From Mermis nigrescens (lineage: Eukaryota > Nematoda > Enoplea > Mermithida > Mermithidae): 64,000 nt of DNA. The DNA lies in assembly GCA_036768485.1 (NCBI GenBank), contig JAVLUZ010000154.1, forward strand, positions 29,513,792 to 29,577,791, read 5' to 3'. Below the pieces are notes generated by a model. The model ran no database searches, was not told the origin of the DNA, and was given only the letters and a program-made list of their open reading frames with translations. Shown here piece after piece: positions 1 through 64,000 of this stretch (the stretch's first letter is position 1; each line of letters begins with the position of its first letter). The position numbers were made by a program, and so were the translations under genes.

Positions 1-910
1 ATTCAAAAGTATTCACAATTCAGCTAAGAGAGCAGTTTCTCAGTACTCGTCTCTAGCATTAATCGATTAAATTTAGTCTATTTGTAAATATAGTGTGATG
101 TTGAGTGGGTAATTGCAGTATGTACAGATATCTAAACGGACAGCATGCCACCCATGGAGATACTCTACACACACACAAGTACCTAAACAACAACACACTA
201 TAGGTACCTACGGGGCTTACTTAAGTACCTGGCTAACCTTAGCGCTGGTCAGGATGCTACGGCGATCCACCTTTATTCAACCACTTGACCCTTAAGTACT
301 TACTACCTAAAATCTCCTCGGACCTAGATTTGTCCGTACCTAGGGAGATTTAAGGGGGATCCGGCCGGGATACCTAACAAAGCAGTAATTAAGTAACCCT
401 GAATTTTCCCTAGGTCAGTTGACCTATTGTAAACCAAAATAATAATTATCGAAGGTTTGAGACTTGTTTTCGCACCGGATTACCTAATGGCGAAAATAAT
501 TACGTTTCTGGTTTCGATAAGCACAATGAGCTATAATCACAACAACTCAGAGCTCTAGACCGGGCAGTCATCCTTCATAAAAATTATGTAATACTTTTTA
601 TGATTTTTAGATTGAAAATTGGAAAGATGAATTTTTGACAAAGCGAAAAATAAAAAGGAATTCACCTGAATTATTCGACGATAAATTAAGTCGAGGCCGG
701 CCACCAATTTTCCAGACTAACTGCAGTATACTGCACTTCTAGGTAGCTGTTTTTCAAGTTTATCTACACCTAACAAGAATAAACGAAAAGAAGTCGTTTG
801 ACAAGACGAAATAAAACACTGTACAGACGAAAGTCGACTACTCGCTATAAGGCGCAACCCAAGCAATACTAATAATGATTACGGGGGGATAGTACACTAA
901 ATACAAAATT
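1..910. other. Non-coding left edge, possible LTR-retroelement relic
   Basis: No convincing coding frame is present. Palindromic AGGTACCT-like motifs occur around 210-345. The first 110 bases contain a TCAGT-type initiator-like string (36-46) followed by AT-rich sequence, reminiscent of the 3' part of an insect LTR. No partner LTR or primer site could be paired with it, so this is weak. Confidence 0.25.
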
Positions 911-1200
911 AAGCTGTATTTATACTTCACGCAGGATCACGTTGCAGGATTAAATGGCGTGACTTTTTCTAAAAAAACGCACATCCTGCGAAAATCTGCG
1001 AATTGACGCATCGCGCCGTCCGTTTATACTTCCTGCGAAAAATCGTGCAATAATCGACATAATTCGTCGCATCGCGTCTTCGATTTATACTTGCTGCGAT
1101 TTCTCACAAACTCGACTATCTTGCGATAAATCGTGCGATTTTTTCTGCGAATCTTGCGAATCATCGCACGATTTTTTCGCGCATATTTTTGCTCATTTTC
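911..1200. repeat. Cluster of degenerate TTTATACTTNCTGCGA repeats
   Basis: The string TTTATACTT followed by a CTGCGA- or CGCAGG-like block recurs near 918, 1022 and 1083. Between them lie many CTGCGAAAAATCG and TCGTGCGATTTTTT variants on both strands. This looks like a subterminal repeat field of an unknown element. No coding content was seen. Confidence 0.45.
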
Positions 1201-1343
1201 GTCCTCGCCTGACCTCATTACAAATTCAAAGCATTGTTGCGTGACATAAATGATATAAGTAGGTACGAATGAAGAAATTTAAAATCGATATCTGTAGAAG
1301 TAGTAGTAGTGCAAAAACATGGAGGACGACGAGGAGGTTGTTG

Positions 1344-1510
1344 CATAGGCGTAGCCAGGGGGCATTGGGGGCACATCCTCCCCCCAAAATTTTTCAGAAA
1401 TGTTGTTGATTTTTCAATTGCAATAATTTGTGCCCACAAAACTGAATTTAAAAAGGCAAAAACGTCAAAATTTTCCGGCGCTTCGCGCCGAGTCATTATT
1501 ATTTATTGTT
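1344..1510 (+). mobile_element. hAT-like MITE fragment with GGCGCTTCGCGCC palindrome
   Basis: It begins CATAGGCGTAGCCAGGGGG, a terminus of the type common in hAT-derived MITEs. It passes through a C-rich block and contains the near-palindrome GGCGCTTCGCGCC at 1477-1489. The right terminus and target duplication were not found. Confidence 0.4.
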
Positions 1511-1848
1511 ATATAGATCCAATAAATTTGAAAGCTTGAATCAGCTAAAATAATTCAGCACTTCACATCACTTTAGTAATTTAATGCACTATTTGATCGT
1601 TGAATGAATCTGCGCATACTTGTTGAGCATGATAGTAAAAGTGCGAAAATTATTGTGTACCAGTTTGTCCATTCTCTGCTTTGTTTGTCTTTTGTGTACC
1701 ACTTTGTCTATTCTTTGCTTTGTTGTTTTTCTTTACAAGGTGACATAATCCTATTTTAAATGGAAGGAATGGCCAAATTTTCTTATGTTTTTGCGCATTT
1801 CCTATTTTCTGAACTGCATCTTGTTGATAAGAAGGCCACAAATGGACC
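1511..1848. other. Non-coding interval
   Basis: AT-rich sequence. A short imperfect duplication of a TTTGTCTNTTCT(C/T)TGCTTTGTT-like string occurs at about 1664-1725. No gene or element end was recognised. Confidence 0.4.
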
Positions 1849-2245
1849 TGGGCCCGGTTGCTCGACTCGACCATTAACTAATGTTTACCTTAACGTTAAT
1901 GGTCACCTTAACGCAACCATTAATTAATGCTCGCGTTAAGTCCGATTTCCACCTTAACGAAACCATTAAAAAAATCGGGTTGCTCGACTCAACCATTAAG
2001 CTCGACTTTAGGGGAAGTCTAATGGTCGATTTGAATTTCGGTTGCTGGACTCCACCTTAGTGCAGCCATTAATTAAGGCTCAGTTTTTTAATGTCTACCT
2101 TAAAACCGGTTGCTTCGACTGAAACCTTAACGCTCCCATTAAGCGTTTAATGGTTTCTTTAAGGTAAATTGGGTTGCTGGGCTCCACCTTAACGACTTTA
2201 ATGGTTTCGTTAAGGTTCATTCTTTAAGGTAGGTCGAGAGCTACA
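1849..2245. repeat. Array of CCTTAACG / ACCATTAA motifs (element left end?)
   Basis: After GGGCCCGGTTGCTCGACTCG there is a run of diverged units built from CCTTAACG(N)AACCATTAA in both orientations. GGTTGCTCGACTC-like spacers recur at about 1855, 1978, 2039, 2110 and 2170. A second block of the same motifs lies at 3812-3960, so the two may be the subterminal arrays of one DNA transposon. The right terminal repeat is not visible. Confidence 0.5.
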
Positions 2246-2787
2246 TTAACGGACTCATTGATTGTTTTTCACATTAAAAATGACGCTTCTTCCTATCGTT
2301 CCGATTTTTAATATTATGACAAGTTCTCGCCAATTCGAAGTCCTTTGACTAATTTCAATGACGATGAATTTTATGACCGATTTAGATTTAGCAAGTTATC
2401 ATTAATACTGAAGATTTTATAACAATAATATTAGTTTATCCTTTTTTCTAGTTGCAGACAAGGCAACACTGAGCGCTGCCTACTGACAATGCGAATTGCA
2501 GAAAAATGGCTGATACAAACCTCATCTTTACATAAATAGAAATTTTTTTAACTATTAAATTTTTCCAATTACATAATTTTATGACAATTAAAACGCGCTT
2601 CTTATAGAGACTTCATGTATGCAATTATCGTTTTCATGAGATAACTCAATGATTGCATTTCACACTTAAAAGTAAAGCTTCTTTCATTATTCTTTTATTT
2701 AATAATATGATACATGCTCGTCATCCACTGTCAAATGAAATCCATTGATTCATTTTAATGACAATAAATTTTAATAAAGATTTTATT
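2246..2787. other. AT-rich non-coding interval
   Basis: No gene, RNA or element boundary was seen. The stretch lies between the two CTTAACG arrays and may be the interior of that putative element. Confidence 0.4.
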
Positions 2788-3459
2788 CAGGTATGGAAAA
2801 AACCCAGATTTGAAAATTTTGAATTTCGGTTTTTTTTGGTTTTTTTGGGTTTTTTGTGCTTTATTGGGGTTTTATTGGGTTTTTTTAATGGAAATGACAA
2901 CTAGAGCTACTTAAAGTAGCTAGGAATACTCCAACAGCTGCAAGAAACGAGACAAACAAATAGCAACAACTTTATTCAGCTAATATTGAAATCCAATAAC
3001 AAAATCGATCATTCACTGCGGTTGCCACTACATATATGTATTTATCTTCCTCTTCAATGCTCGGACATTACCAGATTTTAATCAAAAAATGCACTGGCTC
3101 TCAAAAAATATTAGGAAATAGAAAAATTGGTCGTACTCAGAAAAAGTGTGGGCTATTGAGGTGGCTGAATAAAAGCGTCCTGTTTTGCAGCATGGGATGG
3201 CAATTGTGAACTAGGGGCTGAGATTTTCGAGCATGGCATTGTGTTGACCAGACTGAGGTTGGTTAGCCTTTACTAGTCAAAGGAACAGCATAATGCAAAC
3301 AAAAAGAGATTGGAAATACAATTTGAATCACCTACAGTATTTACTTCAGTCTATTTGAAAAATTGGTAACCTGTGGATAAAAAACCCAAAACCCAATAAT
3401 TTTTTTCACCCAAAAAAGCCAAAAACGCAGATTCAAAAAACCCAGCCTTGCCAACCCTG
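2788..3459. mobile_element. hAT-like non-autonomous element with TTGGGTTTT arrays
   Basis: Imperfect terminal inverted repeats (CAGGTATGG at the left; CAGGGTTGG read inward at the right) are flanked by a perfect 8-bp target duplication ATTTTATT (2780-2787 and 3460-3467), diagnostic of hAT-type insertion. Just inside each end lies an array of T-rich GGGTTTTTT units, inverted at the right as AAAAAACCC. No transposase ORF is present. The 672-bp element sits between the two CTTAACG arrays. Confidence 0.75.
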
Positions 3460-3467
3460 ATTTTATT

Positions 3468-3811
3468 CGAGAACGTGTTTTTTCAGTTGATTTCTTCATT
3501 TTATTTTAGCTGTTGCCGAAAATGCGCTAAAATCAAAATTGTATTTCCCTATTTTTATTTCTCTATTTTTTTTAATTTCCATATCATCGCAAGCAACCAT
3601 ATATGTTTTACCCAGACTAAGAGCGTTTTCATTTATTTCCCTCATTAAGTGTATTGCTGTCACTGCATTCCATTATCAGACGAATTCGAACCAAAACCAA
3701 AAGACAAGCGGTAAAAGAGTAAAATAAAAGAAAATTCGAATTTTCAATGACTATGGTTCTCAACGTTTTATATCTATGTATTTTAACCAAATCGTTAAAA
3801 TTCTCGTGGAA
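3468..3811. other. AT-rich non-coding interval
   Basis: Sequence between the hAT-like element and the second CTTAACG array. No supported feature was found. Confidence 0.4.
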
Positions 3812-3960
3812 TACGTGTGAACTTAACACAACCATTAAACTTCCCTTAACGCAACCATTAAGCTTACCTTAACGCTACCATTAGATTTCCCTTGATGCAG
3901 CCATTAAAGCTTTTTGTTAATGGTTTCTTTAATGGTACCGTTAAACTTACAGTTATTTTC
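3812..3960. repeat. Second CTTAACG / ACCATTAA array
   Basis: Four or more units of CTTAACGCAACCATTAA type followed by inverted copies (TTAATGGTTTCTTTAATGG). It resembles the array at 1849-2245 and could be the other end of the same element. Confidence 0.5.
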
Positions 3961-5529
3961 ATTAAGATCGCACCGCTACCCGATTTGTTCCGATCAGTAC
4001 CGTTGGTTATCGCTTCCAACGGTAACCGCAAGTACCGCTTATACTGTAGCCATTTTCGCGAGAGCGGAAGACCGTGCGGGGTGGGTTGTTTGAAGTTTTT
4101 CCTCTGGTTTTTGACTTGTGCGGCTTTCTCGCTCATCCGGTTGGATTATTCGAATGGAAGGAAGTTTTCGGGTTGAAGTTCTGGTGTGTTTCTGGCTTTT
4201 ATGAGGATCTACTTATTTTTTGGAAGGCTGAGTGAGTAGGCAGTTATTTCGGCACTTAAGTATGGAGTTTAGAGAGGGTAGTTAAATTTTTATAATTTTT
4301 CCGGAATTTGTTGAGATATGGTCAATTTTCATACGCTGATCACAAATATGAGATTAATTCTGTAAATTTTTTATGGTGACCTTCGTGTTTTTTATCAAAA
4401 ATGCTATTTTCGTGGTTTTTAGACATTGCTGAATCCAAAAAAAGGTGGTTTTATCGATCGAAATGCGGTTTTTTTCTGCATGTTTTGAAAAAAATTATTT
4501 TTTTCAGTTTTCAATTTGTGGCGACAGCAATAGCTTGCGGATTCAGATTGATGCCAGACATGGGCTAAGCCTAAGGCATAAATGGAGCAGCCTAGTTATA
4601 CTTATGCGCTAGTTTATAAAATTTTCCTAAATTTTCACATGCTCAAATCAGAAACCCATTTTTAGTAATTGTGTCTATATTTGTGATCAGCATGTCGAGT
4701 TTATACAAAAATTTGAGGCAGGAGCACTTCTTTTGGTTTTTCATCAATTTTAATTTTATGTAGACATGTTATTCCACGTTTTATTTCTTAGCAGATTTGC
4801 TTATCTGCGTACATGTAACGGTTTGACATTTTGGGGTGGGGCTTCCGGTAATATATTATTAGGGGTGGGGGGGTCAGAAAATGGCCACAGAATCTATAGA
4901 AACGACCAAGAAATGCAAATTTTTCCCAAAAATTTGGGGGTCAAAAATTTTCTGGCTTTGGAGCGGGGTCAAAAGTTTTCTTGCTTCGGGGGATGGAGGA
5001 AAACCAGCTATTAGTGAGGTATCCCTTCCCGAAGCTTCTGTTACATTATGCTTTGCTGCTTACATCGATTTTCTCTAGGCTTTCTTAAGCTTCTACTTTT
5101 AATTACAACTAGCTGTAATTAAAATTTTCATTGCAAATGTGAAAGGGCAATGAAAATCCTATCATCCAATGTGTGACATCCTTCTACCCATAAATCCGAG
5201 CTCTCTATTATTTGCTTATTTTCTGCTTCAGTTTTTGTGCTTAAAGCTGGCTGCTGTCTACTAATTGTGAATCTTGTGAACCCAAATCAGCAGGTATCTA
5301 AATTATCTGCAGTTTATGGCCAAGATTACAAAAACACGTAAAAATGGCTTGAATATGCGAATTTTTGTCAAAAATGAGGGTGAGTTAAAAATTTCAGTCT
5401 TTATTGGGATGAGGATAAACAATCATGTGTGGGGATCCCCTACCCCCATATCAAAGTCGCAGCTTGCAGTCATTTGATGGTATTTATTGAAATGTAATTT
5501 GCATTAGATGCACAAGGTCGGCGTTGGCA
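3961..5529. other. Non-coding interval with a hairpin-family fragment
   Basis: A relatively GC-rich patch at about 3965-4180 has open frames on both strands but no recognisable protein. At 4537-4590 there is a fragment of the CTAAGCCTAAGGCATAAATG hairpin family found again at 15485-15630. Near 4810-4900 is a GTAACGG(C/T)TT...GGGGTGGGG string shared with 8756-8825. No gene is supported. Confidence 0.4.
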
Positions 5530-5640
5530 GCATAGGTGGGTGGCATTAAAATTATGGGGTTGCGAGATTTTTTAAAGGTCAAAAAATGGACTCAAAAAAT
5601 ATAGGTATGGCGAAAAAACCATTTTCCAACGTTTCTCACA
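5530..5640 (+). mobile_element. MITE family hAT-M1, left half only
   Basis: Starts CATAGGTGGGTGGCATTAAA and matches the left half of the hAT-M1 consensus seen at 22621-22882 (AGATTTTTTAAAGGTCAAAA, then CCATTTTCCAACGTTTCTCA). It stops abruptly in the middle of the unit. Confidence 0.6.
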
Positions 5641-5675
5641 GGGGCGTACAGAGGATTTTTTAAAGGGGAGGGCGG

Positions 5676-5945
5676 CACACCTGGGCGTGGGGGGGTTTGG
5701 GGGTATGCACCCCCCCCAGAAACCAAAATACCCCTCCCCAGAAATCAAAATACCCCCCCCCAGAATTCAATTTTTGAAAATTTTTTTCGTTTTTTTCGGA
5801 ATTTTTTGATGCCAATGGATAGTGCTTAGTGACGAGAAACGTCGAAAAATGGTGTTTTTATCACTATACCACCATTTTTAAGACCATTTTTTGACCTTCA
5901 AAAAATCTTGCACCCCCCCCAGAAATTTCTTGCTGCCCATGTATG
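5676..5945 (-). mobile_element. MITE family hAT-M1, complete copy
   Basis: A 270-bp unit in reverse orientation, beginning CACACCTGGGCGTGGG and ending TTGCTGCCCATGTATG. A perfect 8-bp target duplication GAGGGCGG flanks it (5668-5675 and 5946-5953). The interior carries the family hallmarks: C-tracts, GATGCCAATGGATAGTGC and AAACGTCGAAAAATGGTG. It has no coding capacity. The 8-bp duplication and CA(T/C)A..TGGGC ends point to mobilisation by a hAT transposase. Confidence 0.85.
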
Positions 5946-6155
5946 GAGGGCGGTCCAGAATTGGTGAACCTATATTTCGGGACATGTTTGCCGGGGCACC
6001 AAATAAAGTGCATTTTCTGACGTTTCCAAATATGCACTATCCATTAAGCTTAATGGTAATTCCACATATTTCTCCTTTACACAAATTTAAAATAATTTCA
6101 TATTTAGGAAATGAATATGCTTAACAAAGTTTATATATCTTTTGTGGTATGGCAG

Positions 6156-6348
6156 TGATGATCCAAAGCGCGATGGTCGAACAGCTGTTATACCCTACTC
6201 AATGATTTTAACACCATCGAACAATGCTGACTTAATCCTAGGGGCTATAATAACAACTAAGCTTTGGGGTGAAAGACGTTATCAGGGCGTTTCAATGCAC
6301 CCTGAATCAGCTTCACCTATTGAAAGCTCTCTTGCAAGTGCAAAGCAG
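6156..6348 (+). CDS. Internal exon of unrecognised host gene
   Basis: An open frame runs through 193 bases bounded by a plausible acceptor (TTTTGTGGTATGGCAG ending at 6155) and a donor (CAG|GTACTAATG at 6348/6349). The peptide starts near SDDPKRDGRTAVIPYSMI and ends ESSLASAKQ; it is hydrophilic at both ends with a short hydrophobic middle. The exon ends in phase 0, which matches the next candidate exon at 7774. The phase match and codon-like composition argue for a real gene fragment. I do not recognise the family. Upstream exons were not found; the sequence to the left holds MITEs. Confidence 0.5.
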
Positions 6349-7773
6349 GTACTAATGCATTGTTGATTACTGTAGTCACGGTCTTATTTAGAGAGGGAGT
6401 GGGCGCTCTTCTTGGCTGGAAACATTTGGAACGTAAGATCATGCACGGAAAAGTGAGAATATCCTTTCTTACAATCTTACAAAATATGACTTATTAAACT
6501 GAAAATTGTGCTTAGCGGCTTGCTGCCATTAATAAACATGTTGCATTAAAGGAGCATATATACAATTTTTTTAATCAGTTTAAATTTTATGGTTGTTTTC
6601 AAAAACTTGAAAAAAATGCAGGCTTAATAGCTATTTTGGCAAAGCTTCTCTAGTATTAGAGACCATGATGTTCTGCCTGTCCTGCCTGTTATGCGCCTAA
6701 ATACGGACCTGATTTATGTACATGTTTAAATTGCTTCGTTATTCATCAGAAATAAGTTTGTTTATCATAGACAAACTTGAAAATAAGCTTGTCTGTAGAA
6801 TTTTATGTTTATAGTTTTGTGGAGCTATTATGTTCAAAACTCATACTTTATACTTCATAATTAAAGATTTTTTTAGTATATTTTCTAGACTTTCGTGGGC
6901 TAAAAGAATATGAAATTCATAAAAGCTGTTTTAGTGCAGAAGTACAAAGTTACCATATTTTTCACTAATCCTATTACCTGAATATTTTTATTAATTTATC
7001 AATTATAAATAATGCACTATACTAAATGTGATTAAAAGCTTCAATCTAAGCTTAAAATGGATGTGCGAAGTGCTTTTTAAGAATAATGATGAAATCATTT
7101 GCAATTTCAGCTGATCTGTTCTATTTGAATAAAGATGTGATGCATATGTAGCTGTAGTTGTTTGTGAGGCGATTCCTGAAATGAAGCTTTGTTTCATTCC
7201 CATTGAAGTTCTTTGGTATAAGTGGAAATCTTCCTAACATAGGTGCACAAGGTCAGGGTCGGCAGAGGGGTTAAATCCCAGAAATCCAAAACAGTAAATT
7301 TAAAGTTGATAATTTTTTTGCTGTTTAATCGAACAAAATAGCCAAAATAGACTGTAGAACATTATTTCGTGGTAATAACGCCTTTTTAAAGAGTTTTTGT
7401 CCATTTTGACTGCATCATAGCACTTATAAGACTAAAAAACACAGAAATTGATTAATTTTGGGCGGTTTTTGAGCAAAAAGTGCATAGAAGTATCTAATCC
7501 GGCGCGAAGCGCCGAAATACCCATGTTCGTACATTAGGGGATAGCAGGCTTATGTTAAAATGAGACTTTTGACCTAGACTCAGAGAATAAGAAAGATAGA
7601 ATACCTTTTAAAAATAACATGATTGTCACTAAAATGGATAAAAATATAAATTTTTTACAGAGACAAAATTATCCATTAGTGAAAGGTCGATACATCAATA
7701 AATCTTCACACGTCTCACAATTAGTATATATGCAGTTGTTGTACATTAACATAATATTTATACTCTTTTCCAG
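6349..7773 (+). other. Putative intron of the unrecognised host gene
   Basis: 1425 bases from GTACTAATG to a strong acceptor TACTCTTTTCCAG ending at 7773. AT-rich. It contains a GGCGCGAAGCGCC palindrome at 7501-7513 within a repeat-like stretch (7240-7520). Confidence 0.45.
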
Positions 7774-7989
7774 AAAAGGTTGCCAGATGAGAGATTAGTT
7801 GTAAGGACAAATGCTCCGAAAATTGGTGGAGCTACTCCTGAAGGCTCCGATTGTGATGAAACTGGGTCCGCGCCATCATCGAGCAATTTTTCTACATTAC
7901 CCGAAAGTATGGTTTACAGAAACCTTTCTCTATTTCACGTTTTGAGCAGCATGCACACATTGGCGTCAAGAAGTGGGTCTGAACCATAG
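7774..7989 (+). CDS. 3' exon of unrecognised host gene, stop supplied by a MITE
   Basis: Begins immediately after the polypyrimidine-AG at 7761-7773 and reads in phase 0 from the previous exon: KRLPDERLVVRTNAPKIGG, then a Ser/Pro/Glu-rich stretch, ending SRSGSEP. The stop codon TAG (7987-7989) lies inside the first bases (CATAGG) of a hAT-M1 MITE that starts at 7985. The native C-terminus has therefore probably been cut off. No similarity to a known family was recognised. The gene is either truncated by the insertion or already a relic. Confidence 0.5.
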   Translation, partial: KRLPDERLVVRTNAPKIGGATPEGSDCDETGSAPSSSNFSTLPESMVYRNLSLFHVLSSMHTLASRSGSEP

Positions 7990-8205
7990 GTGGGCGGCAC
8001 TAAACTTCTGAGGGGGTGCAAGATTTTTTAAAGGTCAAAAAATGGTCCTAAAAATGCTGGTATGACTAATAAAACACTATTTTTAAACGTTTCTCATCGA
8101 GTGCTATCCATTGGCATAAAGAAAGAGCAAAAAAATTTCAAAAATTGAATTATGGGGGAGGATATTCTGGTTATGGGGGTATTTGACTTTCTGGGGGGTA
8201 CATAC
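7985..8205 (+). mobile_element. MITE family hAT-M1, right end truncated
   Basis: Starts CATAGGTGGGCGGCACTAAA and follows the family consensus through TTTCTCATCGAGTGCTATCC and the G-tract region. It then stops at 8205, where the CAGTGATCGGACC element begins. Its expected right terminus is absent, so no target duplication can be checked. Confidence 0.7.
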
Positions 8206-10766
8206 CAGTGATCGGACCGAGGCCTCGGCCTCGGCCTCGGCCTCGGCAAGCCTCGGCGTTTTTTGGAGCCTCGGCCTCGGCGCCGAGGGCGAAGCTGAAA
8301 AGTGCCGAGGCGCCGAGGGTTAAAATCAAGTTTGAATAAGTTTAATTGGTCCGTTGAATATTAAGTATTTAGAATGCATCTGCAGTACAAAGGCTATTTT
8401 TTACCTATAGACTTTTTTGTGGTTTTAGTCGCGTACCCAGTTACACAAAGTTACATACAGCAAAAAGCCAATTTATTATTCATGTGATGACTAAGTTTTA
8501 ATTCTAATGCTTGCTACATGGATCGGAAACACACATTCCCGAAGGGAGGGGTGAGGGAGGTTTATTAACCCCCTCTCAGGGTACAAGACTCAAGTCACTG
8601 TCAGACGATTTTTGGTGAAAACCTTTTGAATATTTTTGAACCTAATTTTTACTATGGCAAAAGTGCAGCTAACTATTAGAATTTCCCGAAGTGATACAGT
8701 ATTTTTGAATGTAAGCAAGAGTAAATAGACAAACTGTCACTATAAAACATGCATGTAACAGCTCAAAATTTTCGGGAGGGGCTCCTCGGCATACATGTAA
8801 CGGCTAGAAATTTCGGGTGGGGGATTAGCGACTCTAATTCTATGTCAAAAATGGCAAAAGCACCTAAAGTAGCCAACAAAGCGCAAATTTTCGCCAAAAA
8901 TGGGGAGGGTGGGTCAAAATTTTCTGACGTTGGAGGGAAGGTTTAGGGGAGGACGTCCAACCCTGGGTGGGTGGGGAATTCCCCAAAGCCCTCCCTGTTA
9001 CACGTATGGTTTTCGGCCATTTTTATGGAAGAGGGCGTAAATGATTACGAATTTTCGGCCGAAAATCGCAAAAACGCACCTAAAAATGGTTTTGCCAAAA
9101 ATCAATTTCGGCTCGTGCATTTTTTGGAGCCATTTTTATACAATGTTAAAATACTTTCTTAGACAAAGTGATATTAATTTTATCGTTTTTCAGTATTTTT
9201 CATGGAAATTTCAAAAATTTTTCGGCGCTTCGCGCAAAATATCGCTAATATACTGTATTTGGATTGAAGCAGAGGCATTAAACACTCAAAAATCAATTTT
9301 TGTGTAACCTAGGCATCTTTATGCAGATTTAAATATCTTTTGTATCCATTTATACTGTTTTCAAAAATTTTATGCAAAACAAGTACTATTCAATAACTCA
9401 GCACATTTAGCCGCTCAAATATAAAATTGACTAATTTATCCTGATGTTGCATTGGATTTCTAAGCACAGTAGTGCTTATTACAAGATTTAATTGGCATAT
9501 TACAATATCTGTAATATTTCTGATTTTGTAGTACAAGTTGTTTAAGCTTTCTCAGTCAAGTTTTATGTGTAAATTTCATCAAAAGCTCATAAGAATTTCG
9601 GCGCTTCGCGCCAAATAATCTTATGAACTATATATCCAGCCCGAATTATCACATTTAGGACCTCGGTTTTTTGTTTTCGGCAAAGATTTTTCATTATGTA
9701 CAGAGAGTTTTCAGGACTGTCTTTGCACGTGCACAAAGATATTTGGAGAGACAAAAACTGTAAAAAGGTGTAAAATTCCCGAAAATTTTCGGCGCATCAG
9801 TAATTGTCTGTCCTATATATCTTTAAAATAGTAGAATTTGCATTTAGAATGGAAAAAATGTCAAATATTCAGAGACCCAGGAATTAGCTAAGATACGCTA
9901 CCGAAGGTCGAAAACCCCTGTTGTACCACACTAAATCGCTACTGTACCATACTATAATAGTACACAAAAATTTGCATGTACAAAATGTTCAAAGACTTTT
10001 GGATACCATTTTTGTACACGTAAAAAGGTATCTTGCACAAAAAAAACACTGTTTAGGACTGCATGCCGGTTGCAGGTCGCACAATGGCAGTATGTAAAAA
10101 TGTGTATGTTTAAATATATATTTATATAAAATATCTACAAAAATTTGTCCGCTCATACAAAGACACTACTTAATTTACTGGTCCCCCATTTTGGGATTTC
10201 ACCCTTCCCTCAACTCTGGACCTTGGGAAACTATCATCGGAAAGTACAGTGCAGTTTCTGTCATATTACCTACCACACCAGAATTGGATGACTCAAAAAG
10301 CGTGTTTAAACATGCATTACTGCAAAAGCGAGCACAACAATGGCTACAGTTATGTCTTTAGTTAGCTTATTTCGTTTGTTCGTATATTTCTTTGACACTG
10401 TTTTCTTATTTATGTGTAGTAATAAAAGTTTTTAAGTGCTTGTTCAGCCATATTTTTTATTAACTTTTCCAAGTCTTCAACGGCAACTTGTTAAATTAAG
10501 TATGCTTTCATTCTGTCGACTTTATTCAATAAATCCTTCACACATTTAATCTACTATTATTGAAAATGACATTCGATAAAGTGTTCAATATTACGATTAT
10601 TCTCTAGCTCATGTGCATACAAAATATTCTAAGAGCACTATTTATGGGTATAGGTGTATAAGCTTGACCCTCGGCATTACCCTCGGCATGCCTCGGCCTC
10701 GGCAAGGATTTTAAGGCGCCTCGGCCTCGGCCCGGTAAGTCAAAAGTACCCTCGGTCCGATCACTG
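8206..10766. mobile_element. hAT-like non-autonomous element with CCTCGG arrays
   Basis: Perfect 17-bp terminal inverted repeats: CAGTGATCGGACCGAGG at 8206-8222 and its complement ending at 10766. Directly inside each end is a dense array of CCTCGG/CCGAGG (8218-8320 and about 10670-10755). No transposase ORF is present. The interior holds several nested pieces, including an hAT-M2 element at 9662-10051 and GGCGCTTCGCGC(C) motifs at 9224 and 9600. No 8-bp duplication was found at its edges, so the flanks are probably rearranged. Confidence 0.75.
9662..10051 (+). mobile_element. MITE family hAT-M2, complete copy
   Basis: A 390-bp unit starting CTCGGTTTTTTGTTTTCGGC and ending AAAAAAAACACTG, flanked by a perfect 8-bp duplication TTTAGGAC (9654-9661 and 10052-10059). 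Related copies lie at 16163-16588 (reverse) and 18361-18793. The interior shares blocks such as TCCTATATATCTT and GCTACTGTAC with those copies. Confidence 0.75.
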
Positions 10767-11216
10767 CTTTTTGACGCATATTCACCATTTTGTGCCAAAC
10801 AAGGCACTTTAAACTTTCACACCCCGCTACCAGAATCTCCATGCCGTCCGATTATGTACGATTAAGATTAATCATGAAAACGTTGCCAATCAAATTAGAG
10901 AAGTTTGTCAAGTATTTTAATTACATGACAGACATAATTAATCATTGATAAAGGCTTTCGTTTGGAAGTTTTGATCCTTAAAGCGGTTGGTATATAAACA
11001 TTGAGATAAATTATTCCTCACGAGCCACTTAACTAAACAAGCTTAATCGTATTTTACTCTTAACTCCCATATTTGTGATAATTAAAATTAATGACGTATG
11101 TAAGCAAGTTACAGAAATGCGTGAGATTGATAAGATGCTGTTCAACAGACGAGCGAGAGGCAATTTTTATTTCTCATAAACTTGAAAAACAACAAAATAC
11201 AAAATAAAACGTAAAC
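10767..11216. other. Non-coding interval downstream of the DIMT1 relic
   Basis: Contains a fragment resembling the hAT-M3 end (about 10770-10860, with CCAGAATCTCCATGCCGTCC). The rest is AT-rich sequence without recognised features. Confidence 0.4.
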
Positions 11217-11598
11217 TTCTTCAAAATGTAATCCTTGTCGATTGAACGCCTCGAGCAATATCAAAAGTCGTCAATGTCCATTGACCTGGCTCGTCGCTTT
11301 TCGTAACCGCTATCTTTTAGGATATTTTCTACCATGCTTTTCATGTCAGCTCCGATGGCAGGGGCACATTTTTTATCGAGCAATGAACCTTATAATTTTT
11401 TTTCAAAAGTTCCAAAATTTTCGTCGTCCTAAACGAGGCGGCCAGAGGTCTTGTTTTCCTCATAAACGCTATTCTCAACAAACCGTCCCATTCACAATTG
11501 ATGGGGGCGCGGGCACTTTGGGCACGATTCTCACTACGCTGGCGTCGACTTAGGGGCGGCCGGAAGTTGTTTTTGCCCACTTTCATCAAGTGATGAAC
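11217..11598 (-). pseudogene. DIMT1: DIMT1 exon 2 (18S rRNA dimethyladenosine transferase), frame-broken
   Basis: Reading the minus strand from a good acceptor (branch-like CTAAC, then ACTACTCAG) at 11598, the protein opens VHHLMKVGKNNFRPP, a signature of the KsgA/Dim1 family C-terminal half. It continues with EWDGLLRIAFMRK and LLKKNYKVHCSI, then (in another frame) RARSMDIDDF and a GLHF-like end. These blocks match the order in eukaryotic DIMT1. At least four single-base frame changes interrupt it (after FRPP, before the PPI segment, after SEL, after DDF), so it cannot encode the full domain as read. DIMT1 makes the paired m6,6A at the 3' end of 18S rRNA in the nucleolus. Either a decayed gene copy or a locus with assembly indels; the exon-intron structure rules out a processed pseudogene. 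Confidence 0.85.
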
Positions 11599-11687
11599 CT
11601 GAGTAGTATTAGTTAGTAGTAGTAGTTGCACACACACACACATGTACAAGTAATAGGGGGAATCCTATCCAAGTTTAGTGTCCCCAT

Positions 11688-11927
11688 CATACCTGGGCCC
11701 TGGGCGTAGGGGCTTTGGGGGTAACCCCCCAGAAACCAAAAGATCCCCCAAAATTCAATCTTTGAATTTTTTTTTGTTTTTTCGCAATTTTGATGCCAAT
11801 GGATAGTGTTTGATGAGAAACGTTGAAATGGTGTTTTTCGCCATACCACAATATTTTGACCCATTTTTTGACCTTTGAAAAAATTTTGCACCCCCCCCCC
11901 AAGACCTTTGGGGGCGCACACCCTATG
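11688..11927 (-). mobile_element. MITE family hAT-M1 in the DIMT1 intron
   Basis: Reverse-oriented copy beginning CATACCTGGGCCCTGGGCG and ending GCGCACACCCTATG. Near-perfect target duplication GTCCCCAT / TCCCCCAT (11680-11687 and 11928-11935). The hallmark GATGCCAATGGATAGTG and long C-tracts are present. Confidence 0.75.
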
Positions 11928-12370
11928 TCCCCCATCCCCCAAAATCACAAAATGTTTCACTTTTCCCGATTTTTGAAAAAATTAGCCTTTAGATTTTTTA
12001 GCCGTTTTCTTCCAAAAATTGTAGGTCATTCACCTCCCCCCCCCCCCTTTAAATGGTCGGGGACCCTAATTTAAAATTTCGAGCCGTTATACGGTTGCAC
12101 ACATATGTACCTGAGCAGCAGCCGAATTCAGCGGGGCCAGGGTGGTGTCCGACCGGCAAAAATACCAAATTCAATTCTAAGTGTCTATCGACTTTCGGGG
12201 AAGTCTAAGGGATTCTGAGGTCTAACCAGACGTTGGTGTGAGGGAGTGGAGAGGTTTTGCACCCCGAGTTGATAAATCACTAGCAGATTATTCTGCACTC
12301 CTATAATTCTATTTTTTAATAGCATTTTTGACGATTTCATCCAACCCGCTAAGATTTTCTTGCTGCCCAT

Positions 12371-13548
12371 TAGGGATGTTCCACTTCCAGGTTTTTCAAA
12401 ATTAGGTTCCGCTTCTTGATAAAGCAAGAACTGGTTCCCGGTTCTTGCGTAAGTTGGAAAAGCAGGTTCAGGTTCCGGTTCAAGTTCTTCAACTAGAGAG
12501 CCGTCGGTTCGATTCCGGTTCTCGCTTCCTGTGTTAAAGTATGTACGCTCTTGATAGCCTGACATCACGGGAACATATGACGATATAATCGAGAGGTAAA
12601 TTATTCAGGAAGTCGTTTCAATCTGGCAACTACACCTTCAAACAAGTTTTACGTCTAGTTGACAATTTACTTATAAATCACTGAATATTATCCTTGTGTT
12701 TCTTAAATAAAATTTTATATCATGTCGGCTTTGTCTGTACAATCTTCTAAATTTCAGTTGAATACAATATTTCAGCTGTTCTTTTCTTATTAGAATTCGT
12801 AAAATTGGCGTATTTGTTATCCTATCCTAAAACCATCTGCCGTCGTCATTTGATTTGATAACTGTGATATTTATATGTTATTTACCATACATGATCTTGG
12901 GGGGGGTTTGGGGAGGTTTTCACCCCCACATCATTTTTCACCCCCCGCAAAAAATTTTTCACCCCCCCCCAGAATTGGCGATTTTTCAAAAGTTTCCTAA
13001 ACTTACCTGAAAATTGGTAGAAAAAGTGTCTTTTTAAGGGTTTTTGGCTATCTATTTGCTCAAAATCGCCAAATTTTCGGCGCTTCGCGCCATATATTCA
13101 TGTTTTAAGCGATATATTGGTCAACTTATTCGACTTTTTTTCGAAATTTTTTTCATGATTTTATGCTCTAGAAGGATAGAGTATCGTCAGAAACGCCAAA
13201 AAACGATGTTTTTAACGCATACCGACCATTTTTGGGCCCAGCACTTTAGGTTTTCACTTACCCCCAGAATTCCCATGCTGTGCATGTATGTTATTTACTC
13301 ATTCATATTTTTTAGGCTCCAGTATTTTTAAAATATAATTTAGCCGGAACAGAATTTGCATACTAAGTTTTAATCTGTAAACTTTTGGGTAATAAAAGAT
13401 TGCATCGCTGCTTCATGTCTTCAATAAATTTTATGAGTTCGATTTTTTACTCTACTTTTAAAAACCGATAAGCGACTATAATAAAGATCGGTTCCGGTTC
13501 TTAAAAAAATGGTCGGTTCCAGCCGGTTCCGTTTAATCGGCATCCCTA
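12371..13548. mobile_element. hAT-like element with GGTTCC arrays
   Basis: Ends TAGGGATGTTCC and its inverted partner GGCATCCCTA. Flanking 8-mers CTGCCCAT (12363-12370) and CAGCCCAT (13549-13556) match at 7 of 8 positions, as expected for hAT. Arrays of GGTTCCGGTTC-like units sit inside both ends (12400-12535 and 13488-13532). It is inserted in an older hAT-M1 copy and carries a hAT-M3 element. No transposase was seen. Confidence 0.75.
12886..13290. mobile_element. MITE family hAT-M3 carrying the GGCGCTTCGCGCC palindrome
   Basis: 405 bp, ends CATACATGATC and (read inward) CATACATGCACAGC, with a perfect 8-bp target duplication TTATTTAC (12878-12885 and 13291-13298). The palindrome GGCGCTTCGCGCC lies near its centre (13079-13091), which ties the scattered palindromes elsewhere in the left third of the window to this family and its relatives. 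Confidence 0.8.
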
Positions 13549-14413
13549 CAGCCCATGTATGGTTGAATGCCTCAAAGATTAGGATTTTTCAGACACTCCT
13601 ACAAAGTACTGTTTTGAGCGTTTTTTATGTAGCTACATATCTGCTTGCTCAAACTTGTCAAACCACGTATTCTTTATATTTTATTAAATTATTCGATCTC
13701 ATATTTCTTAAATTTTTCAAATGCTTCTATAATCTGGAAAGATTTAAATCGTCAACAATACAGAAATATTCTGTTTTGTCGTGTATCCACCGTTTGAGTC
13801 CAAAAAAGGCACTCAAATTTCACACCCTATAAAATTCCATGCAATACATGTCTGTCGTCCATTCCCCAATAGCTAGATTTTTCAATTTTTCTGACAAATG
13901 TTGCGTATTTTAAACCATTTTTAGAGGCTTTTGTTGCAATTTTTGCTTCGCCAATATGAGACAATTTACGCTTGCCACTGTCGCCAATTACCTTCTCTTG
14001 AAATATTGGTTTTTTTTAGTAGAAAACGTAGTCGTAGTATCACATAGGCAAATTACAAGGTTGCGTACGTAGCCGTAGTAGATGGGCAACAAGAAATTCT
14101 AAGGGGTCTGGTTGGATAAAATCGCCAAAAATCGTCAAAAATGTTACTCAAAATAGAATGCAGGGTCTACAGTAATCTGCGGTTTTTTCGACTTCTGCGA
14201 GGAGATGTGAAATCCAACCCTTACCCCACGCCGCGCATGATTGCAACCAGTTTGGAGGATGAGGTTGCACATCAACAACGTTTTTCTAAATTTTTAATAT
14301 TTTTAATTTGATTTTCAGTTCAACTTTTGAAATATAAATATAATGCAGCGTGGTCATCATTATATTCATAGCGTATTCAGGTAGGAATGATCTTTAACTC
14401 CGAGCTATTTTTA

Positions 14414-14978
<565 letters not shown>

Positions 14979-15221
14979 TATTAATTACACTAAACCTTTC
15001 GTCTTACGTGTCTTCTTTTGTCTTCTTTAAAAAAAATGTAAGAAAAAATAAAGCAAAATTTAAAAATAAAAATAAATAAATGATACAAATAAAACTTTAA
15101 GGACCTGAGATGTAGTTACAAGTAAAGGTAATTATGCGCTTTATGGCCTATCGAATTTTTTTCCAAGTTTTTCAACAATAGGCTATATATATACAGAGCT
15201 TTTCGAAAGAGCAAATAACAT

Positions 15222-15300
15222 GCAGATGTCAGGTTTCGATCCTCAGACCTCTCGTTCTACAGCGCATTGAATTCACCACTCAGCAATGTCTCCTGATTTT
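15222..15300 (-). repeat. tRNA-derived sequence (SINE head or tRNA relic)
   Basis: On the minus strand TTGCTGAGTGGT (A-box-like) is followed 44 nt later by GGATCGAAACC (B-box with one mismatch), the spacing of a real tRNA. Acceptor-stem pairing is poor (about 4 of 7), so it is a relic or SINE head and not a functional tRNA. Confidence 0.45.
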
Positions 15301-15484
15301 GAGAGTAAGTAACAAAGTTATAAGTGAAGCATATAGTTTTCCATGGGCGACGTCTCACAAACAACATAAAAAAGCTGGAAAACGATATATTAAGTTCAAA
15401 TTCTATCTAATAAGTGGTAGAAAGGCGAAATATATTTGTGACATTTAAGACATTTTCTGTATGAACACAGATCGACCAGGGAAG
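15301..15484. other. Non-coding interval
   Basis: AT-rich sequence with no recognised feature. Confidence 0.4.
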
Positions 15485-15630
15485 TTTCTGGGTTAGTTGA
15501 GCATTCAGATTGGTGCCTGACATGAGCTAAGCCTAAGGCATAAATGGGGCAGAAATTGCTCCGCTTGCTCCACAATTGCTCCCCATTCATCTCTGACTTA
15601 GCCGATGCGCTGGCACCAATGTGAATTTTC
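15485..15630. repeat. Short foldback element, CTAAGCCTAAGG family
   Basis: Arms ATTCAGATTGGTGCC and GGCACCAATGTGAAT face each other. Inner arms TGAGCTAAGCC and GACTTAGCCGATGC and a TTGCTCC-rich loop lie between them. Relatives occur at 4537-4590, 16978-17118 and 19593-19728. Confidence 0.55.
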
Positions 15631-16162
15631 TAAAAGCCTAAGTCTAGGACATTGGTAACAACAACCCAATTTTTCGAAAACCAGAAAAATTGAACGTATA
15701 AAAATTAGACATCCACATCCAATGGTTGTCTATTCAAAGTTCGGTAAATACCTACATATTCAAAATTTTTTTCGAAGAAATTTTGATGGGGCAGACAAAA
15801 TTATAAGACCCCATTCTAAAAAAAGTTACTTGAAAGACCCTCAAAATAATGATTAAACGGACTTTCTCAAAAAACACACCCTACGAATGATTTAAATTTT
15901 AAACATTAAAATTAAGCACACCCTCAAAATAATGATTTAAATTAATGCCATAAAGTGTACAAGTGCCCAAGCAAACGCTAAACTCACATAAAATACAATG
16001 AGATTACGCATGGGCTTTTATTATTTATTATTTTATTATTTATTTTTTATATTTTTTCTTTCTGTTTTGCTTTTATCCTTAGGCTTAGGATAGGCGGCAA
16101 GCCAGCATTAGTTTCTTAAGATTGTTGCAGATACGGGCCTGGTCGGGTAAGTTAGTATCTAT
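15631..16162. other. Non-coding interval
   Basis: Includes a run of TTATTTATTATTTTATT (about 16018-16050) and a CTTAGGCTTAGG fragment of the hairpin family (16079-16090). A short imperfect duplication involving ACACCCTCAAAATAATGATT occurs at 15837 and 15917. No gene. Confidence 0.4.
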
Positions 16163-16588
16163 CAGTGTTTTGTACAAGGTCCGTTTGTACATGTACAAAG
16201 ATATTCCCCCAAAATCTTTGTAAATTTTTTACACACACAAATTTTAGATACTATCATATGGTACAGTAGCGATTTTAGTGTGGTAAAAACCGAGTTGTTC
16301 GACCTTTAGTAGTGCAATTTAGCTAATTTCTGAGTCTCTGAGAGCAAAAATCTCTAAGAATCGTCTTAAAATGGCGCGAAGCGCCGAAAAAATTGAAGTT
16401 TTTCCCTTCAAAATGAAATTTCTGCCATTATAAAGATATATAGCACACACAATTGCTCATTTCGTCTAAAATTTTGCAAATTTTTTTGCAATTCTTGTCT
16501 CCCGGAAAATCTTTGCGCATGTAAAAGAGCGATAACGAAAAGTCTTTGTACGTCAGGAAAAATCTTTGTCGGATACAAAAAAACCGTG
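16163..16588 (-). mobile_element. MITE family hAT-M2, reverse copy
   Basis: 426 bp from CAGTGTTTTGTACAAGG to ACAAAAAAACCGTG. Target duplications GTATCTAT and GTATTTAT (7 of 8) lie at 16155-16162 and 16589-16596. It contains GGCGCGAAGCGCC at 16373-16385 and the ATATATAGCAC block shared with the other two copies. Confidence 0.7.
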
Positions 16589-16977
16589 GTATTTATACTA
16601 AATTTCAGTGCAATTGGAAAGGTCGAAGTAAAGTTTAAAAATAGATAAATCTAACTATGTTGCAGTCTCTGTTGTTCTTGCCAAGGGAAAGCTAAGAAAG
16701 ACTTTTGAGCTTATTCAAAAAATCGGCACTTTGCTTTTGGGAGATGCAGGAGAAATGTTTCCGAAGTTTGGATTTCCGAAAAATTGGAATCTTATTTTTG
16801 AATTTTTGACGTTTTCACTTTTCTAATGCTTGTCGAGAAAGCCTCTGATGGCTGGGCTTTGACTACATAACCCATGGAATTGGACGCTGTATACGAATCG
16901 ATATTTAATACTAGGCAAAAAATAAGCCAAAGTTAATGCGGGTTGCAAAAGATTCACTGGGCTGTTCTTACCAATAT
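16589..16977. other. Non-coding interval
   Basis: No recognised feature. Confidence 0.4.
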
Positions 16978-17118
16978 CATCGGCTTAGGCTTAGTTATGT
17001 GCATGCACATTGAAGCCAGCGCATGGGCTTAGCCTGAGATAAATGGATAAATAAAATAAATTGCTCAGCGGCGAAGCACTTTAAGCCTTATTTCTGCCTT
17101 AGACTAAGCTTATGTCTG
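16978..17118. repeat. Hairpin-family copy (CTTAGGCTTAG)
   Basis: CGGCTTAGGCTTAGTTATG at the left, GAAGCCAGCGCATGGGCTTAG in the middle and TGCCTTAGACTAAGC at the right. It shares building blocks with 15485-15630 and 19593-19728. Confidence 0.45.
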
Positions 17119-17163
17119 TAATATCACAATTCTCAGGGAATATCAAGAAACTCTCCTTATTGG

Positions 17164-17335
17164 TAGGGGTTTGCCGGGTACCCGGACCCGAATGGTCGGG
17201 TATCCGACCAAAATTTTGGACCCAGACCCGAGGTTGTCGAAACTTCGGACCAGGATCGGACCCTAGGTTGTTCAGAATTTCGGACCCAGGTCAGACCTCA
17301 GATGTATATATCGGGCCCGGGTCCGACCTGCAATT
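17164..17335 (+). mobile_element. hAT-like left end with GGACCCG arrays
   Basis: Starts TAGGGGTTTGCCGGGTACC, a hAT-type terminus, followed by about ten variants of GGACCCG / CGGGTCC. The opposite terminus was not found downstream, so the element is truncated or its right end is too diverged. Confidence 0.5.
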
Positions 17336-18298
17336 TTCTTTTAATTCCACAGAAATCGTGATTTTCTTGATAATTCATAAAATTTGCCCTTTCAAGCGTT
17401 TCTAGCTTAAAACTATCTTGAGGAGTGTCAAATTTTTGGCGCTTGGTGCCACGTACTCATTTTCTGACAAAATTTTTTTCAATTTATTCGCATTTTTTGT
17501 TAACTTTTCCCGGGATAAAGACTACAGATTCATGTGTTTGACACGTATCTAAGATTTTTCCGCCTAAACATAATTTTCAGTTTCTACCTCCAAGTTTCTT
17601 GAGCTATGCATGTCTGAACAGAACATCAAGATTTCAAGCATAAAAAGATAAAGAAGCCGAACTTTTTTGGGGTTTGCAACAGATATAATTCCTGTTTTCT
17701 CATCTTCAGAAAGCAACAAAATTGTTCTTGAAGCGAGAAAAATGTAGAAGATTAGGACCTTCGTGCCAAATTTTTATATCATATACATACTTCTTTTGCA
17801 TTGTTTGTCCTCGAAAAGGCTGCAAAATCAGATAAAAGTGTAAAAATGACAAAGAATGTAGCCGCATCACTCAACTTTTTACCATCGAAAGTTGTAGAAG
17901 TGATCCAAAAAGAGGAAATAAATTAAAAAAAGGTTTTGTATATGTAAAATCAAACATAAAACGCATTAAATACATTTCTACATTTTGTCGATTTCCCTTA
18001 GAAATATAATTACAGGTGGATACTGGGCTGCATTTTACAATAAACTGGAACTTGTGCATTCAGTTGATTGCAAATGCGTAATATGTACATTCATTGGCGT
18101 ACGAGAGGGGGCCCTTAGCTCAAAAATGATTTTGGTAAAGTTAGTTAATGCATAGAAAATAATAAAAATCAACAACTTTAATCGAAAATTCTCGAAGTTT
18201 TCGGCGCTTCAGCGCCTTAGGATCATTATTATAATTAATGTAGGCATAAGTTTGGCAATGAGAAACGTCATTTGCATTGCTTATTGACAGGTTTGAAT
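17336..18298. other. Non-coding interval
   Basis: Contains TTTTTGGCGCTTGGTGCCACG (about 17433-17453) and GGCGCTTCAGCGCC (18203-18216), both diverged versions of the hAT-M3 palindrome. No gene. Confidence 0.4.
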
Positions 18299-18345
18299 TT
18301 AATTAGCTCAACGGATAGAGCATGTTCGAGCGAGGTCAGAAAATA
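18299..18345 (+). repeat. tRNA A-box-like SINE fragment
   Basis: TTAGCTCAACGGATAGAGC matches the D-arm/A-box region of a tRNA, and CGAGCGAGGTC follows. No B box is present at the expected distance. Confidence 0.35.
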
Positions 18346-18360
18346 CTTTACTTGGTGACC

Positions 18361-18793
18361 CACGTTTTTGTATTAGGCAAAGATTTTTCCGATGTACAAA
18401 GACTTTTAGGCCGTTTTTGTACATGTACAAAGATTTTGGGAAGACAAAAACTGCAAAAAGGTCTAAAATTCACAAAAAACTAGGCGCTCCACGCCGAAAT
18501 GAGTAATTGTGTGTCCTATATATCTTAATAATACCGGAAATTGCATTTCGAAAGGAAAAATGTCAAATTTTTCGGTGCTTAACCGTTTCAAGACAATTCG
18601 TAATAATTGTTGCCCTCAGAAACCCAGAAAGTAGCTAAAATACACTACCAAAAGTCAAAGTACTCTGTTTTTACCACTATAGTCGCTACTGTACTGCATT
18701 ATAGTTCCCAAAATTTTTGTGTACAAAATGTACAAAGACTTTTAGGGACCATCTTTCTACATTTAAAAACGGACCTTGTACAAAAAAACACTG
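18361..18793 (+). mobile_element. MITE family hAT-M2, third copy
   Basis: Starts CACGTTTTTGTATTAGGC and ends TTGTACAAAAAAACACTG. The interior blocks TGTACATGTACAAAGATTTT, TGTCCTATATATCTT and CGCTACTGTACTG match the 9662 copy. No flanking duplication survives. Confidence 0.65.
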
Positions 18794-19592
18794 TTCGCAA
18801 AGTCATGTTTTCTACAATCTAAACGTGATTGTTTGATGAACAGTTTGCATGTTATTCACGTATCTAGTATTTCTGTCAGGTGTAAGCCCAAAAATTCATT
18901 GAATGTCAATATTTTGTGTTTAACAATCTTAAAAGCAAAAACAAGATCAGTGTGGATACAACGGAGTTCCGAGTCGTTCTAAGTTTAGGATGTTCAATCT
19001 TTCATCATACGATAAAGTAAATTGTGTATCTACATGTGAATCTGCATTCCGCTGTTTGAATCTTCAAATACATAGGTCGAGCGAGAAGAGGCTAATTAAC
19101 GAAACCCATAGCTTTTGTAATATTCATCATAGACGGATGAAATTTTTTCCGCGCTCTCGTTTAACATGTTTTAATTATTGAGCAAAAAAATCCGCTCTTT
19201 TGAAGTTTATTATATAGTATTCTGAAAGTACTATATTCTTAGCTTACTCTGCTACATTATTTGCAGTCACCGTTTTCTTTTTCCCAGCGATTTGGTTGAC
19301 ATTATAGACCGAACTCAAAATTTTTTTCCACTTCTTCCGACTATTTTCCACGTTTTTTTGGGAGGTCTAAAAACGTTTTAAAATAGAGCTCCTGTGTTGA
19401 AAAATCAGTGTTTTTAAGTAGAAAATTTTGACATTGGTGTAGCTGGTTCACATATGTATTAAGATAGCTACGTTATAAGTACGTATACAGCAAGTATTAT
19501 CCGGTGAAAGCTGCCACCTAACTGGTTTGATTTGAGTCAAGTCGAAAACAAATAAGGCAGTCATCAGATTTTTCCAGTAGATTCATGTGACA
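18794..19592. other. Non-coding interval
   Basis: AT-rich. The open frames at 18776-19181 look random. No recognised feature. Confidence 0.4.
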
Positions 19593-19728
19593 GACCAAAA
19601 TGTTGGTGCCAGCGTTTAAAATAAGCCTAAGCAATGGGATGCAACTCGCGTCACTCGCTTCGCTGGCTCCGCTCGATCGCATCCCATTACTCAGGCTTAT
19701 TTTAAACGCTGTCACCAACATTTTGGTC
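19593..19728. repeat. 136-bp near-perfect foldback
   Basis: The left arm (19593-19643) begins GACCAAAATGTTGGTGCC and runs into AATGGGATGC. The right arm (about 19678-19728) is its complement with few mismatches. The GC-richer loop, about 35 bases, holds CACTCGCTTCGCTGGCTCCG. It is the cleanest member of the short hairpin family. Confidence 0.75.
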
Positions 19729-19812
19729 AGTCCATGATACTAAGCCTAAGCCAAATCAGCTGGTAAACAAACAAAACATCACGAATAGCTTGCAATCTTT
19801 ATCGAAATTAAC

Positions 19813-19885
19813 CAGTGTTAGTCGATTGGTTATGGTTCTGGACTTAAGAGCAAGGGGTCCACGTTTCGAATCCGACTGCCAGCAA
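19813..19885 (+). repeat. tRNA-Leu-like SINE head
   Basis: TTAGTCGATTGGTTATGG resembles an A box. GGACTTAAGAGC resembles the anticodon arm of tRNA-Leu(TAA), and GTTTCGAATCC is a near-perfect B box. The acceptor stem does not pair, so it is a SINE or tRNA relic. Confidence 0.5.
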
Positions 19886-20162
19886 CTTTCTCTCGTTTCC
19901 TCAGATGCTATCGACCGCACATATACGCCCGTATAATATGACTATGTCAATACATATCGTGAACCAGCTACACGAATGCCAAAATTTTATGTACACATGC
20001 AATAGCGGTGATTGATGCACTTTTTGTATAAAAATTTCGCGCTCTACAAGAAATATCACGATCAGCATACGTTATTTATGTTGAAACTTGAATTTCCTTC
20101 CTTCAATAAAGCATTTTAGCCAATTCTGAAGTCGTTTTTGACAATTAAAACTATAATTTATC

Positions 20163-20560
20163 AAATGGCGCGAAGCGCCAGAAAAATTTTGAAATTTTAG
20201 CTCTCTAAATCATTTTTGCATTACAAAAACTGTGCAGAAGGTATGGATTTTCAATCGTAGTAGAGTTCCAGGACTAGATTATCGATAAAAATGCTGCAAT
20301 TGGCGCCGCGCGGCTTAAACATCAATAACAAGTAAGAATTAAATCAATTCGGCGAGAAGCGCCAAAATTTTTTTGTAGTTTCACTTCTCTAAAACGCATT
20401 TTTGCATTATAAAAACTAACTGAATCCGTGCAGAAGATGAGGATTCGTGGTGAAGTTCTAGACCAGATTGTCGATAAAAATGCTGCAATTGGCGCGGCTG
20501 AAGGGTTCAAAGTTTTGAAGTTTAAACTCTCTAAAACGCATTTTTAACATTACAAAAATT
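20163..20560. repeat. Two-and-a-half tandem units of about 180 bp
   Basis: Each unit starts with a GGCG..AAGCGCC palindrome (20167-20179 and about 20350-20362) and contains CTCTAAA(A)(C/T)(G/C)ATTTTTGCATTA. The blocks GTTC(C/T)AG(G/A)AC(T/C)AGATT and ATAAAAATGCTGCAATTGGCG follow. A third partial unit follows from about 20510. Confidence 0.65.
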
Positions 20561-20994
20561 TTCCACAAATGCCAACCAAGCCCGGAAATTTTTTCCATTT
20601 TCCAAAAATAATTACGGCACTGATTCGGTGCAGACCATACAGTAAACTAGATGTAGATTATATTTGTGCGAAAATATGTACCTGCTGTTTTCATCGACGA
20701 ATTTTTACAATTACAATAATACTTCATAGCAAATGGGGCGCTTCGCTGCCCCATCTGCTAGAGTTTTTGTAAACAAATAATATCTTGACCAGTAATTAGT
20801 ATAAAAAATGGAATGACTCTGCAATGGATCGGCGAGCGGTTTTTATATTTTTTATATCTAGCTGAGCTGCCCGGCGTTGCCCTGGCTGAACTTAGGCCTG
20901 ATAGCTGTATGGGATTGAGATGTCTCTTGTATTTTTTTCATTTTTCGGGACTTTTGATGTTTTGGGATATTTCTAAAAAAATTGTTGGTAAAAA
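20561..20994. other. Non-coding interval before copy A
   Basis: Holds a CTGCCCGGCGTTGCCCTGGC string at 20868-20887, a near-palindromic motif that also occurs in repeats of other invertebrates (general recollection). No gene. Confidence 0.35.
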
Positions 20995-21944
20995 TGTAGA
21001 GATGACTCTACACCCCATTTTCGTTGCGTTGGTTCAACGCGAAATTCCATTCGTTTTGTGCTATTTGGTACATACATGCCGATGACTGTTTGCCCTAGAT
21101 GCTCAATTTCGTGCTTAATTTCCATTTGCACGTACGCGACCACTCAGCGTAACGCTTTAGTGTGTCGCCCGGGACCACCTTCCCTTTTAAAATTATCATA
21201 TCTTCATTTCCTTTCCCACACATATTTTCAATAAAAAATCCGGGATAGGAAAATGGGCACTTTCGGGCTTAATGCGACTTGAGTACGAATTGGTATGTGT
21301 GCTATCATATCATACGTGTGTTAAAACTCCATATGTGTGTGTCTCATATTCGTGTCTATATCGTTTGTACATTCTTTACCGTAAGCTTTGCCCATAGGCC
21401 TATTGTTATTCTCGTAGATCCATTCCGCGTTTCTTTGTCCGCGTTTGATACGCCTCTTTTTTGTATCGTTTAAAACTGCGTGCGAGCGCAGTTTTGACGA
21501 TCATTCCGGCACTTTAAGAATTTTTCATTTTACATTGAGCTTTCCCAGTTTTTCGCCAGCTTGTATGCTGTGCCCGTTTTCTTTTCCGTGTGACGTATTT
21601 TTCCGCAGGTAGACTCCCAGTATTTTGCCCCTGCTGGCTGCAGGAAAATCTCGTCGTATTTTTCGTCGCGTAGTGGGCAGGTCTTTTTCGCCCTTGCGCA
21701 TTTACTGTTTTACTTGTGTGCCTTCCCGGCCATAGTTGTATGCCGTTGGCAGGCTACGTGCCCTCATAATTATAGTGTTTGTTTTAACCGATTAGCGTAA
21801 CACGACAGTCGGCAGCATGCACCTTCATGCTGTCGCGTTTTTAATTGCTTCATAATTTTCTGTCCAAAAATATTGTAAAAATTAATTATTTCATTAACGA
21901 TGATTTGGACTCAGCTTGGTTCCAATGTAAGCTCTACACTTACA
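20995..21944 (+). repeat. 5' LTR of copy A (950 bp)
   Basis: Starts TGTAGAGATGACTCTACACC and ends CTCTACACTTACA. It is collinear with the 3' LTR except for a deletion of about 300 bp near its 3' end (between GATGATTTGGACTC and CTCTACAC). The terminal TG...CA is present. Confidence 0.9.
21472..21495 (+). promoter_or_regulatory. Conserved LTR hairpin
   Basis: Perfect inverted repeat AAAACTGCG / CGCAGTTTT around a TGCGAG loop. It is conserved in the 3' LTR (33462-33485) and in the reversed LTR near 44912-44931. Its place inside the LTR suggests a transcript structure; the function is not shown. Confidence 0.6.
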
Positions 21945-21945
21945 T

Positions 21946-21963
21946 TGGAGGTCATTCACGACA
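21946..21963 (+). promoter_or_regulatory. Candidate primer-binding site
   Basis: TGGAGGTCATTCACGACA starts one base after the 5' LTR, and its TGG complements the CCA tail of a tRNA. The matching tRNA was not identified. Confidence 0.5.
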
Positions 21964-22035
21964 ACCGGCCGAGCTAACATCGTTTCATTTTCTGCCTAAA
22001 AATTTTCAAAAAATTTTTTCCACTTTGTGTAACCA

Positions 22036-22111
22036 TATTGTGTTCGTGTGCATTCTTAACATTTGACTGTTCGTGTGCATTTTTAACTCCATTGTGTTCG
22101 TGTGCATATTT
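22036..22111 (+). repeat. Leader triplication TGTTCGTGTGCAT
   Basis: Three tandem units of (A)TTG(T)GTTCGTGTGCATNTTTAAC type, spaced about 25 to 35 bases apart in the untranslated leader between the primer site and gag. Confidence 0.6.
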
Positions 22112-22620
22112 TTCTTGGTCGAGATTGGGGTTGTGACATAAATTTTTGTCCTGATCTTAATCTCAATTTGTCTGTCATGCCAGGCAAAAAACTAGCAGGA
22201 AAAATGACCAAAACTGGGAGAAAAACCCCAGATAAGTCGTCTAAGCAGGCTAATACTCTAAATCATCTAGAAATGTGTCAAATGACTCAGATTCAAATAA
22301 TAGCGCCAGTGCACAAAATCGTGCAAGCGCAGACAGCGTTGTGAATACAAATCAAACGCTAGGTGTCCAAACTCAGGACAACAGTGTTGACTCTCCGATA
22401 GATAATCAAGTTGCAAATGATGACAATATCACTCTTCGTCAGATTTTGAACAAAACGACGATTCCAAATCGCTAAAGATCGGTTTCCGACACAAATGTGA
22501 ATCGGATAACCGAAAATGGCATTCCAAATAATCTCTTGAATGCTATGTTCGCGCATATGCAAGATTTGGAAAATCGGCTTGAACGTATAGCCGTTGAACA
22601 TGTGCATGCACAGTTGCAAA

Positions 22621-22882
22621 CATACGTGGGCAGCAAGAAAATTCTGGGGGGTCCAAGATTTTTGAAGGTCAAAAAATGGCCTTAAAATGGTGATATGGCG
22701 ATAAAAACACCATTTTTCGACGTTTCTCATCAAGCACTATCCATTGGCATCAAAAAATTGCGAAAAAAACGAAAAAAATTTTCAAAAATTGATTTCTGGG
22801 GGGGGGTCTTTTGATTTCTGGGGGGGTCTTTTGGTTTTCTGGGGGGGGGTCCAGACCCCCCAGATCCCCACGCCCATGTGTG
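22621..22882 (+). mobile_element. MITE family hAT-M1 inserted in gag
   Basis: 262 bp from CATACGTGGGCAGCAAG to CACGCCCATGTGTG with a perfect 8-bp duplication GTTGCAAA (22613-22620 and 22883-22890). The net gain of 270 bp keeps the gag frame, but the MITE itself has an in-frame stop (about 22683). Confidence 0.92.
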
Positions 22883-24637
22883 GTTGCAAATGCAAACTCT
22901 GCAATTGCAGCCCGTTGAGCCACAACCGGTGCCCAACGTCACTGCAAACGCGGACCAGCAGCATTTAGCTCGCTTTGCAAATGCTGACTCGGATTCGCGC
23001 GTGCAGCTTGCAACGTCAACGCCAGTCCGTCGTTTGTCTATTCCAGTGCTTCCTTATCAGCAAATCGCGTCAGGTTTATCGCGTCCTACTGTTTCTGTAA
23101 ACGCTGAGCAGCAACATTTAGCTCGTTTTGCAAATGTTGAACTGTCTCCGCAAGTACAGATCGTTTCGCCAGCCATTCAGCCGGCCGTGAACCAAGCTAA
23201 TCCCGTAAATTCTGAACTTCCGCCACTTCATGTGATGCATATTCCGCAGAATCAAATTTTCGTGCCAAATACAGGTGCATCGATCCCACAGGATCAGAAC
23301 CCACCTCAGAATCAACAGAACCGAAGAGTTCACTATCCGGATCAAGCTACTGACTCTCCGCCGGAAAGTCCCAGGCGTCATAGATCTTCTTCAAGACGTT
23401 CACGGCGTCGACATCGTGACACGTCGTCTGATAGTTCAGAGAATACAGGTATTCGCTACCTAGCTGATTCTATGAATAGAGGTCCATTTTTGCAACAAAT
23501 TCAGTACACGATAGCCAATAAGAAGTTTTTTCAAGGTGAAAAAACAGATATTCGTGGATTTTTTCACGAACTTGAGCGATTAGCAAATGGCTATAGAATT
23601 GATGAAAGATCGTGTCTAGATTTGTTGCCATCGTTTTTCGATACCTATACGACTAGATTGTTTCGCTCCCTACCCAACGACGTTCGCGAATCTTATGAAC
23701 TCACGAAACAAGCATTAATTGCAGAGTTTCGGCCTATCGACTCAGATACATTGTTTGATAGATTTCTTGAGCGAAAACAGCACCCATCAGAGTCTGTGAA
23801 CGCTTATTTTTTGGCGTTACGCGAAGATCTCATTCGAGCTCAACCAGAAATTCAAGTTGACTCGATAGCTTTTGAGAAAATGCTCCGTCATCAGCTCAGA
23901 AAAGGGATGAACCCAGATATCGCGAGAAAAGCTTACAAAAGAGCGCCTGAAGCACCGCTTCAAGATTTTCTTCATGCTGCGCGTTGCATAGAGTTTGCGA
24001 ACCTACAGTATGCTTCAGCTAAGCAGCCTACGCCATATTTACCAGCAACTGCCGCTGCAGCATCCAGTAGCGTGTTGCCAAAAAATAATTTTCGGCGTTC
24101 AACGTATAGTCAAAACGAGACCCCCCGTCAATCTACGTCTTTTCGTCAATCGCGTCCAGAGACATCTAATGCTTTAGCGCAACGATATTGCGTGTATTGC
24201 AAACACATGGGCCACACCAGAGATGAATGTTTTCGGCGTCAGCAAAACAACAACCGAAATTACCGCAACAGCGAAGCTCACAATCCTAGTGAGTACGCGA
24301 ATCGATACCGTAGCCAATCCAGGCCAATGTTTCAAAACAATTCATCATCGTGGCGATCGAACTACCGTACTCCGTATAATTCTCGTGTGTTTCAAAACTC
24401 ACAGTATCCATCTACGTCTCAAAATTACGACTCCCGTCAAGATTTTCGACGTCCGAGCAATGATTTTTGGCAAAATTACGGTAATCGCCAGAACTACCGT
24501 AATCCTTACAGTAATACGCGATACTATGACAATGAAAGAAATATGTTTGCAAATAATCGTTTTGCAGAACATTCTCAGAATTATCGCCAGCCGAATAACG
24601 CGTATCGACAATTTCCGCAGCAATCTGTGCGTTCTAA

Positions 24638-27600
24638 CCCCCGGCAGTTACGTATTCGGTATCCTCCACACCCACCGTTACGTTTCCCCCACCGCAACCG
24701 ACCCAACCGTCATCTAATAACGAAAACATCGTAACTTCGTCTGTCTCGACTTCCGAAAATTCGGAACAGCTTTTTGCATCTCAAGCATTTCTCGAAGAAT
24801 ATCATCGTTTACAGAAACGTTTAGCAGTCTACGAAAAGCTAAACTCGCAGGTCAAAACTCAGGATGCAGCTAATAAAACCGTTGTTAGCCATGCATCTAC
24901 GAATTTGCCTACAATCTTAGCAGAAATCAACGGAATAAAGCTCCCTGCGTTAATTGACACAGGATCGCAAGTCACAATGATGACCACAAGCGCTTTTCTG
25001 CGTTTAGGTTTCAAATTGCCACCGAAGCAAGCAGCGCATGTTGTTCATGGAATTGGAAAAATGACAGCAACCGTGCGTTTCACCTATATCATGCATATCA
25101 CAATCGCAGAACAAACCACTCCGGCTGTTGTTTTAGTCATCGATGACTTACCGGAAGATTTGCTTTTAGGCTTCGATTTTTGCAAACAAGCTTTACTTTT
25201 TGTCAACACAGTCGAAGATTGTGCTTTTGCCAATGGTTTTCGTGTCGAATTACTATCCGCAAATGACAAAAAGCATTTACGCGTAAACCCTGATGCGCAA
25301 ACAGCGTGTCCAGTTTGTGCTCGCGTAACTGTTACCGAATCAATTGTCATTCAACCGCGTCACGAAGTTGTGACGCCCGGATATGTTTGTTGTGGTCAAT
25401 TCAATGACGAAATTGCTCTTTTCGAACCTGATAATGATTTCATGCTAAGCAAATCACTGTTCGTCGCACCAGCTATCATCGACACATCAGTCCCTGTTTT
25501 CCCGCTTCGCGTCTGTAACACGTCTAAGTCACCTATCACCATAGATATTGGAGAATTCATAGGTTCTTTAACGACTGAAGCTGAAATTGTGTCTCATGTC
25601 GCCCTATCAGACGATAGAGCACCCGAACTTTTTGCTTCGATCAACAAAGCCTTAAATGGTTCGGCAATAAATGCTCATCAGCAACAGCAGGTTCGTGATC
25701 TGTGCCAGCGTTATTCCTCAATTTTTGCCTTAAAAGGAGAACCCTTAGGCCGAACGCCACTTCTAAAGCATCATATCGATACAGGCGATAGTCCACCTAT
25801 CACAGGAAAAACATATCGCGTCGAACATTCGCGTCGAAAAGCGATGCAAGCAGTTATCGACGAAATGTTAGCTGATAAAGTGATTCGTCCAACTACAAGC
25901 CCATGGGCTAGTCCGTTATTCCTAATCGGTAAAAAGGATGGTTCTTTGCGTCCAGTTGTAGACTATCGTCGCCTAAATGAAGTGACCAAGACCCAAGTGT
26001 ATCCGTTACCTCAAATCGAAGATTATTTCGATGCTCTCGGATCGGCAGCGTATTTTTCTACGCTAGATCTCAAATCAGGTTATTGGCAAATCCCGTTAGA
26101 CAAAGAATCACGGGAGAAAACAGCTTTCATTTGCCCCGTCGGTCACTACGAATTCAATGTGTTACCTTTTGGTCTCAAAAATGCGCCAGCAGATTTTCAG
26201 CGCTTAATGGAATTAGTTCTAGCAGGACTAAACTGGAACAAATGCCTAGTTTACATCGACGATATCATAGTTTTTTCCCGAACTTTTCCAGAACATCTTC
26301 AAGACTTAGAGAAAGTTTTTAAGGCCTTGAGTGACGCAGATTTGCGCATTAAGCCGGACAAATGCCATTTTGCCCACAACGAAGTGCAATTTTTAGGGCA
26401 TAGAATTAGTTCTTTTGGGATCGCGCCAGACCCAACGAAAGTTGCAGATGTCAGAAGTTTTCCGACTCCGAAAAATGTGAAAGGCGTACAAAAATTCCTT
26501 GGCCTTGTCCATTGGTTCAAAAAGTTCGTAAAAGATCTCGCAAAAGTAGCTAAGCCACTTTTCAACTTATTACGAAAAGATATACCTTTTGTTTGGACTG
26601 AAAAGCATCAAGAAGCTTTCGAAAAAATCAAGGATGCTTTCACTTCTCCGCCAATCCTACAATTGCCAAAGTTTGATGATAAACATCAGTTCATATTGAC
26701 AACTGATGCCAGCAACTATGCTTTAGGTGCGATTCTCACCCAAAAGCATCTGCCGTCGGGTAATCGCTTCATACTCAGCTATGCAAGCCGAGTCTTGAAT
26801 TCAGCTGAGTGCAATTACGCCACGTCAGAGAAAGAAGCTCTAGCCGTTGTGTGGGCGATTAAATACTATCGTCACTATCTCTACGGTACAGAGTTCGTGG
26901 TTGAAACAGACCACCAAGCTTTAACATGGCTAATAAACGTCAAAGACCCGTCTAGTCGTCTTCGAAGATGGGGACTCAAGCTTCAAGAATACACGTATAA
27001 AATTGTGTATGTCCCCGGCGCATATAATTGTGCCGCCGATTTACTTTCGCGTCACCCCAAGTATGATGAACATGAGCGAAAGTATAAAGCTGAAAGAAAA
27101 GCAGTTGTGAACTTAGCTAATCTAGAATCCGAGAAATCCGAGTCGGAAGAGGATGATAATCCGCCCGACATACCTACTACGTCAAAAGCGAATAGAAATG
27201 TACCACCGGTATATTATGAAAGAAATATGCTGACAGATGCAGAAAAAGCAGAAATGCTAACGCCAGCTAAACTGTTGGCAGAACAACGACTTGACCCTGA
27301 AATCGTCAAAATCCGCGATTCTCTCGATGATCTTTCCGAGAAGAAGTATCGCGATGAATTTTTCGTCAGTCAAGATCTACTTTTTCGACGTTTTCAACCC
27401 AAACGTAGCCCACAAGTCATCTATCAACTCGTCATACCTAAATCTCTACGTCGTTTTATCCTATCAGAATTTCATGACTCAATTTTTGGTGCTCATTTCT
27501 CAGCCCGAAAAATTTTGCCCAATATCCAAATGAGATATTGGTGGCCAAGAATGGAAAACGATGTCATTGCATGGTGTAAAAATTGCCATACATGTCTGCA

Positions 27601-28843
27601 ACGTAAGATTTCGTCAATTCCAGCATCGGTACCCCTAAAACCGATTGAAGTCAGTGCTCCTTTTGATCTCATCGCATGTGATTGTCTTCACATGCCAAAA
27701 TCTATCTCTGGAAATGATCAAGTTGTAGTTTTCATGGACTATTTCACGAAATATGTAGAAGCATTTCCTGTTTCGGACATAAAAGCTACTACGATCGCAA
27801 ATCTTTTGCTTCGTGAAATCATACCTAGACACGGAGTGCCTAGACGTTTTTTGACAGATCAAGGATCGAATTTTACATCAACGTTAGTTTCTGAAATATG
27901 CAAAATATTGCATATCCAGAAAATTTTTACAACACCATATCATCCCCAATGTGATGGTTTGGTTGAGAGGTATAATCGAACGTTGATTGACTGTTTATCG
28001 AAGCTAAGTGCTCGTGATCAATATGATTGGGAACAGTATCTCCCATTTGCGTTGTTTGCTTATCGAGCAACGCCTCAAGCCTCGACGAATTTATCGCCAT
28101 TTGTCTTACTTTATGGTCGAGAGCCATCTTTTCCGTTAGATATTCAAATCTTGAATGATTTAACCCTTGACCCTGAATCGCCTAACCAAGTTGAAGCGTA
28201 TTTAGCCAGCCTAGTTCACTCCCTACGTGACTTACATGAGGCTGCAGCCATTAATTTAGCGAAAGCGCGTACGCATCAGAAGCGACAATATGATAAAAAT
28301 GTTTCCGAAACAACTTTTTCGGTTAACGATATTGTTTATCTGAATAACAAAGCAGTTATTCCTTCGAACCAAGGCAAGCTTGCTCCTAAGCAAGTGGGTC
28401 CATATCGTATAACTGAACTGCCAACTTCCGAAACAGCTCGGATTGTCTATGTACACAATCCGCTCGTGACTCATTTAGTTCATCGAAATAGGTTATTGCA
28501 ATCGCCAAAATTGCCGTTTTCCGATTTAATTTTGGAGAAACGCGCATATATTCCAGGCGATATTGTACTAGTTCAGGTCCCACGTTGTCCCGTTTGTCCT
28601 GGGATAGTCATAGATTTCTCAGAATTACCGGCTAGTGAACGCCATAAAAAGGAATGCGTTCCCGTCCGTCTACTCGTTATGTCTAAATCCAATCATGCGG
28701 TTCCCCTAAATAACGTTTACCCTTTTTCAGAACCCTATTTTACTCAACTATGTCCGACAAACCGTCAGAAAACTTGGATAACAACCGTCCAGAGTTCAAT
28801 TGCAACGGCCACACGCCGTGCAATGTCACAGAATTCCTCATAG
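24638..28843 (+). CDS. pol: Pol polyprotein: protease, RT, RNase H, integrase
   Basis: The open frame begins at 24638, in -1 relation to gag, and has no early ATG, so it is probably made as a Gag-Pol fusion. Numbering from 24905: aspartic protease with LIDTGSQ (DTG 18-20) and LLLGFDF; reverse transcriptase with FLIGKKDGSLRPVVDYRRL and YIDD at 450-453; RNase H with TTDAS (Asp601) and ETDHQAL (Asp669); integrase with an HHCC finger (His857, His864, Cys894, Cys897) and a DDE triad Asp926, Asp985, Glu1021 (35 residues between the last two). A GPY-type module (KQVGPYRI) near the C-terminus is typical of Ty3/gypsy. All catalytic residues are present, so this ORF looks functional. Its end overlaps ORF3 by 94 nt. 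Confidence 0.97.
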   Translation, partial: PPAVTYSVSSTPTVTFPPPQPTQPSSNNENIVTSSVSTSENSEQLFASQAFLEEYHRLQKRLAVYEKLNSQVKTQDAANKTVVSHASTNLPTILAEINGIKLPALIDTGSQVTMMTTSAFLRLGFKLPPKQAAHVVHGIGKMTATVRFTYIMHITIAEQTTPAVVLVIDDLPEDLLLGFDFCKQALLFVNTVEDCAFANGFRVELLSANDKKHLRVNPDAQTACPVCARVTVTESIVIQPRHEVVTPGYVCCGQFNDEIALFEPDNDFMLSKSLFVAPAIIDTSVPVFPLRVCNTSKSPITIDIGEFIGSLTTEAEIVSHVALSDDRAPELFASINKALNGSAINAHQQQQVRDLCQRYSSIFALKGEPLGRTPLLKHHIDTGDSPPITGKTYRVEHSRRKAMQAVIDEMLADKVIRPTTSPWASPLFLIGKKDGSLRPVVDYRRLNEVTKTQVYPLPQIEDYFDALGSAAYFSTLDLKSGYWQIPLDKESREKTAFICPVGHYEFNVLPFGLKNAPADFQRLMELVLAGLNWNKCLVYIDDIIVFSRTFPEHLQDLEKVFKALSDADLRIKPDKCHFAHNEVQFLGHRISSFGIAPDPTKVADVRSFPTPKNVKGVQKFLGLVHWFKKFVKDLAKVAKPLFNLLRKDIPFVWTEKHQEAFEKIKDAFTSPPILQLPKFDDKHQFILTTDASNYALGAILTQKHLPSGNRFILSYASRVLNSAECNYATSEKEALAVVWAIKYYRHYLYGTEFVVETDHQALTWLINVKDPSSRLRRWGLKLQEYTYKIVYVPGAYNCAADLLSRHPKYDEHERKYKAERKAVVNLANLESEKSESEEDDNPPDIPTTSKANRNVPPVYYERNMLTDAEKAEMLTPAKLLAEQRLDPEIVKIRDSLDDLSEKKYRDEFFVSQDLLFRRFQPKRSPQVIYQLVIPKSLRRFILSEFHDSIFGAHFSARKILPNIQMRYWWPRMENDVIAWCKNCHTCLQRKISSIPASVPLKPIEVSAPFDLIACDCLHMPKSISGNDQVVVFMDYFTKYVEAFPVSDIKATTIANLLLREIIPRHGVPRRFLTDQGSNFTSTLVSEICKILHIQKIFTTPYHPQCDGLVERYNRTLIDCLSKLSARDQYDWEQYLPFALFAYRATPQASTNLSPFVLLYGREPSFPLDIQILNDLTLDPESPNQVEAYLASLVHSLRDLHEAAAINLAKARTHQKRQYDKNVSETTFSVNDIVYLNNKAVIPSNQGKLAPKQVGPYRITELPTSETARIVYVHNPLVTHLVHRNRLLQSPKLPFSDLILEKRAYIPGDIVLVQVPRCPVCPGIVIDFSELPASERHKKECVPVRLLVMSKSNHAVPLNNVYPFSEPYFTQLCPTNRQKTWITTVQSSIATATRRAMSQNSS
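24683..24689 (+). promoter_or_regulatory. Candidate -1 frameshift heptamer TTTCCCC
   Basis: In the gag-pol overlap (24638-24734) the gag codons CGT TTC CCC contain an X XXY YYZ heptamer in the correct phase for a -1 slip into pol. A C-rich YYY is atypical for classic slippery sites, and no downstream pseudoknot was modelled. Confidence 0.35.
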
Positions 28844-31467
28844 CCTTGCATGCGGCAGCTGCACGCTTGCAGCTACGCTCAGGACCTACAGGTCAAGAGT
28901 CCCCACATATTGGGCGTGCCGGCTTCATTGCCGATATAGCGCCTGTAAGCCCGCGTGCTGAACCTCAGCGTTATCGTCGCATCATGGCTCAACGTCATTG
29001 GTATTTTGAGCATTTTGGCAGAGCGCCACTGACTGCGCCATATGTCCCAGCCAGCAATATCCGTATAGTCTTTGTAGATTCGCCCGCACAGTCATATGCG
29101 GCCATAGTCGCTATTCTTGCGCCGATGAACGCCTTAAATGGTCGTTTTCTTTTTGGCTTCGATTCAGAGTTTGTTAATGATCGCGTTTTTCTGCCATATT
29201 CCCAATGGGATGATCAGTATCGGGCCATAAGGGCCACGCATCACGATTCAAACGGTCCATTTGTCCGTTTCATCCAAATCGCGACAGTTCGCGGTCAAGT
29301 TTTTGTGTGGGACGTCGCACAGTTCCCACTTCCGCCTTTTGGCCTACATGAGTTGCTCACCATTCGACTATCAGATGTCGCCTTTGCTTGCCACGGATCA
29401 GACAATGACCGCATAGCATATTTTCATGTGTATGCGACACGTCTTTTTGCTTGGGAACACTATCAGCAAAGTCGCCGTCAGCGTCAGAGGCATCGCGAGT
29501 TATTCGAACGCAACGTGTTCGAGGCTCAAATAATTGATACTCTTCCGCTCGCCAATAATTTCACGAGAACTGTGGCAACCACTCCGGGAAATCATCGTCT
29601 TCAAACGCTTTTACAGTATATGTTCAATCTACAAATTCGTCGGTCAGCCAGAACGGCAGTAGGTCAAGCTTGGAATCGAGCTCCGTTGCCAGATCATATG
29701 GTTCGATATCTAATCACCGATCCACTCGGTGCTCTGGATCTGTATCTTTTGATAGTGCGTCATGCAGTTGATCGCTCATATATCGCTCTAACGGCTCCGA
29801 CCAATAGAGAGCGATTCGCCGGAGATGAAATGTCCGGAAATCAGAAAGTCGAAAAGGATCGAAAATTTGATATGCCTTTGGCTCAAGCCGGCTCAATGCC
29901 TGCAAAATCTAAAGCAGAGCTCGCCAAGAGAATCAAACGCAGAGATATTGCGGAACAGAAAAAGAAGGAAAAGGCTGAAGAATTCAAAAAGGGAAGACGA
30001 GATCGTAGACATTCTAACTCTAGCTTCGATGAGAGCGCAGAGGAATATGACGATGATGATAACGAATCAGACATCGAAATGGTGCAACCAGCTTTCACGT
30101 TAGCACCAGAAGCGTCGCAAGAATCGACTGCATCCTCGTCTCAAGCTCCTTTTGTCTCTGCACCTCCGTCTACCGATGATGATCAGCGCACAAGTGCGCC
30201 AACTTCCGTCTCACGGCCAGATACAGAGCCGAAATATCCTGATAAAGTCTACGAAAATGAAGAAGAAGCCCTCGACTATGATGAAGAAGTTTTTGAAGTT
30301 GTCGACAAAGCTTCCGGAAGTCCAAGTGAAGATGTAGCGGAACCTCCGCAAACATCTCAGCCAGCAATCACGGCTGAAGAAGAAATGATGATGCAAGATC
30401 AGCCGACTTGCAGTTACAAATATCTGATTGTTCCGGAAGGCAAAACGAAAGAAAAAAGCGATCATATTCGAAAATTGGAAGACGAATTTGCTCAAGCCGT
30501 CCACGAAAGATTTTTCAAAGATTTAGAGGTTGTGGACGAATATCACGAAGAACCAAAGGAACGTGCGCCACTGTCGCTTAATAAGCAACAAGCGCAAGAA
30601 TTCGCCCAAAAACGAGATTTCCTTGTGAGCCAGGAAGCTGAACATGCCTATCGGATGTACACAGAAGATTTTCGAGCTCATCTTGTCAATCTTTTGGGAC
30701 AAGAATTCGCTAATCCGCTGATCGAAACTCTAATTGCGAAGGCAAACGAATATATCGAACATATTTTGACTAGTTTCAACAATGTATATCAGGCCAACGA
30801 GCAACAATCATTGCCTAGAGTTGTTTTTAGCGGTCAACAATCCGCGCAAAATATGTCAATCGAAATTCGACCGGCCTTGCCAATCCCGTTTCTCAGCGAA
30901 TTTACGCAACATCCGCGTCCTTTCTACAACGATTCAACTTTTCGTCTAACTCGATTCTACGTCACGACCGGTTCAATGGTCTATGAAGTTGGCTTAGAGT
31001 TCGTAGCCAATCATCCAAGGTTGCTAGAACCACCTCAAATTGTGCGTCGAGCCAACTACACAATTCCGTCGGAATTCTTTCCGCATCGTCTTACGCCTGC
31101 GCCCGACATTCATGCTCCTTTGGCGTTAACAATTCGCCAAATGGCTGATATCTTCAGTTCAATGAACGAATTTTTCGAAGAATACAAGTCGACTTTTCGT
31201 TTCATTCCATCTTTTCAATCAACGACTTTCATGTCAGCGCCACTACTTCTTCAATTTCTCGACAATCGGTTTTTAAGATTCCTATTTTGGTATCGAGAAC
31301 CTCGAATTGCTTGGCGCATGGTCGAACAGATACGACGTATGCTTAGATCAATTTTCGTGGAAAGAGCTTTCAATCCGTTTCCAAAAGAAGTTTTCATCGA
31401 GTTTCCTGAAATTATTGAGACAACAACTGACTTATTTACCGCGCATAAGCGAATCCAGTTAATTTGA
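28750..31467 (+). CDS. ORF3: predicted DEDDy 3'-5' exonuclease fused to acidic linker and unknown C-terminal domain
   Basis: 905 aa, starting at an ATG inside the end of pol (-1 frame). Residues about 130-340 carry the DEDDy/RNase D-like signature: GFDSEF (Asp138, Glu140), ACHGSDNDRIAY (His215, Asp220) and YLITDP (Tyr320, Asp324), in the right order and spacing. Residues about 365-560 are a Lys/Glu then Asp/Glu/Ser-rich low-complexity linker. Residues about 565-905 form a mixed alpha/beta-looking region I do not recognise. There is no signal peptide or clear transmembrane helix, so it is not an envelope protein although it sits in the env position. Family knowledge: DEDDy exonucleases trim 3' ends of RNA or DNA. 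Inference: it could process element RNA or cDNA. A relic with the same Exo II motif in copy B shows it is an inherited part of the lineage. Confidence 0.8.
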   Translation: MSDKPSENLDNNRPEFNCNGHTPCNVTEFLIALHAAAARLQLRSGPTGQESPHIGRAGFIADIAPVSPRAEPQRYRRIMAQRHWYFEHFGRAPLTAPYVPASNIRIVFVDSPAQSYAAIVAILAPMNALNGRFLFGFDSEFVNDRVFLPYSQWDDQYRAIRATHHDSNGPFVRFIQIATVRGQVFVWDVAQFPLPPFGLHELLTIRLSDVAFACHGSDNDRIAYFHVYATRLFAWEHYQQSRRQRQRHRELFERNVFEAQIIDTLPLANNFTRTVATTPGNHRLQTLLQYMFNLQIRRSARTAVGQAWNRAPLPDHMVRYLITDPLGALDLYLLIVRHAVDRSYIALTAPTNRERFAGDEMSGNQKVEKDRKFDMPLAQAGSMPAKSKAELAKRIKRRDIAEQKKKEKAEEFKKGRRDRRHSNSSFDESAEEYDDDDNESDIEMVQPAFTLAPEASQESTASSSQAPFVSAPPSTDDDQRTSAPTSVSRPDTEPKYPDKVYENEEEALDYDEEVFEVVDKASGSPSEDVAEPPQTSQPAITAEEEMMMQDQPTCSYKYLIVPEGKTKEKSDHIRKLEDEFAQAVHERFFKDLEVVDEYHEEPKERAPLSLNKQQAQEFAQKRDFLVSQEAEHAYRMYTEDFRAHLVNLLGQEFANPLIETLIAKANEYIEHILTSFNNVYQANEQQSLPRVVFSGQQSAQNMSIEIRPALPIPFLSEFTQHPRPFYNDSTFRLTRFYVTTGSMVYEVGLEFVANHPRLLEPPQIVRRANYTIPSEFFPHRLTPAPDIHAPLALTIRQMADIFSSMNEFFEEYKSTFRFIPSFQSTTFMSAPLLLQFLDNRFLRFLFWYREPRIAWRMVEQIRRMLRSIFVERAFNPFPKEVFIEFPEIIETTTDLFTAHKRIQLI

Positions 31468-32259
31468 TCGCGCACGGATCCGCCAATCACGTGTCCACTC
31501 GTTTTTCCACGCTATGCCGCTCGCCAACAAATCCAAGGTTATTTGGATATAACTCTTCCAGGCCAATTAGAAGAAATTCGCAACCGCCAAAGCAACCGCG
31601 ACGCGTCTGCGACTCGTACAGACGAGCCGCCCACTAAATTGCGTCGATCTACCGTCGATTTATCTATTGAAGGTCAAATCGCCTTACGCCGTCGTCGCAT
31701 GGAACAAGAGCGACGCGACCGTAGGTCTACGCAGGCTATTGAGGAAACGCCACAATCATTCCATATTCGCCGTACTACCGATTTCGCCATTACCTCTACG
31801 GTTCGTCAGCCAAACGTTTCGTCGCAACCTACCAAACGTCTTACATCGCGTCAACGTCATTATAATCGTGTCGAACGTAGTCGCCAATTACGCCGCGCCG
31901 CTAGAGCCAAACGATCGGCTTCGCAAGCTTCTGCTCAACCGGCGGCCCAACCGTCTGCTTCGGGCCGTCGCAGTCCACGTCCGTCGCGTTTAGACAATCA
32001 TCGCCGTCGCGATTCCGCTGCGCCGCATCGCCCAGCTCTGATGACTGTATCTGTGCCACGCGTTACGGTTACGCAATCGCAGGATCGTTATCCTGTTCAG
32101 CAGCAAATTGCCGCGCCGCATTTTACGCCTATTCCGTCGCGTGGAAACAACCGCGCTCATTCTACGTCGCGCATTACGCCAAATTATTTGCGCACAACTG
32201 ACGGTCGTCGTACCGCTCAGTCGTATTTGCCTCGCGATCAATCGGATCGCCGCAATTGA
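31468..32259 (+). CDS. ORF4: basic Arg/Ser/Gln-rich protein in frame after ORF3 stop
   Basis: The frame continues without any other stop from the TGA that ends ORF3 (31465-31467) to 32259, about 263 codons. There is no in-frame ATG until about 31699. The product is very basic, with RRRRMEQERRDRR, RQLRRAARAKRSASQ and Pro/Ala/Ser-rich spacers, and looks disordered and nucleic-acid binding. No family is recognised. Either it is the C-terminal extension of ORF3, reached by TGA readthrough or separated by a recent nonsense mutation, or it is made from a spliced message. Confidence 0.6.
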   Translation, partial: SRTDPPITCPLVFPRYAARQQIQGYLDITLPGQLEEIRNRQSNRDASATRTDEPPTKLRRSTVDLSIEGQIALRRRRMEQERRDRRSTQAIEETPQSFHIRRTTDFAITSTVRQPNVSSQPTKRLTSRQRHYNRVERSRQLRRAARAKRSASQASAQPAAQPSASGRRSPRPSRLDNHRRRDSAAPHRPALMTVSVPRVTVTQSQDRYPVQQQIAAPHFTPIPSRGNNRAHSTSRITPNYLRTTDGRRTAQSYLPRDQSDRRN

Positions 32260-32987
32260 TTATTTGCTCATCATTTGTTTTCGCTGTGCCAGGACAACGT
32301 ACCGACCGCCAGCAGTTCGTATATTTTTTCGTTTAATTCGTTTTTTCCGTAAATTTTTTGTTTACTAGTTAATTTTCCTGCAGCCACTTTTCCCAAAATT
32401 TTTTCTCTCCACCTTAGGACCTTTTTTCTTTTTCTCACTATCTTTTTACATATCTCCGTTATTCATTATTTCCATGTATATTTTTCTTTCGCTGTATACT
32501 TTTCTGATTTTTTCCCAAAAAACATATTTGTTATTTCACTGTATTTGTCTGTCTTTGATTCATTTATTGTCCTTGTCCATATGTGTTCTCAATTTGTCCA
32601 TAATTTAAGCCTTTCGTACTCAATACTAATTAAGCCGAGTGACCTGCCCTCCTATCATAAATTACTTTTTCAATCAAAATTCTCCGGGTCCCGGGCAAAC
32701 AGTCTATTCCGTACGTTGCACAAAACCACGTTGTCAACGCGTCGTCGACGCACCGTTTTTTTGTCTCCCGCTGCTCAATTGTTTGACGTAGCCGTACGTC
32801 ATCCGTACATTTTTCATGCATACGTTTCGTGCATAAAAATGTGTCAGCATCCCGCTTCGATCTGCTGACACGAATCGATAATCGCCCGACTCCACGCCGT
32901 GGCCGTCTTTGCGCAAAAAGTTTGCGCACAAACGTTTTGCGCTTAAAAATTTGCACTGCGTGCAAATTTTTCTCGATATCCGGGGAG
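32260..32987 (+). other. T-rich 3' untranslated region of copy A
   Basis: Pyrimidine-rich at 32330-32560, then GC-richer sequence with many CGT motifs. A perfect hairpin AAAAATTTGCAC / GTGCAAATTTTT lies at 32945-32971, just before a short purine tract CGGGGAG (32981-32987) that abuts the 3' LTR and is the likely plus-strand primer. No coding region is supported. Confidence 0.55.
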
Positions 32988-34238
32988 TGTAGAGATGGCT
33001 CTACACCCCATTTTCGTTGCGTTGGTTCAACGCGAAATTCCATTCGTTTTGTGCTATTTGGTACATACATGCCGATGACTGTTTGCCCTAGATGCTCAAT
33101 TTTGTGCTTAATTTCCATTTGCACGTACGCGACCACTCAGCGTAACGCTTTAGTGTGTCGCCCGGGACCACCTTCCCTCTTAAAATTATCATATCTTCAT
33201 TTCCTTTCCCACACATATTTTCAATAAAAATCCGGGATAGGAAAATGGGCACTCGGGCTTAATGCGACTTGAGTACGAATTGGTATGTGTGCTATCATAT
33301 CATACGTGTGTTAAAACTCCATATGTGTGTGTCTCATATTCGTGTCTATTTCGTTTGTACATTCTTTACCGTAAGCTTTGCCCATAGGCCTATTGTTATT
33401 CTCGTAGATCCATTCCGCGTTTCTTTGTCCGCGTTTGATACGCCTCTTTTTCGTATCGTTTAAAACTGCGTGCGAGCGCAGTTTTGACTGATCACTTTTT
33501 CCACTTTAAGACTTTATCATTTTACAGTGAGCTTTCCCAGTTTTTCGCCAGCTTGTATGCTGTGCCCGTTTTCTTTTCCGTGCGACGTATTTTTCCGCAC
33601 GTAGACTCCCAGTATTTTCCCCTGCTGGCTGCAGGAAAATCTCGTCGTATTTTTCGTCGCGTAGTGGGCAGGTCTTTTTCGCCCTTGCGCATTTATTGTT
33701 TTACTTGTGTGCCTTCACGGCCATAGTTGTATGCCGTTGGCGGGCTACGTGCCCTCGTAATTATAGTGTTTGTTTTAACCGATTAGCGTAACACGACAGT
33801 CGGCAGCATGCACCTTCATGCTGTCGCGTTTTTAATTGCTTCATAATTTTCTGTCCAAAAATATTGTAAAAATTAATTATTTAATGAACGATGATTGGGC
33901 TCGGTTCGAATTTCCGTGCTGTTGAATTCTGTCCTTGTGCTACACTATACTTAGGAACCTTCAATATTTTCAAGCACCGGAATTCGGTCCCAAAACAAGT
34001 TAAATAATAATCTTTTTGAGCCCTCAATTAGGTTTCCGGGGAACTTACTTTAATTAGGTACTTAATCTCAAATTGGGGTTAAGTAAGTAAGTTTCACTAG
34101 GTGCGCGCAGTAGAGGGCCGGGCTATCTTGATAGGCCGGGGCCGGGTCTTACCCCCGAGTCGCCTTTTTGTGCGAGCGCGTGAGATTAAGCTAGGGTTAA
34201 GTAAGCAAGTGAGTGTAGACTTCGGCCTACACTTACCA
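32988..34238 (+). repeat. 3' LTR of copy A (1251 bp)
   Basis: Starts TGTAGAGATGGCTCTACACC and ends GCCTACACTTACCA. It contains the same hairpin (33462-33485) and, unlike the 5' LTR, an extra segment of about 300 bp (33905-34215) that is also present in the reversed LTR at 44134-45440. The longer form is therefore probably ancestral. Confidence 0.88.
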
Positions 34239-34289
34239 AAACATATTGTATTTTTTAAAACTGTCTTTTGTCAACCATTTCTTTGATTA

Positions 34290-34650
34290 AATCCATATTT
34301 CTGACGTTATAGAATGGTTCTGAGAATTCTTTATATCCTAAATCATATTTTTTGATGTTCTGCCATAGGATGTTCTGTAAATTATACCATTAGATGGTTT
34401 GGGATGTTTAAAAATTATGTTTGATCATAACCATATTTTTAACGTTTTGGAATATTAAAAAACTTTTTTTTCCAAAACCATACTTTTGATGTTTTTGGAG
34501 GGTTTAAAAAATTTTTTGGTCAAAGCCATATTTTTTGATGTTTTGGGGTGCTTAAAAAATTTTTTTTTGTCAAAACCATTTTTTTATGTTTTGGGATGTT
34601 TAAAGATTTTTTTGGTGCAAACTATATCTTTGATGTTTTGGGACAACAAT
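34290..34650. repeat. Tandem repeat, about 60-70 bp units
   Basis: Five or six diverged units containing CCATATTTTTGATGTTTTGG followed by a TTTAAAAAATTTTTTGGTC-like tract. Confidence 0.65.
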
Positions 34651-34654
34651 CTTA

Positions 34655-34880
34655 CAGCACAGGATATGTTATAGCACTAGGTATGGTATATCACGTTCTA
34701 TCTTGTAGCATGGGGTATGTTATATGACGTCCTCTCCTGTAACACTGGGTATGTTATATCACGTCCTATCTTATAGCATGGGGCATGTTATATCACGTCC
34801 TATTGTATAGCATAGGGTATGTTACATCCCGTCCTATTGTATAGCATTGAGTATGTTGTATCACGTCCTATCTTATAAGC
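34655..34880. repeat. Tandem repeat, about 40-bp units
   Basis: Six units of GTTATATCACGTCCTATC(T)TATAGCATGGGGTAT type, directly after the previous array. Confidence 0.75.
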
Positions 34881-35751
34881 GTCGGGTTCAACTTTTGTAC
34901 AATGTTCAACTTTGCCCTCATTGTAAACAATGCAAAAAGTTGCATATTAAATTAGCCGCTAGAAGCAAAAACATTTGGATTTGTATTGAAAGCCGCATGT
35001 TTGCTGCTTTCAATTGCTTCGCATTAAATTTCATCGCGCGCTAGCTTTTTTGTTTGCGGGGTCAAAAATTTTGACTTAGTGCAAGCTCTTTTCAGTGATT
35101 AGTCATGTTTATAAGTACCCGGAACCTGATTTCCTTTTCAGCCCGTCTCATACATGTTTTATGATGCCAGATCGTATATTTAGAGTAGCGAATATGGAAT
35201 CAGCGGTCCCACAAAACCTCAGGGGCCAAATTTTGGAAGCAACAGTCAATCCGTGCTTCTGCAAAAAGACAAAAACCTAAATTTTACGCTATGCATAGGC
35301 GGTACCTTTGGGCTCCCGTATCTCAGAAACAAACTAATCCGTGAATTATCTTCAAATTCTACAGTAAGGTCAGTCATAAGATATCCAAGAATTGGTGAAA
35401 ACTTTTAGAAAAATTTATCTGCTACGATTTGAGATATTTGATAAAATACACTTGTGAATCACGTTTTTCTTACGGCATCACATCAGTTTACACTGTAGTG
35501 CAAAGTGGTTTACACCAGTCGCTAGAGCATAAAAACTTGATCTAGGGTGGTTTTAAAATTTTACCCTGCGGCAATTGCATATGCGGCTAGAGCTACCAAA
35601 CCCTTTACATAAATCTGTAGTTTCCGGGTTTCAGGAGTCCGATCGAGCGACATTTTAATCAAAAAAATTGTAATTGAGCGCCCTCGAGAATACCCATTGA
35701 GTGAAAATGTAAGTATCACAAAATTATCCAGTAAAAACTTTTTGCCTCACA
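34881..35751. other. Non-coding interval
   Basis: AT-rich sequence without recognised gene or element ends. Confidence 0.4.
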
Positions 35752-35872
<121 letters not shown>

Positions 35873-36949
35873 CTCGAAATTAATATTATAGATATTCAAT
35901 CGCTCTGTTACGGTTTTTATTGTGTTGTACATTATTATCTATTCGTCTGCGAATCAGTGATTGATGTCACCTTGAATTGTTCATGTATTCCTATCGCTGT
36001 GCTTCATTATTTTCTAATTGTTCGCAAAATGTTTGTTATGATCATTGTTAATGTTTTTTCAATTTCAGAAAACTGATTTACTTATTACTGTAGCACTAGG
36101 ATTTTCCCTTGCTCGGCGGAATATGAACAAATTTTGGATAGTTTGCCCAGGGAGCAATAAAGAAATCGAATGCTGCAGTAATAGGAAAATCTGTTTGCCG
36201 AGCGAATTGCATGCCCTATGAAAGACGGATTAAATGTGAACTCATACATACATATGTTCCTATTGTAACTACGAGAGTTACACGGTGCGAAGACATCTGT
36301 CATCAGTCCGCGTATTCCATCCGACAACAGCTTGGTACTGTATCGGTTAACATAACCATTTTCGAGTAGCAATCTGTGTGATGTGTGAGCTCGTGGTTAT
36401 GCCTTCAGTTCTCAATTTAACCCTTACTTTTTAACTTAAAACTCTATTATGGTACTTGTCCGGTAAACCAGAGTTACGTATATGCTAACATCAGTAATTT
36501 ACTTATGTAAGAGTTATTGAACGTTCGATTTCATTGCGTTATTATTATCATCTTAGTAAAACGTGTGTGTTATATTATTTCACGATAAAACGCGTGTATT
36601 GTATTATTTCACGTTCTTGTTCCATATTAGTATTTGCATAACCAATAATATCGTTCATTTTTATTTTATGTACGCGTCAACTGACGCCAATTGATACATG
36701 TAAATTTGGTATTAACGAATTGGTTCATGTTAGTCAATCGTCGTATTATTCTTCAGTGTATGATTTTTCGCAAAATATATTGGTCGACGATTAAATTTTT
36801 ATATCTTATTTTTTGAGTTATGGCACCAGACGGATGAAGGGTAATAGCGTATGGTCTTTTCCTTCATTGAAATCCTTTTATCTTTCATCAACCCAAAATT
36901 AGCTAAAAGCATATTTAATATTTTATGATGATTGACCAGATGAGAGCTC
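35873..36949. other. Non-coding; may include the 5' part of the copy B LTR
   Basis: AT-rich; no gene found. If the copy B LTR is about as long as that of copy A, its 5' part should lie here, but I could not align it. Confidence 0.3.
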
Positions 36950-37351
36950 GCTGTTGCTGTATTTAAAGTTTAGAGTGCTACACTGATTTAGGAACCAAAA
37001 ACATTTCAAGCCATTCGAACCCTAGAAAAGAAGTTAAATTATCAACTTGAGTGGGTTGAGATAGGTCAACTGACCTTGCGAGTATTCCGGGATTTAGGTA
37101 GGTACCAGTGTTAGGATTTAGGGCGTAGCTGCTGAAACTCCCGACGAAAGTGCAGTCAACAATATTAGGACTGAGGGAGTTGAAGCCGTAGGTATACAAG
37201 AGTCAACTGTTCGAAATTGCCCTACGATTATGCGAACTTGACCAGCGCTGAGAGCAGTTTAGGTACCTAAGTAAATCCCGAAGGTGAATACATCCGTTCC
37301 TATGTTGATTTTGTAGACATAGAGCGGCTCTGTATTTATACTGGAAGTTCC
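36950..37351 (+). repeat. Probable 3' part of the 5' LTR of copy B
   Basis: GCTACACTGATTTAGGAACC and the following AACATTTCAAGCC block parallel GCTACACTATACTTAGGAACC and TTTTCAAGC in the copy A LTR. The AAGAAGTTAAATTAT run parallels AACAAGTTAAATAAT. The stretch ends near GTATTTATAC, followed by TGGAAGTTCCCCC, a possible primer site. Confidence 0.5.
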
Positions 37352-37924
37352 CCCTTCGAGGTTGCTAGCTACAACCGACCTGGTCAGTCATCTTAAAAAT
37401 TATTTTTCATATCCAAAAATCATTATTTTTGACTATCTAAACATGTGTAACGTTTTGTTCACCTCTGTTATTGTGTCGACCGTGTTCGTGGCAGGGCGCA
37501 TTCAAGTAAGCGTTCGTGGCAAAGCTTTTGTGTATCGTGGTAAGGTCACCAATATTTCTTTTATTTCCGTCGAGTCGACCCCTGGCGTCGAAGGTGTTGA
37601 TGACACTATTATTTTTCCATTTCCGTCACCCTCAGGCGACGATTCCTCATCATTTTCCCTCGACGATATATTTTGCCACATAGGTTTTTTGCCTACATGT
37701 GCTCTAAGCTCGCATGCTATACGCTGCTCACGCTTAGTCTTACACATATCTTTTCATTTTCACGTTAGTTACAGCTTACCTAGTGTAAGTGAGTACTATA
37801 TACGCTGAAGATACCTTTTTCGATCTCGAAAAAAGGTTAGATTCGAAACATTTTTCGCAAAATTCCGAATTGGTCAAATTTCTTTTACCAAGCGTTACAT
37901 TTTTAAACGTTTTCATACCTAAAA
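37352..37924 (+). other. Untranslated leader of copy B
   Basis: From about 37508 it is nearly identical to 55868-56271 in front of the copy C gag, including ACATAGGTTTTTTGCCTACA and a GATCTCGAAAAAAGG stretch just before the gag ATG. Confidence 0.7.
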
Positions 37925-39838
37925 ATGGCTGGTAAGAAAACTTTAAAAACGTCTCCAGTGAAGAAAAAGCCTCCGACTCCTTCTAATTTGGTTTGCCAAC
38001 AAAAAACCGTACCTGCTGACTCTAATTCGAGTACAAATAATGACAAATTATCCTCGGCTGTTACATGCTTCTGCGTGTTTCACATTCTGACGATGAGTAT
38101 ATACTTAACAATGCGTGATCGATCATTAATAATTATGCTAACCCTCTTGAGAGATAATTTACATAATGATACGATCATCGATATCATACGCACACCCTTA
38201 ATCACGTCAAACCACCAGGACCTGGTTCTGGGCACGCATAAATTAGCCTCCGATAGAAGAAGTTGCAATAGTGGCGTAAGCATAGGAGACTGAAAATAAT
38301 TGCGCCGAGCCTATTGTTACTAATCAACTTATATTTGAGACTCTGCAATGTATACGTATGCAGTTTTCGAACCTTCTTCTGCAAGTAAATCAGATAAAGA
38401 GGAAGATTCGGAAGAAATGCGTAAACTTCGAGCGGAATTCAAGTAATTTACTTTAAGCTTCGCAAATAGTTTCTAAACGCATTGAAATCAACCCATCTCA
38501 AAATTCGGGTTATGCGGAATATTTACCTGCGACTTTGCATGCCATCCTCACCAATTTCACAGAAGTCGTTATCTCGGCACATCGCTTTAGTCAACTCGAA
38601 ATGCGCCTTCATCTGAACCTAATTTCATTGAATTCGACTTTGCAGCCGAGGTTAAACCCTCCTCCGCTGCCATATTTTCCTTTAAACGTCAAAATACCGC
38701 CAAACAATTTCCGTTTCGAATCCTTCTAACATCGAAATTCCGCAAAATAATTCTATCTTGCATTCTTCAAATATAGAAATTCGGCCACAAGAACTTAACT
38801 TGTCTGGCGTAAATATTTGACCTAATAATTTGCGAAATTCATCTATGCAATTACCCGAGTCGTCCGCAAGGAGACATCGTGTAAAATTTTCTGATGAAAG
38901 TTCGAATAATTCTGATCGCCCGCATTGTCCGCCATTCACGCCAATAGACATAGTCCACAACGTCATCGCCATTGTCACCATCATGATTCCGATTCCTCAT
39001 CTTAGTTGCTTTGCATAGCAAGTCACACCTTGCTGATACTCTAAATTGTGGACCTTTCATGCAGCAAATGCAAATTGCTGTTGCAAATAAAAATCTTTTT
39101 AATGCGGATAAACCAGATATACGAGCATTTTTTGCAGAGTTCGAATCACTTGCTGACTTTTACGACATCGATAAATTGGTTTGTGTCAAATTCATGTCAT
39201 CATTCTTAGATCCCTATGCTTCGCGCTTATTCCATTCGGTTACCTGCTGATATAAAACAATCTTATACGAAATCGAAATATGCGTTTATAGCGGAATTTT
39301 GTCCTTTTGGACACTGAAATGCTTTTTGATCGTTTTTTAGAACGTAGACGAGCAGCCTAACAAATCGGTTAAAGCATATTATCTTTTCGATTTGTGGACA
39401 ATTGATAAAGCGCAACCGCATCTTGAAATCGACTGTGATCATTTCAACCATTTGCTGCGTCATCAATTGAAAAAAGGTTTATTACCCAAAATATCACAAG
39501 AAGCGTATCATCGCGCACCCCGAGCATCGCTGGCTGAATTCTTAGATAATGCTTTAAACGCTGAGTTCGCGAATAATGAATACCCAAATAAATAAGCGTT
39601 AACGCCCTATGTATCGGTAACAGCCGCTCTCCTACAGGAGGCGCAATACTCAAAGATACATTTCGCGCATCTAACCTAAATGAGCCAGATCGCTTGTTCC
39701 AGAAAACATTTATCGTTTGTTGTGCGTTGACAAACCAGAAAATTCTTCTCATAAATATTGCACCTTTTGCAAACGCACAGGTCATATCTACTGAAGAATG
39801 TTTTACACGTCGGCGTACAACAATCATCTAATAATACT
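37925..39838 (+). pseudogene. gag: gag of copy B, 5' part, decayed
   Basis: Starts MAGKKTLKTSPVKKKPPTPS. Later pieces in shifting frames match the copy A Gag: PFMQQMQIAVANK with IRAFFAEFESLAD near 39050-39170, and CDHFNHLLRHQLKKG near 39435-39480. The zinc-knuckle region near 39755-39800 (CTFCKRTGH-like) is also broken. Several frameshifts and stops make it non-functional. At 39838 it is cut by a 7.6-kb insertion and resumes at 47417. Confidence 0.88.
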
Positions 39839-40990
39839 TACCCAAAATATCTCCGATGGAACAAAAAAGATGAATATAGTTGGAATTGTGGATTATTAAG
39901 GATGTAAAAGGATGGGACTAGGAAAAATCTACCTAAAGTCGCGAAACCTGCTAAAAATCACACTTTCTCTAAGCAACGCAAAAAATCGAAGTATATTCTG
40001 CAGCCCCTAAAAAGTGTCTTTTTTAAATAATGTTCAAAGTTTCAGATAAGAGTGTATAAACGAAATCTGTAATGTTTGTTTTTTTAAATTGATGGCAAGT
40101 AGCAACGCTGACTAGCTTCGTATCCTGATCGATAGAAAATTAAGTGGTATTGTATTTAAAGTTGTTTTATTTTGTTCTGAGCATTAAAGCAAGCAAAGCA
40201 GCGGCCGATTGATTAGTGCACACAATCCTTAAGGGCATGCTAGTGTACCTCACATCTAGTGATGTAAAAGATCCAGATTTTTACCCAGATCCAGATCCAG
40301 ATAAAGATCGGGTTCAGATTTTCTGGCAGATCCAGATCCAGATCAGATAACCAGATCAGAAAATAACCAGATCCAGATCCAGATCGTTTTGCCAGATCAA
40401 AATTTAAAAAGATCCAGATACAGATCCAGATCCAGATAAAAATATTTTTTGTGCAGCAATTTGTATTGCTAAAAAGCAGGGCATAAAGCGCCCAAGCCCA
40501 CATGGATTGGGGGTCTCGGGTGGCAGGACTAATATAACAGCCCCCAGAGGGGTCTGGGGCAGAGCCGAGGAAAATTTGCATTTTAGAGCATTTACATAAA
40601 AATGATATCAGTAAAAATAGCTTAAAAAGTAAAAACTCACAAGTTTAGACTTTTACCAATGGGCATGAAATTGAGGCATGAAAAATGTAAAAATTATTAC
40701 AACAGCTTTAATTGACAACTTTATAAACAAAACGGCATTAAATTTTCACAGAACGTGAGATGTCTGGAATTTGGCAACATTGTGGTTAAACAGGAGAAAC
40801 AAATGCTTCTTTCGATTGCTTGTAAGAAAGAAAGGATGTATTATTTCAGAGGGATATCACTGTCAAATAACAAACGATACATTACCTAACAACACAAAAT
40901 GCAATACTATGAAGAAACCTGCTTAATTTCAATTCAACAAAGAAAAACGCTGTTAAAATTCATGAAAAATGACAGATGCACCTACTAAAA

Positions 40991-41418
40991 CTATACATGT
41001 ACAGCATAGAAATTCTGGGGGTCAAGGTCAAATTTTTTTCAAACATCAGAAGAAGCGATAAAAATGGCCCATGGGCACTAAAAACATTGTTTTTAGACGT
41101 TTCTCGATGTCGCGCATCCACTGAAACAACTTTTATAACAAAAATTTTTCGAAAAATGTCAAAATTTTCCCATTTTTAGGCAAAAAAGTCTCTCAAAGGT
41201 CAATTCTGATGATAATTTATGTGAAAAAAACAACCTTCAATACATTTTTATCACTTAAGTTACTTTTCTGCAGAGCTCAGAGCTTTGAAAATTTTTCTAA
41301 AACCAAAAAAATTATGGGGGGTCAGCGGCACTTTTTGGCCATTCTAAGGGGGGGTCAGCACGGATCTAGGGGGGGTCAAAATCCCCAGCAGACCCCTCCC
41401 CCCACCCCGCGTGCATGG
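40991..41418. mobile_element. hAT-M3-like MITE, diverged
   Basis: TACATGTACAGCATAGAAATT followed by CTGGGGGTC matches the reverse of the hAT-M3 right end (12886-13290 copy). The far end reads CCCCGCGTGCATG. No clear target duplication. Confidence 0.45.
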
Positions 41419-41426
41419 GTGATGTC

Positions 41427-41685
41427 CACACCTGGGCGTGCGGGGGTTTGGGGGTATGCACCCCCTTGAGAAACCAAAATACCCCCCAGAAATCAAAATA
41501 CCCCCAGAATTCAATTTTTAAAAATTTTTTTTCGTTTTTTTCGCAATTTTTTGATGCCAATGGATAGTGCTCGATGAGAAACGTCGAAAAATGGTGTTTT
41601 TCGCCATACCACCATTTTTAAGGCAATTTTTTGACCTTTGAAAAATCTTGCACCCCCCCCAGAATTTTCTTGCTGCCCACGTATG
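41427..41685 (-). mobile_element. MITE family hAT-M1, complete copy
   Basis: Reverse copy from CACACCTGGGCGTGCGG to CTTGCTGCCCACGTATG with a perfect 8-bp duplication GTGATGTC (41419-41426 and 41686-41693). Confidence 0.88.
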
Positions 41686-41690
41686 GTGAT

Positions 41691-42961
41691 GTCTCAACAG
41701 CCCCACCAGTCCCAACAGCCTCACCGTTTCAACAGCCCCACCAAAATCCCAACAGTCCCACCCGTCCCAACAGCCCCACCAGTCCTAACAGCCCTACCGT
41801 TCCAACAGCCCCACCAATAATCCCAACAGCCCTACCAATCCCAACAGCCCCACCAATCCCAACAGCCCCACCGTCCCAACAGCCCCACCGTCCCAGCAGC
41901 CCCACCAGTAATCCCAGCAGCCTCACCATTACTGCAATTGCTATTATACAATATAATATAATCAGGCAATATTAATTTTTTATGAAAGATATTTTTTTGA
42001 CTATTTTCCGAATTCGTATATTCCATCAAGACCATAAACGAGTGTGCAGGTTTACATTTTCAGAATAAGTCTACCTGAGAAACTGGTAGACCTGCCAGAA
42101 TTGAAGCCTCAGCATTTGTGCGCAATCCAGGATTTTGCCTCATTCAAGTCAACTCGCAAGATTGGATTCCTGCTCATTATGGTCTACTCTACACTGCCAG
42201 AAAAAAATGAAAAAGATTCTAGTGAAAAAAGGAAAGATAAGTGTTAAAATTGAATGAAAATCAAAACTTTCATGCTAATCTGCTTCAAAATAGCCAGAAA
42301 ATGTGGATTAGCGTAGTTTTAACGCTATTTTAACATTCATACCAGTTTTGAGGTCAATTTTTGGCTCAAAACTCATTCTCCAGACCGGTCGTGCTGTGCA
42401 TCTATGATTATAACAGTGAGGCAGTTGGAAACAACATTGGCAGCGAACAAATTCTGTGGGTCTGGTGGGTTAAAGTGACCAAAAAATGTGCTAAAAATAG
42501 AATTCTGGGGGTCTAACATAATTTGGGGGATTTCCAGAATTTCGGGTTGGGGGTTAAACTCTAAACATCCCTTCCCACCACGCTTATGTGTGCTTAGGAC
42601 AGTGCGACTGTTGGAACGGTAGGACTGCTGGAACGGTGGAACTGCTAGGAATTGATGGGGCTCGTGGGACTGGTGGGGCTGTTGGGATTATTGGTGGGGC
42701 TGTTAAGACGGTGGGGCTGTTGGAACGGTGGGGTTGTTGGGACGGTGGGACTGTTGGGATTGGTTGGGCTGTTGGGATTGGTGGGCTGTTGGGATTGGTG
42801 TGGCTGTTGGGATTATTGGTTGGGCTGTTGGGATGGTGGGGCTGTTGGGACTGGTGGGGCTGTTGGGACTGGTGGGGCTGTCGGGATTATTGGTGGGGCT
42901 GTTGGGATGGTGGGGCTGTTGGGACGGTGGGGCTGTTGGAGACTGGTGGGGCTGTTGAGAT
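41691..42961. mobile_element. Foldback-like element with mirrored minisatellite arms
   Basis: The left arm (41691-41930) is an array of 16-18-bp units CAACAGCCCCACC(A)(G/A)(T)(C)C. The right arm (about 42600-42961) is the same unit on the opposite strand. The outermost units read TCTCAACAGCCCCACCAGTC on both sides. The unarrayed centre (41931-42600) is AT-rich and non-coding. The structure resembles foldback transposons whose arms are tandem repeats. The Gly/Leu/Val and Pro/Thr frames across the arms are repeat artefacts. Confidence 0.65.
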
Positions 42962-43256
42962 ACAATCCGTGCATGTAAGGCTACAACTAATTAGATGACC
43001 TGCCTACAGTAAATCGTAAAACAGAAAGAGTACCATCGTGCAAAAATAACTTTCTGATCTGTTTAACCAGATATAACTTGACTAAACAGATCCAGATCCA
43101 GATAAAGATTGGGTTCTGATTTTCTGGCAGATCCAGATCCAGATCAGATAACCAGATCAGAAAATAACCAGATCCAGATCCAGATGATCTGGATCTGGAT
43201 CTGAATCTGGATAAAAAGATCAGATCCAGATGATCTTTTACATCACTACCTACATC

Positions 43257-44133
43257 TAGTCTGTTTCAAGGTCACCTTAAGTGTTTCCTACTGTTTTAAA
43301 CCATTCATTCAATTGGCTTAGAAAGACAGTTAGTTTACTCAACATCATTTCCCATAGCTACTGCGTACCTAATGTGCTGCTCTTTCAATCATTTTATGGT
43401 TAAATATTTATTTTAATCTGTTGGCCGCAGAATATACTTCGATTTTTTGCGTTGCTTAGAGAAAGTGTGATTTTTAGCAGATTTTGCGACTTTAGGTAGA
43501 TTTTTCCTAGTCCCATCCTTTTACATCCTTAATAATCCACAATTCCAAGTATATTCATCTTTTTTGTTCCATCGGAGCATTTTTCTTTGCTAGTACCCCG
43601 CTTTTGATTAGTATGATTTGAGTACATCAGTCAGTAAACACATACAGTAACATGCCACTATAATGACAGCAGTCCGAGAACACGGAAAGCAATACTGTTC
43701 TTAACATCAGCATTATCCTTCTCAAACAGAACAACCTTACATTATTTTGAACAGATCAAAGTTTTTAAGCATTAACTTTAATACGCAAATTTCAAGTGTA
43801 AGGAACACTAACGCTCAGATTTGGAAGTAAAATAAATTTGTAGTATAAACTACATTTTAACAACAAATGATTAGTGCAAATTTAACACAACTACTAGGTG
43901 TAGAGAAGAACTAATAGTCAGATTCTCAATTCTGATTTTACGTAGAGCATTTTGAAAAAATTAAGCTTCCGCAAGGCTCTAGAACAAGAGTTGAGTTAAT
44001 AGGCAGTGTAAACTTTACACAACCACAGAGTTTAAAGAAAATTTCAGTCGGATTCGTTATTCTGATATTACGATCAACATTTATGAAAAAATTAAGTCTC
44101 CACAATGGCCCAAGGACAAATAAATATCAGATG
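43257..44133. repeat. Body of TA-flanked element copy 1, left part
   Basis: Contains the right arm of the foldback end (43434-43602) and the first GTGTAAACTTTACAC-containing repeat units (about 43850-44130), matching 50640-51240 in copy 2. Confidence 0.6.
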
Positions 44134-45440
44134 TGTTAACGTAGACTCAAGCTACGTTCACTTCGCTTACTTAACCCGAATCTCAAGCTTATGCGCTCAC
44201 ACGGGGTTCCCGCCCTTCTTCAAGAGGTCGATCACCAGCCGGCGATTCGGGATAAGCGGCCCGGCCTATTCAAGGTAGCCCGTCCCTCTACGCACGCACC
44301 TAGTGAAACTTACTTACTTAACCCCTTTGAGATTAAGTACCTAATTAAAGTAAGTTCCCCGGAAACCTAATTGAGGGCTCAAAAAGATTATTATTTAACT
44401 TGTTTTGGACCGAATTCCGGTGCTTGAAAATATTAAGGGTTCCTAAGTATAGTGTAGCACAAGGACAGAATTCAACAGCACGGAAATTCAACCGAGCCCA
44501 GCATCGTTAATTAAATAATTAATTTTTACAATATTTTTTGGACAGAAAAATTATGAAGCAATTAAAAAGCGACAGCATGGAGGATACATGCTGCTGACCG
44601 TCGTGTTACGCTAATCGGGTAAAATCAAACAATGTAATTAAACAAGGGCACAAAGCCCTGCCAAAGGCATGCCGATTGGCACAAAAACACGAATGATAAA
44701 AAACAAGCGTACGGCGAAAAGAAGCGTGCACACTACGCAGGAAAACTAACAGACGAGTTCTGCAGCCAAGCAGATAAAAAGGCACGTACGGAGTCTGCTC
44801 ACGTACGGCGACGAAAAGAAAAAGATACGCTCAGTGCGGAAGCTGGCGGAGAGGCTCTCAGGCTCAAAAACTAATTGTAAAATGTAAAATCTTAAAAGTG
44901 CCGTCAAAACTGCGCTCGCACGCAGTTTTAACTGATGCGGAAAATGAGGCGTAACAACACGAACCAAGAGATGAAAAGGATCTATGAATACGACAATAGG
45001 CCTATGGGCAAAAAAGCTTACGGTAAAGGCAGTGACGGATCTAGGATTTTCCTATAGGGGGCGGTACCCCTAAGGGGGGGCGGGAACCCTGACTTGGGCG
45101 GAAAAATTAGCCGTTTTAATTTCTTTTTTTTTGAAAAAAAGCCTCCTGGGTAAAGGTATGTACAAACGAGACAGGCACAAATATGAGACACACACATATG
45201 ATCTTTTAACACACGTAAGATATGATAACACACATACCAATTCGTACTCAAGTCGCATTAAGCCCGAGTACCAATTTTCCTATCCCGATTTTGATTGAAA
45301 ATATGTGTGGAATGGAATGAAAAATAAATGATAATTTTTAGGGGAAGGTGGTCCCGGGCGACTCACTTAAGCGTTGCGCTTAACGGTCGTGTACGTGCGT
45401 ATGGAAATTGAGCACAAGAATGTACATCTGGGGCAATCAA
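44134..45440 (-). repeat. Reversed LTR of the copy A family
   Basis: On the minus strand it follows the copy A LTR from the GCACGTACGCGACC region (about 45400) to the 3' terminus (TGTTAACGTAGACTC read on plus at 44134). It includes the AAAACTGCG hairpin and the 300-bp segment missing from the 5' LTR of copy A. The first ~100 bp of the LTR are replaced by unrelated sequence. No internal region adjoins it, so it is a truncated solo LTR. A 119-bp MITE sits at 45030-45148. Confidence 0.8.
45030..45148. mobile_element. 119-bp hAT-like MITE in the reversed LTR
   Basis: From CAGTGACGGATCTAGG to AAAGCCTCCTG, flanked by a perfect 8-bp duplication GGTAAAGG (45022-45029 and 45149-45156). It interrupts the LTR exactly where the copy A LTRs are continuous. 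Confidence 0.8.
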
Positions 45441-46188
45441 TCGGTTTTTTTCATCTGTTTCAAAAAAACCCAAACCGATTTTTTTCTCAAAAATTTTTTC
45501 AGTGTAAAGTTTACAAACATAAGTTTGGCACATACAAACGTACTACAATCAAAGGGCTACAAACTGGCCCAAACCGAATTTATTTACACTCCACTTTCTC
45601 TGTTCAGAAGTCGGGAGAGGTCGAATAGGATAAGAATAAAGTACTTTCTAAGGGGTGGCGAACAAAAATATGAAGTGAAGAAGTCGGGAGAGGTCGAATA
45701 GGATAAAAATAAAGTACTTTTTAATGGGTGGTGAAAAAAATATGGAGAAACACGTATTTTTCACTGTCCACCACATTGTAAACTTTAAAAATCTGAACCG
45801 AACGCCCCATTGAGTGTAAATAAATTCGGTTTGAGACAGTTTGTAGCCCTTGATTGTAGTACGTTTGTATGTGCCAAACGTATGTTCCGCGAAATATTTG
45901 ATATGATTTACCAATTAAATACGAAAAAACCTATTTTCGCCTATTTTACACCTCAGATTTCGAACTTTACACCCCCATAAACAACTCAATATTACGTTTT
46001 TTGAACGCGGTTTGCTTCGACGTGTAGCCCTTATAAGTTACTTTATATTTATCTATTTAAATTATCTTAACTCTATAACCGAAAAAGTTCGGCAGAGAAA
46101 TCTTGGACAAAATCTGTTTTTTTACTCATCCACTAGAGTGTAAAGTTTAAACCCCTGGTACTGGGTATTAATTGTAGAAAAGTTTGAA
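45441..46188. repeat. Body of TA-flanked element, GTGTAAA repeats and 45.6-kb duplication
   Basis: AAGTCGGGAGAGGTCGAATAGG with AAGTACTTT is repeated at about 45608 and 45680. ACAAACGTACTACAATCAAGG occurs in direct and inverted form (45535 and about 45860), forming a possible long hairpin. The following sequence matches 52080-52500 in copy 2. Confidence 0.6.
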
Positions 46189-47165
46189 GGTCAGATTCAT
46201 TATTCTGACCTCACAGAGAACATTTTTTAAAAAAATTTATCATCCACGACGCTCTGGGCGGAAAAATTTTTTCAGTGTAAAGTTTACACCTGCACTAATA
46301 ACGCAATATTGATTGTAAAGAAACGAAATAAATTTTGACGTGTAGCGCTTAAGACGAGGCAGATTCTAAAGGTAGTTACCATGTTCTTTCTACTAAGTGG
46401 AGAATATGGCAGGGAAAAATAATTTTTGTCTCAGTACTCTTTACAATAAACCGCCTCTAAATTCGAAAATATTACTTTTTAAGAAAAATAAACAAAGTTT
46501 CCCCTAGATTTTATAACCGTCTACCTTTTGAAACCAATCAGACTGCATAGAATGTAAAACTGAGTTAGATATGCTCTTGCACATGAAAACAGTAAAAAAC
46601 CGTCTAATTTACACTCCTGTGCAACAACCAATGAGTGTAAAGAAATTTTAAGACCAGATTCGTAACCTACTAATTAGGGAAAACATTTTAAAAAAATTCA
46701 TCATCCACGACGCTATGGGCGGAAAAAATGTTTTCAGTGTAAACTTTACACTTGCACTAATAACGCAATATTGATTGTAAAGAAACAAAATAAATTTTGA
46801 CGTGTAGCGCTTAAGACGAGGCACATTTTAAGGGTAGTTACCACGTTTTGTCTACCAAGTGGAGAATATGGCAGGGAAAATTTTTTTGTCTTAGACTCTT
46901 TACAATAAACCGCCTCTAAATTCGAGAATATTACTTTTTAAAAAAAATTAAAAAAAGTCTCCCCTAGATTTTTTAACCGTCTACATTTTGAAACCAATCA
47001 GACTGCATAGGATGTAAAACTGAGTTAGATATGCTTGGCCACATGAAAAGTGTAGAAAAACCGTCTAATTTACACTCCATGTGCAACAACCAATCAGTGT
47101 AAAGAAATTTTAAGACCAGATTCGTAACCTACTAATTAGGGAAAACATTTTTTTAAAAAATTGGC
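46189..47165. repeat. Two tandem units of about 462 bp
   Basis: CATCCACGACGCT(C/A)TGGGCGG begins at 46241 and again at 46703. All following blocks repeat at the same offset: AATAACGCAATATTGATTG, GACGTGTAGCGCTTAAGACG, AAGTGGAGAATATGGCAGGG, CAATCAGACTGCATAG. GTGTAAA...TTTACAC inverted motifs recur in each unit. Confidence 0.85.
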
Positions 47166-47416
47166 CCTCCGCAAATTATTTGAATTTTTGGTGTAAACTT
47201 TACACACTCACGACGCGCTCGGTATTGAGTGTAAACAAGAAAAAAAAGGGGGCACTAAGTTTTTTGATTATCTACTTTTTTAAAAAAACCGCACCTCTCA
47301 GATGTGTGCCGTTATAGCTGTGAGGGGGACACAAATTTCGCACTCGCTGTGAAAAACATATAAGAAAAAAGGATGGCCAAGTATATTATAGGTAGCGCTA
47401 TCGCGCTACCTATGAT

Positions 47417-47989
47417 TATTCTGACTGTAACAGAAATAATTATATGGCTCGCAATCACAGCCAGTCGTGTTCTTTTACGCAGTGACATCGTTCGCCATTG
47501 CGTTCAAATTCGCAAAATTGACATTATTCTCAATCTCGATTTCATAACTCTAGTCAAAATCGATCACCAAATTATACAAATAATGATAGTCGCTTCGATT
47601 CGAGGCAAGCACGATCGAATTTTTGGCAAAATCATAACGATTACCAACAAGATTCGCATGCCAATTATCAAAATTCGCGTTACGATAATCGATATTCAAG
47701 TCAGTCGCAACAAAATGCGCCTTATGTTCAGTTTCCTAATGAACAAAGCGCAACATATTACAATTCAAATTATCGCACTGAAAATCGCCCATACGTTATG
47801 TATGAAGCAGATCGCCAACCCACCATAAATTCGCCCTCACCACAGCCAACCCTTACATCTCATAATGATGTAAACACGGTTACTGCAAAAGGGCTAGAAA
47901 CAAGCATGCGTTCTAACTTATTCGCGTTGCAAGAATTCTCAAAGAGTACGAGCGCTTACAGCATCGTCTCGCGATCTATGAAGAAATAA
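47417..47989 (+). pseudogene. gag: gag of copy B, 3' part
   Basis: Resumes exactly where copy B gag was interrupted (ATTATTCTGACTGTAACAG) and matches copy C at 61465-62290. It encodes, in a frame different from the longest open one, the Asn/Ser/Arg/Tyr-rich tail that follows the zinc knuckle in Gag. A frame break lies before pol. Confidence 0.8.
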
Positions 47990-50031
47990 ATCCGCCTCCA
48001 ATTAAAACCATCGATTCGAATATTCCGATTGTAAATCATGCTGGGACGAATCTGCCCACGATTCTCGTTAATATTCATGGCGTAGATGTTCCCGCGCTCA
48101 TAGATACGGGTTCGCAGGTCAACAAGATGACCACATCTGCATTTCTACGACTTGATTTCAATCTACTACCTGAACAAATCTCTCAAGTTGTTCATGGTAT
48201 AGGTGAAATCACAGCAGTTGTGCGATATAAAGTAAAAATGAATATCACTATCGCTGAGCAATCTATTCCTACAATAGTATCTATCATTGACCACTTGCTG
48301 GAAGATATTCTCTTGGGATTTGATTTTTGTGAATCCGCTCTAATGTGGGTTAATCCTATCGAGCGTTGTGCATTTTTAAATGGCATACAAGTTAAACTTT
48401 TATCACCATTCCGAAAAAATTCAACTTCGCGCGAAAACCAACACACTCAGATCTAGTGTTGCATGTGTTCATGTTTCGCTGCCTGAGCCAGTAATCATAC
48501 AACCTCGACACGAATTAATAACCCCAGGATATGTCGGTCATGGTTCTTGCGATTCCGATATTGCTTTATTTGAACCAAATTCCGATTTCATGGAAAGAAA
48601 CTTAACTTTTTCTGACTCCTTCATAATTGACGCGTCTCACAACCTATTTATCCTGTGCGCATGTGTAATATCTCTAAAGCGCCTATTCGCATCGATTCTG
48701 GCGATATTATTGGTGCGCTAATCACTGACGTTGAAGTTGTGTCTCATGTCGCCAATTCAGACGATAGGACATGCCAGAACTCTTCTCGTCAATAAATAAA
48801 GCGTTAAACGGTTCTGCCGTTAATTCGCAACAACAACAACAATATTCGTGAACTTTGCCTAAAATACGATTCCATTTTCGCTTTAAAAAACGTGCCTCTT
48901 GGCCGGACCCCTTGGTCAAACATCATATTGATACCGGGGATAATCCGCCAGTGGTTAGGAAAACGTATCGTGTTGAACATTCTCGACGAAATTCTATGCA
49001 AAAAATAATCAATGAAATGCTTGCTGATAAAATCATTTGGCCCACGACCAGTCCATGGGCTAGTCCGTTGTTTCTTATAGGAAAAAAGGACGGTTCCCTC
49101 AGGCCTGTCGTAGACCATCGCCGATTAACTGATGTAACTAAAACGCAAGTATATCCTTTGCCTCTGCTCGATGATTATTTCGATGTGCTAGGCTCAGTTG
49201 CTTATTTTTAGTACATTAGATCTAAAATCTGGATACTGGCAAATTCCACTCGATGATGAATCTCGAGAAAAAACCGCATTCATATGCCATGTTGGTCATT
49301 ATGAATTTGAAGTGCTACCTTTTGGATTAAAAAATGAGTCCGCAGATTTCCAGAGACTAATGGAGCTACATAGTTCTCGCAGGTCTCAATTGGAAATCTT
49401 GCCTAGTTTATATCGATGATATAATCATTTTTTCGCGCACATTTGAAGAACATTTGCAAGATTCTCCAAAACGTATTCATCGCACTTCCTAAGCGCAAAA
49501 TTACGGGTTAAACCTGATAAATGTCATCGTCGCTCAAGCCGAAGTAAAATTTCTTGGCCATAGCATTAGTTCGCTTGGCATTGCTCCCGATATGTCCAAA
49601 GTCACCGATTTAGTCGCATTTCTCGTTCCAAAACGCTTAAATCTTTACAAAAATTCCTTGGCTTAGTTCAATGGTTTAAAAAATCGTTAAAGATCTTGCT
49701 AAAATCGCTAAACCGTTATTCCATCTTCTTCATAAAGATATTGAATTTTGCTGGACTAGCGAGCATCAAACTGCTTTTGATCTATTGCAAAAAGCATTTA
49801 CTTCGCCTCAATATTGCAACTACCTAAATTCGACGATGACCACCAATTTATTTTAACAACTGACGCTAGTAATAATGCGTTGGGTGCTATTTTATTACAA
49901 AAGCATTTACCGTCGAAATCTCGCTTCATTCTCAGCTACGCTAGTCGTGTGCTAAATTCTGCCAAATGTAACTATGCTACTTCGAGAAAGAAGCGTTAGC
50001 AGTTGTCTGGGCAATCAAACATTATAGACAC
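47990..50031 (+). pseudogene. pol: pol of copy B, protease to RNase H, decayed
   Basis: The protease retains PALIDTGSQ (Asp codon at 48103) and ILLGFDF. RT retains SPLFLIGKKDGSLRPVVD and, in a shifted frame, the YIDDII block near 49410. RNase H retains FILTTDASNNALGAIL near 49845. Frame breaks occur near 48460, 48770, 48840, 49205, 49360 and 49470 onward. It is cut at 50031 by a second insertion. Confidence 0.9.
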
Positions 50032-50033
50032 TA

Positions 50034-53000
50034 GCAAAGAAAAATGCTCCGATGGAACAAAAAAGGGGAATATACTTGGGATTGAGAATTATCAAGGATG
50101 TAAAAGGAGGGGACTAGAAAATCTCCCTATGTTCTAACGCCAAAAATCGCAAAATATGTTAAGAAACCAGACTTTCTCTAAACAATGCAAAAAATCGAAG
50201 TATATTCTGCGGCCTTTGAAAAATGTGAAAGTTTAATAAACAATTGTTGTAGACATGTGTAAAAGAGTATCTACATAAGGTCTGTTGCACGTCAGCTTCC
50301 GTGTTTCCTACTGCTTTGAACCAACAATATCATCGATTGTCTTGAATACATCGATATGTACTATTTCATTCAATTCGCTTAGCTACTGTCATTGCTAATT
50401 CGCTGCTTTTTTCAATCAATTTTTTAGTAAATAGTTTATTTCTATTGGGAGGCCGCAGAATATACTTCGATTTTTTGTATTGTTCAGAGAAAGTCTGGTT
50501 TTTAACATATTTTGCGATTTTTGGCATATAACATAGGGAGAGTTTTCCTAGTCCCCTCCTTTTACATCCTCGATAATTCTCAATCCCAAGTATATTCCCC
50601 TTTTTGTTCCATCGGAGCATTTTTCTTTGCTAGTACCCTACGTTTAATCAGCAAGATTTGGAAATACAATACTAGATTTCATTTACTGTGCGGTTCTTCT
50701 AATAATTGAATGGTTTAAACTTTACAAAACTACTAGTTGTAGAAGAAACAAAGATTCTAATTAGTAATTCTTATGTTGCGTAGAACATCCTGTAAAGAAA
50801 AATGCTCCCCAAAACTTTCTAGAGCTAAACTAAATTTACATTTTAAACTTTACACAAGAGTGTAAAGAATTTTAGTGGAATTAATAATTTCGATATTGCT
50901 CTGATATAACGATCAGCATTAATTAAGAAACGAAATCTCTATAATGTTCTAAGAACAAATTAACATTAGGTGTTAATCAATTTACACTACTCTTCATGCG
51001 CCCCTAGCAGACGTATCACATCTGTTTCCATATATATTTTACGACTTTTGGGAAAAATAAGTTACCGTGAAGCTCTAGAATGGAGCTTATTATATAGTGT
51101 AAGCTTTAAACTAGCAACGAGTGTGAAGAAGAGTTTAGTCGGATTTGTAAATTCGATTTTACTCGGATATTATGATCAACATTCATGAAAAAATTACATC
51201 TCCATAACGGTTTAAGCACAAATAGACACAGATGTAAACCACTTTACATCACTGTCGAGTGTAAACAAACGCACCCAGCTGACGTCACTTATTTGATTCC
51301 ATGTAAATTTTCAGATTTTGGCAAAAAATTCAGGTTTTCGCAAAGCTCTAGAACGAAGATTATTTAGCATTGTAAACTTTACACAACCGCCTAGTGTAAA
51401 GAGGATTTTATTCCGATTTGTAAATCTGATATTACTCGGATATTATTATCAACATTTATGAAAAAATTGCATGTCTACAATGGTCTGAGGACAAATAAAC
51501 AATGACTGTAAACTACTTTACATTACTATTGGATGTAAACAAACGCGCCTACGTGACGTCTCACATTTGATTCTTTGAAAATTTCTAGACTCCAGGAAAA
51601 AATTATGTTTCTGGAATGCTCAAAAACGAAGATAAATACATATGTAGTGTAAACTTCATGTAAACACCTAGTGTAAAGAAGATTTTGGTCAGATTCGTAA
51701 TTTTGATATTGTTACGATTAAGATTTATGAGAAAAATTAAGTCTCCATAATGTTCTATGGGCAAACTAACAATAGGTGTAAACCACTTTACAACACTGTA
51801 GAGTGTAAACATATGCGCCAGACTGGCATATCAAATTTGGTTCCTGGTCCATTTCTAGACTTGATAAACGTGTCCCTGACTCGTAACCGGAGAAGCAGGT
51901 AGAAAAACAAGACAGAAAACGCATTTTAAACACCAAATTTTTGACTTTATACTCGCTAAATATTAATGTATAGACAATTTGCTTTGACATGCACCCGATA
52001 TAAAGCACTTTATTTTTATTTTATTGGACTTATCCCGACTTCTGGACGGAGAAAGTGGCGAACAAAAAACGCAACAAAAACGTATTTTCCATCATTTAGA
52101 ACACTGTAAACTTTAAAATTCCGTATCGAACTCCCCATTGTGTTTAAAGAAATTCGGTTTGGTACAATTTGTAGCTTTTAAATCGTAGTACATTTCTGTG
52201 TGCCAAAATTCTGTTGCAAAAATTATTTGGTATGATTTATTAATCAAACTTCGGAAAAAACGTGTTTTTTCGCCCATTTTTACCTCTGATTTCGAACTTT
52301 ACACCCCCATAAATAACTCAATATTGCGTTTTTTAAATGCGGTTTGCTGCGATGTGTAGCCCCTGAGAAGCGCTTTATTATTGCTGTCTTCAATTTACAC
52401 TGACTCATAAGCGAAAAAATTTGGCAGAGAAATCTTACTTAAAATCCGTTTTTTTCCACCGTCCACTAGAGTGTAAACTTTAAACCCCAGGATCTAACTC
52501 ACCATATAGCGTAGAAGACTTTGCTTATATGCAGAATGTAGCCCTTGATCCGCTCTACATTTCTGTCAGAAAACATTTTGAAAAACTCATAACTGGAGTT
52601 AGTATCAGACATAAGCAGGTTGAAAACTCGACCAAAAAGTGCTTTTTCACCCCCAGATTTTCGCACTCTTTACACTGCCATTCGAGAACTAATGCGAATT
52701 TCAAAAAACAAAAAATTCAGTTCTGTAGAATTCATCCCTCTATAATCGCTTTGCTGTTCAATTGTTCGAGTCATCAATACTCAGTTGTCCACATGCCGTG
52801 ACGAAAAGGTCCCAAAATTTCACCTATGTTATAACGTTACACAAAAACTTTACACCTTCTTTACACAGTCAGTTTTGAGTTTCAAGAAAAACAAAAAGCA
52901 CAGGCAGCGAATTTTTTTATTATCTTTTTTAAAAAAATTGCACCTTCCAGAAGTGTCCCGTTATAGCTGTAGGGGGTGCACAGGTGTTAGGGGTACCCAA

Positions 53001-53037
53001 GTATATTATAGGTACGCGCTAACGCGCTACCTAAGAT
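50034..53037. mobile_element. Uncharacterised TA-flanked element, copy 2
   Basis: 3004 bp between TA dinucleotides (50032-50033 and 53038-53039) in copy B pol; the uninterrupted sequence in copy A proves the borders. The left end is an inverted repeat of about 190 bp (50034-50222 and 50452-50638) beginning GCAAAGAAAAATGCTCCGAT. The middle (50700-52960) has five or so units of about 230 bp containing GTGTAAACTTTACAC and TTTATGAAAAAATTAAGTCT. The right end is the palindrome TAGGTACGCGC / GCGCTACCTA. There is no coding capacity. It shares both ends and internal repeats with the insert at 39841-47416. Confidence 0.75.
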
Positions 53038-54991
53038 TATTTATATGGTACAAAATTTATTGTCGAAACCGATCACCAAGCACTAACTTGGCTTGTGAAT
53101 GTAAAAGACCCATCGAGTCGATAACGTCGTTGGGGTCTCAAATTACAGGAATATGAGTATGAAATCGTGTACGTTCCTGGCGCATATAATTGCGCAGTGG
53201 ATCTACTATCACGACATCCTAAATATGATCATGCTGAACATTAATATAAACTCGAGCGCAAAAATATTGCAAATTTAGACTCAGAAGATTCTGAATCTGA
53301 GGACGAATCGGTCCCACCTGACCGACCACGCGATAATATTCCTAATTTACCATCTAATAATCCTAATGCGCCCATTGACCCTACAAATAATAAACCTCCT
53401 ACTTTTAGTGAGCGCATTCAGCTTACAGAAGCAGAAAAAGCTGAAATGCTAACGCCTGCGCAATTACTCGCAGAGCAGCGCGCTGACGACGAATTGCATA
53501 CAATTTGTATCGCTCTGAACGATTTAACAACCAAAAAATATCATGACGAGTTTTTTCTCGTGAACGATATCATTTTTCGTCGTTTCCAACCAAAGCGCTC
53601 ACCTACTGTCGTTCATCAGCTAGTAATTCATAAATCACTACATCGTTTTATTTTGACCGAATTTCATGATTCCATTTTTGGAGCTCATTTTTCATCACGT
53701 AAAATTTTGCCCGTCATACAAATTGCGTTATTGGTGGCCGCGTATGGAAAATGATGTGATCGCTTGGTGTAAGATTTGTGATGTTTGCTTGCAACGCAAG
53801 GTCACATTAAATTCTACATCTGTTCCTATGCAACCAATTGAGGTGTCTGCACCTTTTGAACTTATCGCATGTGACTGTTTGCATATGCTGTGATCATCAT
53901 CCGGTAATGACCAAATTGTAGTGTTTATGGATTATTTTACTATGTATGTGGAAGCTTTCGCTGTTTCGAACACAAAAGCTACAACTATAGCTAATCTCTT
54001 ATTGCATGAAATCATTCCACGTTATGGAGTTCCTAAACAATTTTTAACCGATCAGGGTTCGAATTTTACATCTGCCTTGATTTCGGAAGTTTGTAAATTA
54101 CTTAACGTTCAAAAAATCTTTACGACCCCATATCGCCCTCAGTGTGATGGTCTCGTTGAACGTTATAATCGAACTCTAATTGATGGTTTATCCGAATTAA
54201 GCGCAAGAAATGAGTATGATTGGGAGCAATGTCGTTTGCATTGTTCGCGTATCACGCGACTCCACAAGCATCAACAAATAGCTCACCTTTCAAAATGCTA
54301 TATGGTCGCGAACCCGCATTTCCTCTCGATATTTTACTCATAAATGATCTGACTATAAATCCAAATTTACCACCGATTGCGGAAAAGTATGTCATAGATT
54401 TAAAGCTTACATTGCAAGATTTGCATGAAATAGCTTCTACAAATCTATCACAAGCACGTAAACAACAAAAAACGCAATACAATAAATCCGTCACCGAACA
54501 TTATTTCGCTGTTTCGGATATCGTTTATCTTAATAATACTTTGGTGAAGGATCCCGATATTGGTAAAGTATCACCTAAGCGTAGTAGGCCCGTATAGAAT
54601 CGTGGCACTACCAACGCCTGAAACCGCAAAAATTGTATATGTCTATAATCCTTTAATTACTTATCTCATTCATCAAAATAGACTTCATCCAGAGCCTAAA
54701 CTACCTTATTCGGATCTAATTGCCGAAAAGCACGCATATGTTCCTGGCGATTTCGTTTTGGTAAAGCTACCACATCGCTCTCTGGCTCCGGCTGTAGTGA
54801 TAAGTTTTTTGGACTTACCGGGCCGGGAGAAAAAATTACGGGACTGCGCGCTGGTACGTTTATTAAATGGCTCTAAAACCGCACATACAATCCCATTATC
54901 TGACATTTCTCCTTTTGCTGAACCATGGCTGAGCAAGTTGCCAGCAGCAAAGAGGAACTCTTGGAGTAGCTGGTCAGCGATGTTTGTATAA
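53038..54991 (+). pseudogene. pol: pol of copy B, RNase H end to integrase, decayed
   Basis: Continues RNase H (ETDHQALTWLVNVKDPSS) and runs through the integrase: FHDSIFGAHFSSRKI and WCKICDVCLQRK (zinc finger), IACDCL, FLTDQGSNFTS and CDGLVERYNRTL (DDE residues all present). Stops or frame breaks lie near 53122, 53244, 53728, 53892, 54230 and 54585. The C-terminus ends at 54991, overlapping the start of ORF3 as in copy A. Confidence 0.9.
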
Positions 54992-55867
54992 AAGTCGCGA
55001 ACCAGTCGATTTGAATGAATTTTGCACAGCAATGGAGGAAGTAGCTGCTGCTAAGCAGATAAGCTTCCCTAATCCATTGCCGCAAATTTAATTCATTCTA
55101 ATTTATTTTCAGGATACGATTCTCAATTCCTTAATTATCGAAAATTCATTTTTTTGGGATTGGGAAGTCCTTTTTCAGAAAAAAAATTTTTTTGCCGAAG
55201 TACGAGCATAAAAATGTACCTTTTGTCCATTATATTCAACTCACGAGCCCTCGCGGTCATAATTTTTTTGTTTGTTGGGATGTTTCGCGATTTCCGACAC
55301 CGTTGTTTGGACTGCACCAATTGCTAGCAATTTCCTTTGGGATGTAAGGCTAGTGTGCCACGATCCGAACAATGATCGAATCACATATCACCACAACAAC
55401 GGTGATGCCGTTGTTTCAGTCTGTGTGGGACAGCCTGGTGTTGAGGTTACCAAAGTTGCAGGCCGCTGCCAGCTCTCAGCTGGGCCCGGTCATAGCTATG
55501 GTAACCAAAACAGCCGCTGCTTCAATAACCACACCCGCGCCGGCTACTGTGACTATTTCACAAGCCGAGTCGCAAATCGAAACTCTGATGGTTGGAATTG
55601 AGCCATCATCGACCACAACGCAAATGATTGCTAGGCAATTGTTTGCGACATTGTCACAAGCGTTGGCGGGTTCCTTGAATCTGTTTGGAACGACCCAGCC
55701 TTGCTGTTGCCAAAGTTTCAGGTCGCTACCAGCTCTCTGCTTGGCTCGACTATAACTTTGACAACTAAAACCGCCAAGGCCAGTGCCGCCACCAGCCGCA
55801 TTGCAAGCAAGTGTCGCGTAAAGTATGCAGGTATGTCATCAGTTTGGAGATTTCTGCCCAAATCGAA
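54925..55867 (+). pseudogene. ORF3 (exonuclease) relic of copy B
   Basis: An ATG at 54925 lies inside the end of pol in the same -1 relation as ORF3 of copy A, but a stop follows after 14 codons. At 55341-55400 the frame reads WDVRLVCHDPNNDRITYHH, matching the Exo II region DVAFACHGSDNDRIAYFH of copy A ORF3. The DxE and YxxxD parts are missing. After it come two imperfect copies, about 260 bp apart (55447 and 55707), of a segment encoding LPKxQxAxSSxLG and TKTAxAS, not found in copy A. The region ends at the junction with copy C. Confidence 0.7.
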
Positions 55868-56271
55868 ATCCGTGGCAAAGCTTTTGTGTATCGAGGTCAC
55901 CAATATATCTTTTATTTCCGTCGACCCCCTGGCGTCGAAGGTGTCAATGACACTATTATTTTTTCCATTTCCGTCACCCTCAGGCGACGATTCCTCATCA
56001 TTTTCCCTCGACGATAAATTTTGCCACATAGGTTTTTTGCCTACATGTGCTCTAAGCTCGCATGCTATACGCTGCTCACGCTTAGTCTTACACATATCTT
56101 TTTATTTTCACGTTAGTTACAGCTTACCTAGTGTAAGTGAGTACTATATACGTGAAGATACCTTTTTCGATCTCGAAAAAGGTTAGAATTCGAAACATTT
56201 TTCGCAAAATTCCGAATTGGTCAAATTTCTTTTACCAAACGTTACATTTTTAAACGTTTTCATACCTAAAA
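55868..56271 (+). other. Leader of copy C (5' truncated)
   Basis: Near-identical to 37508-37924 from CGTGGCAAAGC onward. No LTR precedes it; it is joined directly to the ORF3 relic of copy B. Confidence 0.8.
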
Positions 56272-56443
56272 ATGGCTGGTAATAAAACTTTAAAAACGTC
56301 TCCCGTGAAGAAAAAGCCTCCGACTCCTTCTAATTTGGTTTACCAACAAAAAACCGTACTTGCTGACTCTAATTCGAGTACAAATAATGACAAATTATCC
56401 TCGTCGTTACATGCTTCGTGTGTTTCACATTCTGACAATGAGT

Positions 56444-57995
56444 CACTGTTAAAAAAAATGTTGTAATTACACAAAAAAGTTGTGAGTAATTGGCTGCCAC
56501 AACTTTTATATGTCTCGGTTACACAACAATATTCTGTAGGTGCTACATAAGAAAGCAATCTATACAACAAAATATTATTGTGTCGAGCCAACGTAATTTG
56601 TTCTGTAGATCCAACACAACTTTCAAGCCTCCAGAATATCGATTTTTGGGCCCCAATCTGAAAGCTTTATTTAGACGCTAAATAACACACATTTGATGAT
56701 AGGTATAACGCAAGCAAGAGGAATGAAAAAATGCACTAGTCAGTTTTCTGAACCAAATTCGTATCTTCTTGGCTAAAAGAACTGACTAATGAATTTTGAC
56801 ATCGGGCATATCATGCCACATTCGAAATAACAAATATTGAGCAAAAATTCACTAGGTATTCACACAAAACAATAACGATCAAGAGAAAATGCACAAAAAC
56901 TTACATTACGACACCAAATTTAAGTAATGTAATATAATTCAAAATAAAGAGCAGCAGATTGTAAGAAAAAATAAAGTCGTAAATGTTTCAAGATTTTTTT
57001 TTTAGAGAACCGCAGTCTAAGTTTTTCTCATGCTCTGAAAATAGTCGCAAAAATCCAATATCAACATTTGAAATAATAATTTTTGTCAACTTTTCAATGT
57101 CTACTTTAAGCGTAATAATTTTACATCATTTTTCCAAAAATTCCCAAAATTTATGAAATTTTGCCTGAAAAATTGCTTATGCTATCAGAATTTCACTAAA
57201 CATCAATTGGGAATGAAAAGCGATTAGTGCGTAGAATAGATTGAAGGATATCTTCCATTTTTAAGAGTCACTTTTGACATACAAATATGTCTTCCGGTCG
57301 GTTCAGGATAAAGAAAGTCAATATGCCAGAATCTTATTCAGCATGCAGCGTTGAAAAAATGTTATCAAAGCCCGACAGCTGCTAGTGAAGAGGAATCATG
57401 AGTAAGAACATTCGCAGTTGTAAAAAAGGTCATTAAAATAAGCTTGCCTTAAGAACAAATCAAGCAGTGCATATAAAATCACTTGAATAGTAAAACAGAA
57501 TAAGGCAATAAAAGCATACATAACAAGATCCGATCAATTTGAGCTGAGCCACACTCATATTGAAGTTGAGTAAATATATAGGTAATATAAATATATTACA
57601 CTGCCAGTATTATCAATCTCTGAAAATATATATATAATCAAGAATTGGAAAACGCATAACACACGAACTGACAAAGTGTGCTCCAACTGCATTCACCACC
57701 TTTCGTTCCATCACAACTGAGAGTATGAAGGTAGGTATTTACCTACCCTTCGTCCTTCCATCTATCTTAGTACTGGTTACAATGAATCATGTTTTCAGCT
57801 ATAAGCGGTCATATGCACGTCAATCTGAGCCTAATCAATATGCATCATAGCTTGTAGGCAGAACACAAAAAAGTTGTGTTGGATAAATAGACATCCGGAT
57901 TGTCAAGTACCTACACAATATTTTTGTGTCCATGGAACAGATTTGTAGATTGGACACAAGTTTATTGTGCATGTACAACGATTTTTTTTACAGTG
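56444..57995. mobile_element. CACTG-ended non-autonomous DNA element
   Basis: 1552 bp with imperfect inverted ends CACTGTTAAAAAAAATGTTG and (read inward from the right) CACTGTAAAAAAAATCGTTG. Second-order inverted motifs ACACAAAAAAGTTGTG occur near 56467 and 57867. Comparison with copy B shows it interrupts gag, with about 11 bp of target missing. No transposase. The CACT start allows a CACTA-like or a hAT-like origin. Confidence 0.65.
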
Positions 57996-58062
57996 AATGC
58001 GTGATCGATCATTAATAATTATGCTAACCCTGTTAGAGATCCTTAATTCGTCAAATAACCAG

Positions 58063-59864
58063 GGGCCAATTCATTTCCACTTGGAAATCCAAGTCCCAAG
58101 TTCCAAGATTCCAAGACTTGGAATTTCCAAGTTTCCAAGTGTCAGTTCATTTGTTCAAATAAAAATTCCAAGTCATTAGTATTTTTCGACTTGAAAAATG
58201 TCGTTTTTTCTCCAAGTCTCAAAGTAAATTTTCCAAGTTTCCAAGTGTCTGTCTTTTTGCTCTTTCCAAGCACTTGGAATTTCCAAGTCGGGCTCGTTTA
58301 AAAATTTCCAAGTCTAATTAACATAAATACTCGTATGTCCACAATGCGCTGCGCGTGAGGTAAGTACGATAAAAGCAATGAGGAGTGTCACACGCGCATC
58401 TCTGATGAAAAGGCTGTTTTTGGTGGAATGTCATTATGTTTGCAAACACTGCGATAAAAAATGTGCCGAAAACCACCAAACGATAAAACGCGCGAAAAAA
58501 TAGCGTTTTTAAAGGCAATCGAGGAAGGAAGAGACGTAATTTTTGGAGCATTTTCTGCGAAATTAACGAATAAAGACAAAGAAGCGGCGTGGAAAGAAGT
58601 GCAAAGAGAAACGCTATCGCAAGAATTTACGAAATATTCAGAAAAACAAACTGCATGCCAATATTTTTCAACTTGTAAAATTTGCTGCACAATCGCTGAC
58701 AATCAATAGCCCTTTCAGGGAATATCACAACGTCGTGAAATAAATGTCTGACATCGACAAATTTGTGAAAAACGGTGCAAACGGTTGCTTTAGAAATACC
58801 TATGTAAATATACTTGTCTATTCCTCAATTTCTGCTCTATGAAAATTAATTGTTGGCTGGCAAGCCCGTCTCCTGGATTTGGCTAAAGGGAGCCTAACTT
58901 AAATTGGTCTATATCTCGGAAATTTCGTCGGGATAGCCTGCAAAACCCGCATTTTTCGACGTTTTCCAACATGCTCTACCTATTACGATAATAAAATTCA
59001 AACATTTTTTTAATTAACTTTTTGTCTCGCTCAAAAAAGCAACAAAAAGTGCTATTTTTTGGTCGCGTTTAGGCCAAAATTCTAATAAATACATCACATC
59101 CGGCGTGAGCGCCAAAAATTTGAAGAGTTTGCGACAAGGACATGCAATTTTTTCGTCTTTATTTGCATTATGTCACCCTTCAAAGATTTTTCCAAGCAAA
59201 AAGGATGGGCGGCCGCCTCCCCCTCGTCGCCCTAAAATACGGCCCTGTTGGCTGGTGCAGATGAAGTTGGGATATTGAAGGTGTTGTACTTTTTTCTGTA
59301 GTTGAGATGAGTAGCTTTATTATGAACTTAAATACCGAAATTTGAACGGATTAACGTGTTTTCAAAACGTTTTGAGAATAAGTATCCGAGAACTATTGTA
59401 ATTTTTTGCAATACCAATTTGCTCATCGTCAGATGAATCATCCATTTAGAAGATCCCGATAAACTTACGACGCCAAATAATATATATAACATCGACTAAA
59501 CGCGCTTGGAAAAATTTTCTCAACTGAAAATTGACTGGGAAAAAATAATGCTATTTTCCAAGTAAATTTTCCAAGACTTGGAATCCAAGTCAAAAAATTC
59601 AGAAGCAAATGAACCGACCCTTGGAAAAATGCACTTTTACTTGGGAAAAACACTTAGAAATTCCAAGTCTTGGAACTTGGAAAACCGAGCTGCAAATAAA
59701 TCACAACTTGGAAAAAGCCGGTCTTCCAAGACTTGGAACTTGGAACTTGGAATTTCAAGGACTTGGAAAATGACGGAGCAAATAAACTGAGACTTGGAAA
59801 ATTTCGCGTTTTTCCAAGACTTGGAACTTGGGACTTGAAATTCCAAGTGGAAATGAATTGGCCC
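58063..59864. mobile_element. Harbinger-like element with TTCCAAG arrays and a Myb/SANT ORF
   Basis: Long inverted ends GGGCCAATTCATTTCCACTT at both borders, flanked by CAG (58060-58062 and 59865-59867), a 3-bp duplication; an alternative reading gives 5-bp CCAGG. Both ends continue into arrays of CTTGGAA/TTCCAAG (58075-58315 and 59570-59860). The GGGCC terminus, 3-bp duplication and internal Myb/SANT-like ORF together suggest PIF/Harbinger. No DDE transposase is present. Confidence 0.7.
58461..58709 (+). CDS. Myb/SANT-like DNA-binding domain fragment
   Basis: 82-aa frame inside the Harbinger-like element. FLKAIEEGRDVIFGAFSAKL followed by TNKDKEAAWKEVQRE resembles the trihelix Myb/SANT-like domain found in zeste-type regulators and in the second protein of Harbinger transposons (the F-x-x-K-L-T-N-K-D-K-x-x-A-W pattern). 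In that family the protein binds element DNA and helps import the transposase into the nucleus. Only the first half of such a protein is present and no other exon was found, so it may be a remnant. The start is uncertain. Confidence 0.55.
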   Translation: MCRKPPNDKTREKIAFLKAIEEGRDVIFGAFSAKLTNKDKEAAWKEVQRETLSQEFTKYSEKQTACQYFSTCKICCTIADNQ

Positions 59865-61537
59865 CAGGAATCTGGTTCTGAGCCGCATAAATTAGCCTCC
59901 GATGAAGAGTGCATTAATGGCGTAAGCATAAAGACTGAAAATAATTGCGCCGAGCCTATTGTTACTAATCAACTTATATTCGAGACTCTGCAATGTATAC
60001 GTATGCAGTTTTCGAACCTTTCTTCACAAGTAAATCAAGATAAAGAGGAAAATTCGGAAGAAATGCGTAAACTTCGAGCGGAGTGAAGTAATCTACTCAA
60101 GCCACAAATAGTTTCTAAATGCATTGAAATCAACCCATCTCAAAATTCGGGTTATGCGGAATATTTACCTGCGACTTTGCAGCCGTCCGCACCAATTTCA
60201 CAGAAGTCGTTATCTCTGCCATTGCTTTCGTTAAATCGAAATGCGCCTTCATTTGTGCATAATTCATTAAATTTCGACTTTGCAGCCGAGGTTAAAACCA
60301 TCCTCCGCTGCAATATTTTCCTTTAAACGTCGAATTACCGCCAAATAATTTCGTTTCGAATCCTTCTAATATCGAAATTTTGCAAAATAATTCTATGTTG
60401 CATTCTTCAAATAAAGAAATTCGGCCACAAGAACTTAACTTGTCTGACGTAAATATTTAACCTAATAATTCGCGAAATTCATCTATGCAATTACCCGAGT
60501 CGTCCACAAGGAGACATAGTGTAAAATTTTCTGATGAAAGTTCAAATAGTTCTGATCGCCCGCATCGCCGTCATTCGCGTAATAGACATAGTCCACGACG
60601 TCATCGCCATCATCACCGTCATGATTCGGATTCCTCATGGGTTCTTTGCATAGCAAGTCACACCTTGCTGATACTCTAAATCGTGGACCTTTCATGCAAC
60701 AAATGCAAATTGCTATTGCAAATAAAATTTTTTTAATGTGGATAAATCAGATATACGAGCATTTTGCGCAGAGTTTGAATCACTTGCTGACACTTACGAT
60801 ATCGATAAATCGGTTCGTGTCAAATTCATGTCATCATTCTTAGATCCCTATGCTTTGCGCTTATTCCATTCGTTACCGGCTGATATAAAACAATCTTATA
60901 CATAATTGAAATATGCGTTTATAGCGGAATTTTGTCCTTTGGACACCGAAATGCTTTTTGATCGTTTTTTAGAACGTAAACAGCAGCCTAATGAATCGGT
61001 TAAAGCATATTATCTTTCGATTCGTGAACAATTGATTAAAGCGCAACCGCATCTTGAAATTGACTGTGATCATTTCAACCATTTGCTGCGTCATCAATTG
61101 AAAAAGGTTTATTACCCAAAATATCACAAGAAGCATATCATCGCGCACTCCGAGCATTGCTGGCTGAATTCTTAGATAATGCTTTAAATGCTGAGTTCGC
61201 GAATAATGAATACCCGAATAATTAAGCGTTAACGCCCTATGTATTGGTAACAGCCGCCCCTACAAGAGGCGCAATACCCAAAGATACATTTTGCGCGTCT
61301 AACCAAAATGAGCCAGATCGCTTGTTCCAGAAAACATTTTAACGTTTGTTCTGCGTTGACAAACCAGAAAATTCTTCTCATAAATATTGCACCTTTTGCA
61401 AACGCACAGGTCATATCTACGAAGAATGTTTTACGCGTCGGCGACAACAATCATCTGATAATAATTATTCTGACTGTAACAGAAATAATTCTATGGCTCG
61501 CAATTGCAGCCAGTCGTGTTCTTTTACGCAGCGACAT

Positions 61538-61797
61538 CATACGTGGGCAGCAAAAATTTCTGGGGGTGCAAGATTTTTTCGAAGGTCAAAAAATGGCCTT
61601 AAAAATGGTGGTATGGTGATAAAAACACCATTTTTCGACGTTTCTCATCAAGCACTATCCATTGGCATCAAAAAATTGCGAAAAAAGCGGAAAAAAATTT
61701 CAAAAATTGAATTCTGGGGGGTATTTTGATTTCTGGGGGGGGAGTTTGGTTTCTGGGGATGCTGCATACCCCCCTAAACCCCCCACGCCCAGGTGTG
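61538..61797 (+). mobile_element. MITE family hAT-M1 inserted in copy C gag
   Basis: 260 bp from CATACGTGGGCAGCAAAAAT to CCACGCCCAGGTGTG with a perfect 8-bp duplication AGCGACAT (61530-61537 and 61798-61805). The empty site is preserved in copy B at 47482-47495. Confidence 0.93.
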
Positions 61798-62340
61798 AGC
61801 GACATTGTTCGCCATTGCGTTCAAATTTGCAAAATCGACATTATTCTCAATCTCGATTTCATAACTCTAGTCAAAATCGATCACCAAATTATACAAATAA
61901 TGATAGTCGCTTTGATTCGAGGCAAGCACGATCGAATTTTTGGCAAAATCATAACGATTACCAACAAGATTCGCATGCCAATTATCAAAATTCGCGTTAC
62001 GATAATCGATATTCAAATCAGTCGCAACAAAATGCGCCTTATGTTTAGTTTCCTAATGAACAAAGCACAACATATTACAATTCAAATTATCGCACTGAAA
62101 ATCGCCCATACGTTATGTATGAAGCATATCGCCAACCCACTATAAATTCGCCCCCACCACAGCCAACCCTTACATCTCATAATGATGTAAACACGGTTAC
62201 TGCAAAAGGGCTAGAAACAAGCACTCGTTCTAACTTATTCGCATCAAAGAGTACGAGCGCTTACAGCATCGTCTCGCGATCTATGAAGAAATAAATTCGC
62301 CTCCAATTAAAACCATCGATTCGAATATTCCGATTGTAAA

Positions 62341-64000
62341 TCATGCTGGGACAAATCTGCCCAACGATTCTTGTTAATATTCATGGCGTAGATGTTCCCG
62401 CGCTCATAGATAGGGTTTGCAGGTCAACTTGATGACCACATCTGCATTTCTACGAATTGGTTTCAATCTATTACCTAAACAAATCTCTCAAGTTGTTCAT
62501 GGTATAGGTGAAATCACAGCAGTTGTGCGATATAAAGTAAAAATGAATATCACTATCGCTGAGCAATCTATTCCTACAATAGTATCTATCATTGACCACT
62601 TGCTGGAAGACATTCTCTTGGGATTTGATTTTTGTGAATCCGCTCTAATGTGGGTTAATCCTATCGAGTGTTGTGCATTTTTAAATGGCATAAAAGTTAA
62701 ACTTTTATCACCATCCGAAAAAATTCAACTTCGCGCGAAAACCAACACACTCATCTCTGGTGTTGCATGTGTTCATGTTTCGCTGCCTGAGCCAGTAATC
62801 ATACAACCTCGACACGAATTAATAACCCCAGTATATGTCAGTCATGGTTCTTGCAATTCCGATATTGCTTTATTCGAACCAAATTCCGATTTCATGGAAG
62901 AAACTTCACTTTTTCTGACTCCTTCAATAATTGATGCGTCTCACAACCTATTTTTCCTCTGTGCATGTGTAATATCTCTAAAGCGCCTATTCGCATCGAT
63001 TCTGGCGATATTATTGGTGCGCTAATCACTGACGTTGAAGTTGTGTCTCATGTCGCCAATTCAGATGATAGGACATGCCAGAACTCTTCTCATCAATAAA
63101 TAAAGCGTTAAACGGTTCTGCCGTTAATTCGCAACAATAGCAACATATTCGTGAACTTTGCCTAAAATACAATTCCATTTTCGCTTTAAAAACGAGCCTC
63201 TCGGCCGGACCCCTTGGTCAAACATCATATTGATACCGGGGATAATCCGCCAGTGGTTGGGAAAACATATCGTGTTGAACATTCTCGACGAAATTCTAAG
63301 CAAAAATAATCAATGAAATGCTTGCTGATAAAATCATTCGGCCCACGACCAGTCCATGGGCTAGTCCGTTGTTTCTTATAGGAAAAAAGGACGGTTCCCT
63401 CAGGCCTGTCGTAGACCATCGCCGATTAAATGATGTAACTAAAACGCAAGTATATCCTTTGCCTCAGCTCGATGATTATTTCGATATGCTAGGCTCAGTT
63501 GCTTATTTTAGTACATTAGATCTAAAATCTGGATACTTGGCAAATTCCAATCGATGATGAATCTCGAGAAAAAAACCGCATTCATATGCCATGTTGGTCA
63601 TTATGAATTTGAAGTGCTACTCTTTGGATTGAAAATGCGCCCGCAGATTTCCAGAGAACTAATGGAGCTACATAGTTCTTGCAGGTCTCAATTGGAAATC
63701 TTGCCTTTTTTATATCGATGATATAATCATTTTTTCGCGCACATTTGAAGAACATTTACAAGATCTCCAAAACGTATTCATTGCACTTCAAAGCGCAAAA
63801 TTACGGGTTAAACCTGATAAATGTCATGTCGCTCAAGCCGAAGTAAAATTACTTGGCCATAGCATTAGTTCGCTTGGCATTGCTCCCGATATGTCCAAAG
63901 TCACCAATTTAGTCGCATTTCTCGTGCCAAAAACGCTTAAATCTTTACAAAAATTCCTTGGCTTAGTTCAATAGTTTAAAAAATTGTTAAAGATCTTGCT
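62341..64000 (+). pseudogene. pol: pol of copy C, protease to RT, cut by window edge
   Basis: The protease active site is broken: the bases at about 62403-62420 give a frame change in the LIDTG motif. ILLGFDF and the following domain are intact in a 202-codon frame (62417-63025). RT retains SPLFLIGKKDGSLRPVVDHRRL (63360-63425) and, shifted, the YIDDII block near 63710. Frame breaks occur near 63025, 63140, 63300, 63540 and 63630. The homologous sequence continues to the last base, so the remainder lies outside the window. Confidence 0.88.

What the first reader, a model, noticed from the sequence alone, without database searches (positions are those of the whole stretch)
28750..31467. LTR retrotransposon carrying a DEDDy exonuclease ORF in the env position
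ORF3 of copy A has the full residue set of a DEDDy 3'-5' exonuclease (Asp138, Glu140, His215, Asp220, Tyr320, Asp324) on a 905-aa protein with an acidic linker and an unknown C-terminal domain. Ty3/gypsy elements normally have nothing or an envelope there. I recall exonuclease-type third ORFs being described for retroelements of bdelloid rotifers, so the idea is not without precedent. This window, however, is TE-dense with long introns and does not look like a bdelloid, and the C-terminal domain is unrecognised. The nuclease could trim element RNA or cDNA ends, or act against host RNA.
Basis: partly seen in the sequence, partly recalled or inferred. Interest (0 to 1): 0.87.

Follow-up and report, generated by a model that had tools for sequence, protein, structure and literature searches.

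The report
Exonuclease-like third gene in retrotransposons
Several families of a retrovirus-like jumping gene in this genome carry a conserved third gene that looks like an enzyme for trimming RNA or DNA ends, in the place where retroviruses keep their envelope gene; a similar case is known from rotifers, but this protein is built differently and its job is unknown.

Summary
In detail: 28750-31467 is an open 905-codon frame behind a Ty3/gypsy pol, with all residues named. It is not a chance frame. Relatives, many with open frames, occur in six other groups of copies (my names B-G) of the same 524-Mb genome. The exonuclease region is the most constrained part of ORF3 (pooled pN/pS 0.12). The acids and tyrosine are mostly kept: D138 16/17 rows, E140 17/17, D220 16/21, Y320 16/18, D324 15/18.

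Membership in the DEDDy exonucleases is probable, not proven. PF01612 is the recurrent Pfam match but always below cut-off. The AlphaFold2 model is poor (mean pLDDT 43); its first 11 structural matches are DEDD-fold entries, none significant.

Correction: 905 aa is a truncation. In 7 of 14 copies the frame runs to 1162-1169 aa through an Arg-rich tail.

Precedent: DEDDy ORF3 of bdelloid Juno/Vesta elements (PMC5408684). Differences: no dUTPase in pol, a conserved C-terminal domain, a basic tail. New variant of a known kind; host unidentified, function inferred.

The parts
20995..21944 (+). 5' LTR of copy A; appears to lack about 0.3 kb that the 3' LTR has
   Evidence: 97.0% identity of 20995-21912 with 32988-33902, 21 mismatches in 913 compared positions; end at about 21944 read by eye (inferred)
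21945..21960 (+). possible primer-binding site directly behind the 5' LTR
   Evidence: position and TGG near its start, read by eye; no tRNA was matched (inferred)
22878..24734 (+). gag frame (618 aa), interrupted upstream by a ~260-bp repeat at 22621-22882
   Evidence: 38-51% identity to gag pieces of the other family in the window; no Pfam gag match
24905..28843 (+). pol: protease, reverse transcriptase, RNase H, integrase; no dUTPase match
28750..31467 (+). ORF3 of copy A, 905 aa, truncated relative to sister copies
29107..29799 (+). DEDDy exonuclease-like domain, residues 120-350 (D138, E140, D220, Y320, D324)
29800..30429 (+). variable acidic linker, residues 351-560 (net charge -20)
30430..31464 (+). 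C-terminal domain, residues 561-905; 640-905 conserved in family C, function unknown
   Evidence: 34%, 1.8e-43; no credible Pfam or PDB match
31468..32259 (+). Arg-rich C-terminal tail of ORF3, in frame but behind copy A's stop; part of the open frame in sister copies
   Evidence: pN/pS 0.31 among eight copies
32988..34237 (+). 3' LTR of copy A
   Evidence: end inferred by eye and from the inverted LTR-like copy at 44241-45436
55085..55394 (+). decayed ORF3 remnant of copy B (another family), with Exo I- and Exo II-like pieces

Best explanation
ORF3 is an accessory gene of a group of Ty3/gypsy elements. It makes a non-envelope protein of about 1170-1400 aa: a short N-terminal part, a DEDDy (DnaQ/RNase D-like) 3'-5' exonuclease domain, a variable linker, a conserved C-terminal domain and an Arg-rich tail. 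Most likely mechanism (inferred): tail and C-terminal domain hold the protein on nucleic acid, probably RNA, and the metal-dependent DEDDy centre trims 3' ends of RNA or single-stranded cDNA, which helps the element replicate or escape silencing. Shown: frame, position, conservation across families, purifying selection, near-conservation of the catalytic residues, no convincing transmembrane segment. Inferred: fold, catalysis, substrate and benefit.
For: Only Pfam match of the window's domain is PF01612 (E 0.065 against 24,736 families); it is matched by 10 of 19 rows (best 7.1e-4) and 7 of 21 rows of a second, overlapping alignment (best 1.1e-4), and over nearly the whole domain in family E (18.2 bits). 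hhalign to five solved DEDD proteins: E 0.0049 over 126 co-linear columns, against 0.31 for a pol control. Foldseek: ranks 1-11 and 20 of 27 matches are DEDD-fold entries (my count). Catalytic columns kept in most rows. Exonuclease region pN/pS 0.12. Many copies open: 145 of 150 scored family C domains have no inner stop (my count). Basic tail in families A and C.
Against: No PF01612 score reaches the cut-off of 23.6 bits (shown scores 13.4-18.2); only 1 of 4 full-length relatives and 3 of 8 domains searched singly match it. Both structure models are low-confidence; no Foldseek match has E<=0.001 and rmsd is mostly 13-19 A. A five-sequence profile of my own did not separate ORF3 (5.1 bits) from shuffles (top five 5.9-9.5). 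hhalign probability is only 7%; the comparison with RNase D alone gave 15 columns. The Egalitarian match of profile A2 (E 0.067) vanished with profile A4 and A3 gave none. D220 is Asn in 5 of 21 rows and Y320 is His in family G. No substrate or activity data.
Confidence: 0.6

Rival explanations
1. The domain has the DEDD fold but works mainly as an RNA-binding adaptor, as PMC5408684 states for Maelstrom and EXD1; catalysis is weak, or lost in some families.
For: Asn at D220 in several family F copies with open frames and His at Y320 in family G; Egalitarian was the only PDB sequence match of profile A2 (E 0.067) and an Egalitarian-BicD entry is Foldseek rank 3; basic tail.
Against: In families A, C, D and E the acids and the tyrosine are kept in most rows, and constraint is strongest in this domain. 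The Egalitarian sequence match did not recur.
Confidence: 0.25
2. The exonuclease is a counter-defence factor that degrades host small RNAs or other RNA of the silencing machinery.
For: By analogy only: the abstract of PMC7968707 (search listing) says the arenavirus exonuclease takes part in suppressing host innate immune signalling. The ORF is conserved in many copies.
Against: Nothing in the sequence points to a small-RNA substrate; no expression or small-RNA data.
Confidence: 0.2
3. ORF3 is an envelope or cell-to-cell transmission protein in disguise.
For: It sits in the env position, overlapping the end of pol; other elements without Env use a transmembrane protein there (PMC11952523, abstract).
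Against: No clear transmembrane segment: highest mean hydropathy of 19 residues 1.59 in copy A and 1.68 in a family C frame; long charged linker and tail.
Confidence: 0.03
4. The motif set is convergent and the domain is not homologous to DEDD exonucleases.
For: No profile match above cut-off and no confident model; nothing at E<=1 among 8000 scored candidates of the protein database; the home-made profile failed.
Against: Pfam, hhalign and Foldseek point to the same superfamily, with the motifs in register and conserved between families.
Confidence: 0.08

Closest known systems
DEDDy ORF3 of bdelloid rotifer LTR elements Juno and Vesta (Rodriguez, Kenefick and Arkhipova 2017, PMC5408684; passages and outline read)
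   Same: LTR retrotransposon with a DEDDy exonuclease ORF downstream of pol in the env position.
   Different: Juno and Vesta pols carry a dUTPase, this pol shows none; the paper reports DEDD changed to DEED, here the acids read D-E-D-D; here there is a conserved C-terminal domain and an Arg-rich tail.
Exonucleases of bdelloid Terminons/Athena (Penelope-like) elements (PMC5408684 and PMC6431247, passages read)
   Same: Retroelement-encoded DEDDy exonuclease.
   Different: Another class of retroelement.
EXD2, WRN, Egalitarian and apicoplast DNA polymerase exonuclease domains
   Same: 20 of 27 Foldseek matches, including ranks 1-11; an Egalitarian chain was the only PDB sequence match of profile A2.
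   Different: Cellular proteins; none of these matches is significant, and the Egalitarian sequence match did not recur with profiles A4 and A3.
P0121 and P0122, pol proteins on unlabelled contigs
   Same: Closest pol relatives in the protein database, 55% and 50% identity over 98% of pol.
   Different: Whether their contigs (9980 and 7483 bp) carry an ORF3 could not be seen.

Membership tests
DEDDy 3'-5' exonuclease (DnaQ-like, PF01612) | Exo I D-x-E | tested here: met
   D138 16 of 17 and E140 17 of 17 rows with a letter there
DEDDy 3'-5' exonuclease (DnaQ-like, PF01612) | Exo II aspartate | tested here: met
   D220 present in copy A; 16 of 21 rows, Asn in the other 5
DEDDy 3'-5' exonuclease (DnaQ-like, PF01612) | Exo III Y-x3-D | tested here: met
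   copy A Y320/D324; Y in 16 of 18 rows (His in family G), D in 15 of 18
DEDDy 3'-5' exonuclease (DnaQ-like, PF01612) | score above the curated Pfam cut-off | tested here: not met
   13.5 bits against 23.6 for the window's domain; highest score shown 18.2 bits, family E
DEDDy 3'-5' exonuclease (DnaQ-like, PF01612) | RNase H-like DEDD fold with the acids together | tested here: inconclusive
   models with mean pLDDT 33.5 and 43.0; matches mostly DEDD entries but none significant
DEDDy 3'-5' exonuclease (DnaQ-like, PF01612) | 3'-5' exonuclease activity | not testable with these tools
   needs protein
Ty3/gypsy LTR retrotransposon | LTRs and pol in the order PR-RT-RH-IN | tested here: met
Bdelloid Juno/Vesta-type element | DEDDy ORF3 downstream of pol | tested here: met
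   position; exonuclease identity probable
Bdelloid Juno/Vesta-type element | dUTPase between protease and RT | tested here: not met
   no dUTPase among the 12 Pfam matches of pol at E<=1
Bdelloid Juno/Vesta-type element | common ancestry of the ORF3s | not tested
   rotifer ORF3 sequences not held; host not identified
Egalitarian/EXD1-like adaptor | closer to this subgroup than to other DEDD proteins | tested here: inconclusive
   E 0.067 with profile A2, absent with A4 and A3
Retroviral or env-like protein | transmembrane segment | tested here: not met
   hydropathy scan only: highest 19-residue mean 1.59 in copy A, 1.68 in a family C frame, both around the usual border of 1.6 (border recalled)

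The most novel reading that the evidence does not exclude
A whole, highly amplified group of Ty3/gypsy elements has an RNA-handling factor of its own where an envelope gene would sit: a DEDDy/Egalitarian-like domain plus C-terminal domain and basic tail that binds the element's RNA, trims its 3' end and/or carries it towards the germ line or the capsid, with some families (Asn for D220, His for Tyr320) having turned it into a pure RNA-binding adaptor. An RNA-processing or RNA-transport factor in the env position would be a new way for a retroelement to persist.
Probability: 0.15. Interest if true: 0.82.

Novelty: new variant of a known kind. Interest (0 to 1): 0.6.

Why it matters
In the papers I opened, DEDDy ORF3s of retroelements are described from bdelloid rotifers only. 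Here such a gene is conserved between several element families of one genome, under purifying selection and present in very many copies, joined to a second conserved domain and a basic tail. That makes the question what a retrotransposon gains from a 3'-5' exonuclease directly testable with expressed protein, and offers natural variants of the catalytic residues (families F and G) for comparison.

Tried and rejected
Protein database search with ORF3: nothing at E<=1 among the 8000 candidates scored; low-complexity acidic words may have crowded out true relatives, and only lengths of 0.55-1.75 times the query count as candidates. Scans of viral contigs with ORF3 and with pol, and of prokaryote genome contigs with ORF3, gave no confirmed relative. 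A profile of my own from five DEDD sequences scored ORF3 at 5.1 bits, below the top five of the shuffles reported (2887 of 5000 made, 5.9-9.5) and below one of 313 other window frames. Single-sequence AlphaFold2 failed (mean pLDDT 33.5). The Pfam CTD12 match of the C-terminal region (E 0.0017, 19.3 bits, cut-off 25) was rejected because it is below cut-off and did not appear in four relatives. NCBIfam gave no usable match and Rfam none in the window. Host identification by the SL1 RNA family and comparison with host PF01612 genes did not complete. Literature searches (mostly listings) showed DEDDy or DnaQ-like exonucleases of retroelements in PMC5408684, PMC6431247 and PMC6338049; PMC5718144 was listed but not opened; most subscription journals are not held.

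Full report
What is there. The window holds a Ty3/gypsy element (copy A) between LTRs at 20995-21944 and 32988-34237 (outer ends partly inferred by eye). The alignable LTR part (20995-21912 and 32988-33902) differs at 21 of 913 compared positions. [quoted passage not shown] no dUTPase is among its 12 Pfam matches. The long gag frame opens only at 22878, just where a ~260-bp repeat found elsewhere in the window ends, so gag of this copy is damaged. ORF3 (28750-31467, 905 aa) overlaps pol by 94 nt in another frame.

D138, E140, H215, D220, Y320 and D324 are present. A motif pattern, written after seeing the protein and so not unbiased, matched 30 (loose) or 6 (strict) of 400,000 shuffles. More important, the frame is conserved. 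Copy B in the same window (LTRs 37515-38098 and 55871-56443), of another family, holds a decayed piece with Exo I- and Exo II-like remnants at 55085-55394. In the whole genome (524 Mb, 860 contigs) ORF3 as query gave 63 matches with 50 of 2402 candidates scored. The copy-B piece gave 150 matches, 150 of 873 candidates scored. The domain of family C gave 150, 150 of 2767 scored, all those listed at 91% identity or more, 145 of 150 without an inner stop by my count. The domain of copy A gave 154 matches, 150 of 1504 scored, among them further families at 41-49% identity with frames of up to 1304 aa (1392 for family C) free of stops. These counts are lower bounds, and haplotigs in the assembly inflate them.

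Correction of the length. I read 14 copies of family A (L002-L015). The frame ends at residue 905 in 4, earlier in 2 (641 and 706), at 1162-1169 in 7 and at 1081 in 1. Twelve of the 14 are open over residues 1-905. Family C runs on to about 1390 aa, and its tail reads like what lies behind copy A's stop (31468-32259): both are Arg-rich (49 Arg in 263 residues, net +30, in A; 59 Arg in 411, net +41, in C). The separate-looking ORF at 31543-32259 is therefore the end of ORF3. L003 on contig C69 is 99.9% identical to copy A and has the same 26,400-bp distance to its copy B, so it is probably an allele or haplotig and no independent copy.

Architecture across families. I call the groups A (window), B (decayed), C, D, E, F and G; the names are mine, C and D are close to each other, and E and F too (tree, with some weak forks). 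A against C: 37% over residues 20-335 (1e-56) and 34% over 640-905 (1.8e-43), with a linker that hardly aligns. The open frames of E, F and G show the same order of parts by eye; D was fetched only around the domain. A pol end was seen upstream of ORF3 in B, C, E and F; no pol match was seen in the fetched stretch of G, and D was not examined. Pol and ORF3 overlap by 91 nt in the two family C copies measured, in the same relative frame as in A; family E came out otherwise (131 nt, another frame) from a partial pol match, which I do not rely on.

Selection. Pooled pN/pS among 8 of the 23 aligned family A copies is 0.12 for residues 120-350, 0.21 for the linker, 0.18 for 561-905, 0.31 for the tail and 0.68 for the first 119 residues. 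Single comparisons of copy A with 13 copies gave 0-0.32 for the exonuclease region. Pairs are not independent; neutral decay after insertion raises the ratios, so they overstate rather than understate them. L002 (copy A again) and L022 (broken match) were left out before aligning.

Is it a DEDDy exonuclease? For: PF01612 is the only Pfam match of the window's domain (13.5 bits, E 0.065 against 24,736 families). It matches 10 of 19 rows of a first alignment (best 7.1e-4) and 7 of 21 of a second, overlapping one (best 1.1e-4), and nearly the whole domain in family E (18.2 bits). hhalign against five solved DEDD proteins gives E 0.0049 over 126 co-linear columns, probability 7%, against E 0.31 for a pol control. 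The full-length AlphaFold2 model has mean pLDDT 43, yet of 27 Foldseek matches ranks 1-11, and 20 in all, are DEDD-fold entries (9 EXD2, 4 WRN, 6 apicoplast DNA polymerase, 1 Egalitarian-BicD complex whose chain I did not check) by my count (model). Against: nothing reaches the curated cut-off; the full-length window protein gave no PF01612 match at E<=1, 4 full-length relatives gave one and 8 domains gave three. Foldseek's best E is 0.45 and rmsd is mostly 13-19 A. The Egalitarian sequence match of profile A2 (E 0.067) was absent with profile A4, which matched only a WD-repeat protein at E 0.048, and with A3. A profile of my own did not separate ORF3 from shuffles. RNase D alone gave a 15-column match.

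Catalytic residues. In the 21-row alignment D138 is kept in 16 of 17 rows with a letter there, E140 in 17 of 17, D220 in 16 of 21, Y320 in 16 of 18, D324 in 15 of 18. H215 is Tyr in 3 of 20 rows, all of family C. Some departures are decay (family B pieces, L054, L014), but two look like states of a lineage: Asn at D220 in five family F copies (L071, L072, L073, L074, L076, against Asp in L067 and L075) and His at Y320 in family G (L068, L070; L069). Some families may have lost or altered catalysis.

How it probably works. No 19-residue window exceeds a mean hydropathy of 1.59 in copy A or 1.68 in a family C frame, so an envelope role is unlikely. A nuclease centre, a conserved C-terminal domain and a basic tail suggest a protein that sits on RNA or cDNA and trims 3' ends. 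Whether this serves replication, escape from small RNAs or RNA delivery is decided by nothing here. A pure adaptor role, as PMC5408684 states for the inactive DEDD derivatives Maelstrom and EXD1, is the main rival.

Comparison with what is known. Rodriguez and colleagues (PMC5408684; passages and outline read) describe DEDDy ORF3s in Juno and Vesta LTR elements of bdelloid rotifers, acquired at least twice and shared with Penelope-like Athena elements; DEDD is there changed to DEED, and those pols have a dUTPase, which this one lacks. PMC6431247 (passages) repeats it for Terminons, and PMC6338049 (passages) lists the DnaQ-like exonuclease among accessory domains of LTR elements. My searches showed no other report, but the library misses most subscription journals. 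The nearest pol proteins lie on unlabelled contigs (P0121 55%, P0122 50%).

Verdict. A real, conserved and selected ORF3 with a probable DEDDy exonuclease domain, common to several element families of one genome: a new variant of a known kind, with an unsolved C-terminal domain and function.

Noticed in passing
5676-5945, 22621-22882, 41427-41688, 61535-61797 (partial: 7985-8198, 11724-11898): A ~260-bp interspersed repeat, 87-90% identical between full copies and in both orientations, rich in runs of C/G; one copy sits at the start of copy A's gag frame.
   Followed up: partly
37515-56443 and 59864-64000: Two copies of another Ty3/gypsy family: copy B with LTRs at 95% identity (13 mismatches in 571) and other sequence between its pol pieces (50031-53038), and a similar copy cut off by the window's end.
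   Followed up: partly
window around 28750-55341 and contig C69 around 2758772-2785363: The same pair of element copies lies at the same 26,400-bp spacing on contig C69, as expected of an allele or haplotig left in the assembly.
   Followed up: no
28556-28768 (pol residues 1218-1288): Weak PWWP-domain match at the C-terminal end of pol (E 0.0012, 19.8 bits, cut-off 25.6); PF00855 is precomputed for the related pols P0123-P0125.
   Followed up: no
L071, L072, L073, L074, L076 and L068, L069, L070: Lineage-like changes at catalytic positions: Asn for D220 in five family F copies, His for Y320 in family G.
   Followed up: partly
40286-40425, 43087-43185 and 42600-42961: Repeat arrays: CAGATC-rich units and GGGGCTGTTGG-like units.
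   Followed up: no
44241-45436: An inverted LTR-like sequence, 81-87% similar to copy A's 3' LTR; perhaps a solo LTR.
   Followed up: no
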